This document shows positions 1-64,000 of a stretch of DNA of 64,000 bases, piece by piece. This stretch comes from Thermodesulforhabdaceae bacterium. GTDB taxonomy: Bacteria; Desulfobacterota; Syntrophobacteria; Syntrophobacterales; Thermodesulforhabdaceae. The notes under the pieces are model-generated. The model saw nothing but the letters and a program-made list of their open reading frames with translations, had not been told where the DNA came from and did no database searches. Location of the stretch: positions 124,001 to 188,000 of the forward strand of contig JBBFKT010000001.1 of the NCBI GenBank assembly GCA_037482015.1, given 5' to 3'. How positions within the stretch are numbered: the first letter of the stretch is position 1; the number at the start of each line of letters is the position of its first letter. A program made the position numbers and the translations under genes.

Positions 1-2
1 CT

Positions 3-3000
3 TTTTCTTTCAAGATCCTAAACGTTGCCCAGCAGCCCCTGTCATCAGATGTTCTATCCATTGCAGGTTTTCCTGCGGCAGCAATTACTTCTCGATATGG
101 AGTGTCGCCATTTTGGGGCACACCGTCAGATAGCCTTGAAAGATGGAATGCCGTGAATTTTTTTCTTATTAGCGACTTTCTCGAGCATTTAATGCCCCGC
201 ATAATAAATGAAGATGTTTTGAAAGGATTGGTCAAGCCGGGCGTAAAAGGGTTGGCGATTCTTGATGGTTCAACAATGTTCGTTAGGAGAGGAGAACTCT
301 TTCCTGATAGACCGGCTTCAGGAACATTAGTAAGTATTATACAGGGTGATACGGTCTTTAGAGCAATGTCCTACCATGACGGGAGCTTTTCTATCCCCGG
401 TGTGGCTAATAAGAAGGTTTCCCACTATAAGTTGATCATTGAACCCTATGGTTTATCTGGAGATAGTGGAACCATCACCTGGGCAGCCAATAAGCGTATA
501 TTGAAAAAGGATAGTTACCGTCTTCAAATTCCCGCCAAAAGAGGCTTTACCACTCTTGTTATGTTCCCCTGCGTTCAGACTGATATTGTCGACGTTTTTA
601 AGCCCCAAAAACTTTCTCACATCACAAAAGTAACTCTTATAGATGCTGTAACTGAAACTATGCCTTCCAGTTTCTGGTATAGTCGCATGGATGGACGAGA
701 TACCTTCGCTTTGTCGGTATTTCTTGAACAAAATCGAAGATTTAAGTTGCTTCTTGCCGATTCCATTGTTGGAAGAGATGTGCTTTTTATAAATGCGGAT
801 TCTAAAAAACCTGAAGGTAGAGGGTTTGTTGCTGGGCAGAGCATTATTGATCCACTCCAATCTGCTTTGGATATGAAGGAATTGGTGGGAACTCGTCTTT
901 CTTACCTTAGAGATCATGGAGTCATCGACCAGCCCCTTGAAGAACTTTACCACCAGGGTGGTGAACTCACGGAAAGTACTAAGAGTGAGCTGGATGTTCG
1001 AAGGTATGATCGATTTTGGGAATTCCTTGTAAGAGGATGGGCTCAATTAAGTGCGGCTTACAATGCGATTGACAGAACTCAGCGAGACATCCTGGCGGGG
1101 GTGATGTTTTTCATTGTGCTTGCCGTGCCGTTTGCCTACTGCCTGGAGCGGTTCCTGTTTTGCTTCGTTTCGGTTTATCATCAGATTGCGGGATTTTTAG
1201 GAATATTGTTTATAACAGTAGCTATTATTGGATGGCTTAATCCCGCCTTTGCTCTGACTTATAGCCCCGTTATGGTTGTGGTTGCCTTCCTTATCATGAG
1301 CCTTTCAGTTGTTGTTATCTGGATCATTTTTACAAGATTTGAGCAAGAAATTGCCATTGTAAGGAGGGCTTTAGCTGGGTATGGTAAAACTGGGCCGGTT
1401 TCAAGTGCCTCGATCGGGCATATTCAATGGGGACAAGCTATAGCGATTGCTTTCGGTATTGGCACATCGAACCTTCACAGAAGACCTCTTCGCACGGTTC
1501 TTACTTGTCTTACTATCGTTTTACTTACCTTTACTGTTATGTCCTTTACCAGCGTAAAAAGCTTTGAAAAACCGACTCATATTGAGACTGGGCGGAAGGC
1601 TAACTATACGGGGATCACAATTCATCATCCTTTCTGGTTTTCTTTTAATGATGAAGCCTGGAGAACGATTCGAACGATTTTCTCCGAAGGGGCAATTTTT
1701 ATGCCTCGAGCCTGGGTGGATCCTAAAAACACAGCGGGTATGGTTATTAGAGCTAATCCTTTCGGTAAAAATGCGGAGATTGAAGGGCTTCTCGGATTAA
1801 GCCATCATGTGCCATCATCCCTTGCTGATGTGGTTGTTGAAGGAAGATGGCTGGCTCCAGCAGCCACTAATGAAATACTTATTCCTTCATCTCTGGCGAA
1901 ATCTCTTGGGATTTCTCTCAGGGATGTGTCGGTTTCTGATGTGACCATTAGAGGTATTACCTTTGTTGTGGTGGGTATATTTAACGAGGAGAGACTTGAA
2001 AAGTGGCATGATCTGAATGGACTCCCTGTGCTTCCACGCTTTCTTGAACAGGGTGCGGAGGAATTGAGAGAAGTTGAAGTGGAAGCGCTTGAAACCGGAT
2101 TGGAACTTCTTCCCGTTATTTCACGCTTTCAGGCTACATCTCCTTCAAGGACTGTTATAATACCATACGAAACCTGTATAAAGCTGGGGGGAGAGTTAAA
2201 AGCTATAAGTGTTGAAATGCCGGGTGGAGATCCCGTCAAAGTTGCCGAAAGTCTTCCTTTTTCTGGAGCTTTTTCCATTTTTGCTGGCGTGGAAGGTAAG
2301 GAAGCACTGGAAATTACTTCTGCGGCTGTTTTGCGCTATCAAGGACTTACCGATGTTTTTGTTCCCATAATTACGGTTATCGCTATATGTTTTAATACTC
2401 TTATTGGACATGTGCAGGAAAGAAGACGAGAAATTGCTGTTTATACCAGCGTTGGGTTGGCTCCCCGTCATGTTGGTATGCTTTTTATTGTCGAGGCTCT
2501 TTCTCTAGCCGTGCTTTCTTCCATCACGGGATATATCGTTGCTCAACTTGTGGCAAAATACGGAAGAGGATTGCCTCTATTTGCCGATCTGTCTTTCAAT
2601 TACTCGTCTCTTGCAAGCATTGCGAGTATAGGGCTGATCTTTGTAGCCATTTTTCTGGCGTCTCTTTATCCGGTAAGGATGGCAACAAGGATGGCAATGC
2701 CTGATGTGGAAAAAAGCTGGACTCTTCCTGAACCACAGGGTGATGTGCTTTCAATAGATCTTCCTTTTCTATTTCCTGCAAAGGATCAGGACGGAATCAT
2801 AAGATTTTTAGGAAATTTTATGGAGGAACATCAGGAAGCGGATGCAGGCGTTTTTATGTCTGACTCGGTCGATCTTACCTGGGCGGATGAGAAGGAGCTT
2901 TTTTATGGTGTTGATGACAAGTTTATGCCCGTTGGGCGATGTTTAATGATTCAAACTTCGGTGTGGCTTGCTCCTTTCGATTTTGGGATTCAACAGCGGG

Positions 3001-3260
3001 TGCGTATTTATTGCTGTCCAGCGAGTTTAGGAAACTACGGAGGAAATCTATCTCCAGAAGAAGCGAAAATGTTGGATGAGTTAGAATCCAGTTATGTGCA
3101 AGTTCATATTAGGATGGAGCGAATCGCCGGTGAAGCTACTAGCTGGTATAGAGCTAATAGTAATTTTGTGAAATCTTTGCGGAAAGCGATCCTGAGCTGG
3201 CATGCTTTAACTGAAGATGAAAAATCAGTTTACTGTTATCGTTCTCAACCACCCTCGTAA
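3..3260 (+). CDS. Very large FtsX-like ABC-transporter permease, 5' end missing
   Basis: The reading frame is open from the first bases of the window, so the true start lies upstream. A GTG at 102 is only internal, because the codons before it have no stop and read as ordinary protein. About 1085 residues are visible. Counting from that GTG, about 320 residues form an extracytoplasmic region. Three hydrophobic segments follow near 335-415, another near 480, and a C-terminal FtsX block near 760-880 with an ERRREIAVYTSVG stretch, as in MacB/LolC-type permeases. A roughly 170-residue soluble tail follows. Such permeases normally work with a separate ATPase, not seen here, to move lipids, lipoproteins or peptides across the envelope. 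The double set of membrane segments suggests a fused permease, but the substrate cannot be read from the sequence. A MITE and an insertion sequence lie directly downstream. Confidence 0.75.
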   Translation, partial: FSFKILNVAQQPLSSDVLSIAGFPAAAITSRYGVSPFWGTPSDSLERWNAVNFFLISDFLEHLMPRIINEDVLKGLVKPGVKGLAILDGSTMFVRRGELFPDRPASGTLVSIIQGDTVFRAMSYHDGSFSIPGVANKKVSHYKLIIEPYGLSGDSGTITWAANKRILKKDSYRLQIPAKRGFTTLVMFPCVQTDIVDVFKPQKLSHITKVTLIDAVTETMPSSFWYSRMDGRDTFALSVFLEQNRRFKLLLADSIVGRDVLFINADSKKPEGRGFVAGQSIIDPLQSALDMKELVGTRLSYLRDHGVIDQPLEELYHQGGELTESTKSELDVRRYDRFWEFLVRGWAQLSAAYNAIDRTQRDILAGVMFFIVLAVPFAYCLERFLFCFVSVYHQIAGFLGILFITVAIIGWLNPAFALTYSPVMVVVAFLIMSLSVVVIWIIFTRFEQEIAIVRRALAGYGKTGPVSSASIGHIQWGQAIAIAFGIGTSNLHRRPLRTVLTCLTIVLLTFTVMSFTSVKSFEKPTHIETGRKANYTGITIHHPFWFSFNDEAWRTIRTIFSEGAIFMPRAWVDPKNTAGMVIRANPFGKNAEIEGLLGLSHHVPSSLADVVVEGRWLAPAATNEILIPSSLAKSLGISLRDVSVSDVTIRGITFVVVGIFNEERLEKWHDLNGLPVLPRFLEQGAEELREVEVEALETGLELLPVISRFQATSPSRTVIIPYETCIKLGGELKAISVEMPGGDPVKVAESLPFSGAFSIFAGVEGKEALEITSAAVLRYQGLTDVFVPIITVIAICFNTLIGHVQERRREIAVYTSVGLAPRHVGMLFIVEALSLAVLSSITGYIVAQLVAKYGRGLPLFADLSFNYSSLASIASIGLIFVAIFLASLYPVRMATRMAMPDVEKSWTLPEPQGDVLSIDLPFLFPAKDQDGIIRFLGNFMEEHQEADAGVFMSDSVDLTWADEKELFYGVDDKFMPVGRCLMIQTSVWLAPFDFGIQQRVRIYCCPASLGNYGGNLSPEEAKMLDELESSYVQVHIRMERIAGEATSWYRANSNFVKSLRKAILSWHALTEDEKSVYCYRSQPPS

Positions 3261-3332
3261 CTCAAATTTGTAACTTTTAAGGGCGGAAATAGCGACCCCT
3301 TCAGGCAGATTGACTTATTGAAATTGGTTAAT

Positions 3333-3521
3333 GAGGGTGTTCTAAAAAACTCCGTAATAGAATTGTAGGGGCGACGCATGCGTCGCCCCTAAAGTTATGT
3401 GGTGAATCATATATCGAGGTCGTTTTTAGCTACCTGAGTCTGGGAAGATATCCCAAGCTGAGTTTCATTCCTGCCTTTTCTATGTTTCGCCACCCCATAA
3501 GGGAAGTTTTAGAACACCCTC
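3333..3521. mobile_element. MITE-like element M1, 189 bp, with perfect TIRs and 11-bp target duplication
   Basis: The ends are a perfect 15-bp inverted repeat: GAGGGTGTTCTAAAA at 3333-3347 and its complement at 3507-3521. The element is flanked by an 11-bp direct repeat AATTGGTTAAT at 3322-3332 and 3522-3532, the expected footprint of transposition. There is no transposase inside. It contains a 26-bp perfect palindrome at 3366-3391. Related ends occur at 22165, 40433 and 42845-43270. An 11-bp duplication fits IS4-group transposases; that assignment is inference. Confidence 0.85.
3366..3391. repeat. 26-bp perfect palindrome inside M1
   Basis: The arm TAGGGGCGACGCA is followed directly by its reverse complement. 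A nearly identical copy with one mismatch lies at 43183-43212 inside element M4, and a variant with different inner bases lies at 22213-22240 inside M2. Confidence 0.9.
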
Positions 3522-3618
3522 AATTGGTTAATTGCCAAGGTGAAGATGTTAATGTAATGAGAAAAGCTGATTTTTTGTTTCTAACAAAACCACTGCGTTG
3601 GAGTATTGTAAATTTTCT

Positions 3619-5442
3619 ATGTTTATCAGAAAAGCTAGAAAAACAGATCAGGCTACAGGGACTAAATGCGTCTGTTACCAATTGGTTGAGTCCTACAGGA
3701 CTCCCAATGGGCCCAAGCAAAGGATCTTACTCGATTTAGGACGGCTCGATCTAGACAAACAGCAATTAAAAATCCTGGCAAAACGTATTGATGAGATTCT
3801 CAAAGGGGAGAGGCGTCTATTTGGAGTTTCCCAAAAAATTGAGAGTCTGGCTCGTCATTTTGCTTCAATGCTTCGAAAACAGCGACTTCATTCAGGAAAT
3901 GTGGAATCTTCCGAGCCCGAAGGTTCCTGGGAGAATGTGAATCTTGACATGATAGCCGTTCAGAATGTTCGCACTGTGGGGGCAGAAGTGGTTGGGGCGT
4001 GGGCTTTCGATACTCTGGGAATGGCCAAAATTCTTCAGGATGCGGGACTGGGAGAAAGAGATATTGCCCTGGTTAAATTGTTAATCCTTGGTAAGCTCAT
4101 CCATCCAGGAAGTGAAATAGAAATTTATGAATGGTTTTCTATGTCCCAAATTGCTTTAGAAGAAATAATTGGGATAGATGCTAGGGATGTTTCCCTTACC
4201 AGTCTTTACCGCGCCTGTGATAGTCTCATTGACCATAAAGAGTTCATTGAAGAAGCTTTAACTCAAAAAGAGCGCACACTTTTTGGACTTGGAGAAAATC
4301 TCATTTTGTTCGACCTTACCAATACATATTTTGAAGGAACCCCTGTATCTTCGAAGGCAAAACATGGAGCATCGAAAGAAAAGCGCACAGATAGTCCTCT
4401 GGTAACACTGGCTCTTATTATAGATGAAGACGGTTTTGCTAAATGGAGCAAGGTTTTTGCGGGAAATATTTCTGAGCCTGCCACACTAAAGACCGTCCTG
4501 GGCGAAATGCTTCATCACTTTAACCAGAAGATGTCCATCATGGGCAAAAGGGTCATGGTGGTCTTTGATGCCGGTGTAGCTACGGAAGTTCATCTAAATA
4601 TGGTGCGGGAGATGGGCCTTGACTATGTTTGTATTGATAGGCGCAGAATAAAAGATATTCCACAGGGGGATGAGCAATTAGTTCATGAATGTCCTTCGGG
4701 GATTGTGAGAACTATTCGAGATGAGAGTTCAGGGGAAGTCTTTTTATACTGCACAAGCGGTAGAGGACAGGACGAGGAAGAAGCCATAAAAAATAAGTTA
4801 CAGAAGGACTTTGAACAGGCTCTTCAAAGGATAGCTGAAGGTCTAAAAAAGAAAGGGGGTATTAAAAGGTACGAAAAAATTCTCGAACGTATTGGACGCC
4901 TTAAGGAAAAATACGGTCCTATAGCTTACTTCTACGAAATCAATGTTACGGAGAAAAATGGTATTGCTCAGGATATCTCCTGGAGCATCAAAAACGAGCT
5001 ATCTTTTGATGTTAAATTTGCAGGCTTCTATAGGTTGCGTTCTTCCCGAATGGATCTTTCGGACAAAGAACTCTGGGATCTTTACAACATGCTTACTAAT
5101 GTAGAAGATTCCTTTCAAAGCCTTAAAGATGAGTTTGCCTTCGAATCGGTTTATTACCAGGTCTATCAAGAAATTGAAGGTCATGTATTTTTGACAGTTC
5201 TAGCTTATCATCTGTTATGGGTCATTCAAAAGACATTACACGAAAAAGGTATTCGCCATAATTGGAAGACACTTCGAGAAAGTCTGAGCGGCCAATTCAT
5301 AATTACGACCACAATGGTCAATGACAAAGGGCAGGTCATTAACATTCGACACACCTCTGAACCAGAGCCAATGCATGTGACCATCTATCAGGCTCTTGGT
5401 CTTTCGCTGAAACCACTAAAAACTGTGCGAAAAATCGAATGA
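3619..5442 (+). CDS. IS1634-family (DDE, IS4-like) transposase
   Basis: This 607-residue protein begins MFIRKARKT, followed by a conserved YRTPNGPKQR stretch, the usual N-terminus of IS1634-type transposases. I chose ATG 3619 over the in-frame TTG at 3598 for that reason. The catalytic DDE region is visible: an aspartate in LILFDLTNTYFEG near residue 232, a second in MVVFDAGVATEVH near 320, and the glutamate-bearing C-terminal part near 500. The length is normal and no frameshift is seen, so it may be functional. I could not find convincing terminal inverted repeats or target duplications around it, so the ends of the element are undefined. It lies just after MITE M1, but nothing shows that it mobilises M1. 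Confidence 0.88.
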   Translation: MFIRKARKTDQATGTKCVCYQLVESYRTPNGPKQRILLDLGRLDLDKQQLKILAKRIDEILKGERRLFGVSQKIESLARHFASMLRKQRLHSGNVESSEPEGSWENVNLDMIAVQNVRTVGAEVVGAWAFDTLGMAKILQDAGLGERDIALVKLLILGKLIHPGSEIEIYEWFSMSQIALEEIIGIDARDVSLTSLYRACDSLIDHKEFIEEALTQKERTLFGLGENLILFDLTNTYFEGTPVSSKAKHGASKEKRTDSPLVTLALIIDEDGFAKWSKVFAGNISEPATLKTVLGEMLHHFNQKMSIMGKRVMVVFDAGVATEVHLNMVREMGLDYVCIDRRRIKDIPQGDEQLVHECPSGIVRTIRDESSGEVFLYCTSGRGQDEEEAIKNKLQKDFEQALQRIAEGLKKKGGIKRYEKILERIGRLKEKYGPIAYFYEINVTEKNGIAQDISWSIKNELSFDVKFAGFYRLRSSRMDLSDKELWDLYNMLTNVEDSFQSLKDEFAFESVYYQVYQEIEGHVFLTVLAYHLLWVIQKTLHEKGIRHNWKTLRESLSGQFIITTTMVNDKGQVINIRHTSEPEPMHVTIYQALGLSLKPLKTVRKIE

Positions 5443-5525
5443 GCTAAAACCCGTAGTGTAGAATGAAAATAACTTATCAAGTAATTGAAGTAACTTACAC
5501 AAAATAATGACAAGCCTGGGCTATC

Positions 5526-5657
5526 ATGATGGATGTTTCCTTGACCCACGATCTATTTGAAGGGGGAACACCCGACGACTATATTCCTTCAGACCTTATA
5601 GAGCCTGTAGTGCAGATTTTAAGACGGGTTTATGAGATAACGTCCTCTCCTAAATGA
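5526..5657 (+). pseudogene. Short coding remnant of an unidentified gene
   Basis: An open frame of 43 codons begins at two adjacent ATGs right after an in-frame stop and ends at TGA 5655. The translation (MMDVSLTHDLFEGG, then DDYIPSDLIEPVVQILRR) looks like real protein, and more like a C-terminal end than a complete small protein. It has no convincing Shine-Dalgarno site. It follows the transposase gene by 84 bases, so it may be the surviving 3' end of a gene cut by insertion. I do not recognise the family. The rest of 5443-5845 shows nothing else. Confidence 0.3.
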
Positions 5658-5866
5658 CAGACTAAGCCGTAACAATGTTGATTACTTCCGAGGGAAACGT
5701 TCCTTTTTTGACAAAATCCACCCTTTTTGCACATCTTGCTCACCGCTTTAAGTTCAAGTAAAAGAATAGTCCGATTATTGGTGGTCGCATGGGACCATAA
5801 AAGCATTCCTTTAAGTTATAAAGAAGAAGGAATTGCTCCAGAATTTTGTTTTTAGAGATGAATTCC

Positions 5867-7024
5867 ATGAAAGCAATAACGAAATTTGCTATTCCTGAAA
5901 TTATATTTGGCAGGGGCAGTATGGAATATACTGCTCTTTGCGCCAAAAGGCTCGGAGCCGAGAGAGCCTTTGTGGTTAGCGATAGTGGTCTGGAGAAAGT
6001 TGGTTGGGTTGATAAGCTTTTGTCCATTTTAGACAAGTGTCAACTTGAGTGGGTTTATTTTGGGGATGTTGTATCAAACCCAAGGGACTACCAGATTCAA
6101 AAGGGGGCTGAATTCTATCTTGAAAATCGAGCAGATGTGGTAATAGCTCTCGGTGGTGGTAGCGCTCTTGATGCCGCAAAAGGTATTGCCCTTGTTGCAA
6201 GTAACGGTGGTTCTATTCACGACTATGAAGGAGCCAATAAAATACACAGACCTCTTCCTCCTATGGTCTTTCTTCCTACAACGGCTGGAAGCGGATCAGA
6301 CATTTCTCAGTTTGCCATCATTACAGATACGAAAAGACATGTTAAGATGTCTATCATAAGTCGAACTCTTATCCCTAACATCTCTATTATTGATCCTCTT
6401 TTTTTACAAACAAAGCCCAAAGAGCTTGTCCTTTCATCAGCTGTGGATGCTTTATCTCACGCCATAGAATCTTATGTATCAACGATAGCTTCTCCTTTCA
6501 CAGAAGTGCAGTCTCTTAAAGCAATAGAGTTAATATGGAAGTATTTGCCAAAAGTAAGTGAACAGCAGAGTTATCCTCTTGATCTGGATATACTGGAAAA
6601 ATTAAGTATTGCCAGCACCGCCGCTGCTATGGCTTTTAGCAATGCCAGCCTTGGAGCCGCTCACGCCATTGCTCATGCTCTTGGAGGCATGTTTGACGTG
6701 AAGCACGGTATAGTTCATTCGGCTCTTCTTCCGGCGGTTGTGTTGTTCAACATGAACTCCTGTCTTGCCAAGATGGAAAAGATTGGCTCTGTATTTTTGG
6801 GCAAAAGAATGAAAAACGCAAAAAACACGGCTTTGTCTGGCATAGAAAAGATGAAGGAATTTTTTGAGTCTGTGGGACTTCCTGTTAGGTTAAGAGATCT
6901 ATTACCTTCCGCTGATAATTTGGAAAATATATGCAAAATGGCAAGGCATGATGCTTGCGTAATTACTAATCCTAAACCGGTGTCGTGGAAAGACTTACTA
7001 AGAATATGTGAGGAAGCATGGTAA
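5867..7024 (+). CDS. Iron-containing alcohol dehydrogenase (type III), first copy
   Basis: This 385-residue enzyme oxidises primary alcohols, or diols or lactaldehyde-like substrates, to aldehydes with NAD(P). The coenzyme site shows as the ALGGGSALDAAKG motif near 93-105. Metal ligands lie in the AVDALSHAIESY stretch near 190-200 and in HAIAHALGGMFDVKHG near 268-285, giving the usual D-H-H-H set. I chose ATG 5867 because TTAGAG precedes it at a suitable distance and the family normally starts at MKAITKF-like residues; ATG 5858 and a TTG at 5846 are alternatives. Its stop overlaps the start of the histidine kinase by seven bases, so dehydrogenase, sensor and regulator probably form one operon. 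A second, more canonical copy lies at 9850. The substrate is not determined. Confidence 0.9.
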   Translation: MKAITKFAIPEIIFGRGSMEYTALCAKRLGAERAFVVSDSGLEKVGWVDKLLSILDKCQLEWVYFGDVVSNPRDYQIQKGAEFYLENRADVVIALGGGSALDAAKGIALVASNGGSIHDYEGANKIHRPLPPMVFLPTTAGSGSDISQFAIITDTKRHVKMSIISRTLIPNISIIDPLFLQTKPKELVLSSAVDALSHAIESYVSTIASPFTEVQSLKAIELIWKYLPKVSEQQSYPLDLDILEKLSIASTAAAMAFSNASLGAAHAIAHALGGMFDVKHGIVHSALLPAVVLFNMNSCLAKMEKIGSVFLGKRMKNAKNTALSGIEKMKEFFESVGLPVRLRDLLPSADNLENICKMARHDACVITNPKPVSWKDLLRICEEAW

Positions 7025-8211
7025 AAAAGCTGCCAAAAATTGAAGACTTAGTAGGCATTGAATACTCTAAACTCGGCTTTTTCAGGGAGGCTCAGGAAAG
7101 AATCCATCAACTTAGAACATTTGCAGAAGAGCTGGAAAGAAGACAGCGACAGATTGAAGCCATATTAGAAGCTATAACTGATCTGATGGCAGTGCTGGAT
7201 CTAAACGGCAAAATAGTTTCTGTGAATCATGTTTATTACAAAATTTTTGGTAATGAGTCTCCTGTAGGTAAATATTGTTACCAGGTCTTTAGAAATTCGG
7301 AAAGCCCCTGTCCCAATTGTCCTGCTAATAAAGCAAGGGAGACAAATCAGGTTTTTCGGCAGGAAGACGTCGTTATACTGAATGGAAAACGGCGTTACTT
7401 TGAAATAACGGCTTCTCCGTTACGTTCGTCAAGTGGCTTTCCCTGCCATATATTACTAATAAAAAGGGATGTAACCACCGAAAGAGAATACAGTCGAAAA
7501 TGCTACGAAGCGGAAAAAATGGCAACCATAGGGCTTCTTGCATCAGGAGTTGCTCACGAGATAAACAATCCCCTTGCGGCAATATACGGTTTCTCGCAAG
7601 GATTGAAGAGGCGGCTGGCGAGTTACAAAAACTTGATGCCTGAACCTCTTAGCAAAGATATTGAAAGTGTGATGGACATTATTATCGAAGAATGCGGTAG
7701 ATGTCAGGAAATAATAAAGAGTCTTTTGACTTATAGTAGAGAATCTCCTGCTGATTTTGCGGAAGTAAATTTAAACACACTTATAAAGGAATCCGTCTCC
7801 CTACTAAAGCATCGCATAAGTTATAAACAGCGTATTGTTTTTGAGCTTTCAGAAGAAATCAGGCCAATTAGAGGAAATCCTCAACAACTCAAGCAGGTCA
7901 TTTTGAATCTGGTCTTAAATGCTATTGATGCAACATCTGATGAAGGAGGCATTATAAAAATAAAGACATCTTCTGACCAAGATACTATTGAAATGGAAAT
8001 TTCTGACAACGGCTGTGGAATACCAGAAGAATACATAGACAAGATATTTGATCCTTTTTTTACTACAAAGCCAGTTGGCAAAGGGACAGGAATGGGGCTT
8101 ACCGTTTGTTATAATATCCTTCAAAATCATGGAGCTCATATTAGAGTGAAAAGTCAAAAGGGAATAGGGTCCGTGTTTACGGTAGTCTTTAAAAGCAGTA
8201 ACAGTGGTTAG
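7018..8211 (+). CDS. PAS-domain sensor histidine kinase
   Basis: This 397-residue soluble kinase has no membrane segment. A short coiled-coil N-terminus (about 20-50) precedes a PAS domain (about 50-165) that carries a cysteine cluster, C-Y-Q-V-F and then C-P-N-C-P, of the kind able to hold a metal or sense redox state. The HisKA box is ASGVAHEINNPLAA near 180, with the phospho-accepting histidine. The ATPase domain has the N box NLVLNAIDA near 300, the G1 box DNGCGIPEEY and the F/G2 region FDPFFTTKPVGKGTGMGL. It overlaps the alcohol dehydrogenase upstream and ends four bases before the regulator start, so the three are co-transcribed. Its signal is unknown. A cytoplasmic redox or alcohol/aldehyde cue is inferred only from its neighbours. 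Confidence 0.9.
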   Translation: MVKKLPKIEDLVGIEYSKLGFFREAQERIHQLRTFAEELERRQRQIEAILEAITDLMAVLDLNGKIVSVNHVYYKIFGNESPVGKYCYQVFRNSESPCPNCPANKARETNQVFRQEDVVILNGKRRYFEITASPLRSSSGFPCHILLIKRDVTTEREYSRKCYEAEKMATIGLLASGVAHEINNPLAAIYGFSQGLKRRLASYKNLMPEPLSKDIESVMDIIIEECGRCQEIIKSLLTYSRESPADFAEVNLNTLIKESVSLLKHRISYKQRIVFELSEEIRPIRGNPQQLKQVILNLVLNAIDATSDEGGIIKIKTSSDQDTIEMEISDNGCGIPEEYIDKIFDPFFTTKPVGKGTGMGLTVCYNILQNHGAHIRVKSQKGIGSVFTVVFKSSNSG

Positions 8212-8215
8212 GATC

Positions 8216-9568
8216 ATGGATAAGATCAGAGTTTTATTAGTAGATGATGAACCATCAATAAGAAAACTTGCGGAGAAAGAACTTAGTGGCGAAAACAAAA
8301 TTATAACCACTTCGGGTAGTGCGGATGAGGCTGTAAAACTCATGAGTCAACGTAATTTCGATGTGGTTATTCTGGATATGAGATTACCCGATGGTGATGG
8401 GCTAGACCTGTTACTTAAAATTAAAGAGGATAGTCCGAACACAGAAGTAATCATACTTACTGGACATGGCACCATTGATAGTGCCGTAAAAGCCATGAAG
8501 ATGGGAGCCTACGATTACGTTACCAAACCTTTTTCACTGGAATATCTGGAACTTCTTATAGAAAGAGCCTACGAAAGGGTCTGTCTGAAGAAAGATCACA
8601 AGATTTTTACCCACTCTATTGGCGCTCAGATAGTTCCAAGACTTGTGGGAACTTCACCAAAGATAAGAGAAATAACTAAAATGATAGAAAAAGTGGCACC
8701 TAGAAAAACGCCTGTTCTTATAACCGGCGAATCTGGTAGCGGTAAAGATGTTGTGGCTCACATGATACATGCTTTGAGTGACCGTTCAGACAAACCCATG
8801 ATTGTAAAAAACTGTGGGGGACTCCAGAAGGAACTGTTAAAAAGCGAATTATTTGGACATGTGAAAGGCGCTTTTACGGGAGCCTATGATGCTCGAGAAG
8901 GTCTCATTAGCGTCGCCGATGGCGGCACCCTGTTTTTGGATGAAGTAGGGGAATTACCCTTTGATGTACAGGGAAGCCTTCTTCGCTTTCTGGAGACTCA
9001 ACGGTATAGGCGTTTAGGTGACACTCGCGAGAGACAGGCTGATGTAAGGCTTATCTTTGCTACTCATAGAAATCTTGAGAAGAAAGTAGAAGAAGGTAGT
9101 TTTTCAGAGGCTCTTTACCACAGAATAAATGTTTTTAGAATCCATGTGCCCCCTTTACGAGAAAGAGCCAGCGATATTCCCCTTTTAACTGAACATTTTT
9201 TGGGTAAGCTCTCTGACAACGCAGGTATAAAATATAAGATTTCAGAAGAAGCTATGCAGTGCCTTATGTCCTACGATTGGCCCGGCAACGTTCGGGAGCT
9301 TAGAAATGTGATAGAAAGAGCCTCAATACTGGCTGAAGGAAATCTTATCACGCCGAAGGTTCTCCCTAAAGAGATTCAAGAAAGGAGCGCTTTATTAAGC
9401 ACGTTTGTTGAAGGGCTAAAGTTGAAGGATTTGGAGATAGGTTTTATCCTTACCGTCGTCCAAAAGTATAATGGAAATAAAAGCAAAGCCGCTAAAGAGC
9501 TGGGAATAACCAGAAAGACCCTTTACAGAAAATTAAAGGCATATAAACAGGGATCCACCAATTCTTAG
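8216..9568 (+). CDS. NtrC-family sigma54-dependent response regulator
   Basis: Three domains are in order over 450 residues. The receiver (1-120) has the DDE acidic pocket and the phospho-aspartate in VVILDMRLPDGDG. The AAA+ domain (about 142-375) has Walker A GESGSGKD and the sigma54-contact loop GAFTGA in ELFGHVKGAFTGAYDA. The Fis-type helix-turn-helix at the end has the GNKSKAAKELGITRKTLYRKL stretch. I chose ATG 8216, four bases after the kinase stop, with AGGA in front; the GTG at 8204 lacks a ribosome site. It is the partner of the kinase just upstream. Likely targets are sigma54 promoters, and the region ahead of the second alcohol dehydrogenase (9659-9790) contains candidate sites. Confidence 0.92.
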   Translation: MDKIRVLLVDDEPSIRKLAEKELSGENKIITTSGSADEAVKLMSQRNFDVVILDMRLPDGDGLDLLLKIKEDSPNTEVIILTGHGTIDSAVKAMKMGAYDYVTKPFSLEYLELLIERAYERVCLKKDHKIFTHSIGAQIVPRLVGTSPKIREITKMIEKVAPRKTPVLITGESGSGKDVVAHMIHALSDRSDKPMIVKNCGGLQKELLKSELFGHVKGAFTGAYDAREGLISVADGGTLFLDEVGELPFDVQGSLLRFLETQRYRRLGDTRERQADVRLIFATHRNLEKKVEEGSFSEALYHRINVFRIHVPPLRERASDIPLLTEHFLGKLSDNAGIKYKISEEAMQCLMSYDWPGNVRELRNVIERASILAEGNLITPKVLPKEIQERSALLSTFVEGLKLKDLEIGFILTVVQKYNGNKSKAAKELGITRKTLYRKLKAYKQGSTNS

Positions 9569-9599
9569 AAAAATGCTCATTCCCAGGTGAGTAACTTCT

Positions 9600-9632
9600 A
9601 TACAGAAAGACTACAAGGTCTGTATCTTTTTT
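9600..9632 (+). terminator. Probable intrinsic terminator after the response regulator
   Basis: ATACAGA at 9600-9606 pairs with TCTGTAT at 9619-9625, and a run of six T follows. It would end the ADH-kinase-regulator transcript. Confidence 0.55.
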
Positions 9633-9658
9633 ACCCATTTCCCAACATAGTTTAGTCG

Positions 9659-9785
9659 TTGGAATGTTCCCAAAAAACACTCTTCCTGTATAGAAAAGCC
9701 CCACTTAATTCCAACAATAAAATACCCCTTCTGGATAAGATCAGCAATTTCAATGTCTTACCGCATTGGAATGATTCTTGACTTT
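9659..9785 (+). promoter_or_regulatory. Candidate sigma54 control region for the second alcohol dehydrogenase
   Basis: The heptamer TTGGAAT occurs three times: plus strand at 9659-9665, minus strand at 9708-9714, plus strand at 9766-9772. The first copy lies next to the perfect dyad GGAATGTTCC (9661-9670). The third copy carries a GG that is followed ten bases later by GA in TTGACT. This resembles the -24/-12 (GG-N10-GC) layout with one deviation. The sites sit between a GAFTGA-type activator gene and an alcohol dehydrogenase gene, which supports an activator-promoter pair. The match is imperfect. Confidence 0.35.
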
Positions 9786-9849
9786 AACCCTAAATACGTA
9801 GGACAGTTTTCGTAAGTTTAACGTTTCAAAACTTTTAGGAGGAATAGCA

Positions 9850-11016
9850 ATGGCATTTAGGGAGCAGGTGTATGGGTTTTACATTCCTACAGTAACTCTC
9901 ATGGGCATTGGAGCCCACAAGGAAATTGGGCGGCAGATCAAGGTTCTTGGAGGCAAGAAGCCTTTTCTCTGCACGGACAAGGGCATTACCAAAGCGGGCA
10001 TTACTGAGCAGATAGTAAAATTGATAAAGGAAGACACAGGTCTTGACGTGGTAGTCTTTGATGAGACAGTTCCCAATCCCACCGATAAAAATGTCCATGA
10101 TGGTTTGAAAGTTTTCAAGGACAACGGTTGTGATTTAATCATATCTCTTGGTGGTGGCAGCTCTCATGATTGTGCCAAAGGCATTGGTATTGTAGCTACT
10201 AATGGGGGCAATATTAGAGATTACGAAGGCATAGACAAGTCATCCAAGCCGATGCCACCTTTTATTGCGATCAATACCACTGCAGGAACTGCAAGCGAGA
10301 TGACCCGTTTTTGCATCATTACCAATACAGACACCAAAGTGAAAATGGCAATAGTTGATTGGCGTGTTACTCCGAATGTAGCTATAAACGATCCTCTCCT
10401 GATGATGGGCATGCCTCCAAGTCTTACAGCCGCCACAGGTATGGATGCTTTGACTCACGCCGTTGAAGCTTACGTTTCCACAATTGCTACCCCTGTAACA
10501 GATGCTTGCGCTCTTAAAGCTATTGAGTTGATTTCAAAATACCTTAGACCAGCGGTTGCAAATGGATCGGACATTGAAGCCAGAGACATGATGGCTTATG
10601 CAGAGTATCTCGCTGGTATGGCTTTTAACAATGCGAGTTTAGGGCATGTCCACGCCATGGCCCACCAACTTGGAGGATTCTATGATCTCCCACACGGAGT
10701 CTGCAATGCTATCCTCCTACCCCATGTGGAAAGATTCAACCTTCTTGCTAAACTGGATCGTTTCGTTGATATAGCCATTGCCATGGGAGAAAACGTGGAA
10801 GGGCTTTCGGTGAGAGATGCTGCTGAAAAGGCTATAGAAGCCATAGTGAAACTATCGAGAGACGTAGGAATTCCTTCTGGTTTGAGAGAACTCGGTGTCA
10901 AAGAAGAAGATATTCCAATAATGGCTCAAAACGCTCAGAAAGATGCCTGTGGTTTAACTAATCCCAGATGTCCCACTTTGGAAGATGTCATTATGATCTA
11001 CAAGAACGCTCTATAG
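9850..11016 (+). CDS. Iron-containing alcohol dehydrogenase (type III), second copy
   Basis: This 388-residue NAD-dependent alcohol dehydrogenase is preceded by a strong AGGAGG ribosome site. Visible motifs are LGGGSSHDCAKG near 99-110 for coenzyme binding, TAGTASEMTRF near 142-152, and metal ligands in GMDALTHAVEAY and HVHAMAHQLGGFYDLPHG. The N-terminus (MAFREQVYGFYIPT) is typical of the ethanol and 1,3-propanediol dehydrogenase group. It is only moderately similar to the copy at 5867, so the pair is not a recent duplication. It stands alone between a probable terminator and a GC-rich hairpin and is probably expressed under the adjacent sigma54 regulator. With the AOR and Nfn genes that follow it could take alcohol through aldehyde to acid. 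The directionality and substrate are inferred. Confidence 0.92.
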   Translation: MAFREQVYGFYIPTVTLMGIGAHKEIGRQIKVLGGKKPFLCTDKGITKAGITEQIVKLIKEDTGLDVVVFDETVPNPTDKNVHDGLKVFKDNGCDLIISLGGGSSHDCAKGIGIVATNGGNIRDYEGIDKSSKPMPPFIAINTTAGTASEMTRFCIITNTDTKVKMAIVDWRVTPNVAINDPLLMMGMPPSLTAATGMDALTHAVEAYVSTIATPVTDACALKAIELISKYLRPAVANGSDIEARDMMAYAEYLAGMAFNNASLGHVHAMAHQLGGFYDLPHGVCNAILLPHVERFNLLAKLDRFVDIAIAMGENVEGLSVRDAAEKAIEAIVKLSRDVGIPSGLRELGVKEEDIPIMAQNAQKDACGLTNPRCPTLEDVIMIYKNAL

Positions 11017-11048
11017 CTTTCTGCTTTTTATCCATCTGTTATTAAAGT

Positions 11049-11074
11049 CGCCGGGCGTTAAATCTCGCCCGGCG
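11049..11074. repeat. GC-rich hairpin between adh and aor
   Basis: CGCCGGGCG and CGCCCGGCG form a perfect 9-bp stem around an 8-base loop. There is no T-run directly after it, so it may be a weak terminator, an mRNA-stabilising hairpin or one of the dispersed palindromes of this genome. Confidence 0.6.
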
Positions 11075-11113
11075 GTTCCTTATTAAAAAACAAGCAGTAT
11101 GGAGGAAAGATTC

Positions 11114-12850
11114 ATGGATAAGATTTTAAGAATAGACATGGGCGCTGATGGCGGTCCAAAAGTAATAGAGGAGCCTTTGGGTGATTATGCGGGACTGGGA
11201 GGAAGGGGGCTGACATCGGCTATAGTTTCTAAAGAAGTTCCCCCTCGCTGCCATCCTCTTAGTGGAGAAAACAAGTTAGTGATAGCTCCCGGTCTTCTTA
11301 GTGGAACAGCAGGAGCAATGACAGGAAGAATCTCTGTGGGGTGTAAGAGTCCTCTTACAGGCACAATAAAAGAAGCAAATGCAGGCGGCCAACCTTCGCA
11401 GGTTCTTGCTCGACTGGGTTACGCCGCTATCGTTCTAGAAGGAAAGCCTAAAGGCGATGATCTTTACAAAATAGTGATAAACAAAGATGGAGTAAAAGTT
11501 CTTCCGGCTAATGACCTGAAAGGCTTAGGAAATTACGAAACAGTAAAGCGGGCAGTTCAGGAATTTGGCGATAAAATAGCTTGTATATCTATAGGACAGG
11601 CGGGGGAATACAAGCTTGCTGCAGCATCTGTAGCTTGCACCGATCCAGAACTTAGACCGACCAGGCATGCCGGGCGAGGAGGCGTTGGGGCTGTAATGGG
11701 TTCAAAGAGGGTTAAGTTGATCGTTCTTGATGATAGTGGCGCTAAAATGAGACCTCCTAAAGATCCTGATAAGTTCAAGGATGCAAACAAGCGCTTTGTG
11801 GAAGGACTCAGGCGCCATCCTGTCACAGGACAGGGACTTCCAGCGTATGGAACTAATATTCTTACGAACATAATAAATGAAGCAGGTGCTTATCCTACCT
11901 ACAATTTCAAAGATGGCCGCTTTGCTGGTGCTTCCAGGATAAGCGGGGAAACCTTTGCGGAACTTGAAAAGTCAAGAGGTGGTAATCCTACCCACGGATG
12001 CCACAGAGGATGTGTTATAAGATGTTCGGGTATCTTTGTGGATAAAGATGGTCATTTTATTTCGAAGCAACCGGAATATGAAACAGTGTGGGCTCATGGT
12101 GGCAACTGTGGCATTGATGATCCTGATGCAATAGCCCAAATTGACTTTCTTGACGATGATATAGGATTGGACACCATAGAAATGGGTGCTACCATTGGCG
12201 TGGCGATGGAAGCGGGGCTTATCAAATTTGGTGACGCTCAGGGTGCTATAGAACTACTAAAGGAAGTAGCTAAGGGTTCTTACCTGGGTAGGATTTTAGG
12301 AAGTGGATGTGCCGTTACCGGAAAGGTCTTTGGGGTTGAGAGAATCCCTGTAGTGAAGGGACAGGCTCTTCCGGCTTATGATCCGAGAGCAGTGAAAGGT
12401 GTAGGCGTTACTTACGCTACAAGCCCAATGGGAGCAGATCACACGGCAGGTTATGCCGTTGCGACAAATATTCTTAAGGTTGGTGGATATGTGGATCCCT
12501 TGAGCCCGGAAGGACAGGTAGAACTTTCTCGAAATCTCCAGATTGCAACGGCTGCTATTGATTCGACCGGTATGTGCCTATTTATTGCTTTTGCTATTAT
12601 GGACCAGCCCGATACATTCCAGGCCTTTCTGGAGATGATAAATGCTTTTTACGGCATCAATATGACACTTGAAGATTTTGTAGAGTTGGGAAAAAGAATT
12701 TTGTCAATGGAAAGGGACTTTAATATCCGTGCTGGTTTTTGCCCCGGAGATGACAGATTGCCAGAGTTTTTCAAGAAAGAACCCCTTTCACCCCACAATG
12801 TAGTTTTCGATGTTCCTGATGAGGAACTGGACAAGGTTTTTAACTGGTAA
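11114..12850 (+). CDS. aor: Aldehyde:ferredoxin oxidoreductase (tungstopterin enzyme)
   Basis: At 578 residues, this enzyme oxidises aldehydes to carboxylic acids with ferredoxin, or runs in reverse, using a bis-tungstopterin and one [4Fe-4S] cluster. The family signature is clear: GGRGLTSAI near 27, the pterin-binding GRISVGCKSPLTG near 79, the cysteine cluster C-H-R-G-C-V-I-R-C near 300 and the distal cysteine in DSTGMCLF near 485. I chose ATG 11114 because the in-frame ATG at 11099 overlaps the GGAGGA ribosome site that serves 11114. A Fe-alcohol dehydrogenase lies upstream and NfnAB downstream. That is a coherent arrangement in which reduced ferredoxin from aldehyde oxidation feeds Nfn. 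Confidence 0.92.
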   Translation: MDKILRIDMGADGGPKVIEEPLGDYAGLGGRGLTSAIVSKEVPPRCHPLSGENKLVIAPGLLSGTAGAMTGRISVGCKSPLTGTIKEANAGGQPSQVLARLGYAAIVLEGKPKGDDLYKIVINKDGVKVLPANDLKGLGNYETVKRAVQEFGDKIACISIGQAGEYKLAAASVACTDPELRPTRHAGRGGVGAVMGSKRVKLIVLDDSGAKMRPPKDPDKFKDANKRFVEGLRRHPVTGQGLPAYGTNILTNIINEAGAYPTYNFKDGRFAGASRISGETFAELEKSRGGNPTHGCHRGCVIRCSGIFVDKDGHFISKQPEYETVWAHGGNCGIDDPDAIAQIDFLDDDIGLDTIEMGATIGVAMEAGLIKFGDAQGAIELLKEVAKGSYLGRILGSGCAVTGKVFGVERIPVVKGQALPAYDPRAVKGVGVTYATSPMGADHTAGYAVATNILKVGGYVDPLSPEGQVELSRNLQIATAAIDSTGMCLFIAFAIMDQPDTFQAFLEMINAFYGINMTLEDFVELGKRILSMERDFNIRAGFCPGDDRLPEFFKKEPLSPHNVVFDVPDEELDKVFNW

Positions 12851-12865
12851 GTGAATTCCGTTTCG

Positions 12866-12891
12866 GGTGAGGTTCAAATTGGAACCTCACC
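12866..12891. repeat. Palindrome after the aor gene
   Basis: GGTGAGGTTC and GAACCTCACC form a perfect 10-bp stem with a 6-base loop. No T-run follows immediately; a T-tract (12910-12918) lies about 20 bases further on. It may act as a terminator or belong to the dispersed palindromes. The remainder of 12892-13141 shows no other feature. Confidence 0.6.
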
Positions 12892-13141
12892 TAGAATATC
12901 ACAAAGGATGGTTTTTTTTTGCTTTTTCCTTAAAAAACTGTGTAGCTTAACAATTTTTTCACGATGAGTTTCATTGGGACAGAAGATAAGATGCCGAAAT
13001 AGAATGATATTTTTCCTACCGTAGAGTCTCCCTGGAAAATTGTCAGAAATAAAGAAACCTCCATTTGATTTTGTTGTTATACTTCATATAATTGCACTTA
13101 ACTTAAACTTAATCTTTCTCAATAGCAGGAGGGTAATAAGT

Positions 13142-13993
13142 ATGTTTAAGATTGTTAGAAGGGAAGAGCTAGCAGGAGGGAGTATTATTCTTAACGAGAT
13201 TGAAGCTCCTTTAATTGCTCGTAAGGTAAAGCCTGGTCAATTTGTTATCTTAAAGGCCTCTGAAACGGGGGAGAGGATTCCTCTTACGGTAGCAGATGTT
13301 AATGTGGAAGCGGGGACTATTACGGTAATTTACATGGTGGTCGGTAAAAGCACAGCTCTTTTTAAGACTCTTCAGGTAGGAGATGGCTACCAGGCAGTAA
13401 TTGGACCCCTTGGACAGCCCACTCACATTGAAAAAGTGGGCAAAGTAGTTTGTGTAGGGGGAGGAACAGGTATAGCTGTTCTCCATCCCATTGCAAGAGC
13501 TCTAAAGCAGGCAGGTAATTATGTGATAAGTATAATTGGCGCAAAAAATAAAGATCTGCTCATTCTTGAAGGTAAGATGCGCGTTATTTCCGATGAGATG
13601 TTCATTTGCACTGATGATGGTTCCTACGGTTACCATGGTTTTGTTACAGATGTTTTGAAAAAGGTTCTCAAGGAAAATTCCGATGTAAAACTTGTGGTGG
13701 CTATAGGTCCTGTTCCGATGATGAAGGCTGCCTCGGAAATTACCAGGGAATTTAAAATAAAAACCATAGTAAGCTTGAATCCCATCATGATAGACGGAAC
13801 GGGTATGTGCGGAGGGTGTAGAGTTTCTATAGGAGGGCAGATAAAATTTGCCTGTGTTGATGGCCCTGAATTCGACGGACATGAAGTTGATTATGACGAA
13901 CTCATGCTCCGTTTAAGTGCCTATAAAGAAGATGAACAACTCAAATATCACGAAGAGCCCTGTAAAATAGGACTTGCGAAGGCCAAGTCTTAA
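13142..13993 (+). CDS. nfnA: NfnA / sulfide dehydrogenase small subunit: FAD and [2Fe-2S] NADH-binding subunit
   Basis: This 283-residue protein belongs to the small subunit of the NADH-dependent reduced ferredoxin:NADP oxidoreductase. A ferredoxin-reductase-like FAD domain occupies about 1-95. An NAD-binding domain follows with the glycine-rich VCVGGGTGIAVLHP near 103. At the C-terminus a [2Fe-2S] ligand set sits in GTGMCGGC and FACVDGP. I chose ATG 13142, preceded by AGGAGGG; the frame remains open upstream to 13040 but has no ribosome site there. The large subunit follows 58 bases later. In Nfn this subunit holds the NADH-reactive FAD. The enzyme couples ferredoxin and NADH oxidation to NADP reduction, or runs in reverse. 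Confidence 0.9.
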   Translation: MFKIVRREELAGGSIILNEIEAPLIARKVKPGQFVILKASETGERIPLTVADVNVEAGTITVIYMVVGKSTALFKTLQVGDGYQAVIGPLGQPTHIEKVGKVVCVGGGTGIAVLHPIARALKQAGNYVISIIGAKNKDLLILEGKMRVISDEMFICTDDGSYGYHGFVTDVLKKVLKENSDVKLVVAIGPVPMMKAASEITREFKIKTIVSLNPIMIDGTGMCGGCRVSIGGQIKFACVDGPEFDGHEVDYDELMLRLSAYKEDEQLKYHEEPCKIGLAKAKS

Positions 13994-14051
13994 AAAATTG
14001 AATTAATCTTATAACGCTTGTTCTACCTAGCAAATGGAGGTTTCAGCTAAG

Positions 14052-15464
14052 ATGACCGAAAAATCCTCAATCACGAAGTTGTTACCACGGCAGAAAATGC
14101 CCGAACAGGATCCTTTGGTGCGAAGAAGGAACTTCGATGAAGTGCCTTTGGGTTACACTATAGAACTTGCTATGGCTGAGGCAAGTCGATGTCTCCAATG
14201 CAAAAAACCGGGTTGTGTAAGCGGATGTCCTGTAAATATTGATATTCCAGCATTTATTCATCATATTACCGAAGGGGATTTTACAGCGGCTATCGAAAAA
14301 ATTTGGGAAAAGAACGCTCTACCGGCCGTATGCGGTCGTGTATGTCCTCAGGAAATTCAATGTGAAGGAAGCTGCATTCTAGGGAAAAAGGGTGATGCCG
14401 TCGCTATAGGGCACCTCGAACGTTTTGTGGCAGACTATGAAAGAATCCACAATCTGGCTCATCCGCCTCCCAAAGCTCCCTCCACGGGTAAAAAAGTAGC
14501 AGTCGTTGGTTCCGGTCCCGCCGGTCTTACAGTAGCCGGTGACCTGATACTTAAAGGTCACGAGGTAACCATCTTTGAAGCTTTTCATAAACCCGGTGGG
14601 GTTCTTATATACGGCATTCCTGAATTCAGGCTTCCCAAAGAGATAGTAGCTCAGGAAGTTGAACGACTTGAACAACTGGGCGTGAAAATAGAATGTAATG
14701 TTGTTGTAGGAAGGACTGTCACTTTAGATGAATTATTTGAACAGGGATATGACGCAATTTTCGTGGGCGTGGGAGCGGGACTACCAAAATTTCTAAATAT
14801 TCCCGGAGAAAACCTGGTGGGAGTTCTTTCTGCTAACGAATATCTTACCCGAACTAACCTGATGAGGGGTTATCTTTTTCCAGAGTATGACACTCCTGTG
14901 CCAAAGGGAAAAGATGTGGTTGTTATTGGTGGCGGAAATGTGGCTATGGATGCCGCAAGAACTGCCTTAAGGTTAGGTGCTGACAGAGTTAGAATTATTT
15001 ATCGCAGATCCAGAGAAGAAATGCCTGCTCGTCTGGAAGAGATTCATCATGCTGAAGAAGAGGGCATAGAATTCAATTTGCTCACCAACCCCGTTAGGTT
15101 CGTCGGAAACGAAAAGGGAAGACTGGTTGGTATAGAGTGTATCCGCATGGAACTTGGAGAGCCCGATGAATCAGGACGACGAAAACCCGTTCCCGTTAAA
15201 GGTAGTGAGTTTGTTACAGAATGTGATCTAGCTATAGTGGCAGTAGGAACGGGAGCTAATCCAATTCTTACCAGATCAACATCCGACTTAAAGCTTAATA
15301 AATGGGGATACATTTTAGTGGATCCAGCTACAGGAAAAACCAGCAAAAGGGGAGTCTGGGCTGGTGGAGATATAGTGACGGGATCTGCCACGGTTATACT
15401 TGCTATGGGAGCCGGAAGAAGAGCTGCGGAGTCCATACACAATTATTTGACCTGGGGATGGTAA
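14052..15464 (+). CDS. nfnB: NfnB / glutamate synthase beta-like large subunit (GltA-type)
   Basis: This 470-residue flavoprotein has an N-terminal two-[4Fe-4S] cysteine region (CLQCKKPGCVSGCPV near 49-63, then CGRVCPQEIQCEGSC near 96-110). A FAD Rossmann motif [13 protein letters not shown] lies near 152 and an NADP Rossmann motif [13 protein letters not shown] near 296. The final FAD-binding segment is GVWAGGDIVTGSATV. I took ATG 14052; ATG 14034 overlaps the ribosome site that serves 14052. It lies directly after nfnA, so the bifurcating NfnAB complex is the best call. A free-standing glutamate synthase beta chain is excluded by that neighbour. Confidence 0.92.
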   Translation: MTEKSSITKLLPRQKMPEQDPLVRRRNFDEVPLGYTIELAMAEASRCLQCKKPGCVSGCPVNIDIPAFIHHITEGDFTAAIEKIWEKNALPAVCGRVCPQEIQCEGSCILGKKGDAVAIGHLERFVADYERIHNLAHPPPKAPSTGKKVAVVGSGPAGLTVAGDLILKGHEVTIFEAFHKPGGVLIYGIPEFRLPKEIVAQEVERLEQLGVKIECNVVVGRTVTLDELFEQGYDAIFVGVGAGLPKFLNIPGENLVGVLSANEYLTRTNLMRGYLFPEYDTPVPKGKDVVVIGGGNVAMDAARTALRLGADRVRIIYRRSREEMPARLEEIHHAEEEGIEFNLLTNPVRFVGNEKGRLVGIECIRMELGEPDESGRRKPVPVKGSEFVTECDLAIVAVGTGANPILTRSTSDLKLNKWGYILVDPATGKTSKRGVWAGGDIVTGSATVILAMGAGRRAAESIHNYLTWGW

Positions 15465-15567
15465 GAATTACAGAACATCAACTTTTCCTGATGTGACGCT
15501 TCGATTCATTGTTGGTATTAATTTTATCCGGCAACTATTTAGAAATTTTTATATATGGATGAGATGG

Positions 15568-15593
15568 TAGGGACAAGGTTCTCCTTGTCCCTA
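15568..15593. repeat. Palindrome with 11-bp arms and TTCT loop
   Basis: TAGGGACAAGG and its complement CCTTGTCCCTA surround TTCT. It has the same outer TAGGG/CCCTA ends as the palindrome at 3366 but different inner bases. The sequence GGTTAATCAC follows it, and the same ten bases precede the palindrome at 24022. Confidence 0.8.
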
Positions 15594-15627
15594 ACTGGTT
15601 AATCACATATTAAAAACCCAGTTCGAA

Positions 15628-17679
15628 ATGAATAGAATGTTTGTGGAATTAAGTAAGATTCGTTGGCTTACAATCTTAGGTGGAACTGTTGTTGTCCTGA
15701 TGCTAGCATGGATTACTCCATGGAGTAATATTGTTCGTTATAATTCGCCTCTCGGTGGGTCTCATTTTCCTACCGCACCATTTGGAATTCTTTTAATGTT
15801 GGCGATCTTTTGGAACGGTTTGCTGGGACGATTCATTCCCAGGGCTCGATTAAGCGCTTTAGAACTTCTTTATATTTGGCTTGTTAGTGTTTTAGCCACA
15901 ACCATTGCTTATACCGGTTTTGCGAGGACATTCTTCCTGAACCTGCTCTGGCATCCGGAAGCTATGCAAAATATCGTTTGGAAAAACTTGCTTCCTGACG
16001 GTGAACATCTGGCTCGATCTGTGCTTCAAGGTGTTGGTGGCGGCGGAGAAATTAAAATAATGAGCCTGTTGAAAATCATTCCATGGGGCGAATGGTGTCC
16101 GTTTCTGGCTCTGTGGGTAATTTTCCTGGCTCTTGTCGTCATTACTTTGCTGGGAATAAGCGGAGTCTTTGCTCATCAGTGGATTGAGAATGAAAGAATG
16201 GCTCTCCCTTTGATCCAGATTCCTAAAATCTTTTCCGAGGAAAGCTATAACTCGTCATTGTTAAGATCCTTGAAGAATACCTTTTTTATTGTGGGGCTTT
16301 GTGTGCCTGTATTAATACACACAATGAATGGACTTGCTACATACTTTCCATCTATTCCGCAAATTCCCGCTCTTCTGCTTGCTCAGCCCTACATTCCCCA
16401 GGAAGGACTTCTTAGAGGATTTTCTAAGCTCAAGATTTATATTTATCCGGCTTTTGTGGGCTTTGCTTATATGGCGCCACGGCAGATCTCTCTCAGTATC
16501 TGGTTTTTCTTTTTGATGGGGCTTCTTGTTCCAGGGCTTTTGAGCCTTTTCGGAATGTCGATTCCGAATATAACTCTAGGGACAACCTTTGGTCCGGGGG
16601 TCGCTCGAGCGGAAGAAATGCAGATGGTTGGAGCTTATGGAATCTGCGGAATTTTTATTATCTGGCTTTCAAGACGCCATATTTGGAATCTTCTCTTTGA
16701 CCGAACTTATTTAGGAAAAAAATCTGAATATGTGGGGCTTGTTCATCCACGTTTAGGGCTTGGTATGGCGATTACTGGCTATATTTTGACTGCTTTCTGG
16801 CTTGTTGCCTTTGGTATGGAAACTAAAGTTGTTTTGCCGTTCCTCTTAGTCTGCTTAATGCTCCAGATTGTTGTTGCAAAGATGATATGTCAGGGAGGGC
16901 TTCCTTATTTTACTTTGCCTGTTGCCCCAAGTGATGGTTTCTTAGCATTTTTTCCATCAAAACTTTTTTCTTCGATGTCGATATATCTTGGGGTTGTTGT
17001 TCAAAAGATGGCATTTCTTGATGTGCGAGAGTCTTTACTCCCGACCCTTATTCATGCTTCTGCTCTGATAAGGAAACAGCAACAGCATCGCCATTCCGGT
17101 ATTGTAGCAACCGTAGAAGATATTAAAACACTTCAGAAAGATGAATTTTATAAACTGACCGGTGTGGTAGAAAGTCGTAGAAAATTTCTTCTGGGGATAA
17201 TTGTTTCCATAATCCTGAGTTTTACAGTATCCGCCCTGTCCATGCTGGTGATTTACTATAAATATGGAGCTCTGTCCCTTCCGGATTCATGGGCTTTAGA
17301 AACTGTGTTTGGGGCTCACGAAAAGGCTCTTAATTTAATTCAGCATCCTGAAGCTCCAAAACCGTGGATAGCTTTCTATGTAGTTTTGGGAGCTCTGATA
17401 ATGACCGTGTTAATTGGCGGTTATCATCGGTTTCCCTGGTGGCCTTTCCATCCTATGGGCTATCTTATGACTTACAATTCCGCTACTCATGTTTTGTGGT
17501 TTTCTTTCTTTTTGGGCTGGCTTCTTAACTGGCTTGTTTTCCGATACGGTGGCGTAAAAGCTTACGTGGCTTTTCGGTGGTTTTTCGTCGGACTTGTGGT
17601 TGGTGATGTGGTCATGGCTATACTGTGGATTATTGTGGGGTGGTGGGCACCGGTGGCTTACCATGTTTTTCCAACGTAG
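15628..17679 (+). CDS. Large polytopic membrane protein, OPT-transporter-like (DUF6785 type)
   Basis: This 683-residue protein has roughly 14 hydrophobic segments, beginning near residues 15-30 (WLTILGGTVVVLMLAW) and ending near 650-675. The PLGGSHFPTAPFG and NERMALPLIQIP motifs remind me of a family distantly related to oligopeptide transporters and often encoded as a pair. The following gene starts 11 bases after the stop and encodes a similar-sized membrane protein, so they probably form one complex or operon. No signal peptide beyond the first membrane helix and no catalytic motif are seen. The function is unknown, and the transporter label rests only on topology and recalled family resemblance. 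Start codon 15637 is an alternative to 15628. Confidence 0.7.
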   Translation: MNRMFVELSKIRWLTILGGTVVVLMLAWITPWSNIVRYNSPLGGSHFPTAPFGILLMLAIFWNGLLGRFIPRARLSALELLYIWLVSVLATTIAYTGFARTFFLNLLWHPEAMQNIVWKNLLPDGEHLARSVLQGVGGGGEIKIMSLLKIIPWGEWCPFLALWVIFLALVVITLLGISGVFAHQWIENERMALPLIQIPKIFSEESYNSSLLRSLKNTFFIVGLCVPVLIHTMNGLATYFPSIPQIPALLLAQPYIPQEGLLRGFSKLKIYIYPAFVGFAYMAPRQISLSIWFFFLMGLLVPGLLSLFGMSIPNITLGTTFGPGVARAEEMQMVGAYGICGIFIIWLSRRHIWNLLFDRTYLGKKSEYVGLVHPRLGLGMAITGYILTAFWLVAFGMETKVVLPFLLVCLMLQIVVAKMICQGGLPYFTLPVAPSDGFLAFFPSKLFSSMSIYLGVVVQKMAFLDVRESLLPTLIHASALIRKQQQHRHSGIVATVEDIKTLQKDEFYKLTGVVESRRKFLLGIIVSIILSFTVSALSMLVIYYKYGALSLPDSWALETVFGAHEKALNLIQHPEAPKPWIAFYVVLGALIMTVLIGGYHRFPWWPFHPMGYLMTYNSATHVLWFSFFLGWLLNWLVFRYGGVKAYVAFRWFFVGLVVGDVVMAILWIIVGWWAPVAYHVFPT

Positions 17680-17689
17680 GTGATAAATA

Positions 17690-19654
17690 ATGAGAGAAGA
17701 TAAGGAACTGCAAGAATACAGGCAGATTCTTGCTCCGCCAGATAATTTTGAAGACGGTTTCGGTTGGAAATCGGTTGTCGGAGCGCTTTTCATTGGCTTT
17801 ATTATGATGCCAGCTTCTATGTATTTAAATCTGGTGATTGGAACTGGAGTAGGTCCTGCGGCTCGATGGGTTACGGTTATTCTTTTTGCTGAAGTTGCCA
17901 AAAGAGCTTACACAAGGCTTAAGCAACAGGAAATTTTCGTGCTCTATTACATGGCTGGAGCGGCTCTCTCGTCGCCTTTTTCTGGGCTTTTGTGGAATCA
18001 ATATCTTATACAATCTGAGGCTGCACAAATTCTGGGATTGAGCCACCTTATTCCTTCCTGGGTTGCGCCGTCACTGAATTCTTCATCTTATCTCGAGCGG
18101 AGTTTTTTTCACAGGGATTGGCTTGTGCCGATTCTATTGCTGGTAGGTTTTGAACTTATTCAGGCGGTGGATCATTTCGGATTAGGTTATGCCCTCTACA
18201 GACTTACTTCTGATGTTGAAAAACTGCCTTTTCCGCTTGCTCCTGTGGGAGCTCTGGGAACTATGGCTCTTGCAGAATCGGCAAATCGAGAAGAAACGAG
18301 CTGGCGATGGCGGGTATTTTCAATTGGGGGAATGATAGGACTTGTTTTTGGCTTTTTCTATTTGCTGGTTCCTGCTGTAACGGGGGTGATTTTTTCCGAG
18401 CCTGTTCGTTTGATTCCCATCCCGTGGATTGAGCTTACCGATGTAACGGAAGATCTATTCCCTGCTGTTGCCACAGGAATACAACTTGATTTGGGGCTTA
18501 TCTTCATAGGCATGGTGCTTCCCTTTTGGGCTGTTATTGGGGGACTTATAGGTTTTGTTATTACCCTTATAGCCAATCCTTTGCTTTACAAGTATGGTAT
18601 CCTTTACCACTGGCACAAGGGCATGAAGACTGTAGAGACAGTATTTGCCAACAACTTTGACTTTTACATGAGCTTTGGAATAGGGCTTGGACTTGCCATC
18701 GCTGTTGCGGGGATAATCCATGTTGCGGTTATATTAAGAAGAGGAGAAAAAGTTTCGTGGCGGGATAAAATAAGGAAGCTATTTGAACCACCCCCAGGTA
18801 GAGGTGATTTTCGTATAGGGATTGCTATCGCCATATACGTGGGATCTACTCTGGCTTACATACTGCTTTGTAACTATCTTGTGCCTGGCTTTCCAATTAT
18901 TTTTCTGGTGGCTTACGGTTTTATTTACACTCCCATAGTGTCTTACATTTCGGCTCGGATGGAAGGTGTTGCGGGACAGTTTGTAAGTCTGCCCATGGTG
19001 CGGGAAGCTAGCTTCATTGCGGCTTCCAGGTTTTTCGGTTATCAGGGACTGGACATCTGGTATGCCCCTATACCCATTCACAACTATGGTAAAGCCACGG
19101 TCAAATTTCGGGAAATTGAACTGACGGGAACAAGCTTTAGAAGTATCATCAAGGCGGAAATTTTCGTTTTTCCGGTGGTTATGATCGCAAGCCTTATTTT
19201 TTCGCAGTATCTGTGGAGACTTGCGCCCATTCCGTCAGTTCATTATCCCTATGCTCAAGAATTGTGGCATCTGCAGGCTCTAAACAGTCTCCTTCTGCAA
19301 AGTTCAACTCTTGGAGAAGGTTCCCCTTTTATGCAGGCATTTAAATTCTGGTATGTGGTTGTAGGCTTCGGGTTGGGAATGATCACCTATGGAACGCTGG
19401 CGGCTCTTAACCTGCCTATACTTCTAATCTATGGCATTACAAGGGGCTTGGGGCAAACGACCCCTCACGGGATTTTCCTGGAAGTGATCGGAGCTCTTTT
19501 AGGGCGTTATTATTTTGTAAAACGCTATCAATTAAAATGGAGACAATACGCTCCTGTGCTACTTGCCGGATTTTCCTGTGGGATTGGACTCATGGGCATG
19601 CTGGGCATGGGATTTACTTTGATCATGAAATCCCTTGGAAGACTCGCCTACTAA
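17690..19654 (+). CDS. Large polytopic membrane protein, partner of the preceding gene (DUF6784/OPT-like)
   Basis: This 654-residue protein begins with a hydrophilic stretch (about 1-26, QILAPPDNFEDGFGW) and continues with about 14 membrane segments. The segment MPASMYLNLVIGTGVGPAARW near 43-63 and the C-terminal WGLGQTTPHG-like region (RGLGQTTPHGIFLEVIGALLGRYY) resemble oligopeptide-transporter-type proteins. GGTGA precedes the ATG. It follows its partner with a 10-base gap and is itself followed, 28 bases on, by a CCG-domain Fe-S protein. The three may be one transcription unit. I infer a transporter-like role; substrate and direction are not visible. Confidence 0.7.
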   Translation: MREDKELQEYRQILAPPDNFEDGFGWKSVVGALFIGFIMMPASMYLNLVIGTGVGPAARWVTVILFAEVAKRAYTRLKQQEIFVLYYMAGAALSSPFSGLLWNQYLIQSEAAQILGLSHLIPSWVAPSLNSSSYLERSFFHRDWLVPILLLVGFELIQAVDHFGLGYALYRLTSDVEKLPFPLAPVGALGTMALAESANREETSWRWRVFSIGGMIGLVFGFFYLLVPAVTGVIFSEPVRLIPIPWIELTDVTEDLFPAVATGIQLDLGLIFIGMVLPFWAVIGGLIGFVITLIANPLLYKYGILYHWHKGMKTVETVFANNFDFYMSFGIGLGLAIAVAGIIHVAVILRRGEKVSWRDKIRKLFEPPPGRGDFRIGIAIAIYVGSTLAYILLCNYLVPGFPIIFLVAYGFIYTPIVSYISARMEGVAGQFVSLPMVREASFIAASRFFGYQGLDIWYAPIPIHNYGKATVKFREIELTGTSFRSIIKAEIFVFPVVMIASLIFSQYLWRLAPIPSVHYPYAQELWHLQALNSLLLQSSTLGEGSPFMQAFKFWYVVVGFGLGMITYGTLAALNLPILLIYGITRGLGQTTPHGIFLEVIGALLGRYYFVKRYQLKWRQYAPVLLAGFSCGIGLMGMLGMGFTLIMKSLGRLAY

Positions 19655-19682
19655 ATCTTGTTTGCTAATTTGGGAGGAAAAC

Positions 19683-21050
19683 ATGGAACCCGAAACTATT
19701 GTTAGGGAAATTATTGAAGAGTGTGGCGATTGTGACGTATGCCGGGATCTTATGGATGGTGTTTGTTTTTTCTTTCCAAAGCTTTATGAAATTTGGGACA
19801 AAGAAAAGGAGGGAGGAATAAAAGCGACCTTTTCGGATCTTAGATCCTTAGTTGAAAATTGTCATTTTTGTGCTCTTTGCCCCTGTGAACCTGTAAGATC
19901 AAAGATCATCAAAGCAAAGATTGCTTTTATAAAAAGGGACGGACTGCCCTGGTCAACCAAATTACTTGAAAATGTTGAGCTAACATGGGGCATCCTGCGT
20001 AAAATTCCTGCTCATCAGTTTATGTCTAATCGAGTTGTCGGTTCAGCGGTCAAAAAATTGCTCGGAATTCATGAATCACGACAGATTCCTTTTTTCCCTG
20101 ATGAATCTTTCGATATATGGGCTAAAAAGAAAGGACTTACAGAACCTGTTAAAACAACGAATTCCCCAAAAGTTGCCTATTTTGTTGGTTGTACTGGCAG
20201 GTTTCTTTTTCCCCAGGTTCCGAAGTCTTTTGTGAACATTATGGAACGCTTGGGGATCCCTGTTTATGTGTTTGAACAGCACTGCTGCGGTATGCCGGCA
20301 CTTTTAGAGGGTGACATGGAGCGAGTTCTTTCATGGCTTGGTGGACAAATCAAGCTATGGTTTGAGTTAGTTTCGGATGGTTACGATATTGTATGCTCCT
20401 GTCCAACCTGTAGTTTTATGCTTCGTAGAGTTATTCCCGCAGGTGTTATCTATTCTGATGCAGTGCAGAAAAAACTTAATGCTAAAAATGGCGAAATTTT
20501 GGTGCCGATAGAAGAAAGAATTTTTGGACAGAATTTAACAAAGATGCTTTCTCTACACAAGAGGCTTTACGAAAATGTGCTGGTCAGCGGTGAATATTTT
20601 TCTGATTTAGATCCTGTAGAACGGTTTGTTGTAGCTTCCCATACTTTTGATGCTGGTGAGTATATTTTGAAGCATATTAACTCTAAAGAGAACTTTTCTA
20701 TCAGAGTGGAGAATCAGCACAAGGGATATGTCTATTTCCCACCTTGCCATCAAAGGGAACAGAAGGGAGAGATGCTGTATTACATGGAACTTTTCAACCG
20801 GCTTGGAATCGAGGGCATTAGCTCTTTTACAGATAGTTTTGGTTGTTGTGGGTTAGGAGGTATTAGAGGTTTTAGCCAGAGTTACCATGAAAAATCGGTA
20901 GCAATTGGAAAGAAACTTGTCGAAAAAATCGACAGGATGGAACCTCGAGGGATTATCACAGAATGCCTGAGTTGCAGGATCCAGTTTGAGGAATTAACCG
21001 ATTACGATATTGTTCATCCCCTGGAAGTTATAAACCAGGCTATGAAATAG
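19683..21050 (+). CDS. Heterodisulfide-reductase-like (GlpC/HdrD/CCG-domain) Fe-S protein
   Basis: This 455-residue protein has an N-terminal four-cysteine region (CGDCDVC near 12-18 and CHFCALCPC near 62-70) for one or two [4Fe-4S] clusters. Two CCG (cysteine-rich) domains follow. The first runs from VGCTGRF near 171 through HCCGMPALLEGD to CPTCSF, and the second shows PPCHQRE, FGCCGLGG and CLSCRIQFEE. Such modules handle disulfides or quinones in HdrD, GlpC and LutA-type enzymes. I chose ATG 19683 behind GGGAGG. It follows two membrane proteins. There is no membrane helix here, so it may receive electrons from or give them to an unknown partner. The exact substrate is unknown. Confidence 0.85.
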   Translation: MEPETIVREIIEECGDCDVCRDLMDGVCFFFPKLYEIWDKEKEGGIKATFSDLRSLVENCHFCALCPCEPVRSKIIKAKIAFIKRDGLPWSTKLLENVELTWGILRKIPAHQFMSNRVVGSAVKKLLGIHESRQIPFFPDESFDIWAKKKGLTEPVKTTNSPKVAYFVGCTGRFLFPQVPKSFVNIMERLGIPVYVFEQHCCGMPALLEGDMERVLSWLGGQIKLWFELVSDGYDIVCSCPTCSFMLRRVIPAGVIYSDAVQKKLNAKNGEILVPIEERIFGQNLTKMLSLHKRLYENVLVSGEYFSDLDPVERFVVASHTFDAGEYILKHINSKENFSIRVENQHKGYVYFPPCHQREQKGEMLYYMELFNRLGIEGISSFTDSFGCCGLGGIRGFSQSYHEKSVAIGKKLVEKIDRMEPRGIITECLSCRIQFEELTDYDIVHPLEVINQAMK

Positions 21051-21070
21051 GATTGTTCTTAACTTCGGTA

Positions 21071-21099
21071 TTGCATTATCACGTGTATTGAGTTATAGT
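21071..21099 (+). promoter_or_regulatory. Strong sigma70 promoter for tRNA-Val
   Basis: TTGCAT at 21071-21076 and TATAGT at 21094-21099 are separated by 17 bases, and the tRNA begins 18 bases after the -10 hexamer. The same two hexamers occur with a 16-base spacer ahead of speD (44088-44115). Confidence 0.75.
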
Positions 21100-21117
21100 G
21101 GCAAACATCTTAAAGGT

Positions 21118-21193
21118 GGGCGGGTAACTCAGCGGTGAGAGTGCCATCCTCACACGGTGGAAGTCGCGAGTTCGAATCTCGCCTCGCCCACCA
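21118..21193 (+). tRNA. tRNA-Val, anticodon CAC
   Basis: A complete cloverleaf was traced by hand. The 7-bp acceptor stem is GGGCGGG with CTCGCCC, the D stem ACTC with GAGT, and the anticodon stem CCATC with GGTGG. The loop CTCACAC gives anticodon CAC, which reads GTG valine codons. The T arm is GCGAG-TTCGAAT-CTCGC, the discriminator is A and CCA is encoded. A T-run follows (21195-21200) and probably serves as terminator. It overlaps nothing; the PilZ gene on the other strand ends at 21199. Confidence 0.97.
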
Positions 21194-21198
21194 CTTTT

Positions 21199-21588
21199 TT
21201 ATGATGTTCTAGGGGTGAGTCGGTCCTGGAGGTATTCAAAAACTTCTTTCCTAACAGTATCTTCACTACCAAGGTTGTAACTTACGATTTCTTTTAGCGT
21301 GTTAAATGAATCTAGATCCATACCTTCAAAGTCCACACCTATACCTTCTGGGGTGGTTCTTACGACCTTACCCATCACGGTAACCTTAAGAGGATTTTCT
21401 GCGCCACTAAGGTAAATGCTAATTTCTACTTTTTGATTCACAGGAAGTTTTTCCTTTGAGACAACGAAGGCTCCTTTCAGACTTAAGTCTTTTACTTCTC
21501 CACTTATTGAAATTGAGCCCTTAACAATTTCTGCAGTCGTGCGAAAACCCACCCTTGTAAATCTTCGTCTTTCCTTTTCTTCCATCAT
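21199..21588 (-). CDS. PilZ-domain protein (probable cyclic-di-GMP binding)
   Basis: This single-domain protein of 129 residues has the two PilZ ligand motifs: the arginine motif in ERRRFTRVGF near the N-terminus and DLSLKGAF near residue 35, matching the D/N-x-S-x-x-G consensus. PilZ domains bind cyclic-di-GMP and act as adaptors in motility, exopolysaccharide or envelope control. I placed the start at 21588 (MEEKERRRF), because GGGAGAG precedes it; an upstream in-frame ATG at 21606 lacks that. It is divergent from the small gene at 21680. No output domain is present, so its target is unknown. Confidence 0.88.
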   Translation of the reverse strand: MMEEKERRRFTRVGFRTTAEIVKGSISISGEVKDLSLKGAFVVSKEKLPVNQKVEISIYLSGAENPLKVTVMGKVVRTTPEGIGVDFEGMDLDSFNTLKEIVSYNLGSEDTVRKEVFEYLQDRLTPRTS

Positions 21589-21679
21589 TGCTTCTCTCCC
21601 GATCAAGATTTACAATATTAAACTGTCATTTTACCTTACATACATATATCTAAAATAACCAACGGAGAGGTCAAAGACA

Positions 21680-22093
21680 ATGAAAACTAAAATATCTTGG
21701 GTTGTGGAGAACGAAGGGGTGGGGATAAAGGTTGAAATTCCTGAAGGAAAAGAATTCCTGATAGCTGGATTTTTTAACGATATGGCCATTTTCCAAAATG
21801 AAGTTGATAGGCTGTGCAAGGAAATCCGCCATGCCTTTGAAAAGGCTTCGGAAGAGTGGCTTGCTTTGCAGAAAAAGTCAGTTGTCGAAAAACAGTCTCA
21901 GGATCCTCAAGCTTTTTGGGCTATGTTAGAAAAAGAACCCAAAGAAAATATGATAAGACTATTCAATGCTCAGAGCGAAGATATTAGAAAGCGTGTGGCT
22001 CAGCATGTCTTTGAGCATGTGAGTGTTTTTTCCGGAGCTGGTGCTATTTTTGCCGAACTTTACAATCAAGAAACCTTCTTGTTGGAGCCATGA
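21680..22093 (+). CDS. Conserved-looking hypothetical protein, 137 residues
   Basis: I do not recognise this protein. It is soluble, acidic and helical. The first 35 residues could form beta strands (KISWVVENEGVGIKVEIPEG), then a long amphipathic helix follows (VDRLCKEIRHAFEKASEEWLALQKK) and a C-terminal helical part (QSEDIRKRVAQHVFEHV). ACGGAGAGG precedes the ATG at a good distance and codon use looks like its neighbours, so I believe it is translated. It is divergent from the PilZ gene and followed by MITE M2. Confidence 0.6.
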   Translation: MKTKISWVVENEGVGIKVEIPEGKEFLIAGFFNDMAIFQNEVDRLCKEIRHAFEKASEEWLALQKKSVVEKQSQDPQAFWAMLEKEPKENMIRLFNAQSEDIRKRVAQHVFEHVSVFSGAGAIFAELYNQETFLLEP

Positions 22094-22164
22094 AAAGCTA
22101 AATCTTATAGTAAACGCGAGATAATAGTTTCCGTGATCTTTTTCAAACACTCTCTAGCTTTGCT

Positions 22165-22332
22165 AGGGATGTTCGTAAAAATCGCGCTGATAACTCTCGC
22201 GGTTGCCATATTGTAGGGGCATGGCATGCCATGCTCCCACCCATGATGCACTATTCCAACGATCTTATGAAAATGTCATCAAAACATAGGTGGTTAAAAA
22301 GTCTCAGATAAGGGATAATTTTTGAATAGCCC
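22165..22332. mobile_element. MITE-like element M2, 168 bp, with 11-bp target duplication and inserted palindrome
   Basis: The left end AGGGATGTTCGTAAAAAT and the complement of the right end, GGGCTATTCAAAAAT, are imperfect inverted repeats related to those of M1. An 11-bp direct repeat CTAGCTTTGCT flanks it exactly at 22154-22164 and 22333-22343. Its body is homologous to M3 (40433-40570), for example GTTCG then AATCGCG, and TCAAAACATAGGTGGTTAAAA against TCAAAACGTAGGTCGTTAAAA. M2 carries about 28 extra bases at 22213-22240 that M3 lacks. The rest of 22094-22443 shows no gene. Confidence 0.8.
22213..22240. repeat. Palindrome inserted in M2
   Basis: GTAGGGGCATGGCA pairs with TGCCATGCTCCCAC with a single mismatch. 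The homologous element M3 lacks it, so it appears to be an insertion. Confidence 0.8.
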
Positions 22333-22443
22333 CTAGCTTTGCTTGACAAGCTCAGCCGAAACTATAGAATGGCTAAATAAAGTTTTGTGACGTTAAAAAA
22401 CCGAAGTTTTGGAAAGAGACATAGAGAGAGAGGAGAGTGAGGT

Positions 22444-23997
22444 ATGGCAACGGTTGCCGAAAAGATCAAGGAACTTCGCGAACGAGAAGCAAAAATCAAG
22501 GAAATGGGAGGTTCTAAGGCTGTAGCTCAGCAACATGAGCGAGGAAAGCTTACGGCAAGGGAGCGGCTAGAGTATTTCTTTGATCCAGGAACATTCAGAG
22601 AACTCGACATCTTCGTCAAACATCGTGGCACTCTCTTTGGGCTTGATAAGATGGACATTCCAGCCGATGGAGTAATTACCGGCTATGGAAAAGTAAACGG
22701 TAGAGAAGTTTTCGCCTTTTCTCAGGATTTTACAGCCAGAGCCGGCACTCTGGGAGAAATGCACGCCAAGAAGATCTGTAAGGTTATGGATCTTGCCCTT
22801 AAAGCTGGAAAACCCCTTGTCGGATTCAACGACTCTGGCGGAGCCAGAATTCAGGAAGGCGTTGATGCTCTCTCCGGGTATGGTCAAGTATTTTACCGCA
22901 ATGCAATCTCATCAGGAGTCATTCCACAAATTTCTGCCATAATGGGACCTTGTGCTGGAGGAGCAGTTTACTCCCCTGCAATGACCGATTTTGTGTTTAT
23001 GGTTAAGAATACAAGTTATATGTTTATCACGGGTCCCGATGTTGTAAAGGCGGTGCTGGGGGAAGTGATCACCCAAGAAGAACTCGGAGGAGCGCTGACT
23101 CACGCTACCAAAAGCGGAGTCGCTCATTTTGCCTGCGAAAACGACCATGATGCCATTGACAAGATCAAAGAGCTTTTGAGTTATATTCCCGATAACAATA
23201 TGGAAGATCCACCCTATGTGCCAACTCAGGATAGCCCTGATCGCACAAGCCCTCTGCTTGACTCCATCATTCCCGATAACCCCATGGGGGCTTACGACAT
23301 GAAGGATGTGATTCGAGAAATCGTCGATGATGGAAAATTCTTTGAAGTTCACGAACTTTACGCCCCTAACATCGTTGTGGGGTTTGCTCGCCTTGGTGGG
23401 AATACCATTGGAATTATAGCTAACCAGCCTAAGGTTCTTGCTGGTTGCCTCGATATTGACTCATCAGACAAAGCTACACGCTTCATCCGATTCTGCGATG
23501 CCTTTAATATTCCTCTGCTTACTATCGCCGATGTGCCCGGCTATCTTCCCGGGAAGCAACAGGAGTGGGGCGGTATAATCCGTCATGGAGCTAAGTTATT
23601 GTGGTGCTATTCTGAAGCAACCGTTCCCAAAATTACGCTCATTACTCGAAAAGACTACGGTGGTTCCTACCTTGCTATGTGTTCGCGAGACCTTGGATGT
23701 GATGTGGTTCTTGCCTGGCCCACGGCAGAAATTGCCGTTATGGGAGCAGAGGGTGCGGCAAACATTATATTCAGAAAAGAAATCCAGGAAGCTTCAGATC
23801 CGGAAGCAAAAAGGAAAGAAAAGATCGAAGAATACCGTAATCTTTTGTATAACCCCTACATTGCTGCATCCAGAGGCTATATTGATGCGGTGATCGTGCC
23901 GAGTGAGACTCGACCATGGCTTATTGATGCACTTAATATGCTAAAAACCAAGAGAACGGCTCTACCACCCAAGAAACACGGAAACATACCTGTATAA
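22444..23997 (+). CDS. Acyl-CoA carboxylase / methylmalonyl-CoA decarboxylase carboxyltransferase subunit
   Basis: This 517-residue protein has the two crotonase-like halves of biotin-dependent carboxyltransferases. The N-terminal half shows HERGKLTARERLEYFFDPG near 27-45, the acyl-CoA site region FNDSGGARIQEGVDALSGYG near 122-141 and GPCAGGAVYSPAMTDF near 167. The C-terminal half shows DVPGYLPGKQQEWGGIIRHGAKLL near 385 and the AEIAVMGAEGAANI carboxybiotin region near 430. GAGAGGAG precedes the ATG. No biotin-carrier, biotin carboxylase or membrane decarboxylase subunit lies next to it. It may belong to propionyl-CoA carboxylase, methylmalonyl-CoA decarboxylase or a methylmalonyl-CoA:pyruvate transcarboxylase, all plausible in propionate metabolism. 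The sequence alone does not decide. Confidence 0.9.
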   Translation: MATVAEKIKELREREAKIKEMGGSKAVAQQHERGKLTARERLEYFFDPGTFRELDIFVKHRGTLFGLDKMDIPADGVITGYGKVNGREVFAFSQDFTARAGTLGEMHAKKICKVMDLALKAGKPLVGFNDSGGARIQEGVDALSGYGQVFYRNAISSGVIPQISAIMGPCAGGAVYSPAMTDFVFMVKNTSYMFITGPDVVKAVLGEVITQEELGGALTHATKSGVAHFACENDHDAIDKIKELLSYIPDNNMEDPPYVPTQDSPDRTSPLLDSIIPDNPMGAYDMKDVIREIVDDGKFFEVHELYAPNIVVGFARLGGNTIGIIANQPKVLAGCLDIDSSDKATRFIRFCDAFNIPLLTIADVPGYLPGKQQEWGGIIRHGAKLLWCYSEATVPKITLITRKDYGGSYLAMCSRDLGCDVVLAWPTAEIAVMGAEGAANIIFRKEIQEASDPEAKRKEKIEEYRNLLYNPYIAASRGYIDAVIVPSETRPWLIDALNMLKTKRTALPPKKHGNIPV

Positions 23998-24021
23998 AAG
24001 GAAAAAAGGACGGTTAATCAC

Positions 24022-24049
24022 GCAGGGGCACATAATGCCGTGCCCCTGC
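24022..24049. repeat. Palindrome between convergent genes
   Basis: GCAGGGGCAC and GTGCCCCTGC form a perfect 10-bp stem around 8 bases. It lies between the convergent carboxyltransferase and enoyl-CoA hydratase genes and could terminate both, though no T-run follows on either side. GGTTAATCAC directly precedes it, as beside the palindrome at 15568. Confidence 0.75.
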
Positions 24050-24061
24050 TTAAACACATTA

Positions 24062-24745
24062 TCAATCGCCCATAACGACTTGCCTTAGAGAGGCAATTCG
24101 CCTCCGCCAGTTGCGCTTGATTTTGGTGTAGGTTTCTCTATCTTTTTCAGCCATTTTCCTGGCGAAATCCATCGTTTTGGGGAAAAGTTCTGCTTCGGAA
24201 AAAGCACCATCTACAATCCCGAGTTCTGCCGCTTCTTTGCCTCCAATTCTTGCTCCAGTCAGAATTAAGTCCTTTACTGCACGGGGATTTGGAAGTGTTT
24301 CAACTACTTCCTGCATGAGAAGCGTAAAGGGGATTTTTATATCCACTTCAGGCAAGCAAAACCAGCCCCGGTCTTCTCGCATAAAGCGAAAATCTAAGGT
24401 CGCAGACAAAATGGCGCCTCCAGCGAAAGTATGACCCGTAAGACACCCGATAGTTGGAAGGTTCAGAAGTGCCGCTCTGAAATAGACTTTGTCCATAAGC
24501 CTTGCAAATTCCATGAAATATTCTCGAGGCTGTTGGCTTAGCCAATCCAGGTTGATGCCTGTGCACCAGAACTTGGATGAATTGCTGGTGATCACCAATG
24601 ATGCGTTTTCTTTTGTAGCTTCAATCTGATCGAAGATTGCAAGATATTCTTCAAGAACGTCTTTTGTGAAGGTATTAGCTCCATCTCCATTTGTGAGAGT
24701 CAAGACAAAAACAGATCCGTCTTTAGTGAGTTCCATTGATGTCAT
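24062..24745 (-). CDS. Enoyl-CoA hydratase/isomerase (crotonase) family protein
   Basis: At 227 residues it is shorter than typical hydratases (about 260). The crotonase fold is recognisable by KFWCTGINLDWL near 57 (CoA-binding A-x-x-A/G-D loop region) and GHTFAGGAILSATLDFRFM near 104-122 (oxyanion-hole GG). The LPEVDIKIPFTLLM stretch near 132 resembles delta3,delta2-enoyl-CoA isomerases of plants and bacteria more than true hydratases. The usual catalytic glutamate pair is not obvious. A strong AGGGGG site precedes the ATG. It follows argJ by 11 bases on the minus strand, so it is probably the last gene of that transcript. The precise reaction is uncertain. Confidence 0.8.
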   Translation of the reverse strand: MTSMELTKDGSVFVLTLTNGDGANTFTKDVLEEYLAIFDQIEATKENASLVITSNSSKFWCTGINLDWLSQQPREYFMEFARLMDKVYFRAALLNLPTIGCLTGHTFAGGAILSATLDFRFMREDRGWFCLPEVDIKIPFTLLMQEVVETLPNPRAVKDLILTGARIGGKEAAELGIVDGAFSEAELFPKTMDFARKMAEKDRETYTKIKRNWRRRIASLRQVVMGD

Positions 24746-24756
24746 TTTCTTTCCCC

Positions 24757-26019
24757 CTAGGTTCTATACTTTGCGTTGATGGTGATGTAGTCGTGAGAAA
24801 GATCGCAGGTCCACATTCGAAATGTGGCATTCCCTGATCCGAGAGAAATTCTTATGTTAATATGTTTCTTTTTGAATTCGGAACTTGCCAACTCTTCCGT
24901 TTTTTCATCGTTCACAGGCACACCATTAAGAAAGACGCAGACCTCGTTGAAAAAGAGAGATACAGCCTGCGGATTTATGTCAACGCCCGATCTTCCAACG
25001 GCAGCAATAATTCGTCCCCAGTTCGCATCTTCTCCGTAAAGTGCCGTTTTAACAAGGGGAGATTCTGCAACCGTTCTGGCGACTTTTTTTGCATCATCTT
25101 TGGTTGTGGCACCTACAACTTGAATTTCTATAAACTTTGTGGCTCCTTCTCCGTCCAGGACGATCTGCTGAGAAAGATCAATGGAAACGGCTTCTAGTGC
25201 TTCCAGAAACATCTGGCACGAAGTGGGATCATCTTCGCTAATGGTTATTCCTGATTTCCCGGTTGCCAGGATAAACACAGTATCGTTTGTGCTAGTGTCT
25301 CCGTCTACCGTTATGGCATTGAATGATCTGGATACTGCCTGTTGCAGGAGTTTGCTTAGAAGCGACGGTTCAATAAAAGCGTCTGTGCACAAAACCCCCA
25401 GCATGGTAGCCATGTTTGGAGCAATCATTCCGGAGCCTTTGGCTATACCGCCGATTTTTATCTTTGTTCCCCGGATTTCCCTTTCTGTATATGCTAGCTT
25501 AGGAACCGTGTCGGTCGTCATAATGGCTTGAGCCGCTTCATGCCAGCGTTCAGGGGAAAGACCCTTTATGAGATCCTTCATGGACATAGCCATGAGGTCA
25601 ACGTCTATTTGGGGACCTATAACACCGGTAGAAGCAATAAGTATCGATTCAGAAGAAGTGCCCAGAGTTTTTGCCAGAAGTTCTGCACTGAGTCTTGCTC
25701 TCTTTATTCCTTCTTCTCCTGTGCAGGCATTTGCTATACCGGCGTTTATGAGAACTGCTCTTATGCTAGAGCTTCTCTTACCGAGATGATCTTTGGAGAC
25801 CACAACCGGTGCAGCAGTAAAAAGGTTTTTGGTAAAAACTCCCGCAGCTGGAACGCCCTCTGAATTTTCCGACACGATAAGGGCTAAATCCGGTCTTCCT
25901 TTGTATCGCATCCCTGTCGATGCGATACTTACCAGAATTCCGGGAATGACGAAGTTTTTTCCTCTAACGACCACAACACTTTTTGTATTTCTTTCCGCTT
26001 CCGCATGGACAAGGGTCAT
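24757..26019 (-). CDS. argJ: Bifunctional ornithine acetyltransferase / N-acetylglutamate synthase ArgJ
   Basis: This 420-residue arginine-biosynthesis enzyme transfers the acetyl group from N-acetylornithine to glutamate. The self-cleavage site is in the [10 protein letters not shown] stretch, with the nucleophilic threonine near residue 204. The family motifs [13 protein letters not shown] and [13 protein letters not shown] are clear, as is the C-terminal [15 protein letters not shown]. The first ATG has a good AAGGTGG site and lies 56 bases inside the end of secA, so the two genes overlap. A GTG at 25974 would shorten the overlap but lacks a ribosome site. A GNAT acetyltransferase that may act as N-acetylglutamate synthase is encoded upstream at 28584. 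Confidence 0.95.
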
Positions 26020-28498
26020 TTCGTCCCACCTTCTGTTTGTTTTTTACTGTTTTCTGAGCCGGGGAGGATTTCTCTCCCCCTCCGTAATACATGGGTTGAG
26101 ATTCCTGTTCTCGCTTAAGTTCTTCGACTTCTTCTTCCTGCCGAATCTGAATATGGAACATCATTCTAACGGTATCTCGCTTTATGCGATAGATCATTTC
26201 ATCAAAAAGTTGATGAGCTTCACGCTTATAGGCAACAAGGGGATCTTCCTGACCGTATCCTCTAAGCCCTATGCCTTCCTTAAGATGATCCATGCTGAGA
26301 AGATGGTCTTTCCAATGGTTATCTACATTTTGAAGTAGCACATAACTTTCCAATTGGCGCATCAAAGTCTGACCTATTTCCCGTTCCCGTTCATCGTAGC
26401 GCTTGATTGCTGTTTCAACCAGGAAGTCCTCAACAGACTCGGGTGTCCTGAATTCTTCTCCTACGGTTCCACTTCCATTAAATTGAGGTTTTATACCCGT
26501 GAGACTTGCAAATTCTCGGGAAATGTTTTCCCAATCCCATTCTTCAGGGTGCAATTTTTCGTCACAGTAGGTTGACACGATCTCACTGATAAGGTCTCGA
26601 ATCATGTCCTCAATGACCGGTCGTAGGTTTTCGCCTCGGAGGGCTTCTCGCCGTTGCTTATAGATCACTTCGCGCTGGATGTTCATAACATCGTCAAATT
26701 CAAGGAGTTGCTTACGGATGCTGAAGTTATGAGCCTCAACTCGACGCTGAGCATTTTCTATCGCTCTGGATACTATGCGATGTTCAATTGGTTCATCTTC
26801 TCCCATTCCAACTTTGTCCATTATCCACGCTACCTTATCCGACGCAAAGATTCGCATGAGGTCGTCTTCAAGTGATAGGTAGAAACGAGAAGATCCGGGA
26901 TCGCCCTGTCGCCCTGACCGTCCTCTGAGCTGATTGTCTATACGGCGGGCTTCGTGCCGTTCAGTTCCGATTACATGGAGTCCGCCAAGTTCTGCAATGC
27001 CGGGTCCAAGGACAATGTCGGTTCCGCGTCCAGCCATGTTTGTGGAGATTGTCACGGCACCTCGCTGTCCAGCTCTGGCTATAATTTCGGCTTCTTTTTC
27101 ATGATGCTTGGCATTAAGAACTTGATGTGGAATACCTTCCTTTTTTAGCATTTCGCTTAGACGTTCAGATTTTTCTATGCTTATTGTTCCAACAAGAACT
27201 GGTCTTCCCTTTTCGTGTAGCTCTTTAATTTCTCGCACAACCGCTCTGAACTTTTCTCTTTCTGTTCGGTAGATACAGTCAGGGTAATCAATACGAATCA
27301 TTTTTTTGTGAGTCGGTATGACGATAACATCAAGTTTGTATATCTGTGCGAACTCTTCGGCTTCCGTTTCGGCTGTGCCAGTCATGCCGGCGAGTTTTTC
27401 ATACATTCTGAAGTAGTTCTGGAATGTAACAGTTGCTAGGGTCTGGTTTTCACTTTCAATTTTGACCCCTTCTTTGGCTTCAAGAGCCTGATGAAGTCCA
27501 TCGCTGTAGCGTCGTCCTGGCATCAGACGGCCGGTGAATTCATCAACAATAATGACCTTGCCAGATTTAACCACGTAATGGACGTCGCGCTTAAAAAGAT
27601 AGTGAGCTTTCAAAGCTTGATAGACATGATGTAGAAGATCTATGTGCTTTGGATCATAGAGGTTTTCAACACCAAGGAGTTCTTCAACTTTGGCTACACC
27701 TTCTTCGGTAAGAGCTACAGCATGGCCCTTTTCGTCAATGGTGAAATGACGATCCTTTGTGAGACGAGGAATTATGCGATTGATTTGGTAATAAAGGTCA
27801 GTTGATTTTTCAGAAGGTCCGGAGATTATAAGGGGTGTTCTGGCTTCATCTATGAGAATACTATCTACTTCGTCAACGATGGCGTAGTAGAGTTCGCGTT
27901 GGACCATGTCCTCAAGGCGAAATTTCATGTTGTCGCGTAGATAGTCGAAACCAAATTCGTTGTTTGTTCCGTATGTGACATCGGCCAGATAAGCTTCTTT
28001 ACGCTCTCTATCGTCCAGCCCGTGCACGATACATCCAACGTTAAGCCCCAGAAAGCGATATATCTTGCCCATCCATTCGCTATCTCGACGGGCTAGATAG
28101 TCATTTACGGTGACCACGTGAACGCCTCGCCCAAGTAAGGCGTTCAAATAGACAGGCATGGTAGCAACGAGAGTCTTACCTTCGCCGGTTTTCATTTCGG
28201 CAATTTTCCCTTGGTGAAGAACGATGCCACCAACAAGCTGGACGTCGAATGGCCGCATTCCCAGGACTCGTCTCGCCGTTTCCCTTGCTACTGCGAAGGC
28301 TTCTGGCAGGAGATCGTCAAGAGATGCTCCTCTGCTAAGCCTTTCCTTAAACTCAGGAGTCTTTGCTTGTAGTTCAGCATCGCTGAGTCTCCTGAGTTTA
28401 GGTTCCAGGCTGTTAATTTGTTCTATGATTGGCGACAGTCCTTCTAAATACCGCTCGTTGTATGGTTTAAAGATCTTCCTAAATATTTTTGGCAACAT
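25964..28498 (-). CDS. secA: Protein translocase ATPase SecA
   Basis: This 844-residue motor of the Sec export pathway has normal length. Visible features are Walker [12 protein letters not shown] near 101-111, the [19 protein letters not shown] region near 208-226, the [13 protein letters not shown] helicase motif and the [13 protein letters not shown] motif. The zinc-binding SecB/lipid tail [18 protein letters not shown] is complete at the C-terminus. The gene's 3' end overlaps the argJ start. An 85-base gap with a palindrome separates it from the GNAT gene upstream. It is a housekeeping gene with nothing unusual except the overlap. Confidence 0.98.
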
Positions 28499-28542
28499 TG
28501 CCTGATATCCTTTCTTATATTTCCTGACTCTTTCAAAGTCTT

Positions 28543-28562
28543 AGGCACGTTACCCCGTGCCT
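28543..28562. repeat. Small palindrome upstream of secA
   Basis: AGGCACG and CGTGCCT form a perfect 7-bp stem around TTACCC, in the 85-base gap between secA and the GNAT gene. Its plan matches the other dispersed palindromes. Confidence 0.6.
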
Positions 28563-28583
28563 GTATTGTTAACCAGTAGCAAA

Positions 28584-29042
28584 TTACTTTATCTCTTTTA
28601 CCATTGCAACTTCGTCACAATTTGGAAATTTTGGACACTTTAAGCAATCCACCCATATCTTTTGCGGAAAAATGCTTTTGTCAACTATTCTAAAACCAAG
28701 GCGTTCAAAGAAAGCCGTTTCATATGTGAGCACAAATGTGCGGGGAAGACCTAAAGATTTTGCTTCTTCAAGGCAGGCTTCAACAAGACATCTTCCTACG
28801 CCTTTTTTTTGATATTCGGTTTTTACAGCCAGAGAAGCTATTTCTGAAAGATCGTCCCATATTATTTTCAAAGCTCCACAGCCTATAATTATTCCGTCTT
28901 TTTCTGCCACGAAAAAATCCCTCATGCGAGCATAAAGTTCGCTAAGCGATCTTGGTAGCAACCGCCCTTCGCTGGCAAAGGGAAGAAGCAAGCTGTGAAT
29001 TTCTTTAATGTCTCTGATTTTTGCTTTTCTTACCGAGAACAT
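28584..29042 (-). CDS. GNAT acetyltransferase, probably short ArgA-type N-acetylglutamate synthase
   Basis: This 152-residue single GNAT domain has the acetyl-CoA loop KKGVGRCLVEACLEEA near 85-100 and a preceding strand SEIASLAVKTEYQ. The C-terminal extension carries four cysteines, three of them in CLKCPKFPNC, a pattern I associate with the short N-acetylglutamate synthases of Deltaproteobacteria. Those proteins make N-acetylglutamate from glutamate and acetyl-CoA to start arginine synthesis. argJ lies two genes downstream, which fits. The family is certain; the substrate is inferred. Confidence 0.75.
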   Translation of the reverse strand: MFSVRKAKIRDIKEIHSLLLPFASEGRLLPRSLSELYARMRDFFVAEKDGIIIGCGALKIIWDDLSEIASLAVKTEYQKKGVGRCLVEACLEEAKSLGLPRTFVLTYETAFFERLGFRIVDKSIFPQKIWVDCLKCPKFPNCDEVAMVKEIK

Positions 29043-29111
29043 ATATCAAAACATCCTTTCTTTGGGGTGATAGGGACACACACGTCTTGTGCATTCCTAA
29101 AGGCAATGAAT

Positions 29112-29960
29112 TTAAGCAGAAGGTTCTTCAATTCTTCCGCTATCGTGGTAAACCGTCATTTGAGTTGCTCTTGTGTAGCCCACAAGTGTAAGATTTAGAG
29201 TGCTGGCTAATTCGACAGCAAGTCTCGTTGCTGCATGACGGCTTACAAGCATCGGCACACCAGCCTGCGCTGCCTTTATTACAACTTCTGATGTGAGGCG
29301 CCCTGTGGTTACAATTATTTTATCGCTAAGGGAAATTTCGTTAATGAAAGCTCTACCGATTAACATATCCAGAGCGTTATGGCGTCCGATGTCGTAGCGA
29401 TAAAAGGGGTAACCGTCATCAAGGGTTAAGATCTCACCGGTGCTATCTGCCACGGCGCAATTGTGAACTCCGTGGGTTTTTTTGTAAGCGTCGCTAAGCC
29501 TGTTAAGTTTCTCCATAAGATCCCATATTTTAGTAGGTTCAATCCTTAGGTTGTCGATAAGAGGATGTTCTAATAGGGAGTCAAGCACTTCACATAAAAC
29601 GCTACCCTTAGCGCAACCTGATGTTATGGCTCTTTTCAGCCAAAATTTTTCTCTGGATGCAACGGCTCCATCGTAGGTTATATCCACTATGCCTTTCTCC
29701 CTATCGACGGTCACGTTTTTCAGAGCCTTTCGATCTCTAATCCATCCCTCGGCTATAAAGAAGCCCACAGCGAGTTCATCAAGGTGCCGTCCTGTGCAAA
29801 GGAGAGTTATCATCTGTTCTCCGTTGAAAAAGAGTGTAACAGGCGTTTCCTCAACAACCCATTGCTCTATTGTGCGAGGAAATTCTCCTTTGCGATATAC
29901 CTTTACTGGTAAAGAAACAGCCGGTTCATCGTTTGTTAGCAGAATTTTTTCGCTTTCCAT
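29112..29960 (-). CDS. fdhD: FdhD sulfurtransferase for formate dehydrogenase maturation
   Basis: FdhD passes sulfur from the desulfurase IscS/NifS to the molybdenum or tungsten bis-MGD cofactor of formate dehydrogenases. This 282-residue protein shows the family's EGWIRDR region near 70, the active-site loop ITSGCAKGS near 112, the [10 protein letters not shown] stretch near 165 and the [12 protein letters not shown] motif near 190. The first loop cysteine is present, but the second, expected three residues later, is a glycine (C-A-K-G). The gene overlaps the Nudix gene upstream by 25 bases. No formate dehydrogenase is encoded in the window. Confidence 0.93.
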
Positions 29961-30409
29961 GCTCTATAGTCCTGAAGAATTTTAGCATGATCGAAGGCGA
30001 GATTTTCGGGAAGTTGATAAACATTGAAGATTGCACAGTTTTTTGCGTCGTCTGCAGCTTTGGGAAGAATTGATCCTTGTTGTGGATCGACTTCCGCCAC
30101 AAAAACGACAGTTATTGTGTGATGACGGGGATCGCGGTCTGGATCGGAGTAGGCTCTGAATTGAGTTAGATTTTTTACCCTGAGCCCTGTTTCTTCGTAG
30201 GCTTCCCGAATAGCTGCTTCTTCTAATGTTTCACCATAATCTACAAATCCACCTGGTAAAGCCCATCCAGGAGGGGGATTTTTGCGTTCTATTAAAACGA
30301 TGCGGTCATTTCCCATCTCGATTATTATATCCACTGTTGGAAAGGGGTTTTTATATATGTGAACTGCCTCACCGCACTTTGGACAATAGACGATTTTTGT
30401 TTTGCTCAT
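29936..30409 (-). CDS. Nudix hydrolase with N-terminal zinc-ribbon-like cysteines
   Basis: This 157-residue protein opens with a CPKCG pair near residues 9-13. The complete Nudix box [23 protein letters not shown] spans about 54-76, with the metal-binding REAYEE core. The box places it among hydrolases of nucleoside-diphosphate derivatives. The [16 protein letters not shown] context resembles the ADP-ribose pyrophosphatase or NADH pyrophosphatase-like group. It starts two bases after the NCS2 permease stop and overlaps fdhD, so the three genes are co-transcribed. The substrate is unknown. Confidence 0.88.
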
Positions 30410-30411
30410 GT

Positions 30412-31719
30412 TTATTTCTCCACTTTGCTCTTATCTCTTAGAAGCCCATGTTCTAAAATGAGAGACAGAAAAATACCCGAAATGAGTCCATTTTTCAAAA
30501 ACAACTGAGCTACAGGATGAGCGGATGCTGTGAGGCCTGGTGGAAGGATTGAGACGATGAGACCCAGCAGAACAGACAATCCTATAACGGTTCCATCCCT
30601 TTGGGTTAAAGTGGAGGAAGTAACCATCTGAAGAGCAGCCCCGACTTGACTCCCCATCGCAACGCAAAGCACGGCTGAAACAACGGCCGATGGCACAAAG
30701 GCGAAGGTTGCAGCTATTTTAGGCACGAGGCTTATCATTATAGTTACGACACCGCAGACCGCTAAAGTATAACGGCTGGCTACTCGTTGAGCAGTAACTA
30801 CTCCTGGACTCATGCTGTAGCTTACCAGACCAACGATACCCAGAAGCCCACATACTATACCAGATAAGCCGTTTATTGTAAGGGATCGTTTGAGTGATGA
30901 ATTGAGTCGTTTGTTGTCCGTGATGGAAGCGATCCCGGCGAGACTTCCAAGGGCGTTAACAAGCACGGCTAGGTATGCGATGGCAAAAGACACCGAAGAT
31001 ATTAAAGAAAATTTAGGAGCGATAGGAGTCCACAGAGTAGGGATGCTTATCCAGGATGCTTGTTTCCAGATTGTGAAGTCTAGACTTCCAATAAGAGGGT
31101 AGAAAAGGGTTCCAGCGATTACACCGATGAGAAGAGATAGGGTTTTCCAGATTCCTTTCAGGTGATAAGAACAAAAGGCTGTGAAAATAACCACAGCGGA
31201 AGAAAAGGCAAAAAATAACCATTGTGGAGCTTTGTTTTGTGGTGACCCGTAGCCGACAAGAGATGCAGTAAGGTGTGGAGTTATAGAAAATGCGATGAGC
31301 ATCAAGATTACAACCACAATGTTACGGGTAAATATACGTGAAAAGAACGAAATGTTTCCTAACAGGCCAAGTGAGAACATGACTATACTGCCAAGGATCA
31401 TTCCGGCCTGTATATTACCTATGCCTTGTGGAGCAAGTGACAATACCGTGAGAAGGTGAGCGGTTGCAGGTCCTTCAAGTAAAGGATACCGATGTCCCCA
31501 TAGGCTCTGGATCAGAGTAAAACTTCCAGCGACGAGGAAGGTCAACTGAACGAAAGCTACTCTGGCCACGGCGTCCATTTTGAATGCTTCGGCGCAAAGA
31601 GCCGTGACCATAGGGATGGCGGGAAAAAGAAACAGCGCCCATTGGACTCCGTAAAGTATAGCCAGAACCAAAGGTGGCTTATCGTCAAGGTCGTATATAT
31701 AGACGTTAAGATTCTTCAA
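30412..31719 (-). CDS. NCS2-family uracil/xanthine-type permease
   Basis: This 435-residue membrane protein has about 12-14 hydrophobic segments. Segment 1 begins near [13 protein letters not shown], a usual NCS2 start (the YG-x-Q-W/H motif). NCS2 carriers import nucleobases by proton symport. The family's [19 protein letters not shown] stretch near 70-88 and the [15 protein letters not shown] region near 280 are present. It lies 64 bases downstream of prs, which supplies PRPP for base salvage, so linked roles are plausible. Which base is carried is not visible. Confidence 0.85.
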
Positions 31720-31783
31720 GCTTTATCCCGGTTTGTAACTTTAATCGCTCGCTTCACCCATAATTAGCATGAAAGTGAACACA

Positions 31784-32737
31784 TCAGTGCTGAATTTCGA
31801 AAAGAGAACTAATGGAATCCTCATTGTGGATTCCCTTGATGGCTTCTGAAAAGAGGCGAGCTGTAGATACGACCTGTATCTTGGGACAAAGGGCTGCTTG
31901 AGGTCTCAAAGGAATAGTGTCCGTGACAACAAGGGTCTCTATACAGGACTCCTGTATATTATTGATAGCGTTACCGGAGAGGACTGGGTGAGTTACGCAA
32001 GCGTGGATGGATTTGGCGCCTTTGTTTTTGAGTGCTTTAGCCGCTTCTTTAAGAGTTCCCGCCGTATCGACCATGTCGTCAAGGATGATAGCCGTTTTCC
32101 CTTCTACGTCACCGATTATGTTCATGGCTTCAGCCTGATTGGCATCAATACGGCGCTTGTCTATAAGAGCCAGCCCGGCGTTCAAGCGGCTTGCGTAAGC
32201 TCTTGCTCTTGGCACCCCGCCAGCATCAGGGGATACAATTACAATATTATTTCCAAATCTTTCCTTGATGTAAGGAAGCAACACTGGAGAAGCATAAAGA
32301 TTATCAACGGGTATATCGAAGAAGCCCTGGATTTGACCAGCATGAAGATCCATTGTGAGTATTCTATTGGCACCAGCTCGGGACAACAAATCTGCCACAA
32401 GTCGAGCCGTTATTGGAACTCGCGGCTTATTCTTTCTATCCTGTCTTGCATAGCTATAATAGGGCATGACAGCCGTGATACGGCGAGCAGATGCGCGCTT
32501 TAGAGCATCAATCATTACCAGAAGTTCCATAAGGTGATCGTTTACAGGGTGGCAACCAGACTGAATTACAAAGACATCGGCACCTCTCACGTTTTCCTGA
32601 ATTTCAACCCTTATTTCACCGTCACTAAAGGTTGATACAAGAGCTTTCCCGAGAGATAATCCTAAATTACGACAAATATTTTCTGCCAATTGAATGTTGC
32701 TATTCCCCGCAAATATTTTCACTCCATACATCGCCAT
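31784..32737 (-). CDS. prs: Ribose-phosphate pyrophosphokinase
   Basis: This 317-residue enzyme makes PRPP from ribose-5-phosphate and ATP for purine, pyrimidine, histidine and tryptophan synthesis. Conserved parts are [16 protein letters not shown] near 38-53, the [10 protein letters not shown] loop near 95, the [18 protein letters not shown] stretch near 129-146 and the PRPP-binding [13 protein letters not shown] near 217-229. Length and all motifs are typical. Its start is ATG 32737; the ATG two codons later is an alternative. The upstream gap 32738-32959 shows no gene, RNA or clear promoter to me. Confidence 0.97.
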
Positions 32738-32959
32738 GAGAATAGTCCTCCAAAGCCCGTTTTAAAACTTGCCTGGTCAAAAAACAGACCGCCTTTTGGT
32801 TACCCCATGGCTTCCAAAAAAGCAATATCTTTTAAGATAAGGTTCTCTTACAGGAGTCCACTCGGCTTTTCTGGAAGTTTGCTTAAATAGGCAAACTAAA
32901 AGGCGGGCAAATCATTGAAAAATCTTATGATCGACGATTTATGCTCCTTGCCCAATCTT

Positions 32960-33226
32960 TTATGCCGTATCGCTATGGCGAGTAGAGACCCGAGCACGTC
33001 TTCTACGTCCGCTTACAGTGTAATATTCTCGATCCAGTAGCTTGCATTGCAAGGGCTTGATAATCTCGCCAATCTCCCATTTAGGACGTTCTGGATCAAG
33101 CAACAGTTCTTTGATGCTGTTCCAAGTTTTGGGCGTATAATAGGGACATTTATTACCATCGTTGAACAGTTCGCAATGATACTGGCTTACATATTTTTCG
33201 TATTTTTTACAATACTTGATCTTCAT
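32960..33226 (-). CDS. Small cysteine-containing hypothetical protein, 88 residues
   Basis: I do not recognise this protein. It begins MKIKYCKKYEKYVSQYHCELF and has five cysteines in its first 61 residues (positions 6, 18, 27 and near 61 among them), possibly a metal site. The C-terminus is strongly basic (GRRRRARVSTRH). A strong GGGAGG ribosome site at a good distance argues for translation. It is divergent from the five-gene membrane operon. Confidence 0.6.
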   Translation of the reverse strand: MKIKYCKKYEKYVSQYHCELFNDGNKCPYYTPKTWNSIKELLLDPERPKWEIGEIIKPLQCKLLDREYYTVSGRRRRARVSTRHSDTA

Positions 33227-33390
33227 GATTTGGCCTCCCTACCACAAAAAAATATCAAAATGTATTTTCCATTCAATGTAATTTTAATCACGTTATCTGC
33301 GAATAACAAGCTTGAACGGAAAAAACAGCCCACAAAAATGTAAATAATTTAGCAGATTTGTCAAAACTCTGCAAAGATTGGTAAAAAAAA

Positions 33391-33420
33391 TTGACAGATG
33401 TTTCTTTATCTTTTTATGAT
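33391..33420 (+). promoter_or_regulatory. Sigma70 promoter of the five-gene envelope operon
   Basis: Consensus TTGACA at 33391-33396 and TATGAT at 33415-33420 are separated by 18 bases. The first gene starts about 60 bases downstream. Confidence 0.7.
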
Positions 33421-33480
33421 CGAAATAAAGTGAAGTTTTGGAAATTCAAATCGTCTTTTACAACTAAGAGGATGATCAAG

Positions 33481-34146
33481 ATGAAGGCGATTTTGGCAGG
33501 AGTTGGTATTACCGCTGTATGGTATGGCTTAATGCTTTATGTGAATCCTTTTCCAAGACTTGAGCAGATGTTTTGTGGAAGTTTTGCAAGTGTTATTGTG
33601 TCTTTTGCCGGTTTTCTAGGATTGTCTCTTTCTGCTAAGACTCTTATGACCCAGCGCAACCTGGGAAGCGATTTTGAGAAAGTGATGAGAATAATTGGTG
33701 ATGCACCAGGGACACTTAGCAACATTGAAGTATATAGAAACTTTGTTTGTGATAGGATAAGGAAAGATTTTGGTTTCCTGAAGGTTTTTCCTAACTTCTG
33801 TGTTGTTTTTGGGCTACTTGGAACCCTTGTGGGTATTGCTCAGGGTGTGGATACCTTAGCTGGTCTTTGGGCTGGAACGACAGATATTATTGCTATGAAG
33901 AGCGAGATTTCTCAGTTTCTAAGATACCTGGCTAAAGCTTTTGACTCGGCCATTTTGGGACTTCTTTTTGGAATTATCACAGCGGTAGCTATAAATCTTG
34001 CCCAGAGATGGTCGGAAAAGAAAGTGATAGGGTATTTAAGCGATAAAGTTAAAAATATGCTCATAGAATGGGATAAAGCTCTGGAAACACAGCCTTCTGA
34101 AGGGAAAACCGGAGGTTCTGGAACAGGTGATAGATCGAGAAATTAG
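33481..34146 (+). CDS. MotA/TolQ/ExbB-like proton-channel protein (operon gene 1)
   Basis: This 221-residue inner-membrane protein has four hydrophobic segments near 4-21, 31-50, 103-122 and 154-174. The third holds FGLLGTLVGIAQG and the fourth AFDSAILGLLFGIITAVA, the paired motifs of MotA/TolQ/ExbB channel subunits, which pass protons (or sodium ions) and drive partner proteins across the envelope. Four helices and a short cytoplasmic loop resemble MotA or ZorA more than TolQ/ExbB. I placed the start at ATG 33481 behind AAGAGG; the upstream frame runs back into the promoter. It overlaps the next gene by 20 bases. No MotB, ExbD or TolR with the usual aspartate motif is obvious nearby. Confidence 0.8.
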   Translation: MKAILAGVGITAVWYGLMLYVNPFPRLEQMFCGSFASVIVSFAGFLGLSLSAKTLMTQRNLGSDFEKVMRIIGDAPGTLSNIEVYRNFVCDRIRKDFGFLKVFPNFCVVFGLLGTLVGIAQGVDTLAGLWAGTTDIIAMKSEISQFLRYLAKAFDSAILGLLFGIITAVAINLAQRWSEKKVIGYLSDKVKNMLIEWDKALETQPSEGKTGGSGTGDRSRN

Positions 34147-34615
34147 GGATTTGAGTTTTATAATCTCATTCTTGGGTGCTCTAGTGTTGATACTTATAGC
34201 TGGTTTTTTAATAATCATGATTTACACCGTTAACGTTCCCGTGGCTTTAAACATTGACGTATCCATGAAGGATGGGCGATATCCGGCTGTTGTTATTTTT
34301 GAGAGAAATGATATCTCTTTGCAGTGTGGTAATTTATGTTCTTCATCAGAAGAATTAAAAAATGCACTTCGTGAATTTTGCGACTCTTTTTACAGCTTTC
34401 GCCAACTATTGCCTAATATAAAAAGTCAACCTGAACTTTTCAGACAATTTATAGAAACGAATCTTGATAGGCGTAGGTTTTACCTTGTTTCCATTATTCG
34501 TCCAAGTGGAGTAAAATTGTTTCAGGCTTTTTGGGGAACTGGATTTAGTGAAGATTTGATTGAGCAAGGTGTGCCTGTTCCCGAACCTTGGAGCATTAAG
34601 GTGAACTGTAAATGA
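34127..34615 (+). CDS. Single-pass membrane protein with large periplasmic domain (operon gene 2)
   Basis: This 162-residue protein has one long hydrophobic segment near 10-34 (FIISFLGALVLILIAGFLIIMIYTV) after a short charged N-terminus, so about 125 residues should be periplasmic. The start is GTG 34127, served by GGAGG at 34111-34115. The C-terminal part contains FYLVSIIRPSGVKLFQ followed by a GF pair. The same pattern (I/V-x-R-P-S then F, then GF) recurs in the next protein, so genes 2 and 3 appear related in that domain. Placement suits a MotB/ExbD-like partner, but no peptidoglycan-binding domain is seen. It overlaps both neighbours. Confidence 0.7.
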   Translation: MIDREIRDLSFIISFLGALVLILIAGFLIIMIYTVNVPVALNIDVSMKDGRYPAVVIFERNDISLQCGNLCSSSEELKNALREFCDSFYSFRQLLPNIKSQPELFRQFIETNLDRRRFYLVSIIRPSGVKLFQAFWGTGFSEDLIEQGVPVPEPWSIKVNCK

Positions 34616-35142
34616 ACCGCTGGATTGCATGGACCGTCATAGTAGTATTAGGAGTTAGCCTCTTTTTGATAGGGGGGATTACTTTTAACATTATGATTGA
34701 TTCATCCTGGGACGCACGATCAACGCTTTTGTCGAATAATACCAGAGTAAGCGAAAAGTTTTATTATTTCGAACTAGATCATAACCTTGCAATACCAGTT
34801 GGAACAGAAGGAAAGTGTAACGAAAAATTTTATAGAATTGTAAGGTTTCAAGAAGGAAATTCTATCTTGTGTGTGGTACCTAGAGAGATCCTGGGAAAAT
34901 ATAGTAAGGAACTGGATATTTTGAACCAAAAGGCTTTAATCTATTCTATTCTGAAGGAGCTGGATCCTTCTAGTTATTCATGCGTTTTTTTAGTTCGCCC
35001 TTCCGCTTTTGATTTTTACCACAGAATTATAAAAAATGTTGTAAATCTTGGGTTTGAAGTTATGTGGTTTCCTCTCGAAAATCTCCAGCCACTAATGTTT
35101 AATCTAAGCAGCAAGCAACTGGAGATTAAAAGACAGTTATGA
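34612..35142 (+). CDS. Single-pass membrane protein related to gene 2 (operon gene 3)
   Basis: This 176-residue protein has one membrane helix near 6-28 (AWTVIVVLGVSLFLIGGITFNIM) and about 145 residues outside. The start overlaps the previous stop in an ATGA. The C-terminal region contains YSCVFLVRPSAFDFYHRI and then LGFEVMWFPLE, matching the R-P-S...F...GF pattern of gene 2. Two related single-pass proteins of this kind next to a channel subunit suggest a heteromeric moving element, by analogy with ExbD/TolR or MotB. I know of no established family function. Confidence 0.68.
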   Translation: MNRWIAWTVIVVLGVSLFLIGGITFNIMIDSSWDARSTLLSNNTRVSEKFYYFELDHNLAIPVGTEGKCNEKFYRIVRFQEGNSILCVVPREILGKYSKELDILNQKALIYSILKELDPSSYSCVFLVRPSAFDFYHRIIKNVVNLGFEVMWFPLENLQPLMFNLSSKQLEIKRQL

Positions 35143-36011
35143 TCAGAATCATAGTTGGAATCTTTCTTTTCGTTCTTGTTGCAATAAACTTTTCAGGCTG
35201 TGCCGGGAAGGACGAACCGATAGATTATGATGAACTCACAGCAGAGGAGTTGGAAATCCTTTATCTACACGGTAGAACTTTTCTTCTCCCGAAACTTTGT
35301 AATGCCTATGCTAAGTGGTATCTGGAACGACCCGAGGCGGAGTGGTGGCTAGAAGGGATAGAGCGAAAAGAAGATGCTGGATCTAGATTTATCAGCTATT
35401 GCACTAAGGCTTATTACACTTCTAAGGATCAGGAAGCGGCTCGCTATCTAAAATTTTACTACCTTTTGAATCTCGAAAGAAAACCTACCTATCTGGGGGA
35501 TTTTCTATTTTACCTGAAGGGAGGTGGAGAAAAGGGCGTTTATGAAGCTTTTGTGGAACATGATGCTCACTTTACTGCTATAGCTGAACATGGGCTTAGC
35601 ATAGTTAACAGGTTATTGGGATCTGATGGAACAAAGAGTGACTCTGTAAGCGTTAAGCAATTAGCAGATCTTTTTAATCGTTATGTCACCGATCTTAAAC
35701 AACTTGAATCCAAAGTTTTGATTTTTTCAGGGACAATCCATGTGCTTACCCTTAATATGGAAAACATAGCAACTGTATTAAATAAAACGACGGATGATTT
35801 CAAAGCAGTAAGCCTTTTGAAAGAATTTAGACACCAGATAGAATCTGGAACTTCCTTTGCTATAGCAATAGATAGAGTTGTTAAGGCTCCGGAAAATCTA
35901 AATAAAGATCTTTTATTAATAATAGTTGATGGATTGAACGACTTCAAGAAAAACAAGGAAAAGTATTTCAATCAATATGAATCTTTTCTAAGAGAGCCTA
36001 GCAGGAAATGA
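35139..36011 (+). CDS. Lipoprotein of the envelope operon (operon gene 4)
   Basis: At 290 residues it carries a lipoprotein signal. The hydrophobic stretch IIVGIFLFVLVAINF is followed by the lipobox FSGC, with cysteine near residue 21 and glycine-lysine-aspartate after it. The rest is hydrophilic and alpha-helical, with repeated E-Y/L-rich segments but no domain I can name. The start overlaps the previous stop in an ATGA. It may sit in the outer membrane facing the periplasm and act as the distal end of the assembly driven by the channel. That is inference from its signal and its place in the operon. Confidence 0.7.
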   Translation: MIRIIVGIFLFVLVAINFSGCAGKDEPIDYDELTAEELEILYLHGRTFLLPKLCNAYAKWYLERPEAEWWLEGIERKEDAGSRFISYCTKAYYTSKDQEAARYLKFYYLLNLERKPTYLGDFLFYLKGGGEKGVYEAFVEHDAHFTAIAEHGLSIVNRLLGSDGTKSDSVSVKQLADLFNRYVTDLKQLESKVLIFSGTIHVLTLNMENIATVLNKTTDDFKAVSLLKEFRHQIESGTSFAIAIDRVVKAPENLNKDLLLIIVDGLNDFKKNKEKYFNQYESFLREPSRK

Positions 36012-37927
36012 CACTCCAAAGACTTTCAGGCATTTTGCCTTTTGCTAAAAGAAAAGTCATTTTACTTTTGCTGGTTATTTTGATTGTCTTTGGGTTTTTG
36101 ATCTTTGCTGCTCATGTAAAGCTGTCCCGGACAGCACAATACGCTTACAAAATTATTGCCGAAGATTTGAAAAAACAGGGTGACGAAGCGTTAAAAAAGG
36201 GCTCTTATGTTGTAGCCAAAAGACTCTTTGAACGATCTATGATGTTTGCGGAGAAGGCCAACATTCCATCCCTGAAACAGCAGATTAAGAAAAATATGGA
36301 AAATGATGAAAACATGAAAAAAGTTCTTCGTGGTTTGGTGCCTTTTCAGGGATCTTGGGTTAGTAAAGAAGAATTTCTGAAGACTTACAGTAAAGCTAAA
36401 GATGCTAAACTAGAACTTCATAGTCTTATTTCTCGTGCTTCCGTAGCTGGTGCAGAAGGTGATTATGTCAGAGCAGTATCATATTATGGAGATGCTATAA
36501 AAAAATATGATGAAGCTTCCTGGCTTATTGGCAATGAATATAATCGAGATCAGTTGCTCAAAGGATATGAGAGAGCCTTAATTTTGAGTTCTAAACAAAA
36601 AGCCGACATTGATTTCAAAAATGGGCTTTTCGATCAAGCGGCAAATGTCTACGTAAACATTCTAAGTAAAGTGGATGAGTTACATATAACCGATGAATTT
36701 CTGCTTCAGGAAATTCATCGAAAATCGGTTGAGGCTTTCATAAACGCTTCTAAGGTTAAGTTTGAAATAAAAGACTGGCAGAGTGCTATAGAACTTATAG
36801 GCAAAGCTAAAGAACAATTACACCATTACAATTATATATCACCAGAAACTGTTGCTGTTTTTGATCAGGAAATAGCCAAGCTTTTGGGGAAAATTTATAC
36901 TGAGGCTCTAAATGGTTGTGTTGAGATTATCCAAGATATGGTGACAAGAATTGATGCGTCCCGCACCTGTATTATGGCTGAAAGAGTTGATGATATACTA
37001 AAAAATATAATGCCTGGAGGGAAATACGGCACTTCTAATATTTCCTGTATTCCATCGCGGCGATATGAAATTGCAGAAATTCTTTTGCGAAAAGCCCTAA
37101 ATGTTTTGGAATCGGCTAGCAATACTTATAATCTCGGTGGTCTAAAAGAAAGCAAAGCGCTTTTGCAGCAAACTTTGAACTTGGTGCAAGAAAAGGCTGC
37201 AAAGGATCGAATTGCGAGAGAGAGTTTTTCAATGAAGCTCGCTTCCTTAGAGGAAGAAGCGAAAAAAATGATGAATTCAGGAAGGTATGAAGAAGCTTTT
37301 AGAATATATGAAGAATGTGTCAAACTTATTAGAAGTAGCTCTTTTAGAGCGGAGGAACAGTATCAGAAAAAACTCGAAGATTTTTTGAACAGCCAACGAG
37401 AAATAACAGTAAAAGCCAGGAGTTCCAATTTAGAGAGAATGCTTGAAACAATGGAACATCTTGTAGCAGAGGGAAAGATTGAAGAAGTGGGAAATGTTGT
37501 TTCCAATCTGAACTATACAGATATCGATTCATCAAATCCCAGGCTCAGGCGTATTTTCTGGTTACGATATATATCGCAAAATGTACGAGATTTTTTTAAG
37601 GGCAGTATAAAGGAAGAAGCTGTAAAGTTTTTTGGGAAAGGTCATCAAGGTGATGTTAATATAAAAGTTGATGATGTTTCTCTAAGTAAGATAACTGTTT
37701 CGAATTATAAACCAGGGAACGCTTGTATTGATATTAGAATTAGCGGATCGGTGGTTTTATTTGTTGAATCTAATCGTAAATTTTCGGCAACCCCTTTCCA
37801 GTGCGAAGCTTATATAAAGACTTGTGAGGGATCTTCTAGTGTGAGTTATAACGGCGCCAAATGTAGAGAAGTAAAGGTTAAAGCGAGCTTAGGACCTGAA
37901 CCTACGGTCTTTGGTGATTTGAAGTAA
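36008..37927 (+). CDS. Membrane-anchored helical-repeat protein with C-terminal beta domain (operon gene 5)
   Basis: This 639-residue protein has one N-terminal membrane helix (about 15-36, KVILLLLVILIVFGFLIFAA) and then about 500 residues rich in helices. These include TPR-like blocks such as KKGSYVVAKRLFERSMMFAEKA near 58, SGRYEEAFRIYEECVKLI near 422 and long charged stretches that may form coiled coils. The last 110 residues are beta-rich with little helix (GDVNIKVDDVSLSKITVSNY). It starts in an ATGA overlap and ends the operon at a strong hairpin. I picture a long scaffold or arm in the periplasm. No enzymatic motif is visible. Confidence 0.7.
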   Translation: MTLQRLSGILPFAKRKVILLLLVILIVFGFLIFAAHVKLSRTAQYAYKIIAEDLKKQGDEALKKGSYVVAKRLFERSMMFAEKANIPSLKQQIKKNMENDENMKKVLRGLVPFQGSWVSKEEFLKTYSKAKDAKLELHSLISRASVAGAEGDYVRAVSYYGDAIKKYDEASWLIGNEYNRDQLLKGYERALILSSKQKADIDFKNGLFDQAANVYVNILSKVDELHITDEFLLQEIHRKSVEAFINASKVKFEIKDWQSAIELIGKAKEQLHHYNYISPETVAVFDQEIAKLLGKIYTEALNGCVEIIQDMVTRIDASRTCIMAERVDDILKNIMPGGKYGTSNISCIPSRRYEIAEILLRKALNVLESASNTYNLGGLKESKALLQQTLNLVQEKAAKDRIARESFSMKLASLEEEAKKMMNSGRYEEAFRIYEECVKLIRSSSFRAEEQYQKKLEDFLNSQREITVKARSSNLERMLETMEHLVAEGKIEEVGNVVSNLNYTDIDSSNPRLRRIFWLRYISQNVRDFFKGSIKEEAVKFFGKGHQGDVNIKVDDVSLSKITVSNYKPGNACIDIRISGSVVLFVESNRKFSATPFQCEAYIKTCEGSSSVSYNGAKCREVKVKASLGPEPTVFGDLK

Positions 37928-37965
37928 GTATCCCCCAGAATCGTAATAAAATCCTGGGGGATACT
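37927..37965. terminator. Strong bidirectional terminator hairpin
   Basis: AGTATCCCCCAG at 37927-37938 and its perfect complement at 37954-37965 form a 12-bp stem, followed by TTAATTTTT. It lies between the five-gene operon and the convergent gene at 37973. Confidence 0.8.
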
Positions 37966-37972
37966 TTAATTT

Positions 37973-38383
37973 TTATAGTTCGTAGTCACCGTCTATGGTG
38001 ATGATGTATTCTCTATCTCTTTCTCCTGCTGTGACAATAAATGTGCCGCTTCCTGTTATAGTAGAAAGCTTTCCAAGACCTTTGTAAATTTTCCAGGTTC
38101 CTTTTGTAACCCCTTCTTTTGCGTCTCTTTCACCTTCAAATTTGCTGTAGATTGCCCCGTGTTCAAAGGTAGTGATGGCGTATCCCATCATTTTTCCGTT
38201 TCCGCGTATTCTATCATGAAAAGTTACGGATCTTCTTGATACAAACTTCCCAGCAATACCTGGTTGATATTCTATGGGTTCTCCTTCCATTTCGACCAGG
38301 GTAAGCGAATGGTCAAATTCGTCATGAACATACATCATTTCTCTCCGAACCACCATCAAACGATATTTTGCGTGCCGTTTCAT
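37973..38383 (-). CDS. Hypothetical protein, 136 residues, beta-rich
   Basis: I do not recognise the family with certainty. The pattern VEMEGEPIEYQPGIAGKF, then GNGKMMGYAITTFEHGAIYSKFEG, then LSTITGSGTFIVTAG suggests a small antiparallel beta barrel of the allene-oxide-cyclase or lipocalin-like kind, with glycine-rich strands (STITGSGTFI). There is no signal peptide. A strong AGGAGG lies ahead of the ATG. It is convergent with the five-gene operon and separate from rfaE2, which lies downstream on the same strand with a 110-base leader between them. Confidence 0.6.
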   Translation of the reverse strand: MKRHAKYRLMVVRREMMYVHDEFDHSLTLVEMEGEPIEYQPGIAGKFVSRRSVTFHDRIRGNGKMMGYAITTFEHGAIYSKFEGERDAKEGVTKGTWKIYKGLGKLSTITGSGTFIVTAGERDREYIITIDGDYEL

Positions 38384-38493
38384 AATAAATACCTCCTTGT
38401 ATGGGTGGGAAAACAGGAATCATCTTGTTATAAATATCACAATTTTAATCCTAACCCCTTTTCAAATAGGGTCAAGCAAAAAATGTTTGCGTT

Positions 38494-39009
38494 TTAAGAA
38501 TTATTATTTAACTGGTCCATAGATCTTATCTTGTTGATTATTTCCGTTGTAGAGAAGCCCTTTGTTATCGGCACTGTTACCACCCTTCCACCATAACTTT
38601 CCACGAAGTCTTTTCCTACAATAGCATTTAGATCCCAATCGCCTCCTTTTACCAAAATGTCTGGTTTGATGCGCTTTATAAGTGGTAAGGGATCAGGTGT
38701 ATCAAAGATTGTAACAGCATCTACGCAGTGAAGTCCTGCAACCATTTCTGCTCGGGCAAACTCCGGCAGAATAGGACGTGAAGGTCCTTTTATTTGTCTT
38801 ACCGATTCATCTGAATTTACCGCCACTACAAGAATGTCTCCCATTCCCTTTGCAGCTTCAAGGTATCTAAGATGTCCAATGTGCAGAATATCGAAACAAC
38901 CGTTGGTAAAGACAATGCTTAGATTTCGGGAACGGGAAAGTTTACAAAAAAAACCAAGATCTTTTTCACTAAGAACTTTGTCCCTGGCTCTGGATATTCT
39001 TTCTCTCAT
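38494..39009 (-). CDS. rfaE2: Heptose-1-phosphate adenylyltransferase
   Basis: This 171-residue nucleotidyltransferase activates heptose 1-phosphate with ATP to give ADP-heptose for LPS core. The nucleotide-binding motif FTNGCFDILHIGHLRYL near 34-50 (HxGH) is complete, and so are the KPDILVKGGDW and ITKGFSTTEIINKI ends. It equals the C-terminal domain of HldE as a separate protein, the usual split form in Deltaproteobacteria. It overlaps the preceding hypothetical gene by 41 bases. It implies a heptose-containing outer membrane. Confidence 0.93.
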   Translation of the reverse strand: MRERISRARDKVLSEKDLGFFCKLSRSRNLSIVFTNGCFDILHIGHLRYLEAAKGMGDILVVAVNSDESVRQIKGPSRPILPEFARAEMVAGLHCVDAVTIFDTPDPLPLIKRIKPDILVKGGDWDLNAIVGKDFVESYGGRVVTVPITKGFSTTEIINKIRSMDQLNNNS

Positions 39010-39478
39010 TTTTTATCTTTTGAAGCCTTATTCTGACTATATCTTCTATTTTCTTAAGTTCCTCTTCCGTCATCCCTTGTTTAAGCAATACTTCATCGCT
39101 ATCCAGTTCGTCAATTAATCCTTCTTGAAACATCTTAATCCAGAAAAACAGGCTTTCCACAATGGAATATTCTGAACACAGAATTTCTCCCGGATCCTGC
39201 ACCACAATACTGCCTTTAAATATTTCTCTAAGCTCTTTTAGTGCTTGGCGTCCAGTTCCTCGCCTTTTGGGACCAATTGCTTCCAGGTAATACAGCGTCA
39301 GATCTCTCCCGCCTTGAGGATTTAAGGCTATACTCGCAATACCGCGATAGATCCATGGTTTCTCAAAGGCTATAATTTCCATGGATCCAAAACCTTTGAG
39401 TATTGTAAGAAGCTCTTTGTAGGAGTAATTTCCGTATGCAGAACTCCAAATGATACCTTTCCATTCGATCTCAGCCAA
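38969..39478 (-). CDS. Hypothetical protein, 169 residues, upstream of rfaE2
   Basis: I do not recognise the family. The core LTLYYLEAIGPKRRGTGRQALKELREIF near 80-107 resembles the acetyl-CoA loop of GNAT enzymes (R-x-x-G-x-G/A followed by a helix), so a degenerate acetyltransferase fold is possible. The C-terminal quarter is acidic and helical, ending in a lysine-rich tail. Its 3' end overlaps rfaE2 by 41 bases, so the two are co-transcribed and perhaps translationally coupled. Confidence 0.6.
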   Translation of the reverse strand: MAEIEWKGIIWSSAYGNYSYKELLTILKGFGSMEIIAFEKPWIYRGIASIALNPQGGRDLTLYYLEAIGPKRRGTGRQALKELREIFKGSIVVQDPGEILCSEYSIVESLFFWIKMFQEGLIDELDSDEVLLKQGMTEEELKKIEDIVRIRLQKIKNERKNIQSQGQSS

Positions 39479-39496
39479 TATTGTTCTCCTTGTTAT

Positions 39497-39793
39497 CTAT
39501 CGCATGCGACAACCTACACTACGACGGGAAAATGATTTTCCTGCCTTGCCTATTAGAAGAGATTGTTTAGCTTCCTGAACTGCCCGTTTAAGTGGTTCAC
39601 ACCACTGATGGACGTCTTCAGATGATATTTGGAATGAACTTAAGGGTGGGTGTTTTTTAGAGCAATCCTTGCTCTCAAATATAACCACTCAGTAGCCATC
39701 TCGTTTTTTGAGAATCACCGTATAAAAACCTAGTTCTTTCAATTCCGGACATATTTCTTCCATTGCCTTCCTTAATTCGCTTCCATCCTTCAT
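39497..39793 (-). CDS. Small gene with in-frame TGA: candidate selenoprotein or nonsense allele
   Basis: From ATG 39793 the frame runs 34 codons to TGA 39691-39689, then continues directly in the same frame for 63 more codons to 39497. The junction reads ILKKRDGY, stop, VVIFESKDC, which looks like one continuous beta hairpin, so the two halves are probably one gene. AGGG lies ahead of the ATG. After the TGA, AGAGCAA and TTGCTCT form a perfect 7-bp stem around GGA, with the loop 20 bases from the codon. That is within the range known for bacterial SECIS elements. A TGG-to-TGA mutation, or separate translation of the second half from GTG 39688, are simpler explanations. The family is not recognised. 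It lies between trmL and a hypothetical gene. Confidence 0.4.
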
Positions 39794-39834
39794 GGATTTT
39801 TGCCCTGATCTGGTTAGATTAAAAACTTCTGTTT

Positions 39835-40329
39835 TTATGCTGAAAAGGCTTTAGCCGTTACGGTTTTTATTTGCCTGAGAGCTTCGAAGGCAACTATTCC
39901 AACAGCGGTTGAAAGGTTTAGACTTCGCACTCGACTTCTATCAATAGGAATAAAGGCGACAGAGTATTTTCCCGAGAACAAAAGATCTTCTGGAAGCCCT
40001 CTGGTTTCAGACCCAAAAATTAAACAATCTCCCGGCTGGTAAAGAATTTCGTCGTAACTTATTGTTCCTCGAGTAGAATACAGAATACATCGTGATGGGT
40101 TAACCGCCTCTATAAATGCGTCAAATGACGGATGCACAAAGAGCTTTACGTGAGGCCAATAATCAAGTCCTGCCCTTTTGAGATATCGGTCCGAAAGCTT
40201 GAAACCCAATGGTTCTATAAGATGTAAAGGCAGTCGAGTTGCTGCGCATGTCCTGGCAATGTTTCCGGTGTTTTGAGGAATTTCGGGTTGATACAGAACT
40301 ACTCTCAATTTTTCACTTTCTTGATACAT
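39835..40329 (-). CDS. trmL: tRNA (cytidine/uridine-34-2'-O)-methyltransferase TrmL
   Basis: This 164-residue SPOUT-class methyltransferase adds a 2'-O-methyl group to the wobble base of leucine tRNAs. The family pattern is complete: LYQPEIPQNTGNIARTCAA near 12-30, the SAM-knot parts FGSETRGLPEDLL near 104-116 and RSLNLSTAVGIVAFEALRQ near 138-156. Length is normal. The small TGA-containing gene lies 41 bases downstream on the same strand. Confidence 0.95.
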   Translation of the reverse strand: MYQESEKLRVVLYQPEIPQNTGNIARTCAATRLPLHLIEPLGFKLSDRYLKRAGLDYWPHVKLFVHPSFDAFIEAVNPSRCILYSTRGTISYDEILYQPGDCLIFGSETRGLPEDLLFSGKYSVAFIPIDRSRVRSLNLSTAVGIVAFEALRQIKTVTAKAFSA

Positions 40330-40432
40330 GGACAGGAAACCTCACCCGCTCTTGAATTTTTCTTTTTTTGAGTAGCACAGCAAATAATAAGAAGCAAGAA
40401 TCAGTGAATAGGAAATCCAGACTTTTAGCGAT

Positions 40433-40570
40433 GGCGTTCGAAAAAATATCGCGATGATAACCGTCACAGTTGCCCATAAATGATGCTATATTTTAACAAT
40501 CTTGTCCCAATGTCCTCAAAACGTAGGTCGTTAAAAGAACCCCCAATTAAAGGATAATTTTCAAACAGCT
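40433..40570. mobile_element. MITE-like element M3, relative of M2 without the palindrome
   Basis: The body is homologous to M2 over its length: GTTCGAAAAAATATCGCG at the left, TTGCCCATAAATGATGC in the middle and AATGTCCTCAAAACGTAGGT at the right. The ends are degenerate inverted repeats (GTTCGAAAAA at the left; the complement of the right end reads GCTGTTTGAAAATT). It is about 138 bp long and lacks the 28-base palindrome found in M2. I could not see an intact 11-bp target duplication, so the insertion is probably old. It fills most of the gap 40330-40577. Confidence 0.65.
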
Positions 40571-40577
40571 ACAAATT

Positions 40578-41189
40578 TTACCGAATAAGAAGATAAAGTA
40601 TGCTATCACCCAAAGCTTGCAAAGATTTATAAGGAAAGACGCTCGAATTTGTGGCGAAAGCCCATAGGGCTCCTAAGCTTATACCGGCTTTTATGACCCA
40701 TTCTACGATTTTAGGGATTGATAGATCGAAAAGAATAAACAGTCCTCTTCCTAAGCTGAAAGGGGGTAACGGGAGCATCATATTCGCTACCGCAACGTAG
40801 CAATTTATGGTGATAGCTAATCGGAAGACCGAAGATGGAAGAATACTTGTGTATAAGGTGGAAATTATGCCAGCCAGAGCAAGATTCCCGATAGGGGCAG
40901 CAAGGTGATATAGCAATTTATAAAATCGGTTGTCTGCTAATTGGTCTTCTGATGGGCTGTAAGGCTTGGACCATCCCCAGCCCGTTATAAGAAAGATAGG
41001 GAGAGCGAAAGGATCCAGGAATTGAAATGGATGGGGCACAGGCTCCTTTTTGAATTTTGCTGGAGGAACCAGAATCATGAGCGAAAAATATTGAGCAATA
41101 CCTTGAACTCCAGAAGCAAGAGCTACCGATACAGCCCAGGCTATCCAAAGTTCAACAGACGAAGAAAGTCGGGTAACAATCCAATCCAT
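40578..41189 (-). CDS. Site-2-protease-like (M50) membrane protein lacking the metal motif
   Basis: This 203-residue protein has about five hydrophobic segments. The region PHPFQFLDPFALPIFLITGWGWSKP near 52-76 matches the internal part of bacterial M50 site-2 proteases. LPLPPFSLGRGLF near 138-150 sits where those enzymes carry LPIPPLDGGR with the metal-binding aspartate. The HExxH motif expected in the first helix is missing; SGVQGIAQYF is there instead, and the aspartate is replaced as well. It is therefore probably inactive as a protease and may act as a membrane scaffold or a regulator. It is followed on the same strand by rRNA- and tRNA-free sequence containing M3. Confidence 0.6.
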   Translation of the reverse strand: MDWIVTRLSSSVELWIAWAVSVALASGVQGIAQYFSLMILVPPAKFKKEPVPHPFQFLDPFALPIFLITGWGWSKPYSPSEDQLADNRFYKLLYHLAAPIGNLALAGIISTLYTSILPSSVFRLAITINCYVAVANMMLPLPPFSLGRGLFILFDLSIPKIVEWVIKAGISLGALWAFATNSSVFPYKSLQALGDSILYLLIR

Positions 41190-41214
41190 TCCTCGCTCTC
41201 CATAATCGTATTTT

Positions 41215-41541
41215 TTATTCTACGGTTAAAAGCTCAATTCCTTCGGCTCCAAGCTCAAAAAGTATTCCATCAATTTCATCTCTGGAGCTTCCCAACCTGT
41301 CAAGGCTATAAACAATGAGTCGTTTGATTTTGTGACGTTCCACATCCATAAAAAGATCTCTTCTGCTTCTGTAAAAATGAACATTTTCATCTATCTCTAT
41401 GCCCCAACGATTTTTCATGGTTTCTACGATAGTTTCTTGTTGCTTCTGAAGAGGACGCTCATAGGAATCTCCATCTTCCGGTGTAAGCTCAGATTTTCGA
41501 ACCATAAGATAAACTGCTGTGATTTTTTCGTCTTTGCTCAT
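41215..41541 (-). CDS. Stand-alone resolvase-like N-terminal domain, probably catalytically altered
   Basis: This 108-residue protein resembles the catalytic domain of serine recombinases: an initial TAVYLMVRKSE strand, a central YERPLQKQQETI helix and KRLIVYSLDRLGSSRDEIDGIL near 72-93, equal to the LDRLGRS signature. The usual second arginine of that motif is a serine here, and the spacing around the N-terminal serine differs. No DNA-binding C-terminus exists. It may be a domesticated regulatory or partner domain and not an active recombinase. It ends 25 bases before the M50-like gene and probably shares its transcript. Confidence 0.55.
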   Translation of the reverse strand: MSKDEKITAVYLMVRKSELTPEDGDSYERPLQKQQETIVETMKNRWGIEIDENVHFYRSRRDLFMDVERHKIKRLIVYSLDRLGSSRDEIDGILFELGAEGIELLTVE

Positions 41542-41659
41542 CTTTGTAAACCTCCAGTTTCTTTGAGAATCGGGTCGTGATGTTGTTCTTTTCTGTCAAG
41601 TCCTTATAATGTATGAATGAAAATCTTCATACAAGATATTTCTCCGGGGAGGATGAAAA

Positions 41660-42814
41660 ATGCGCAACTCAGAATGGTTTTTTGAACAGGGTCCCATTCG
41701 TCCGCCAAGCGAAGCAGCCAGTTTGCTACTTAGATTTACCAGAAACTGCCCCTGGAATAAATGCACTTTTTGTCCGGTTTACAAGGGTACGACTTTTAGT
41801 AGGCGTTCCCTTGATGAAATCAAACGGGATATTGACGTTGTGGTGAGAATTGTTGACGATGTAAAGAGCCTTTCTTGGTCGGTTGGCGAAGGCGGGAAGG
41901 TAACTCCCTATGTGCTTCAGGAAATTGCAAGGCATCGAAAAGCCAACCATTCCTATTACCATGTTGCTCAATGGCTTCTTTTTAACACGGGTAATGTTTT
42001 TATACAGGATGCGAATAGCCTGATTATGTCAACTGACGAACTAGCTAAAGCTATCCGTTATTTGCGATCTAGAATTCCTGAAGTGCGTCGAGTTACGTCC
42101 TATGGAAGAAGTAGCACTATAGCAAGAAAATCTCTGGAAGAGCTTATAGAACTCAAGGAAGCTGGGCTGGACAGAATCCATATTGGAATGGAAAGCGGAA
42201 GTGATAGAGTGCTTAAATACGTCAAAAAGGGAGCCACAGCCCTCCAGCACATTGAAGCAGGGCAAAAAGTTAAAGCAGCAGGCATAACTCTTTCGGAGTA
42301 TATTATGCCTGGACTTGGTGGGAAAGGTTACTCTGAAGAACACGCTTTAGAAACTGCTCGAGTGTTGACCGAAATCAATCCTGATTTCATTCGCTTAAGA
42401 ACTCTTCAAGTTCCGCCGTTTGGACCTTTATGGGATGATGTTCGATCTGGGCGATTTGTGCCTTTAACCGATGATGAAGTGGTGCATGAAATCAGAACTA
42501 TGATTGAAGCTATGGGAGATGTTCAAAGCACCCTTACTTCCGATCATATTCGGAATCTTCTTGAGGAAGTAGAAGGTAAGTTTCCCAACGATAAACCGAA
42601 GATGCTTGCTGTAATTGATGAGTATTTAGCTCTTTCTCCAGAGGATAAACTTCTTTTCAGGCTTGGTCGCCGCGGCGGAGCTCTCAGATCATTAAACGAG
42701 ATTAGAAATCCAATGGTAAAGTTTCGTCTTGAACAGGCTCGTAAGGAACTGGAGAAAGAGCTTGGACAGGATATAGAATCCATTATCGGGGAGTTGGCTA
42801 CTCAGCATATATGA
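41660..42814 (+). CDS. Radical SAM protein, Elp3/MiaB-like core
   Basis: This 384-residue protein has the cluster motif CPWNKCTFC near 30-38 (C-x4-C-x2-C, one residue longer than the usual C-x3-C-x2-C). After it comes the SAM-binding beta sheet with VTSYGRSSTIARKS near 146 and IHIGMESGSDRVLKYVKKG near 172-190. This GMESGSD stretch is typical of methylthiotransferase/coproporphyrinogen-type radical SAM enzymes. The C-terminus is helical with no TRAM or SPASM domain. GGGAGG precedes the ATG. Its product is unknown. A hairpin at 42818-42838 ends the transcript. Confidence 0.85.
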   Translation: MRNSEWFFEQGPIRPPSEAASLLLRFTRNCPWNKCTFCPVYKGTTFSRRSLDEIKRDIDVVVRIVDDVKSLSWSVGEGGKVTPYVLQEIARHRKANHSYYHVAQWLLFNTGNVFIQDANSLIMSTDELAKAIRYLRSRIPEVRRVTSYGRSSTIARKSLEELIELKEAGLDRIHIGMESGSDRVLKYVKKGATALQHIEAGQKVKAAGITLSEYIMPGLGGKGYSEEHALETARVLTEINPDFIRLRTLQVPPFGPLWDDVRSGRFVPLTDDEVVHEIRTMIEAMGDVQSTLTSDHIRNLLEEVEGKFPNDKPKMLAVIDEYLALSPEDKLLFRLGRRGGALRSLNEIRNPMVKFRLEQARKELEKELGQDIESIIGELATQHI

Positions 42815-42817
42815 TGT

Positions 42818-42838
42818 GGATAGGCTTTTTGCCTATCC
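42818..42838 (+). terminator. Hairpin after the radical SAM gene
   Basis: GGATAGGC and GCCTATCC form a perfect 8-bp stem around TTTTT. The MITE M4 inserted within this region: its 11-bp target sequence overlaps the right arm. Confidence 0.6.
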
Positions 42839-43028
42839 CTTTGAGAAGCTGTTCAAAGACTTCCTTTACAGGGGGCAAAGTGATACAAGCAATAGAAAAC
42901 GCGGGGATGAGACTCAGCTTGAAAGAACTTTCCGGGCTTAGGCTAAAAACGGCCCAATATATAGTGATTCACCGGAATTGGGATAGGGGTGGTCAATTTG
43001 ACCCAAAACGGCGGTAAAATATTGGGAG

Positions 43029-43048
43029 GGTCGCCGTCCTCGGCGACC
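43029..43048. repeat. Palindrome inside M4, 8-bp arms
   Basis: GGTCGCCG and CGGCGACC surround TCCT. The complementary-strand loop AGGA is the same as in the palindrome at 62449. Confidence 0.75.
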
Positions 43049-43182
43049 AATGCATTCGAAATTTTATTTTTTTATGGTTCCCTGTGGCCATTAGTAATAT
43101 GGCAGCTGCGCTTTGCTCGCTGTGATCAACTCACGAGAGGACTTTCACCTCCAGAAACACGCACACGCCGGGTGCACCGAGT

Positions 43183-43212
43183 TGTAGGGGCGACGCATGC
43201 GTCACCCCTACA
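43183..43212. repeat. Palindrome inside M4, near-copy of that in M1
   Basis: TGTAGGGGCGACGCA pairs with TGCGTCACCCCTACA with one mismatch. It is almost identical to the 26-bp palindrome at 3366-3391. Confidence 0.85.
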
Positions 43213-43269
43213 TTTACCCGTGAGCCTATTGCCAGGACACTCCTACATGTAAAAAAATTTCGAACACCC

Positions 43270-43947
43270 TTATCCCTTTGATGGCCTTAGAATTCTTAAC
43301 AAAAATACTCCGCCGATGAATCCGCCAATATGAGCCCACCAGGCTATGCCTCCGTAGGCTCCAGCTCCACTAACAATAGAAAGAGCTCCGCTGTAGAATT
43401 GAATGATAAACCAGAGTCCTATGAATATGACGGCTGGAAGTTCCACAAAGGTGACAAAGAAAAATATCGGCACAAGAGCCAGAACTTTTGCTCTCGGATA
43501 CAGGAACATATAAGCTCCCATTACTCCTGCAATGGCTCCACTGGCTCCTACGGTTGGAATGGTTGAAAATGGGTTTGTTATAATATGGATAATCGCTGCA
43601 ATGATGCCACTCAGGATGTAAAATACTAAATAGCGAATATGTCCAAGAGCGTGTTCAACATTATCGCCGAATATGTAGAGAGTCCACATGTTACCGATCA
43701 GATGAAGCCATCCGCCGTGAATAAACATTGAGGAAAAAAATGGAATAAGTTGGGATGTGAGGTTGAAATGGACGGCAATGTCTGGGCGAAGATAACGTGC
43801 AGGCACGATACCGTAAAGCATGAAAAATCTTCTTAAAGCTGGCCCCAGAGCTAACTCGTTGATGAAAACAATGACACATATAGCAATAATAATGTAATTG
43901 ACAATTGGAGTTCCCCTGGAAGGGTTAGTGTCTCTTATAGGGATCAT
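43270..43947 (-). CDS. Rhomboid-family intramembrane serine protease
   Basis: This 225-residue membrane protein has about six helices. The catalytic serine lies in GASGAIAGVMGAY near 137-149 and the histidine in AWWAHIGGFIGGVF near 202-215. The family's FIHGGWLHLIGNMWTLYIFG stretch near 75-94 supplies the HN pair. It cuts membrane proteins within the bilayer. Length is short but complete. Its stop codon TAA at 43272-43270 borrows its last base from MITE M4; the uninterrupted sequence would have read TAG. A GlpG-like soluble N-terminal domain is absent. Confidence 0.92.
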   Translation of the reverse strand: MIPIRDTNPSRGTPIVNYIIIAICVIVFINELALGPALRRFFMLYGIVPARYLRPDIAVHFNLTSQLIPFFSSMFIHGGWLHLIGNMWTLYIFGDNVEHALGHIRYLVFYILSGIIAAIIHIITNPFSTIPTVGASGAIAGVMGAYMFLYPRAKVLALVPIFFFVTFVELPAVIFIGLWFIIQFYSGALSIVSGAGAYGGIAWWAHIGGFIGGVFLLRILRPSKG

Positions 43948-44087
43948 GTTCCTGTTGCCTCTTACCTGGTTTACCCTTGTGGTTGTCTCAGGTTAAGATA
44001 TTACCTCATTTACGGAAAAAAAACATGAAAAAGTGAGTGAAACCGGAAAAAGTTACATTCTTCGACTGAAAAATGTGAATTTTTCTA

Positions 44088-44115
44088 TTGCATTTCGGAA
44101 ATTTTTTTGTATAGT
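44088..44115 (+). promoter_or_regulatory. Strong sigma70 promoter ahead of speD
   Basis: TTGCAT at 44088-44093 and TATAGT at 44110-44115 are 16 bases apart. The same hexamers drive tRNA-Val (21071). It would start a transcript near 44122. Confidence 0.75.
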
Positions 44116-44120
44116 GTCGG

Positions 44121-44202
44121 CGGTCTTGAGGTTGCACCTCCATTTTTATGGCGGTTTAGGGGAATAAGGTACCCACCACATGAAGTGGAGGTTTTTGTTT
44201 TA
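44121..44202 (+). ncRNA. Candidate structured leader or small RNA ending in a terminator, upstream of speDE
   Basis: From a strong promoter, about 80 bases can fold into GAGGT-TGC-ACCTC, then CCAT-TTTT-ATGG, then a GGTTTAGGG...CCC-ACC arm. They end with CCAC-ATGAA-GTGG (plus two outer pairs) followed by TTTTTGTTTT, a typical intrinsic terminator. The ACCTCCA of the first hairpin can also pair with TGGAGGT of the terminator, giving two exclusive states. It lies about 50 bases before speD, so it may attenuate speDE in response to S-adenosylmethionine or polyamines, or be an independent small RNA. I recognise no known riboswitch class in it. Confidence 0.45.
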
Positions 44203-44251
44203 TTAACATTAACTGAAGGTAAAAGTATGACGTGAGGAAGAAGAGAAAAAG

Positions 44252-44632
44252 ATGAAAGCACTGGGAAAACACCTGATAGTAGAGCTTTACGATTGCGACA
44301 AGAATTTAATTGAACACGTTGATCAGGTGGAAGCCATCCTGGTCGAAGCCGTTAATGTTTCCAAGGCAACCATTATAAAACCTGTATTTCACCAATTTAA
44401 TCCCCACGGTGTTAGTGGAGTAGTGGTTATTGCGGAGTCTCATTTTTCTATCCATACCTGGCCAGAATACGGTTATTGCGCTCTAGACATTTTTACCTGT
44501 GGAGATCAAATTGATTCCGATCTTGCGCTTCAATTCCTGAAAAAGGCCTTTAAAGCCAAAAATATGTCTATAATGGAATTGAAGCGTGGAACGCTGGATG
44601 TGCCGGAAGGAGAGCTTAAGCATAAACCATGA
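44252..44632 (+). CDS. speD: S-adenosylmethionine decarboxylase proenzyme (SpeH-type)
   Basis: This 126-residue enzyme decarboxylates S-adenosylmethionine to supply the aminopropyl donor for polyamines. The maturation site is in VIAESHFSIHTWPEYGYCALDIFTCG near 57-82: cleavage before the serine of E-S-H-F gives the pyruvoyl group. Length is normal for the short bacterial-archaeal class, which self-processes and forms dimers. It overlaps speE by four bases (ATGA). Confidence 0.95.
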   Translation: MKALGKHLIVELYDCDKNLIEHVDQVEAILVEAVNVSKATIIKPVFHQFNPHGVSGVVVIAESHFSIHTWPEYGYCALDIFTCGDQIDSDLALQFLKKAFKAKNMSIMELKRGTLDVPEGELKHKP

Positions 44633-45573
44633 AACGCCACGATAATCTTGGAAGTGCTTATTTGTGGTTTAGAGAGATTTCTCTGAACGGCGATTCAATT
44701 TCCTACCTGTGTGATCAGGTGGTATGGTGTGGTGTTTCAAAGTATCAGAGGATAGATATAGTTGACACGAGACTCCACGGAAGAATGCTTTTCCTGGATG
44801 GAGTTGCACAATCTTCTGAAAGGGACGAGTTTATTTATCATGAACTACTGGTTCATCCGGCAATGTTTGGACATCCGGCGCCGGAGCGCGTTCTTATTAT
44901 TGGAGGAGGAGAGGGGGCGACTCTTCGAGAAGTCCTTCGTCACTCCACCGTAAAGCGAGCTGTGCTTGTAGATATAGACGGGGAACTGATAGAAGTCTGC
45001 AAAAAGTATCTTCCTACCTGGCATCAAGGAAGTTTTGAAGATCCTCGAGTTGAAATTGTTGTAAGCGATGGTAGAGCCTATGTTGAGCAATGCACCGAAA
45101 GCTTCGATGTTGTTATTATTGATCTCAGTGATCCACTGGAAGACAGTCCGGCAGTTTTCTTGTTTACCCGAGAATTCTACACTCTCGTAAGAAATAGGCT
45201 TACGCCGCAGGGATGCGTTACCATCCAGGGAGAAGGGGTCAGTCCTCAGGAGCATACTCTACACGTTCGTATTGTGAACACGTTAAAGGAAGTTTTTCCT
45301 GTAGTGAAGCCCTATATCTATAGTCTTCACAGTTTTCATCGACCCGATTCCCACATTTTTGTAACTCTTCAGGAAGATTGGACTCCAGAACATACAGCCG
45401 AGCGTTTTATCAAGTCAGGTATGTCTTTGAGATATCTTACGGCTGAGATGTTCAGAAAGCTCTTTATACTTCCTTCATACCTTCAGGAAGCATACGAAGA
45501 GGATAAGCATATCATTACTGATGAAAACCCCTCCTTTGAGGGCGTTTACCATCGGGCACCTTTAGAAAGTTGA
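44629..45573 (+). CDS. speE: Spermidine synthase-family aminopropyltransferase
   Basis: At 314 residues it transfers the aminopropyl group from decarboxylated S-adenosylmethionine to a diamine or longer polyamine. The dcSAM-binding motif LIIGGGEGATLREVLRH near 90-106 and the substrate-binding YHELLVHPAMF near 68 are clear. The active-site loop reads IIDLSDPLEDSPAVFLF near 163-179. The usual putrescine-specific enzyme has D-S-T/S-D-P-x-G-P. The inserted DPLEDSPA form resembles the thermospermine/longer-chain group, so the product may not be spermidine. It overlaps speD and is followed by an FmdB-like gene 34 bases later. Confidence 0.9.
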   Translation: MKRHDNLGSAYLWFREISLNGDSISYLCDQVVWCGVSKYQRIDIVDTRLHGRMLFLDGVAQSSERDEFIYHELLVHPAMFGHPAPERVLIIGGGEGATLREVLRHSTVKRAVLVDIDGELIEVCKKYLPTWHQGSFEDPRVEIVVSDGRAYVEQCTESFDVVIIDLSDPLEDSPAVFLFTREFYTLVRNRLTPQGCVTIQGEGVSPQEHTLHVRIVNTLKEVFPVVKPYIYSLHSFHRPDSHIFVTLQEDWTPEHTAERFIKSGMSLRYLTAEMFRKLFILPSYLQEAYEEDKHIITDENPSFEGVYHRAPLES

Positions 45574-45607
45574 TCCGTTCCTCCATGTAAAATGGAGGAG
45601 AAATTCT

Positions 45608-45973
45608 ATGCCGATCTATGAATATCGCTGTCTTACATGTGGCAAAAAGACCGAATTTATAACTTTCCGAATTTCTGAAGAACTTCCTCCCCTTGTGTGT
45701 TCTAATTGTGGGGGGACTCAACTAACAAGACTTGTTTCGCGAGTTAGAGTGCGCCTTTCTGAAGAAACACGACTTGAACGCCTCGCCGATCCTTCACGAT
45801 GGGGGCATTTTGACGAAAATAATCCCAGGGATGTGGCAAGGTTTATGAAAACAATCGGACAGGAAATGGGCGGTGAATTGGATTCGGACGACATAGATGC
45901 TCTGGTTGAAGAGGCTTCTGAAGATAGCTCAGAAGATGAACCAGAAGAAAACACACCCGATGGGGAATCTTGA
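45608..45973 (+). CDS. FmdB-type zinc-ribbon protein
   Basis: This 121-residue protein begins MPIYEYRCLTCGKKTEF, with a second pair at CSNCGG near 38-43, making one zinc ribbon in the first 45 residues. The remainder is acidic and low-complexity (EEASEDSSEDEPEE near the end). FmdB-like proteins are named from a methanogen formamidase operon, but most are of unknown role. It follows speE by 34 bases and may share its transcript. An AT-rich sequence with GGAGGAGAAA precedes the start. Confidence 0.85.
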   Translation: MPIYEYRCLTCGKKTEFITFRISEELPPLVCSNCGGTQLTRLVSRVRVRLSEETRLERLADPSRWGHFDENNPRDVARFMKTIGQEMGGELDSDDIDALVEEASEDSSEDEPEENTPDGES

Positions 45974-46003
45974 TGATTTTCTGGAACTTACCCGGTATAA
46001 GAT

Positions 46004-46942
46004 ATGTCCTCGTTAAAAGAATCTCGCTTAAAATGGTATGTAAATCCAAAAGAAGCGAGCACCTTTCTTGGTGACTTCCTGTCAAAGGTTTATTCTGTAA
46101 ACATTGAGCTTTCGAAGTCTCTTATAGAATTTGGCTGCGTATATGTAAACGGTATCAGAACACAAGATCCAGGTTATAAACTTGCTGTTGACGACAAAGT
46201 TGAGCTTTATCTACCATCCTATGGACCGAAAAAATTTTACGAAATAAATCCTGATCGTATTCTGTATAGAGATGCCTGGATTTTGGCCTATAACAAGGAA
46301 CCTTTTATTCCATCCCACCAAGTTCCTTACGATGATTACAATCATGTGTTTGGAGGTCTTAAGCGTTTTCTTTCAAGAGAACACCCCGATCCTTACGTGG
46401 CAATACATAACAGGCTGGATGCTGAAGTAAGCGGAGTGCTTCTTTTCTCTGTTAACAAAAGCGTTAACCGAAGGCTTTCAAAAATCTTTTCTTCTCATGA
46501 CGTTAGAAAGATTTATCTCCTCTGGGCAGAAGGAACACCACCTGACAATGCCTGGACTTGCACCAAACCTCTTTCTAAAAAAGATGGTAAGTATTGCTGG
46601 GTGGATGAATCTGAAAAAGGCAAGCCGGCAAAGACCAACTTTGCTGTTATCTACAGAAAAGATTCTAAGTTTTTAATCATCGCCGAACCCATAACAGGAC
46701 GAACACATCAAATCAGGCTTCATCTATTAGCAAGCGGACTTCGGTTGTGTGGAGATCGGCTTTATGATGGACCTCCTGCGCCAAGACTGATGTTACATGG
46801 ATGGCAAATGGAATTAAGACATCCCTACACGGGAAAATCTTTATCTATTAAGGCTCCGATTCCTGACGAGTTCTTTTTAGGGGAATTTTCCGATAGTGCC
46901 GCTCGTGATGCCACCGAAAGATTTGAAAAGTCCAAGCGCTAG
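46004..46942 (+). CDS. RluA-family pseudouridine synthase
   Basis: This 312-residue enzyme converts uridines in rRNA or tRNA to pseudouridine. An N-terminal S4-like RNA-binding segment (about 22-72, FLSKVYSVNIELSKSLIEFGCVYVNG) is followed by the catalytic motif HNRLDAEVSGVLLF near 129-142, which carries the essential aspartate. The RTHQIRLHLLASGLRLCGDRLY motif follows near 229-250. In other RluA proteins the catalytic stretch reads HRLD-x-x-TSG; here the threonine is valine. The target site cannot be told. It lies 30 bases after the FmdB-like gene. Confidence 0.88.
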   Translation: MSSLKESRLKWYVNPKEASTFLGDFLSKVYSVNIELSKSLIEFGCVYVNGIRTQDPGYKLAVDDKVELYLPSYGPKKFYEINPDRILYRDAWILAYNKEPFIPSHQVPYDDYNHVFGGLKRFLSREHPDPYVAIHNRLDAEVSGVLLFSVNKSVNRRLSKIFSSHDVRKIYLLWAEGTPPDNAWTCTKPLSKKDGKYCWVDESEKGKPAKTNFAVIYRKDSKFLIIAEPITGRTHQIRLHLLASGLRLCGDRLYDGPPAPRLMLHGWQMELRHPYTGKSLSIKAPIPDEFFLGEFSDSAARDATERFEKSKR

Positions 46943-47154
46943 CCTTTACCCGAACATTCTGTCTACCTTTCTAAGTTCAATTTCATAGTGTTTAGTCAAG
47001 TGTGTCTGCAGGGGAAGAGCTTTTCTAGATTTGGAAATGGTTACTCGCAACCATGATGAGCTTTTCTGGCTGTATCTCTTTGTAAACGGCCTCTGGCTCT
47101 GAAAATAACGCTGGTTCTTCTTCCCGGTTTGACGCTCTGTTAACCCCCCTAAAT

Positions 47155-47172
47155 CCCCCCGTCAACGGGGGG
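47155..47172. repeat. Palindrome CCCCCCGT-CA-ACGGGGGG
   Basis: Perfect 8-bp arms around CA. A related palindrome with the loop reversed (TG) lies at 47211. Both are in the 545-base gene-free stretch 46943-47488, where I see no other feature. The minus-strand frame through them, encoding a PTPALPVNGEGEE-like string, is the usual by-product of such repeats and not a gene. Confidence 0.75.
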
Positions 47173-47210
47173 ACTTACACATTATTTCCATCAACGTGGG
47201 GACTTCTTCT

Positions 47211-47232
47211 CCCTCCCCGTTGACGGGGAGGG
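47211..47232. repeat. Palindrome CCCTCCCCGT-TG-ACGGGGAGGG
   Basis: Perfect 10-bp arms around TG, about 40 bases from the palindrome at 47155 and sharing its CCCCGT/ACGGGG core. Confidence 0.75.
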
Positions 47233-47488
47233 CCGGGGTAGGGTCTCCTTTCTCAAAGCTCGCTCTACAGCATGAACCACACAAAGCTGGAATCGTGACC
47301 TGGGAAATTCCATAAGAACAACTTTCCCTATCGTCAATCAGACACAATTAATGAAACACTACCTTCAATTTTTTGCAAGCGTTCCAATTCAATTTGACTC
47401 ACCAGGGGGTTCTCTGCTAGAAAGTTGTGGCTTTTGACTCTGACTATGTGGTGTGTAAATGACATCGTGAAACCTTCAAGGAGCTATT

Positions 47489-48187
47489 ATGGCGCCGAGG
47501 ATTAAGAAAAAACCAATTATAGAACCTGAAGAGGTGGAAACCTTAATCGAAAAAATTATTCGCAAAATCAAAGAAAACTATAGATGGTCAATTTGTATAG
47601 TCGCACTGATCTGTATAGTGGGCGTTGTCTTTTGGGGATATGGAAAATATACTCAGAGTCAAAACGAGCAGGCGGCTTATGCCTATTATCTAATTGTTAA
47701 AGATATTCCCACAGCCGACAAAGACATAGAGAACTGGGAAAAAATGGTATCGGCTTTTTTGTCAAACTACGATCGACATCCTCTCTCAGTTCTCGTTAGA
47801 GTGGATTTGGTTCGTTTAGAAATAGAGAAAAACAGATGGGACAAGGCAGCTCGGGAAGCTGAAGCAGCTCTTCAAAATTTGTTACCCACTCATCCTATGA
47901 GGCCCTTCTTTTTGCGTTACCTTGCTATTGCTCACATGGAACAGGGGCATTTGGACGACGCCCTTAAATACCTGGATGAACTCGTTAAAGTTGCCCCTGA
48001 AGAATGGAAACGCGAGATTTACTGGAAAAAAGGTCTCATTTTTGAAGCAAAAGGCAAAATAGATGAGGCAAAAGCTTCGTGGCAGGAAGCTTTGAAAATA
48101 AACGGGCTTTTTCCCCCAGAGGATCTTATAAGAGAGCACATGAACGGAAAATCGGTAGCTGTCTCAAACTCTCCTAACAAATCTTAA
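47489..48187 (+). CDS. Membrane-anchored tetratricopeptide-repeat protein (YfgM-like)
   Basis: This 232-residue protein has a cytoplasmic, basic N-terminus, a single membrane helix near 36-56 (WSICIVALICIVGVVFWGYG) and a periplasmic part. That part has TPR blocks such as HPMRPFFLRYLAIAHMEQGHLDDALKYLDELV near 134-165 and IYWKKGLIFEAKGKIDEAKASWQEAL near 173-198. The layout matches YfgM-type proteins, which associate with the Sec translocon and periplasmic chaperones. AAGGAG precedes the ATG. The link is by layout only. Confidence 0.72.
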   Translation: MAPRIKKKPIIEPEEVETLIEKIIRKIKENYRWSICIVALICIVGVVFWGYGKYTQSQNEQAAYAYYLIVKDIPTADKDIENWEKMVSAFLSNYDRHPLSVLVRVDLVRLEIEKNRWDKAAREAEAALQNLLPTHPMRPFFLRYLAIAHMEQGHLDDALKYLDELVKVAPEEWKREIYWKKGLIFEAKGKIDEAKASWQEALKINGLFPPEDLIREHMNGKSVAVSNSPNKS

Positions 48188-48201
48188 TCTAGAGTTGGAC
48201 T

Positions 48202-48534
48202 CTATAGCTTGATTCTCAAGCGGTCAAGTATTGAGTCGGCAAAGTCTATTATAAAGTCCCGCTGGATTTTTGTGGCGTAGCCTATACAAGAGCACCTTAG
48301 AACCGAGTGACTTCTTATGAGAAATTCGAATCCTACAAATCTTCTGCTGAGATTTACAGCAAAGTAAAAAGGTTGGCACTGGATGTGTTCTTTCTGGATG
48401 TTTGAGTAAAGTTCCTGGGGTAAATCAACCCAGTAAATTCCTTCCATCGCTGACATTTTAGTATTATCATCCAGGTATTGTTTTATTTCGTCGTAGTCAG
48501 ATTCCCTAAGTTGATCGATAATATATTGTTTCAT
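48202..48534 (-). CDS. Hypothetical protein, 110 residues
   Basis: I do not recognise it. It is a soluble alpha/beta protein with a helical start (QLRESDYDEIKQYLDDNT), a core containing QCQPFYFAVNLSRRFVGFEFLIRSH and two neighbouring cysteines in LRCSCIGYA. GGGAG lies ahead of the ATG at a normal distance, so it is probably expressed. It is convergent with the TPR gene and divergent from the cysQ-like gene. Confidence 0.6.
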   Translation of the reverse strand: MKQYIIDQLRESDYDEIKQYLDDNTKMSAMEGIYWVDLPQELYSNIQKEHIQCQPFYFAVNLSRRFVGFEFLIRSHSVLRCSCIGYATKIQRDFIIDFADSILDRLRIKL

Positions 48535-48694
48535 TGAAAATCTCCCTCATTTTTGGCTTATTTTTACCCTTAACTACACTTTACTCTTCGGAATATTGCC
48601 ATAACATGCTATTTCTCTCAGCCTGTGAAAAGCAATGTGTTTGTAGATGAAATTTGCTTTGCGGTCAATGCATCTTCTACGAAGGAGCTCTAGG

Positions 48695-49531
48695 ATGTTA
48701 ATCTGCGGTAAGGAAATAAAAGAAGAATTAATGCTCGATTTATGCCGTCGGGTGGGGGATGTTATATGTTATCATTACGAAAAGGGCTTTGAAACCTTTT
48801 CAAAGGAAGACAAATCACCCCTTACAAGCGCTGATCTTGCTTCGCATCAGATGATTATTGAAACACTGCGGTCTTTATATCCTGATATTCCCGTTGTGTC
48901 GGAAGAATCGGCATCTCAACCCTATAGCGATCGCCAGAGTTGGGAAACTTTTTGGCTTGTTGATCCTTTGGACGGAACGAAAGAATTTATTCACCGTCAA
49001 GATGAATTCACGGTTAATATAGCCCTGATTCAAAAGGGTATTTGCCAGTTCGGTATCGTCCATGTGCCAGTTTATAGACTTACATATTTGGGCTACAGAG
49101 ATAAAGGAAGCTGGAGAATCGACGAAAAGGGTGAAAAGATCCCTATTTATCCATCTCCAGTTTCTGAAAAAGGAAGAAAAATAAAGGTTGGAATAAGTCG
49201 TTTTCATTTGGACGATCGCACCAAAGCCTTTCTTGAAACCTTCAAAGAAGCATGCGAACCTGTTGTTTGCGGAAGTGCCTTGAAATTTTGCTATGTTGCC
49301 GATGGTTCTATTGACCTTTATCTTCGGTTTGGTCCAACCTGGGAATGGGACACAGCGGCAGGGCAAAGTGTAGTTGAAGCTGCAGGTGGAGCCGTGATCG
49401 ATCTTGATGGCAACGATCTCATTTACAATAAGCCTTCTCTTAAAAACGGTCCTTTAATTGTAACAGGCGATAAAGAATGGTTTATTAACACAGATTTCTG
49501 GAAATGGATCAAAGATAGAGCCCTTATATAA
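48695..49531 (+). CDS. cysQ: 3'(2'),5'-bisphosphate nucleotidase / inositol-monophosphatase-family CysQ
   Basis: This 278-residue phosphatase removes the 3'-phosphate of PAP, a by-product of sulfate assimilation and of other sulfotransfer. Metal ligands are visible: VVSEESAS near 68-75, the LVDPLDGTKEFIHRQDEFTVNIALI block near 88-112 and WEWDTAAGQSVVEAAGG near 217-233. I placed the start at ATG 48695 behind AAGGAG; the frame is open upstream to 48647. A perfect hairpin (49558-49587) ends it. Related inositol monophosphatases cannot be fully excluded, but the motif spacing is CysQ-like. Confidence 0.88.
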   Translation: MLICGKEIKEELMLDLCRRVGDVICYHYEKGFETFSKEDKSPLTSADLASHQMIIETLRSLYPDIPVVSEESASQPYSDRQSWETFWLVDPLDGTKEFIHRQDEFTVNIALIQKGICQFGIVHVPVYRLTYLGYRDKGSWRIDEKGEKIPIYPSPVSEKGRKIKVGISRFHLDDRTKAFLETFKEACEPVVCGSALKFCYVADGSIDLYLRFGPTWEWDTAAGQSVVEAAGGAVIDLDGNDLIYNKPSLKNGPLIVTGDKEWFINTDFWKWIKDRALI

Positions 49532-49557
49532 GCTTGTATGTCGATCGATGAAGAATA

Positions 49558-49587
49558 TATAAGGGCGCACGATGGTGCGCCCTTATA
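49558..49587. repeat. Palindrome with 13-bp arms and GATG loop (possible terminator)
   Basis: TATAAGGGCGCAC and GTGCGCCCTTATA are perfectly complementary around GATG. It lies between the convergent cysQ and sufB genes and shares the plan of the other dispersed palindromes. Confidence 0.8.
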
Positions 49588-49610
49588 GCTCGTCGGATTT
49601 CCCTTGAAAT

Positions 49611-50837
49611 CTACATAACGTCCTTGTTGCTTTCTTCTATAGCTCGGTCTATTTCGGCTTTCAGTTGAGGAGGAAGCCCGGGGATGTCCACATTGAGGAA
49701 GCCTCTAACGATGGTCGATGTTGCTTCTTCTTCGTTAAGACCTCTAGCCATGAGGTAGAATATTTCATCCTGAGCGATTTTACCCACCGCGGCTTCGTGG
49801 GACATTTCTACACCATCAACATGACCTTCCAGTTCAGGAATAGCATGCATAATACCACCGTTCAGGATAAGACCTCGACATTCAAGATGAGCTTTAATTT
49901 CAGGTGATTTGCCGATGAGATGACCTCTAGCTATGATAGTCCCGCCGTTTGTAATTGCTCTAGATACAATTTCTGCGCGGTTTCCGGGATTGTTTAAGAA
50001 AATTCTTCCGCCAATATCATAGATAGATCCTGGAGAACCAACAATAATGCTGTAAAACCTAGCAATAGCGTTGGGTCCTGCAAGATGTGTGGTTGGATAC
50101 ATCTGTATGGATTGAACAGGTCTCATGCACACGTAGTTATTAAGGAAAAGCCCGCCTTCCTCTACAATAGCACCAGACCTGGGACGAACGTGCATTTCTT
50201 CCGCCCAGTTATGAATCATAGTGAAGGAAAGCTTAGCGTTCTTCTTGACAAAAAATTCAGAAATACCAATGTGAATTCCTCGCTTCATTCTGTGGGATGT
50301 CACACAGCCGGTAATGACATGTAGTTCTGAACCTTCTTCAGCTATGATTATATTGTGGACGTTTTGTTGGAGATTTTCTTTGTCCATGAACATACAAGCC
50401 TGAATGGGGTAAATGGTTTTTGTGCCTGGAAGAGCTCGAATCACATATCCATCGTGGAGATCAAGTTCCGCTGCGGACGTGTATTTATCGGCATCTACCT
50501 GGACGACTTTCCAATAATAGTCCCATATCCAGTCGTAATGTTCCAGAGCATACCGAAGAGGAATAACCTCAACGCCTTCCTGCTTAACACTGCAGTGAGC
50601 TACTCCTGTGTTTTTCTGAAGAAAAGTTCCACCTCGCTCCTTCTCGGTCACATCAATACCAGCCATCGCCAGCAGTTCCCGTTCTATTTCCGGAAGAGAA
50701 CACACTGCTTCGGAGCTTAGAACTTCTGGCGGTTCAACCCATTTTTCGAAGGAGTTTAGATCTACGTCTTCTCCAAAAGCTGCTTTCTTATCTACTGCTT
50801 TTAGTGCTTTTTCTCTGAATTGTTCCCTATTATGCAT
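49611..50837 (-). CDS. sufB: SufB/SufD-type Fe-S cluster assembly scaffold
   Basis: This 408-residue SufB/D-family protein forms a beta-helix scaffold for Fe-S cluster assembly with the SufC ATPase. Family parts include MDKENLQQNVHNIIIAEEGSELHVITGC in the middle and the C-terminal EGHVDGVEMSHEAAVGKIAQDEIFYLMARGLNEEEA, the standard SufB/SufD end. At about 408 residues it is shorter than E. coli SufB (495) and fits the ancestral two-gene SmsCB-type system. I chose ATG 50837 behind GAGG; a longer frame runs to 50873. It overlaps the end of sufC by 37 bases. The absence of SufD, SufS and SufE here supports the minimal form. Confidence 0.9.
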   Translation of the reverse strand: MHNREQFREKALKAVDKKAAFGEDVDLNSFEKWVEPPEVLSSEAVCSLPEIERELLAMAGIDVTEKERGGTFLQKNTGVAHCSVKQEGVEVIPLRYALEHYDWIWDYYWKVVQVDADKYTSAAELDLHDGYVIRALPGTKTIYPIQACMFMDKENLQQNVHNIIIAEEGSELHVITGCVTSHRMKRGIHIGISEFFVKKNAKLSFTMIHNWAEEMHVRPRSGAIVEEGGLFLNNYVCMRPVQSIQMYPTTHLAGPNAIARFYSIIVGSPGSIYDIGGRIFLNNPGNRAEIVSRAITNGGTIIARGHLIGKSPEIKAHLECRGLILNGGIMHAIPELEGHVDGVEMSHEAAVGKIAQDEIFYLMARGLNEEEATSTIVRGFLNVDIPGLPPQLKAEIDRAIEESNKDVM

Positions 50838-51586
50838 CGCACACATTCCTCGTATCCTACTTCTCTTATGCATCTAAGTATTTCTCTTGGATTTTCTACA
50901 CAACTCATAACTCCATCAAAAAGCACTTGTCCTTTTGTGGCATGGACGTAATCCAGAATATGGCCCGTGTGAGTAATAATGAGCCCCATTTTTGTCCGTT
51001 CACGTTTCTGCTGAATGAGGCTTTTCTCCGATCTGGGGATGATGGACTGCCCTAGGAGTCTTGCTATAGTTTTTCCAATAAGTTCCATATTTTCTAGATC
51101 AACGCCCGATTCAGGTTCATCAAACAACATAAAATCGGGATCCTGAGCCATTAATTGGAGAAGTTCACACCGCTTGATCTCTCCACCAGAAAAGCCATCA
51201 TTTACATCTCGATCCAGAAAATTGTGGAAGTTTACTGCTCGAGCCAGAGCTTCCACGTCCACATTTTCCTTTTCTCCGGCACAGATTTTGACCATCTGTT
51301 TGGTCTTGAGTCCCCTTATGGTTGGAGGTCTCTGGAAGGACATCCCAATTCCTAGCTTTGCTCTTTCGTTTATAGGCAGGTTAGTGATGTCAACCCCTTT
51401 GAATATAATCCTGCCGCCAAGCACTTTGTATTGTGGATACCCCATAATAGTCATAAGAAGAGAGGTTTTTCCCGATCCGTTGGGGCCGAAAAGCACATGT
51501 GTCTCCCCCGGCTTGATCTCCATGTCTATGTGCCGGAGGATTATTCTTCCCGCTAACTCTACCTGAAGATCTTCGATAAGTAACAT
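50801..51586 (-). CDS. sufC: SufC-type Fe-S assembly ATPase
   Basis: This 261-residue ABC-type ATPase energises the SufB scaffold. Walker A is LFGPNGSGKTSL near 33-44, the signature motif NDGFSGGEIKRCELLQ near 129-144, and Walker B FMLFDEPESGVDLENME near 152-168, with the SufC-specific SGVD. Length exceeds E. coli SufC slightly, owing to an insertion near 190-205 (IIPRSEKSLIQQKRER). An AAGGAG site precedes the ATG. The gene overlaps sufB and lies 300 bases from the divergent hdrA. Confidence 0.93.
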   Translation of the reverse strand: MLLIEDLQVELAGRIILRHIDMEIKPGETHVLFGPNGSGKTSLLMTIMGYPQYKVLGGRIIFKGVDITNLPINERAKLGIGMSFQRPPTIRGLKTKQMVKICAGEKENVDVEALARAVNFHNFLDRDVNDGFSGGEIKRCELLQLMAQDPDFMLFDEPESGVDLENMELIGKTIARLLGQSIIPRSEKSLIQQKRERTKMGLIITHTGHILDYVHATKGQVLFDGVMSCVENPREILRCIREVGYEECVRCIIGNNSEKKH

Positions 51587-51795
51587 CGATGATACTCCTT
51601 ACTGCTGATTATGTTCGACGAGCGGGTTTAAACTAAACTCTAACCCTCCATAAAGCAAGCCGAATTTTGTGAAAAGCGGAGAAAAATAATTTTGATTTGC
51701 AATTAACTGAAAGATGCATTTCTTCCCGCTATTAAACCCATGTATAACAAGCCCAAAAAAAGTTTAGCCATTTTGAAGATCTATGCTGTTTTGAC

Positions 51796-51824
51796 TTGAC
51801 GGAAAACTAAAGGGGGATTATATC
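51796..51824 (+). promoter_or_regulatory. Sigma70 promoter of the hdrA-flx operon
   Basis: TTGACG at 51796-51801 and TATATC at 51819-51824 are 17 bases apart, about 60 bases before the hdrA start. The rest of 51587-51795 shows no other feature. Confidence 0.6.
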
Positions 51825-51886
51825 TCGAAAGGATTTTTTTAGGATCTACATTGTGAACGAAGGAACTTGCTACAGCGGAGGGGGTC

Positions 51887-54800
51887 ATGTCTGAAGCAAT
51901 CCATGGTTCGGTTATGGTTGTTGGGGGCGGTATAGCTGGCATGCAGGCAGCGCTCGATTTAGCTGAGTCCGGCTATTACGTATATATGGTTGAAAAAGAG
52001 CCGTGTATTGGCGGCGTAATGTCTCAGTTAGATAAGACATTCCCAACGAACGATTGTGCAATGTGAATTATCTCCCCCAAGCTGGTCGAGGTCGGCCGGC
52101 ATCTAAACATAGAGCTTCTTACTCTTTCTGAAGTAAAGAGTATTGAGGGAGAGCCAGGAAGGTTCAAAGTAACTGTTTCTCAAAAACCGAGGTTTATAGA
52201 TCTTTCAAAATGCACAGGCTGTGGGCAGTGTGAAACGGTATGTCCTATACGGTGTCCAAATGAATATGACGAGGGCTTGAGCCAGAGGAAGGCAGCCTAT
52301 CGCCGTTATCCTCAAGCTATCCCGGCAGCTTTTGCTATAGAAAAACGCGGAATGGCGCCCTGTAAGGTCGCCTGCCCGGCTGATATTTCCGTCCAGGGCT
52401 ATGTGGCTCTTGCTGCCGAAGGAAAATATTTCGAAGCCCTTAAGCTCATAAAAGAAGAAAATCCTCTTCCCGCTATTTGTGGGCGAGTCTGTCATCATCC
52501 CTGTGAATCAGCTTGTACGAGAGGAAAGCTCGATGAGCCAATAGCAATTGATTTCATTAAGCGTTTTATTGCTGATCTGGATCTGAAGGCTGAAACGCGC
52601 TACATACCTGAGATCAAAGAAAAACGTGAAGAGAAGGTTGCTATCATAGGTTCGGGACCTGCAGGACTCACTTGCGCCTATTATCTTGCTCAGGAAGGAT
52701 ATCAGGTTACGGTATTTGAAAAACTCCCTGTGCTGGGAGGTATGCTCGCCGTTGGTATCCCACCTTACAGACTTCCCAAAGATATCCTGGAAGCTGAAAT
52801 TGATGTTATCCGCCAGATGGGAGTAGAATTTCGCACAGGAGTTGAAATCGGAAAGGACATAACCATCAGTGACCTGAGAAAGCAGGGTTATAAGGCTTTC
52901 TTTATAGCGGTTGGTTCTCATAAGTCAAAGAAGCTTGGTATAGAGGGTGAAGATCTTGAAGGTGTCTATGCTGGAGTTGAACTCCTTTGTGACATCAACC
53001 TTGGTAAGCAGGTCAATCTGGGTAATCGAGTAGCTGTGATTGGTGGCGGCAATGTGGCAATGGATGTTGTTCGAACTGCATGGCGACTTGGTGCCGAAAA
53101 GCCCTTCATAGTTTACAGAAGAAGTATCGAAGAAATGCCTGCTAACGAGGAAGAAATTGAAGAATGTCACGAGGAAGGTATAGAGATTATCACTCTCACG
53201 GCGCCAGTTAGAATCATAGGCGAAAATGGGCGAGTGAAAGCTCTTGAATGCATTAAAATGGAACTTGGGGAGCCCGATGAAAGTGGAAGACGGCGACCTC
53301 AACCCGTTCCCGGCTCTGAGTTTACAATCGAAGTCGATTCCGTCGTTGCGGCAATTGGTCAGGAGACAGATTGGATATGTATTGAATCGGCAGGTGATTG
53401 TAAGATCTCGCGATGGGGGACAATGGAAGTTGATTCTCTAACGCTTCAGTCCTCCGAACCCGATATATTCGCAGGAGGCGATGCTGTTACAGGTCCTCGC
53501 ACCGTCGTGGAAGCTATCGCAGCCGGTAAACGTGCCGCCAGGTCTATAGACCGATTTTTGAAGGGTTTGGATCTAAGAGAAGGTCGAGAAAAAGAGAAAA
53601 AAGCCGTAGAAGATGTGCCTCTTGAAGGCTACGAAAAGGCTCCTCGAGAGCGGATGCCTCGACTTAGTGTCGAAGAACGTCGGGGTAGTTTTAAGGAAGT
53701 TCAACTTGGTTTTGCAGAGGATCAGGTTCGTCGTGAAGCTAACCGATGCCTTAGCTGTGGCATCTGTTCCGAATGTTATCAGTGCGTTGAAGCCTGTCAG
53801 GCTAATGCCGTAAAGCACGATGATCAACCTGTAGAAAAAACCATTGATGTGGGAGCTGTTATTCTTGCGCCAGGATTCAAAGCCTTTGACCCAACAGTAT
53901 ATGAAACCTATGCTTTTGCAAAACATCCCAATGTGCTTACGTCTCTTCAATTTGAGCGGATTCTTTCGGCTTCAGGTCCCACAATGGGGCATCTTGTAAG
54001 ACCGTCAGATCATAAGGAACCGAAAAAAATAGCCTGGCTACAATGTGTGGGTTCCCGAGATATCAATCATTGCGATCATCCTTACTGTTCTGCCGTATGC
54101 TGCATGTATGCCATAAAACAAGCTGTTATCGCGAAGGAGCATGCAGGAAAGGATCTTGAAACCACTATCTTCTTCATGGACATGAGAACTCACGGCAAAG
54201 ATTTTGAGCGATTCTACATCAAGGCGGAAAAAGATCAGGGAGTTCGCTTTGTTCGCTCAAGAGTTCACAGTATCGATCCCATACCTGGCTCTGATGATCT
54301 TAGTATTACCTATGTGAACGAGGACGGTGAGATTACTCAGGAAACTTTCGATCTGGTCATCTTGTCCGTTGGACTAGAAATTTCGGATAGCCTCAAGGAT
54401 TTAGCTCAACGCCTTGGGGTAAATCTAGATGAATATGGCTTCTGTAGAGGGAGCTCCTTTAAGCCCGTAGAGACCAATCGAAAGGGAATTTATGTTTGTG
54501 GAGCTTTCCAGAGTCCGAAGGATATTCCTCAGTCGGTAATGGAGGCAAGTGCTGCGGCTGCTGAAGCTGGAAGTTTGCTTCACGAGGCTCGAGGCACGCT
54601 AGCGCGTGAGAAGGTCAAGCCACCTCAGATCAACGTCTTGAATGAGCCCCCAAGAATTGGCGTATTTATTTGCCACTGCGGTATCAACATTGCTGGAATG
54701 GTTGATATTCAAGCGGTAAAAGAATATACCAAGACGCTACCCTTTGTGGAATATGTGGCTAACAATCTCTACACCTGTTCGCAAGACACTCAAGAACTCA

Positions 54801-56299
54801 TGAAGCAGGCTATAAAGGAATATCGCCTCAATCGAGTGGTTGTGGCAGCTTGCACACCGAGAACTCATGAACCTCTCTTCCAGGAAACTTTAGAAGATGC
54901 TGGCTTGAATAAATATCTTTTTGAAATGGCTAACATCAGAAACCACGATTCCTGGGTGCATCTTGATAAGAAAGAAGCTACGGAAAAGGCTAAGGATCTT
55001 GTGCGGATGGCTGTTTATAAAGTCGCTCTCATGCAGCCTCTTACAGAACCAGAACTTCCAATAAATCAGGAAGCTCTGGTGGTGGGCGGAGGTGTTTCGG
55101 GCATGAGTGCCGCTCTCGCTCTCGCCGATCAGGGTTATCGAGTGCATCTTGTTGAGAAATCGGATCGCCTTGGAGGTCAGGCTCTGGGGCTTTACAAGAC
55201 CTGGACGGGTGAAGAGATACAGAGTTATGTTTCTGAACTTGTCGAAACTGTGCAAACTCATCCCAATATATCACTCTACATTTCATCTGAGATTTTCAAG
55301 GTTGATGGATTTGTAGGAAACTTTACCACGGTTGTTAAAGGTCCTGCGGGAGAAAGCGAAATCAAGCATGGAGTAGCTATTATTGCAACGGGTGCGGAAG
55401 AATTTAAGCCGCAGGAATATGGTTATGGTGCTGATTCTCGCATCATGACCCATCTTGAACTTGATCAACTCTTTCTGTCTCATGATGCTCGGCTTAATGG
55501 AATCGGTTCTGCAGTTTTTATCCAGTGTGTTGGTTCTAGAGAACCGTCAAGACCGTACTGTAGCAGGCTCTGCTGCACTCACTCCCTTGAAAGCGCTCTG
55601 GAACTCAAGCGACTTAATCCCGATGCTGATATTTACATTCTCTATCGCGACATGAGAAGCTACGGTGAACGAGAAAAGCTCTATCTTGAAGCTCGCCGCC
55701 AGGGTATTATTTTCATCAGGTTCGATCTGGAAAATAAGCCTAAAGTGTGGTCTGAAGATGGAAAGCTTAAGGTGGAAGTTATAGATCATATACTTAAGCG
55801 TCCCATTGTAATAGATTCTGACCTCGTTGTTCTGGCATCAGCTATTATTCCTCGTGACAATGATGCTATAGCGCAGTTTTTCAAGGTGCCTGTCAACGAA
55901 GATGGCTTCTTTATGGAGGCTCACGCCAAATTGAGACCCGTAGATTTTGCAACGGATGGGGTCTTCCTCTGCGGGTTGGCTCATTATCCTAAGCCGATTG
56001 ATGAAAGCATTGCTCAGGCGAAAGCGGCTGCGGCTAGAGCCGTTACCATCCTTGCGAAGAAAACCATGACTTTCAGCGGCACGGTGGCTCAGGTTGATCA
56101 GATGCTCTGTAGCTCCTGTGGCACCTGCGTTAATATCTGTCCTTACTCGGCTCCTAGATTTAACGAGAAAGGCAAGGCGGAAATCAATCCGGCTCTCTGT
56201 AAGGGCTGTGGTTTGTGTACAGCTTCGTGCCGCTCGGGAGCAATACGGCTTATGGGATTTGATGATGCTCAGATTTTCGCAATGATTGAAGCAGCTTAA
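51887..56299 (+). CDS. hdrA: HdrA selenoprotein fused with GltD/NfnB-like domain and a second HdrA half (Sec at codon 60)
   Basis: The frame starts at ATG 51887 behind GGAGGGGG and crosses one TGA (52064-52066) to end at 56299, giving 1470 residues. Around the TGA it reads FPTNDCAM, Sec, [12 protein letters not shown], exactly the HdrA cluster motif in which other HdrA proteins have cysteine. A SECIS-like hairpin follows. In order: HdrA FAD Rossmann start (GGGIAG near 13-18), the first ferredoxin cluster [13 protein letters not shown] near 106-118, and a GltD/NfnB domain (about 155-560) with its own four-cysteine region, SGPAGL and GGGNVAMD sites. A second cluster lies near 620, followed by the HdrA FAD remainder. 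A second HdrA module begins with [14 protein letters not shown] near 1060, and two C-terminal [4Fe-4S] sites follow ([23 protein letters not shown]). HdrA is the flavin subunit of bifurcating heterodisulfide reductases. Partners flxD-C-B-A follow. Confidence 0.93.
52081..52100 (+). promoter_or_regulatory. Bacterial SECIS-like hairpin for hdrA
   Basis: The mRNA immediately after the UGA can form an 8-bp stem, GCTGGTCG with CGGCCGGC (three G-U pairs), closed by the loop AGGU. The loop starts 22 bases after the UGA. Bacterial SECIS elements need a G early in the apical loop at about 16-37 bases; the fdhF element of E. coli has AGGU at the same place. Spacing and loop both fit. Confidence 0.8.
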
Positions 56300-56316
56300 A
56301 GCAATGGAGTGCAAAC

Positions 56317-56748
56317 ATGACCGATTGGGAACCTAAAATTATAGCTTTGCTGTGTAACTGGTGTTCCTATGGAGCGGCGGACCTTGCGGGCGTAAGCCGC
56401 CTTAAGCAGCCGCCCTATATCCGCATTGTTAGAGTGCCCTGTTCTGGGCGAATAAACCCCAAGTTCATCCTTGCATCCCTTCGGAGAGGAGCGGATGGAG
56501 TCTGGGTTTCCGGATGTCATCCCGGTGATTGTCATTACATCGAAGGAAATTACTATGCTCGACGCAAGTTCGTGCTTTTTAAGAAATTTCTTGAGTATGT
56601 TGGGATAGAACCTGAAAGGCTCCACTTTTCGTGGATTTCGTCCGCTGAAGCGACGAAATTTGCAAAGGTGGCGGAAGAAGTTGTAGAGGCTGTGAAAAGT
56701 GTGGGTCCGGCACGGTATCTGGTAAAAAGAGAAGTCGAGGTAGAGTGA
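56317..56748 (+). CDS. flxD: MvhD/FlxD-type [2Fe-2S] electron carrier
   Basis: This 143-residue protein is the small iron-sulfur subunit that links HdrA to hydrogenase or NADH dehydrogenase. The cluster cysteines are visible in LCNWCSYGAADLAG near 11-25, RVPCSGRI near 39 and VSGCHPGDCHYIEGNYYA near 63-80. In Mvh-Hdr and Flx-Hdr complexes it passes electrons from the NADH or H2 module to HdrA. It starts 17 bases after hdrA and ends directly before the next gene, so stoichiometric co-expression is likely. Confidence 0.92.
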   Translation: MTDWEPKIIALLCNWCSYGAADLAGVSRLKQPPYIRIVRVPCSGRINPKFILASLRRGADGVWVSGCHPGDCHYIEGNYYARRKFVLFKKFLEYVGIEPERLHFSWISSAEATKFAKVAEEVVEAVKSVGPARYLVKREVEVE

Positions 56749-57702
56749 ATGTACGAATACACTGAGAAAATCCAAGAAATAGCAGCAAGACTTCTTCAGG
56801 ATAAGGTTGTGGATGGGGTTATAGGCTTTCGTAAAGGCACCATCCCTATGGTTAATAATCCGGTTTTTATAAAGCATCCAGAGCAAGTGTCCCAACTCTA
56901 CTGGGATAGCTGGTGTGGAGTTAACCTTGCCAATTACCTCCCAAAATTTCAGGGTAAGGTAGGGGTTGTTGCAAAGGGATGTGATAGCCGAAGTATTGTG
57001 GTGCTGATGATGGAAAACCAGATCTCCCGGGATCAGCTTTACATCATCGGTGTCCCTTGCAAAGGAATGCTCGATAGAAGAAAAGTATGGGATGCCGTGG
57101 GAGATCGTGGGCGAGATGTTACGGATGTTCATGAAAAAGACGGTATTATAACGGTAGCAGGGAAGGGATTCTCTCTGGAACTCGATCGTAACCAATACCT
57201 TCAGGATAATTGTGCTATTTGCACTCATCGAAATCCTGTTCTGTATGATGAGTTGATTGGGGAAATGGTGCCTGAACAGGAAGTGGATCGGTATGAAGAT
57301 ATTCGAGCCATCGAAGCTTTGCCGTCTGATAAAAGATGGGAACATTTCCAGAAGCTTGTGGAATCATGCATACGATGTTACGCCTGCCGGAATGCCTGTC
57401 CCTTCTGTTATTGTCCGCAGTGTTTTGTTGATGAATCTAAGCCGCAGTGGCTAGGAAAAACTATAGATCCAACGGATACCCTGACGTTCCATCTGCTTAG
57501 AGCTTTTCACATGGCTGGAAGATGCACTGACTGCGGATCTTGCGAACGAGCATGCCCCATGGGTATCAAGGTTAGAATGTTTACCAAGAAGCTGGAAAAG
57601 GATGTAAAAGAACTTTACGGTTATGAAGCAGGGGTGAAACTTGGAGAACGACCGCCCCTTGATGCTTATCGTCCTGATGATCCTCAGGAGTTCATTAAGT
57701 AA
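56749..57702 (+). CDS. flxC: FlxC-like Fe-S protein with F420-hydrogenase-beta-like N-terminus
   Basis: This 317-residue protein has an N-terminal half similar to coenzyme F420 hydrogenase/dehydrogenase beta proteins (VVDGVIGFRKG near 20, GKVGVVAKGCDSRSI near 70). It is followed by a linker with CAICTHRNP and a ferredoxin-like part with CIRCYACRNACPFCYCPQC near 209-227 and CTDCGSCERACP near 262-273. This is the FlxC position in flxABCD-hdr loci. The ATG follows the preceding stop immediately. The role is to relay electrons between FlxB/FlxA and the HdrA side. Flavin or F420 use is unlikely to be needed. Confidence 0.82.
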   Translation: MYEYTEKIQEIAARLLQDKVVDGVIGFRKGTIPMVNNPVFIKHPEQVSQLYWDSWCGVNLANYLPKFQGKVGVVAKGCDSRSIVVLMMENQISRDQLYIIGVPCKGMLDRRKVWDAVGDRGRDVTDVHEKDGIITVAGKGFSLELDRNQYLQDNCAICTHRNPVLYDELIGEMVPEQEVDRYEDIRAIEALPSDKRWEHFQKLVESCIRCYACRNACPFCYCPQCFVDESKPQWLGKTIDPTDTLTFHLLRAFHMAGRCTDCGSCERACPMGIKVRMFTKKLEKDVKELYGYEAGVKLGERPPLDAYRPDDPQEFIK

Positions 57703-57729
57703 ACAAAGAGCAGCGAAAAGGATGTGTCA

Positions 57730-58788
57730 ATGAGCAGGCTAATAAGGTTGACTCAGGAAGGTTTGACCGAATGGCTTCGTAAGTTTAGTAAAACCCATCG
57801 TCTATACGGACCCGTATGGACGGGAAGTTATCACGAGTTCAAGTTGCTTCAGGATCCGAAAGAGATAGACTGGAATTACAGGAATACTCGGCTTTCTCCC
57901 AAGGCTCTCTTTATGCCTCCCGCCGAAAAGATGTTCGTTTTTTCCATGGATCCTGACGATCCCGAAAAAGCAATTCTTAAAGAAGCTCCAAAGGATTTTG
58001 GTCCTCGAATTATCGTCGGCATACGTCCCTGTGATGCCTATGCCATGAAGCTAATGGATAAAAATTTCATTACACCTCAGTATCAGGATCCCTGGTGGGT
58101 CAAACGTAGGGAAGAGACTATTTTAATAGGTTACGGTTGCACAGAGCCCTGTTCAACCTGTTTTTGCTCTTCCGTTGGGTCGGATCCCTTTGATACCAGG
58201 GGATTGGACATATTGGTTGTTAATGTTGATGGAGGCTTTGCCGTATCGTTTGTATCCGAGCGGGGTAAAGAATTGTTGCGTAACGAGCCTTTGGGAGCCA
58301 GAGCTTTATCAGGATCGGAGGAAAGAGCCCTTCAAGATAAAATGGCAGATTCAAGATCGGTAATGCCTCGTCTGTGGGATGAAAAAGCTGTCGCTACGAG
58401 ACCACTTCTTGACATTTTTAATGCGCCCTTTTGGGAAGATGTGCAGTTTTCCTGTATAAACTGCGGCACCTGCACATTTCTCTGTCCAACTTGCTGGTGT
58501 TTTGACATTCAGGATGAGGTGTTTAAAGAGCGAGGTTGCCGAGTTCGGTTGTGGGATTCCTGTATGTTCCCACTTTTTACACTGCATGCGTCGGGGCACA
58601 ATCCCAGGTCTCAGAAGCTTCAGCGAGTCAGGCAACGTTTCATGCATAAGCTTAAATATTACGTAGATAAATATCGTGACGGTGTAGCTTGCGTTGGTTG
58701 CGGGCGATGTGTGCAATTTTGCCCTGTAAACATAGACATTCGCGAAGTCATGCGGCTCATGGTGTCACATTGTCAGTGTGCTCTGTGA
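57730..58788 (+). CDS. flxB: FlxB-like Fe-S protein (HydB/AsrA family)
   Basis: This 352-residue protein belongs with the beta subunit of sulfhydrogenases and AsrA. It contains GYGCTEPCSTCFCSSVGSDPF near 138-158. At the C-terminus two ferredoxin-type cluster sites are seen: CINCGTCTFLCPTCWC near 243-258 and CVGCGRCVQFCP near 323-334. I used ATG 57730, since AAGGAT lies at a good distance; a GTG at 57724 is the alternative. With flxA it should form the NADH-oxidising pair, as in HydBG. It lies between flxC and flxA in the same transcript. Confidence 0.88.
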   Translation: MSRLIRLTQEGLTEWLRKFSKTHRLYGPVWTGSYHEFKLLQDPKEIDWNYRNTRLSPKALFMPPAEKMFVFSMDPDDPEKAILKEAPKDFGPRIIVGIRPCDAYAMKLMDKNFITPQYQDPWWVKRREETILIGYGCTEPCSTCFCSSVGSDPFDTRGLDILVVNVDGGFAVSFVSERGKELLRNEPLGARALSGSEERALQDKMADSRSVMPRLWDEKAVATRPLLDIFNAPFWEDVQFSCINCGTCTFLCPTCWCFDIQDEVFKERGCRVRLWDSCMFPLFTLHASGHNPRSQKLQRVRQRFMHKLKYYVDKYRDGVACVGCGRCVQFCPVNIDIREVMRLMVSHCQCAL

Positions 58789-58825
58789 GCCAGCTCTGTC
58801 ATACAGTCGGTAGCATGGAGGAAAG

Positions 58826-59671
58826 ATGGTGAAAAATCCATATAAACCCTATCCGGTAAAGATTGATGAGATCATCGTTGAAACCGATGACCGTAACCTT
58901 AGAACATTTCATTTTAAGTTTCTTAATCCGGAGGATGAGGCGGCTTTTCAATATCTCCCCGGGCAGTTTGCCGAAATTTCTGTGCCGGGACAGGGAGAAA
59001 TCCCTATCGGGATTGCCAGTTCTCCTACTGAGAAAGGATACTTAAAATTTACAGTAAACAAGGCAGGGAAGGTAACAACCTATCTTCACAACATGAAACC
59101 AGGGGACATCATCGGAGTTAGAGGTCCTTTGGGGAATTGGTATCCCTGGGATAAACTTGAGGGCAGTAATGTTGTGATTATCGGTGGAGGCTTTGCTTTT
59201 ACTACTTTACGGTCATCCATTGTTTATATGCTTGATCCTGCAAACCGCCCCAAGTTTGGCAATATTACTGTTATCTACGGTGCCAGAAATCCCGGACTTC
59301 TTCTTTACAAGGAAGAACTTTTTGACTGGGAACGTCGAGACGATATTGTAATGCACATAACGGTTGATGCCACTAACGATCCTAACTGGAAATATAATGT
59401 CGGATTTGTGCCTGCTATTACCAAAGAAAAAGCCCCCAGTTCTGAGAATGCCTATGCTATCGTGTGCGGTCCGCCAATTATGATCAAGTTTACGCTTCCC
59501 GTCTTGAGAGAACTAGGATTTGCTCCGGATCGCATCATTACAAGCCTTGAAATGAGGATGAAATGCGGGATCGGAATGTGTGGACGATGCAACATTGGCA
59601 CCGAATATGTTTGCAAAGACGGACCCGTTTTTACCTTTGAACAGCTTTCACACCTGCCGAATGAGTATTAA
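58826..59671 (+). CDS. flxA: FlxA-like FAD/NAD(P)-binding subunit (HydG/AsrB/PyrK family)
   Basis: This 281-residue protein has a ferredoxin-reductase-type FAD domain at about 1-105 (YLPGQFAEISVPG near 48) and an NAD-binding domain with VVIIGGGFAFTTLRS near 115-129. The C-terminal [2Fe-2S] ligand set is MKCGIGMCGRC near 252-262, followed by YVCKDGPVF. It is the NAD(P)H entry point of the Flx complex. GGAGG precedes its ATG. A perfect intrinsic terminator follows the gene at 59701, closing the operon. Confidence 0.92.
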   Translation: MVKNPYKPYPVKIDEIIVETDDRNLRTFHFKFLNPEDEAAFQYLPGQFAEISVPGQGEIPIGIASSPTEKGYLKFTVNKAGKVTTYLHNMKPGDIIGVRGPLGNWYPWDKLEGSNVVIIGGGFAFTTLRSSIVYMLDPANRPKFGNITVIYGARNPGLLLYKEELFDWERRDDIVMHITVDATNDPNWKYNVGFVPAITKEKAPSSENAYAIVCGPPIMIKFTLPVLRELGFAPDRIITSLEMRMKCGIGMCGRCNIGTEYVCKDGPVFTFEQLSHLPNEY

Positions 59672-59700
59672 AAAAGGGCGTTAATGTGATATTTAATAAC

Positions 59701-59732
59701 AAAAAAGGCACCATCTTTATGGTGCCTTTTTT
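59701..59732. terminator. Perfect intrinsic terminator of the flx operon
   Basis: AAAAAAGGCACCAT and ATGGTGCCTTTTTT pair over 14 bases around CTTT. It can act in both directions, since the convergent radical SAM gene ends at 59785. Confidence 0.95.
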
Positions 59733-59784
59733 GTTACAGACAATACGGAAGAAAAATATGCCGAGCGTCTCAGATGGGTAACCG

Positions 59785-60726
59785 TCATTCTGGTTGCATT
59801 AAACAGTTTTCGCAGAGCATGCCTTTGACTTGCCCTCTTAAGAACCTTCTTCTTACTTCCATATAAGGTTCCCCGCGCCAGGCTTCGTAGATGGATTGTT
59901 TGGTTAAATCTCCCAGAACAGTTGTCTGTTCCCAATCGTTACAGCAAATAAGAAGCTGTCCCTTAACGTTTATGTAAATTTGCTCAAAGAGCCTGTGATA
60001 CCAGGTAAAGGGCATAAGCGGGCGAGCATTGATAGAAAGTGAAGAGATACTCTCATGAGCGCGGTTGCTCATAGGACGAATGGCTACTCGAACATTTCTC
60101 TTTTTCCAGTATTCTTTGATTTTCTCTATATCTGGTTCTATGAGCTTTGTTCTTATCATGGTTATCCTAAGTTCTGGCTTTTTCTTCCGGAACTTTTTCT
60201 TTAATTCTAAGAACCGGTCAATTTTTTCAAGAACTTCCTCAAGTTTTAGACCTACCATGGTTTGTTCGTATTTTTCTTTAACGATGCCGTGCACACTACA
60301 GGTAAGCACGTCTAGTCCTGAATCCAGCAAGTCTCGAGACATTTCTTCCGTGAGAAGGCTTGCATTGGTGTTAATTTTTGTATAGGTGGGGAAGCGCTTT
60401 CGGGATGAGATATATCTGATCCTTTCCCCAATTTCTTTGTCGAGAAGAGGTTCATTCATAAGGTATGGGCTTATTCTGAAGACTCTGTATTTTGTTATTT
60501 CGTCAATGATGGTTCTATAAAGATCCCAATCCATAGAACCTCTGGTGAGAGGATTATTGGTCTTACCGTGAGGGCAAAAGATACAGTGAGCGTTACAGGC
60601 TGCGATAGTCTGAATCTGAATGTTTCTTGGAAAATCCCACATGGGGAGTTTTCTTTCAAAAATAAAACGCCTGGCTTTTTCAACCCATCCAATGGGCTTA
60701 TCTTCAAGGTAATAGCTGATTTTCAT
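59785..60726 (-). CDS. Radical SAM protein with SPASM-like C-terminus
   Basis: This 313-residue protein has the [4Fe-4S] SAM motif CNAHCIFC near 44-51 in the context IQIQTIAACNAHCIFCPHG. A C-terminal SPASM-like cysteine set follows (ICCNDWE near 264, LCENCLMQ near 306). SPASM proteins modify peptides or act in metal-cofactor or cell-wall pathways. No obvious precursor peptide gene lies beside it. A gene for a B12-binding-domain-like protein ends 59 bases upstream, so the two may act together. The product is not known. Confidence 0.85.
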   Translation of the reverse strand: MKISYYLEDKPIGWVEKARRFIFERKLPMWDFPRNIQIQTIAACNAHCIFCPHGKTNNPLTRGSMDWDLYRTIIDEITKYRVFRISPYLMNEPLLDKEIGERIRYISSRKRFPTYTKINTNASLLTEEMSRDLLDSGLDVLTCSVHGIVKEKYEQTMVGLKLEEVLEKIDRFLELKKKFRKKKPELRITMIRTKLIEPDIEKIKEYWKKRNVRVAIRPMSNRAHESISSLSINARPLMPFTWYHRLFEQIYINVKGQLLICCNDWEQTTVLGDLTKQSIYEAWRGEPYMEVRRRFLRGQVKGMLCENCLMQPE

Positions 60727-60785
60727 TTTAGGTCTCCTACAGAAGAGACCAAGATTTTCATTGCCTTATTGTTTTTTGCTTTGCT

Positions 60786-61292
60786 CTATATGGTTACGTC
60801 AATAATCATCCTGATGAAATGAGACACATTTTTTACGATTATCAAATTGTTTTCATGAGAGATTTCTGCTGGATCTTTCAAGCCGGGACCTCCTGCAAGA
60901 ATTAAGATATTTGGCTGTAGAAGCCGTCTAAGACGCAGGAGTTCTTCCGCTGAATCTTCCTGAATTACCGTGACGCCAACGATGTCCGGTGGATCTGATG
61001 CACAGGCATCTACAATTTCTTCTGGGGTCTTCATTAACCCGAGAAAATTATAGGGAATGCCCAAAGCATTGCAAGCCATATGTATTACTTCAATTCCCAG
61101 TCCCCAACCATCATCCAGAGTAGCGGTTATAAGTCTGGGTGGATTTTCACAGATAGAACTTAACCCCAGAGAAATCCTGAGACTCTGCAGTTTCTTCAGT
61201 TCTTCAAGTAAACTCCACCTGGGTGGAATGCCGCTTTTTTCCCAAATCTCCAGCTTTTCCCTGACAGCTTCTAAGAAATAGGCTCTGTTCAT
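60786..61292 (-). CDS. Cobalamin-binding-domain-like protein without the axial histidine
   Basis: At 168 residues it follows the pattern of B12-binding domains: a helical start (about 1-50), then PRLITATLDDGWGLGIEVIHMACNALGIPYNFLG near 52-85, then VGVTVIQEDSAEELLRLRRLL near 104-124 and ILAGGPGL. In a normal cobalamin-binding domain the loop reads D-x-H-x-x-G; here it reads D-G-W-G-L-G, so the histidine that ligates cobalt is a tryptophan. Corrinoid binding is therefore doubtful. It lies just upstream of the radical SAM gene on the same strand. Confidence 0.65.
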   Translation of the reverse strand: MNRAYFLEAVREKLEIWEKSGIPPRWSLLEELKKLQSLRISLGLSSICENPPRLITATLDDGWGLGIEVIHMACNALGIPYNFLGLMKTPEEIVDACASDPPDIVGVTVIQEDSAEELLRLRRLLQPNILILAGGPGLKDPAEISHENNLIIVKNVSHFIRMIIDVTI

Positions 61293-61771
61293 CAGATCCT
61301 TCTCGATGACGTTCTAGCTAAAGTTTTTACTCTTTTACTAAAACTTGCTTGAGTTCATTGAAAGTATACCATAATGTTTTTCATATCAAGTTAAACCAGT
61401 TAGAGAACTTGCTAGGTGTTGTAGCGAACCGCTTCAGTTTCAGACGGTTGCATCATGTTTATTGCGTATCATGTTGATAATTAACAAATATGTTTAAGAG
61501 TTAATTTTGTGATGAGACACCTTGATCTTAAAAAGTCAGAATCTAGACTGGTATCTATAGATATTCGTGAGGGGATTTTGGGACACCTTCAGATACAGAT
61601 AAAAAGAGGCTATATTTGAAAAATCACCTGAGATTTATGATAAATAGCCATGAATTTGCTTTTTGCCTCTTGAGATCTAGTGCAGAATTCTTTTTACAAG
61701 ATGAATCTCAATAACAAAAAATATAAGGCTAGAAGAAAATCAAGAGAGTAGCAGGTAGAGGAGTTAGATTA
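61293..61771. other. Gene-free interval, nothing recognised
   Basis: About 480 AT-rich bases between divergent genes. I see no coding frame, tRNA or strong palindrome. The only structure noted is a weak GGCTAT/ATAGCC pair near 61611-61651. Confidence 0.5.
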
Positions 61772-62323
61772 ATGGAAGAGCTAAAAATCGAATGTCTGAG
61801 TGGCTGCCTCAGTCGTCTGCAAGTGCTGGTTTATTCACCTCAAGGCTCTCTTTTATGGGAAATCAGAGAGATTCCCACAACGAGCTGGCTGGTGCACTTT
61901 ACAAAGTTCCGCTCGGCTATGGAGCTCTGGCTGGAGTGGAACAGTGCCGATGATACCATGGAAGTGATAATGAAAAGGGATGCTGGGCTTTTCAGACAAA
62001 GCTACGAAATCTTTGCCGGCGGGAGCCTTCTCTGGACAATAAAGATGGCAGGATTCTTCGGGGTTAGAACCTGGAAGGTTCTGGACAGACACGGTGAGAT
62101 TGCAGGTCAGGTGAAATTTGCCAATCCCTTTATTGTAGGGCCTCAAAACGGTTGTGTTGTAAACGCTCGGGGTGAGGTCGTCTCCGAAATACAGTGGTCC
62201 TCTCTGGGTATATTTTCTTCTCATCCGAAAGGCAGAGTCTTTCTATTTTCCACAGAGTCCGGAGATCGTATTCTCTCTGTAGGTGCATCACTGATTCGGC
62301 TATGTGCTATTCAGCAACGCTAA
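61772..62323 (+). CDS. Hypothetical protein, 183 residues, tubby/LURP-one-like pattern
   Basis: I do not recognise it securely. It is beta-rich, and the sequence FAGGSLLWTIKMAGFFGVRTWKVLDRHGEIAGQVKF near 81-116 has the strand-turn-strand pattern with W-x-V-x-D-x-x-G-x-x-x-G seen in LURP-one-related and scramblase-like domains. There is no signal peptide or membrane helix. An AGAGGAG sequence lies ahead of the ATG. It stands alone; the next gene is convergent. Confidence 0.55.
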   Translation: MEELKIECLSGCLSRLQVLVYSPQGSLLWEIREIPTTSWLVHFTKFRSAMELWLEWNSADDTMEVIMKRDAGLFRQSYEIFAGGSLLWTIKMAGFFGVRTWKVLDRHGEIAGQVKFANPFIVGPQNGCVVNARGEVVSEIQWSSLGIFSSHPKGRVFLFSTESGDRILSVGASLIRLCAIQQR

Positions 62324-62448
62324 AAGTAATTCCCCAGTTTATTCCATAGTGACCGATGCATTGTAAGTTTTATGGTTCTCCGTGGTCATATGAAGGTAAT
62401 TTTTCGATATGAACGAAAAACAAAGCGAATTGTTAAAAACAGAAAAAC

Positions 62449-62468
62449 GGACGGCGAGGACGCCGTCC
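62449..62468. repeat. Palindrome with 8-bp arms and AGGA loop
   Basis: GGACGGCG and CGCCGTCC surround AGGA. The same loop occurs in the palindrome at 43029 (minus strand), with different arms. Confidence 0.75.
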
Positions 62469-62504
62469 CTCCAATGACAACCGCCAAACGCCCTCTACCA
62501 CATC

Positions 62505-63173
62505 TTAACAATTGTGTTTTTCTTCGTGCCCGTATCCGAGCATACGGCGTTCTTCTTCCAGCCGCTGGCGGATCCAGATAAGCACTTTGTCAAATTCTTT
62601 TTGAAGTTCTCTCAGTGCTCTCCCTCGATGGCTTACTGAACTCTTTTCTTCTATTGTCATTTCAGCAAAAGTTTTTCCAAGGGGTGGATAGAAAAAAAGA
62701 GGATCATAGCCGAATCCCTGGGTTCCTCGAGGTTCTTCAAGTATTTCACCTTCGCAGTATCCTTCGTAGGTTAGAGCAAAACCCGTGGGCACAGCGATTG
62801 AAATTACACAGCAGAATCTTGCCCTACGATTTTTTACGCCGGCCATTTCCATCAGTAACTTGCGGTTGTTTTCCTCGTCGGTTGCATTGGGACCTGCATA
62901 GCGGGCGGACCACACACCGGGTGCTCCACCAAGAGCTTCCACTTCTAAACCGGAGTCATCTGCTAAAGCCGGAAGTCCCAGAACCTTTGCAGTAAACGAC
63001 GCCTTTTTGTATGCGTTTTCTTCAAAGGTTGATCCATCTTCAACTGGTTCAGGGATGGGTCCAAAATCGTTTAGATCTTTCAGTTCGACAGGAAAGTCTT
63101 TCAGAAGCGATCTAATTTCCCTTGTCTTTCCTTGATTTCTTGTGGCTACAACAAGAATGATCGGTTCTTTCAT
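62505..63173 (-). CDS. rdgB: XTP/dITP diphosphatase (Ham1/RdgB)
   Basis: This 222-residue house-cleaning enzyme hydrolyses non-canonical purine nucleoside triphosphates to monophosphates. The nucleotide-binding motif VATRNQGKTREIRSLL near 9-24, FEENAYKKA near 50, ADDSGLEVEALGGAPGVWSARYAG near 71-94 and the C-terminal GFGYDPLFFYPPLGKTFAEM and SHRGRAL motifs are complete. It has a slightly longer, lysine- and glutamate-rich tail than usual. It ends the tatC transcript, 12 bases after tatC. Confidence 0.96.
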   Translation of the reverse strand: MKEPIILVVATRNQGKTREIRSLLKDFPVELKDLNDFGPIPEPVEDGSTFEENAYKKASFTAKVLGLPALADDSGLEVEALGGAPGVWSARYAGPNATDEENNRKLLMEMAGVKNRRARFCCVISIAVPTGFALTYEGYCEGEILEEPRGTQGFGYDPLFFYPPLGKTFAEMTIEEKSSVSHRGRALRELQKEFDKVLIWIRQRLEEERRMLGYGHEEKHNC

Positions 63174-63185
63174 GGCGTTTCTCCA

Positions 63186-63971
63186 TCAGTTATCTTTTTT
63201 GACTGGTGTTTCCTCACTCGATGCTTTTTCTTGTGGCGGTTTTTTGCCAAAAGCATGTGCAACCCACACACTCAGTTCGTATAAGACCAGAAGAGGAATC
63301 GCCGTTATGATCTGGGAAAAGGCATCCGGCGGCGTAATAATGGCAGCGACAATGAAGATGATTAGAACGGCATAGCGACGGTATCGTTTAAGTATTTCGC
63401 TCTGGATTATTCCCAATCTTGCCATGAAGAAGACGATTACAGGAAGTTCGAATATGAGTCCAAAGGAGAAGAGAAGCTTCATTGTAAAAGAGAGGAATTC
63501 TCGAGTTGAAATGAAGGGCATGACGTATTCTGAAGCAAAAGAAGTAAAAAACATAAAGCCAAAAGGTAGAGCCACGAAATAAGCAAAGGCTACACCGCTT
63601 GCGAAGAAAAATATCGAAACCATAACAATCGGGAAGAGGTATTTTTTCTCATGTTCGTATAGCCCAGGAGCTACAAATCGCCAGAATTCAAAGACTATGA
63701 CCGGCATAGCCAGAAATATACCGGCGATAAAAGATACCTTCATGTAAACTAGAAAAGCTTCCTGTGGGGCGGTATAGATGAGATGCTGGGAATGTTCGGA
63801 TGGAAGAGCTTTTAATAGAGGAAGGACGAGTATTTTAAGAATTTGTTCTTTGAAGGAATAGCAAATAATAAAACCTACACCTATTGCCAGGAAGCATCGG
63901 ATAAGGCGAATTCTAAGTTCTTCCAGATGTTCTAAAAAGGGGGTCTTATCTTCAGGTTTCTTTACTGACAT
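63186..63971 (-). CDS. tatC: Twin-arginine translocase subunit TatC
   Basis: This 261-residue protein exports folded twin-arginine proteins. It has six hydrophobic segments. The N-terminus carries FLEHLEELRIRLIRCF near 12-27, with the conserved glutamates and arginines that bind signal peptides. The MPVIVFEFWRFVAPGLYEHEKK stretch near 93-114 and the FGLIFELPVIVFF segment near 169-181 are typical. The C-terminus is long and charged. It should act with TatA/B, whose gene seems to lie upstream past the window end. Confidence 0.95.
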   Translation of the reverse strand: MSVKKPEDKTPFLEHLEELRIRLIRCFLAIGVGFIICYSFKEQILKILVLPLLKALPSEHSQHLIYTAPQEAFLVYMKVSFIAGIFLAMPVIVFEFWRFVAPGLYEHEKKYLFPIVMVSIFFFASGVAFAYFVALPFGFMFFTSFASEYVMPFISTREFLSFTMKLLFSFGLIFELPVIVFFMARLGIIQSEILKRYRRYAVLIIFIVAAIITPPDAFSQIITAIPLLVLYELSVWVAHAFGKKPPQEKASSEETPVKKDN

Positions 63972-64000
63972 TTTTCTCAGTTTCTTCTAATTTTTTGCCA
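63952..64000 (-). CDS. C-terminal tail of a probable tatA/tatB gene, cut by the window edge
   Basis: On the minus strand a frame from the window edge reads GKKLEETEKNVSKET and stops at TGA 63952, overlapping the tatC start by 20 bases. The charged tail and the position ahead of tatC fit TatA or TatB, but only about 15 residues are visible. Confidence 0.4.
   Translation of the reverse strand, partial: GKKLEETEKNVSKET

Follow-up and report, generated by a model that had tools for sequence, protein, structure and literature searches.

Ring-and-axle motors driven by protons are the power source for flagella, nutrient import, upkeep of the envelope, gliding and phage defence; according to recent surveys, many kinds of them remain undescribed. 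Those of the TolQR-TolA-TolB-Pal and ExbBD-TonB systems have ring and axle subunits homologous to the ones that we describe here, and the active parts in common are an Asp and two Thr: in TolQR/ExbBD, Asp23/25, Thr145/148 and Thr178/181 are described as essential (PMC12905483; PMC12583513). In the AglRQS motor with its GltC/D/E/G core complex (Myxococcus gliding, Nfs sporulation), one TolQ-type gene is followed by two TolR-type genes, and TPR proteins are present in the periplasm; AglQ and AglS are direct hits to the ExbD/TolR family of Pfam (6.7e-18 and 3.1e-15, respectively), and many bacteria that do not glide carry a core complex, without an assigned function, as one operon (PMC3169522). 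A further class, to which no function has been assigned, combines a TolQ-like gene, two unlike TolR-like genes, a TPR gene and a membrane-tethered vWA protein (PMC12204202).

We have analysed five consecutive genes (g1 to g5; Table 1) in a 64,000-nucleotide stretch of a Thermodesulforhabdaceae genome (hereafter, the window). Read from the gene sequences, the layout of g1-g3 is that of AglR-AglQ-AglS, and g5 encodes a TPR protein. On the other hand, g2 and g3 lie outside the ExbD/TolR Pfam family to which AglQ and AglS belong, g1 has four helices, and the operon has neither an FHA/TonB-type GltG (Pfam detects no FHA or TonB domain in g1-g5) nor a beta-barrel gene. The vWA-containing class shares the TolQ-like gene, the two unlike TolR-like genes and the TPR gene, but none of our five genes encodes a vWA protein (Pfam); a lipoprotein takes its place. 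Relative to Tol-Pal and ExbBD-TonB, the operon has two axle genes and no TolA/TonB, TolB or Pal (Pfam, NCBIfam). Pfam bears out the original prediction of a set with motor-like logic whose genes include no TonB, Pal or OmpA and no nuclease or helicase. Standard ExbD-containing sets occur elsewhere in the same genome (C8 and C18).

All five genes are on the same strand and overlap as predicted: the g2 start codon falls within g1, and the three downstream junctions are 4-base ATGA overlaps (g2/g3, 34612-34615; g3/g4, 35139-35142; g4/g5, 36008-36011). No stop codon or frameshift interrupts any of them. The likely start of g1 is the ATG at 33481, which lies nine bases after AGAGG and agrees with the start of the homologue in G004 (see below), so g1 has 221 residues rather than 251; the first open reading frame begins with a TTG at 33391, which belongs to the TTGACA of a promoter-like site. 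The claim that one promoter and one terminator enclose the operon holds well for the terminator, a 13-pair hairpin (-22 kcal/mol, z -5.0; 0 of 200 shuffles as stable) that runs into a T-rich stretch. The promoter-like site is present upstream, and the match by itself is weak evidence, since 20 such sites were found in the region versus 16.8 expected by chance, no clear excess.

Table 1. Features of the five-gene locus, in window coordinates.
Feature	Position	Strand	Basis
Promoter-like site, TTGACA-18-TATGAT	33391..33420	+	11/12 consensus positions
g1	33481..34146	+	PF01618 match, helices, alignment, tree
g2	34127..34615	+	Family a remote ExbD/TolR relative on profile comparison; helix table
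g3	34612..35142	+	Homologue alignments, profile comparison, rate comparison
g4	35139..36011	+	Alignment of homologues
g5	36008..37927	+	TPR matches, AlphaFold2 model, invariant Cys
Intrinsic terminator hairpin	37926..37966, T-rich tail to 37975	+	Folding versus shuffles

The identification of g1 as a four-helix channel protein of the MotA/TolQ/ExbB kind is upheld by four hydrophobic helices and by a match to MotA_ExbB (PF01618; 1.7e-5, 25 bits, above the curated cut-off of 22.9). In a tree from which the G056 row was left out, the g1 proteins of the g1-g3 trios form one side of a branch that separates them from TolQ/ExbB and MotA (support 93/94). A MotA_ExbB paralogue in the same genome (C2:217184) is an ordinary MotA adjoining MotB. 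The first pore Thr of g1 is kept (GLLGT). At the second, the window has Ala157 (FDSA), where Thr is found in 12 of the 12 homologues compared (five from trios and seven TolQ/ExbB); thus only one of the two pore Thr/Ser residues that face the axle Asp in the channel family is present.

Both g2 and g3 are single-pass proteins with one hydrophobic helix each, and they carry the related motifs IRPSG and VRPSA...GF, respectively. That an R-P-S motif is common to the two is more than chance: profile-profile comparison of g2 with g3 gave an E of 9e-6, improving to 98% and 5e-15 with more homologues, against a reversed control of about 0.25. Neither protein belongs to a known family in Pfam, NCBIfam or PADLOC, PF02472 (ExbD/TolR) does not match either of them in a Pfam search at E 10, and a sequence search for solved structures returned no match. 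Starting from the window proteins alone, hhalign gave ExbD homology a probability below 3%; the relationship emerged after distant, cyanobacterial homologues had been added (g2 family versus ExbD/TolR, 85%, E 6.5e-6; reversed controls in this and the g2-g3 comparison, 0.03-0.25). The g2 protein of Anabaena scores 17.8 bits against PF02472, under the cut-off, and g3 is linked to ExbD/TolR only via g2. On these profile comparisons, the g2 family is a remote relative of ExbD/TolR, which would make g1-g3 a divergent 5:2-type motor set with two different axle paralogues. The phrase "no recognised type" in the original prediction no longer applies to the origin of g2 and g3.

Another key observation concerns the proton-binding position of the axle. 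In g3, this residue is Asp in six of six relatives and Trp7 in the window. In g2, the window has Ser at the site; Asp8 is two residues earlier, at the helix start. The proposed check for a conserved acidic residue in these helices was thus positive for the g3 relatives and negative, at the site itself, for the window. Furthermore, relative-rate comparison indicates that g3 has evolved faster in the window than in G004 with four of five outgroups (p 0.002-0.04; the outgroups are distant); with these outgroups, there is no significant excess for g4 or g5 of the window, nor for g1. A structure model of g3 built from two window paralogues was unusable (mean pLDDT 49).

The g4 protein, predicted to be a lipoprotein, is probably one: a signal-like hydrophobic helix ends in Gly-Cys with Ala at +2, and the protein is helical, with a conserved stretch after the anchor (DYDEL..EELEIL); g4 has no match in Pfam, NCBIfam or PADLOC, nor among solved structures when these are searched by sequence. 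In G003 the lipobox is not retained, which leaves it uncertain whether the complex has an outer-membrane end. The description of g5 as a membrane-anchored helical-repeat protein with a beta-rich end proved accurate: a single N-terminal membrane helix precedes a TPR-like solenoid (approximately residues 44-540, with Pfam TPR matches) and a C-terminal four-strand beta domain (551-621). This domain contains four invariant Cys (573, 599, 606 and 619), and in an AlphaFold2 model (mean pLDDT 83), C573-C606 and C599-C619 are opposed across predicted neighbouring strands. A fold search retrieved nothing beyond generic TPR solenoids, BamD included, and we claim no specific relative for g5, because the Z values obtained are common for helical repeats.

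The gene set recurs. All five genes are found in the same order, at a different genomic site, in another genus of the same family (G004), and g2-g5 are found in another family of the phylum (G078), where a contig end cuts the locus; the gene order kept at unrelated sites rules out chance neighbours. Complete operons number two, those of the window and G004. A genome of the same genus as the window has an empty site. In two related genera of the family (G002 and G003), g4-g5 occur alone, with no g1 or g2/g3 matches in either genome; the five genes are therefore not an obligate unit. A scan of genome contigs returned one locus only, in the G002 record. The branch is rare, at approximately 1% of the sampled genomes in the phylum; a distant trio with a VRPDG motif (G262) has vWA, FHA and PP2C neighbours.

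Because the axle Asp and the ring of pore Thr are present in the relatives, their motor probably runs on protons. Both are replaced in the window, where proton conduction by the canonical route has most likely been lost. The single transcription unit, the synteny and the motor logic of the original prediction stand; "ion-channel-driven" does not hold for this copy. The reading that we favour, and to which we give about an even chance, is of a trans-envelope machine of the AglRQS/TolQR kind whose motor here lacks canonical proton coupling. The g1 ring would surround, in the inner membrane, an axle of one g2 and one g3; g5 would be anchored in the same membrane and project into the periplasm a TPR arm that terminates in a beta domain braced by disulphides, and would there meet the g4 lipoprotein. 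Unpowered or re-tooled, the complex would persist as an anchor or scaffold for g4-g5, which two related genera retain in the absence of any motor. More tentatively, it may be a pseudo-motor: a TolQR/AglRQS-type rotary complex that is now an unpowered structural anchor, with arm and lipoprotein still used, midway between full-motor and motorless lineages.

Because g2 has an Asp two positions away from the site, ion coupling of some kind is possible, and the motor might still be powered, with Asp8 or another polar residue as the ion site, to drive g5 and g4 as in TolQR/AglRQS. The uninterrupted genes and the intact first pore Thr fit this proposal, as does g2 of G004, which has Asp exactly at the site; the ion-site role can therefore shift between the two axles. 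We nevertheless regard a powered motor as rather unlikely: in an ungapped alignment with g2 of G199 and of cyanobacteria, Ser and not Asp8 occupies the site, the second pore Thr is lost as well, and g3 evolves faster.

Less probable still is that g1-g3 are a decaying remnant, with g4-g5 alone working as a motor-independent envelope scaffold. The solitary g4-g5 pairs, the lost active residues and the acceleration of g3 would all be expected of a remnant, but the three motor reading frames are intact and still overlap, their RPS, GLLGT and FDS motifs are conserved, and translation of g4 appears to be coupled to that of g3. A Zorya-like phage-sensing complex is highly improbable, and nothing at this locus supports the suggested phage-sensing role: g1 shares the four-helix topology, ZorA models are its top hits in both NCBIfam (1.4e-7) and PADLOC (3.2e-5), and the same type of trio adjoins defence genes on two cyanobacterial plasmids, but the ZorA score is far under the family cut-off (30.8 versus 500 bits), g1 is short and without the long cytoplasmic tail, g2 and g3 are without the OmpA-like peptidoglycan-binding domain of ZorB, no OmpA-like ZorB, ZorC/D or ZorE gene (helicase/nuclease partners included) occurs in the operon or in related operons of the phylum, and we found no relatives in phage records and no trio relatives in viral contigs.

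We return to our preferred interpretation, a trans-envelope complex without canonical proton coupling. As judged by homology, its plan is the known one of TolQR/AglRQS-type motors, and the window copy is a variant in which the proton residues are replaced. The operon adds to these motors a rare branch in which the two axle subunits differ from each other and fall into no Pfam family. The comparison of genera also amounts to a natural experiment, since one genus has the five genes with their active residues intact, another has these residues replaced, and two more have no motor. Two questions therefore become testable: whether motors of this type can retain a structural role once ion coupling is lost, and how many acidic residues, one or two, a heterodimeric axle requires.

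The five overlapping genes at this locus (g1 to g5: a channel subunit, two axle paralogues, a probable lipoprotein and a TPR arm) form, as predicted, a genuine operon with a conserved gene set, to judge by the open reading frames, their overlaps and synteny in relatives. The g2 start falls inside g1, and the g2/g3, g3/g4 and g4/g5 junctions are ATGA overlaps. Translation probably begins at ATG 33481, which AGAGG precedes by nine bases and which coincides with the closest homologue's start; the TTG originally proposed belongs to the first hexamer of the promoter-like site. The terminator hairpin (-22 kcal/mol) lies five standard deviations below shuffled sequence.

Features of the operon and of related loci
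Feature	Locus	Positions	Strand	Basis or content
Promoter-like site	window	33391-33420	+	consensus match, TTGACA-18-TATGAT
Operon g1-g5	window	33481-37927	+	ORF calls
Terminator hairpin	window	37926-37966	+	folding
Small protein	window	37973-38383		136 aa
g5, 202 residues	L025 (G078)	6084-6692		membrane helix and first repeats, without beta domain
g4	L016 (G003)	8254-9282		
IS-like transposase fragments	L006 (G004)	12830-13571		
Trio	L090 (Anabaena cylindrica pANACY.03)	5117-7696		MotA/ExbB and VRPDG pair
Trio locus	L091 (Microcystis aeruginosa NIES-2481 p1)	1665-7699		MotA/ExbB and VRPDG pair
Trio locus	L035 (G262)	8335-13967		VRPDG
Trio locus	L034 (G199)	396-5888		VRPDG

The first three genes are a motor set of the ring-and-axle type (the trio). 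The g1 protein exceeds the Pfam MotA_ExbB cut-off, and its helices (two, a short loop, two) are arranged as in MotA/ZorA, unlike the three-helix TolQ/ExbB. Trio g1 proteins group together in the channel-subunit tree, apart from the same genomes' TolQ/ExbB and MotA (support 93/94, narrowly below the starred level). Because the genome carries two ExbD-containing sets and two MotA genes (one beside MotB) at other loci, the trio is an additional system. The window's g2 and g3 are mutually related (E 9e-6); compared alone, neither connects to ExbD. VRPDG-motif relatives turned up in G199, G262 and the two cyanobacterial plasmids, in every case behind a MotA/ExbB-type gene. With these added, g2 matches g3 (98%, 5e-15) and a match emerges between the g2 family and an ExbD/TolR profile drawn from the window's own family (85%, 6.5e-6), reversed controls giving 0.03-0.25; g3 alone falls short of ExbD in profile comparison (about 0.001-0.008).

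The settings of these distant trios vary. In Anabaena, the trio is immediately preceded by a type III-B CRISPR (Cmr) cluster that includes a CARF-HEPN protein; a viperin-family antiviral gene follows ~3.6 kb further on. The Microcystis trio comes after a gene for a PLD-SNF2 helicase (PADLOC C3a139-like, 3e-65) and a cyclase/SLATT pair of CBASS type, surroundings that are Zorya-like in joining a motor to a helicase-nuclease. PP2C phosphatase, FHA and vWA-FHA genes adjoin the G262 trio, which suggests a phosphorylation-controlled motor, and the G199 trio has genes for a Lon-protease-domain-like membrane protein and for a probable lipoprotein upstream of it.

Among described machines, AglRQS with the Glt core complex comes closest in layout; that complex is likewise found in non-gliding bacteria, as one operon whose function is unknown (PMC3169522). 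In a 2025 survey, tolQ-like genes occur together with two dissimilar tolR-like genes, a TPR gene and a vWA transducer (PMC12204202). Our operon is of this general kind, but it has no vWA gene, and its axles fall outside the ExbD Pfam family; what had been called no recognised type is a variant, with features of its own, of a kind already described. Membership tests ruled out Zorya, Tol-Pal and ExbBD-TonB.

The g4 N-terminus is hydrophobic and ends Gly-Cys (Gly/Ala/Ser-Cys in G004, G002 and G078). Downstream of this anchor, D-Y-[DE]-E-[LF]..EELEI is strongly conserved in four family members; the G003 protein is missing the lipobox Cys and retains the stretch (DYEEF..EELEI). The g5 model (one homologue added; mean pLDDT 83) comprises a membrane helix, a long TPR-like solenoid and a four-strand beta domain, and fold searches returned generic TPR solenoids, including BamD. 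Cysteines 573, 599, 606 and 619 are invariant across four full-length proteins; the predicted strand register sets 573 opposite 606 and 599 opposite 619, pairings that would fit periplasmic disulphides.

We compared the 2.7-Mb genome with four others of its family. G004, from another genus, carries the complete set in the window's order, with only short gaps or overlaps between the five genes, amid unrelated surroundings (dsrAB-type sulfite reductase and cobyrinate synthase genes); IS-like transposase fragments just upstream of its g1 replace any obvious promoter region. G078, from another family of the phylum, keeps the window's order for g2 (which runs off the contig), g3, g4 and a g5 of only 202 residues. 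Conservation of order at unrelated sites rules out chance neighbours. G002 (a Syntrophobacterales MAG, JALXAE010000081.1) and G003 have only g4-g5, and searches for g1, all PF01618 genes and g2/g3 found no motor trio elsewhere in either. In the same-genus G001, the flanking genes (85-96% protein identity) lie ~170 bases apart versus 4.7 kb in the window, and searches for g1, g4 and g5 found no copy; the small protein at the right edge of this empty site is 96% identical there. Since every carrier has its genes at a different site, the cassette must have moved or disappeared more than once. Across samples of ~390 genomes of the phylum, g4 had convincing matches in four and g2/g3 in five.

Whether the window copy is ion-driven, as originally predicted, is doubtful. 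TolQR/ExbBD depend on axle Asp23/25 and ring Thr145/148 and Thr178/181 (PMC12905483; PMC12583513), an arrangement shared by Zorya and MotAB (PMC11890865). With axles anchored on a conserved small helix residue, the site is position -7, where g3 has Asp in 6/6 relatives and Trp in the window, whose g3 helix has no acidic residue at any position. At this position, g2 has Ser in G199, Anabaena, Microcystis and the window, Leu in G262 and Asp in G004. The window's g2 does carry an Asp, two residues before its Ser at this site. This pattern suggests that the axle of the family is asymmetric, with a single Asp, or two in G004. The window's g1 retains the first pore Thr (GLLGT); the second is Ala, where the five trio homologues and seven TolQ/ExbB proteins compared all have Thr.

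In columns where all other trio members agree, the window departs four times in g1 (G004, none) and four times in g3 (Asp7 to Trp included; G004, two). Private g3 changes, window versus G004, number 40 versus 16 with outgroup G078 (p 0.002), 27 versus 10 and 30 versus 12 with the cyanobacterial outgroups (p 0.008) and 21 versus 9 with G199 (p 0.04); with G262 the difference is not significant (p 0.86). All these tests reuse the same window and G004 sequences, which makes them interdependent, and their p-values carry no correction for multiple comparisons. For g2, the excess with G078 (27 versus 5) had no significant counterpart with the other outgroups, and for g4 and g5 no excess reached significance by the same counting.

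The simplest reading of the window trio is that the complex is still produced, all frames being intact and translationally coupled, but would have lost the canonical conduction route, its ring minus half its polar pair and its axle minus its acceptor. The chief competing reading has g2 Asp8 assuming the ion-site role; sequence alone cannot choose between the two. In relatives with intact residues, the motor most likely runs like TolQR or AglRQS: ions would pass between ring and axle, one turning against the other, with work transmitted to the periplasm via g5 and perhaps g4. Under lost conduction, the window complex would instead act as an anchor for g4-g5, a pair that two genera keep without the motor.
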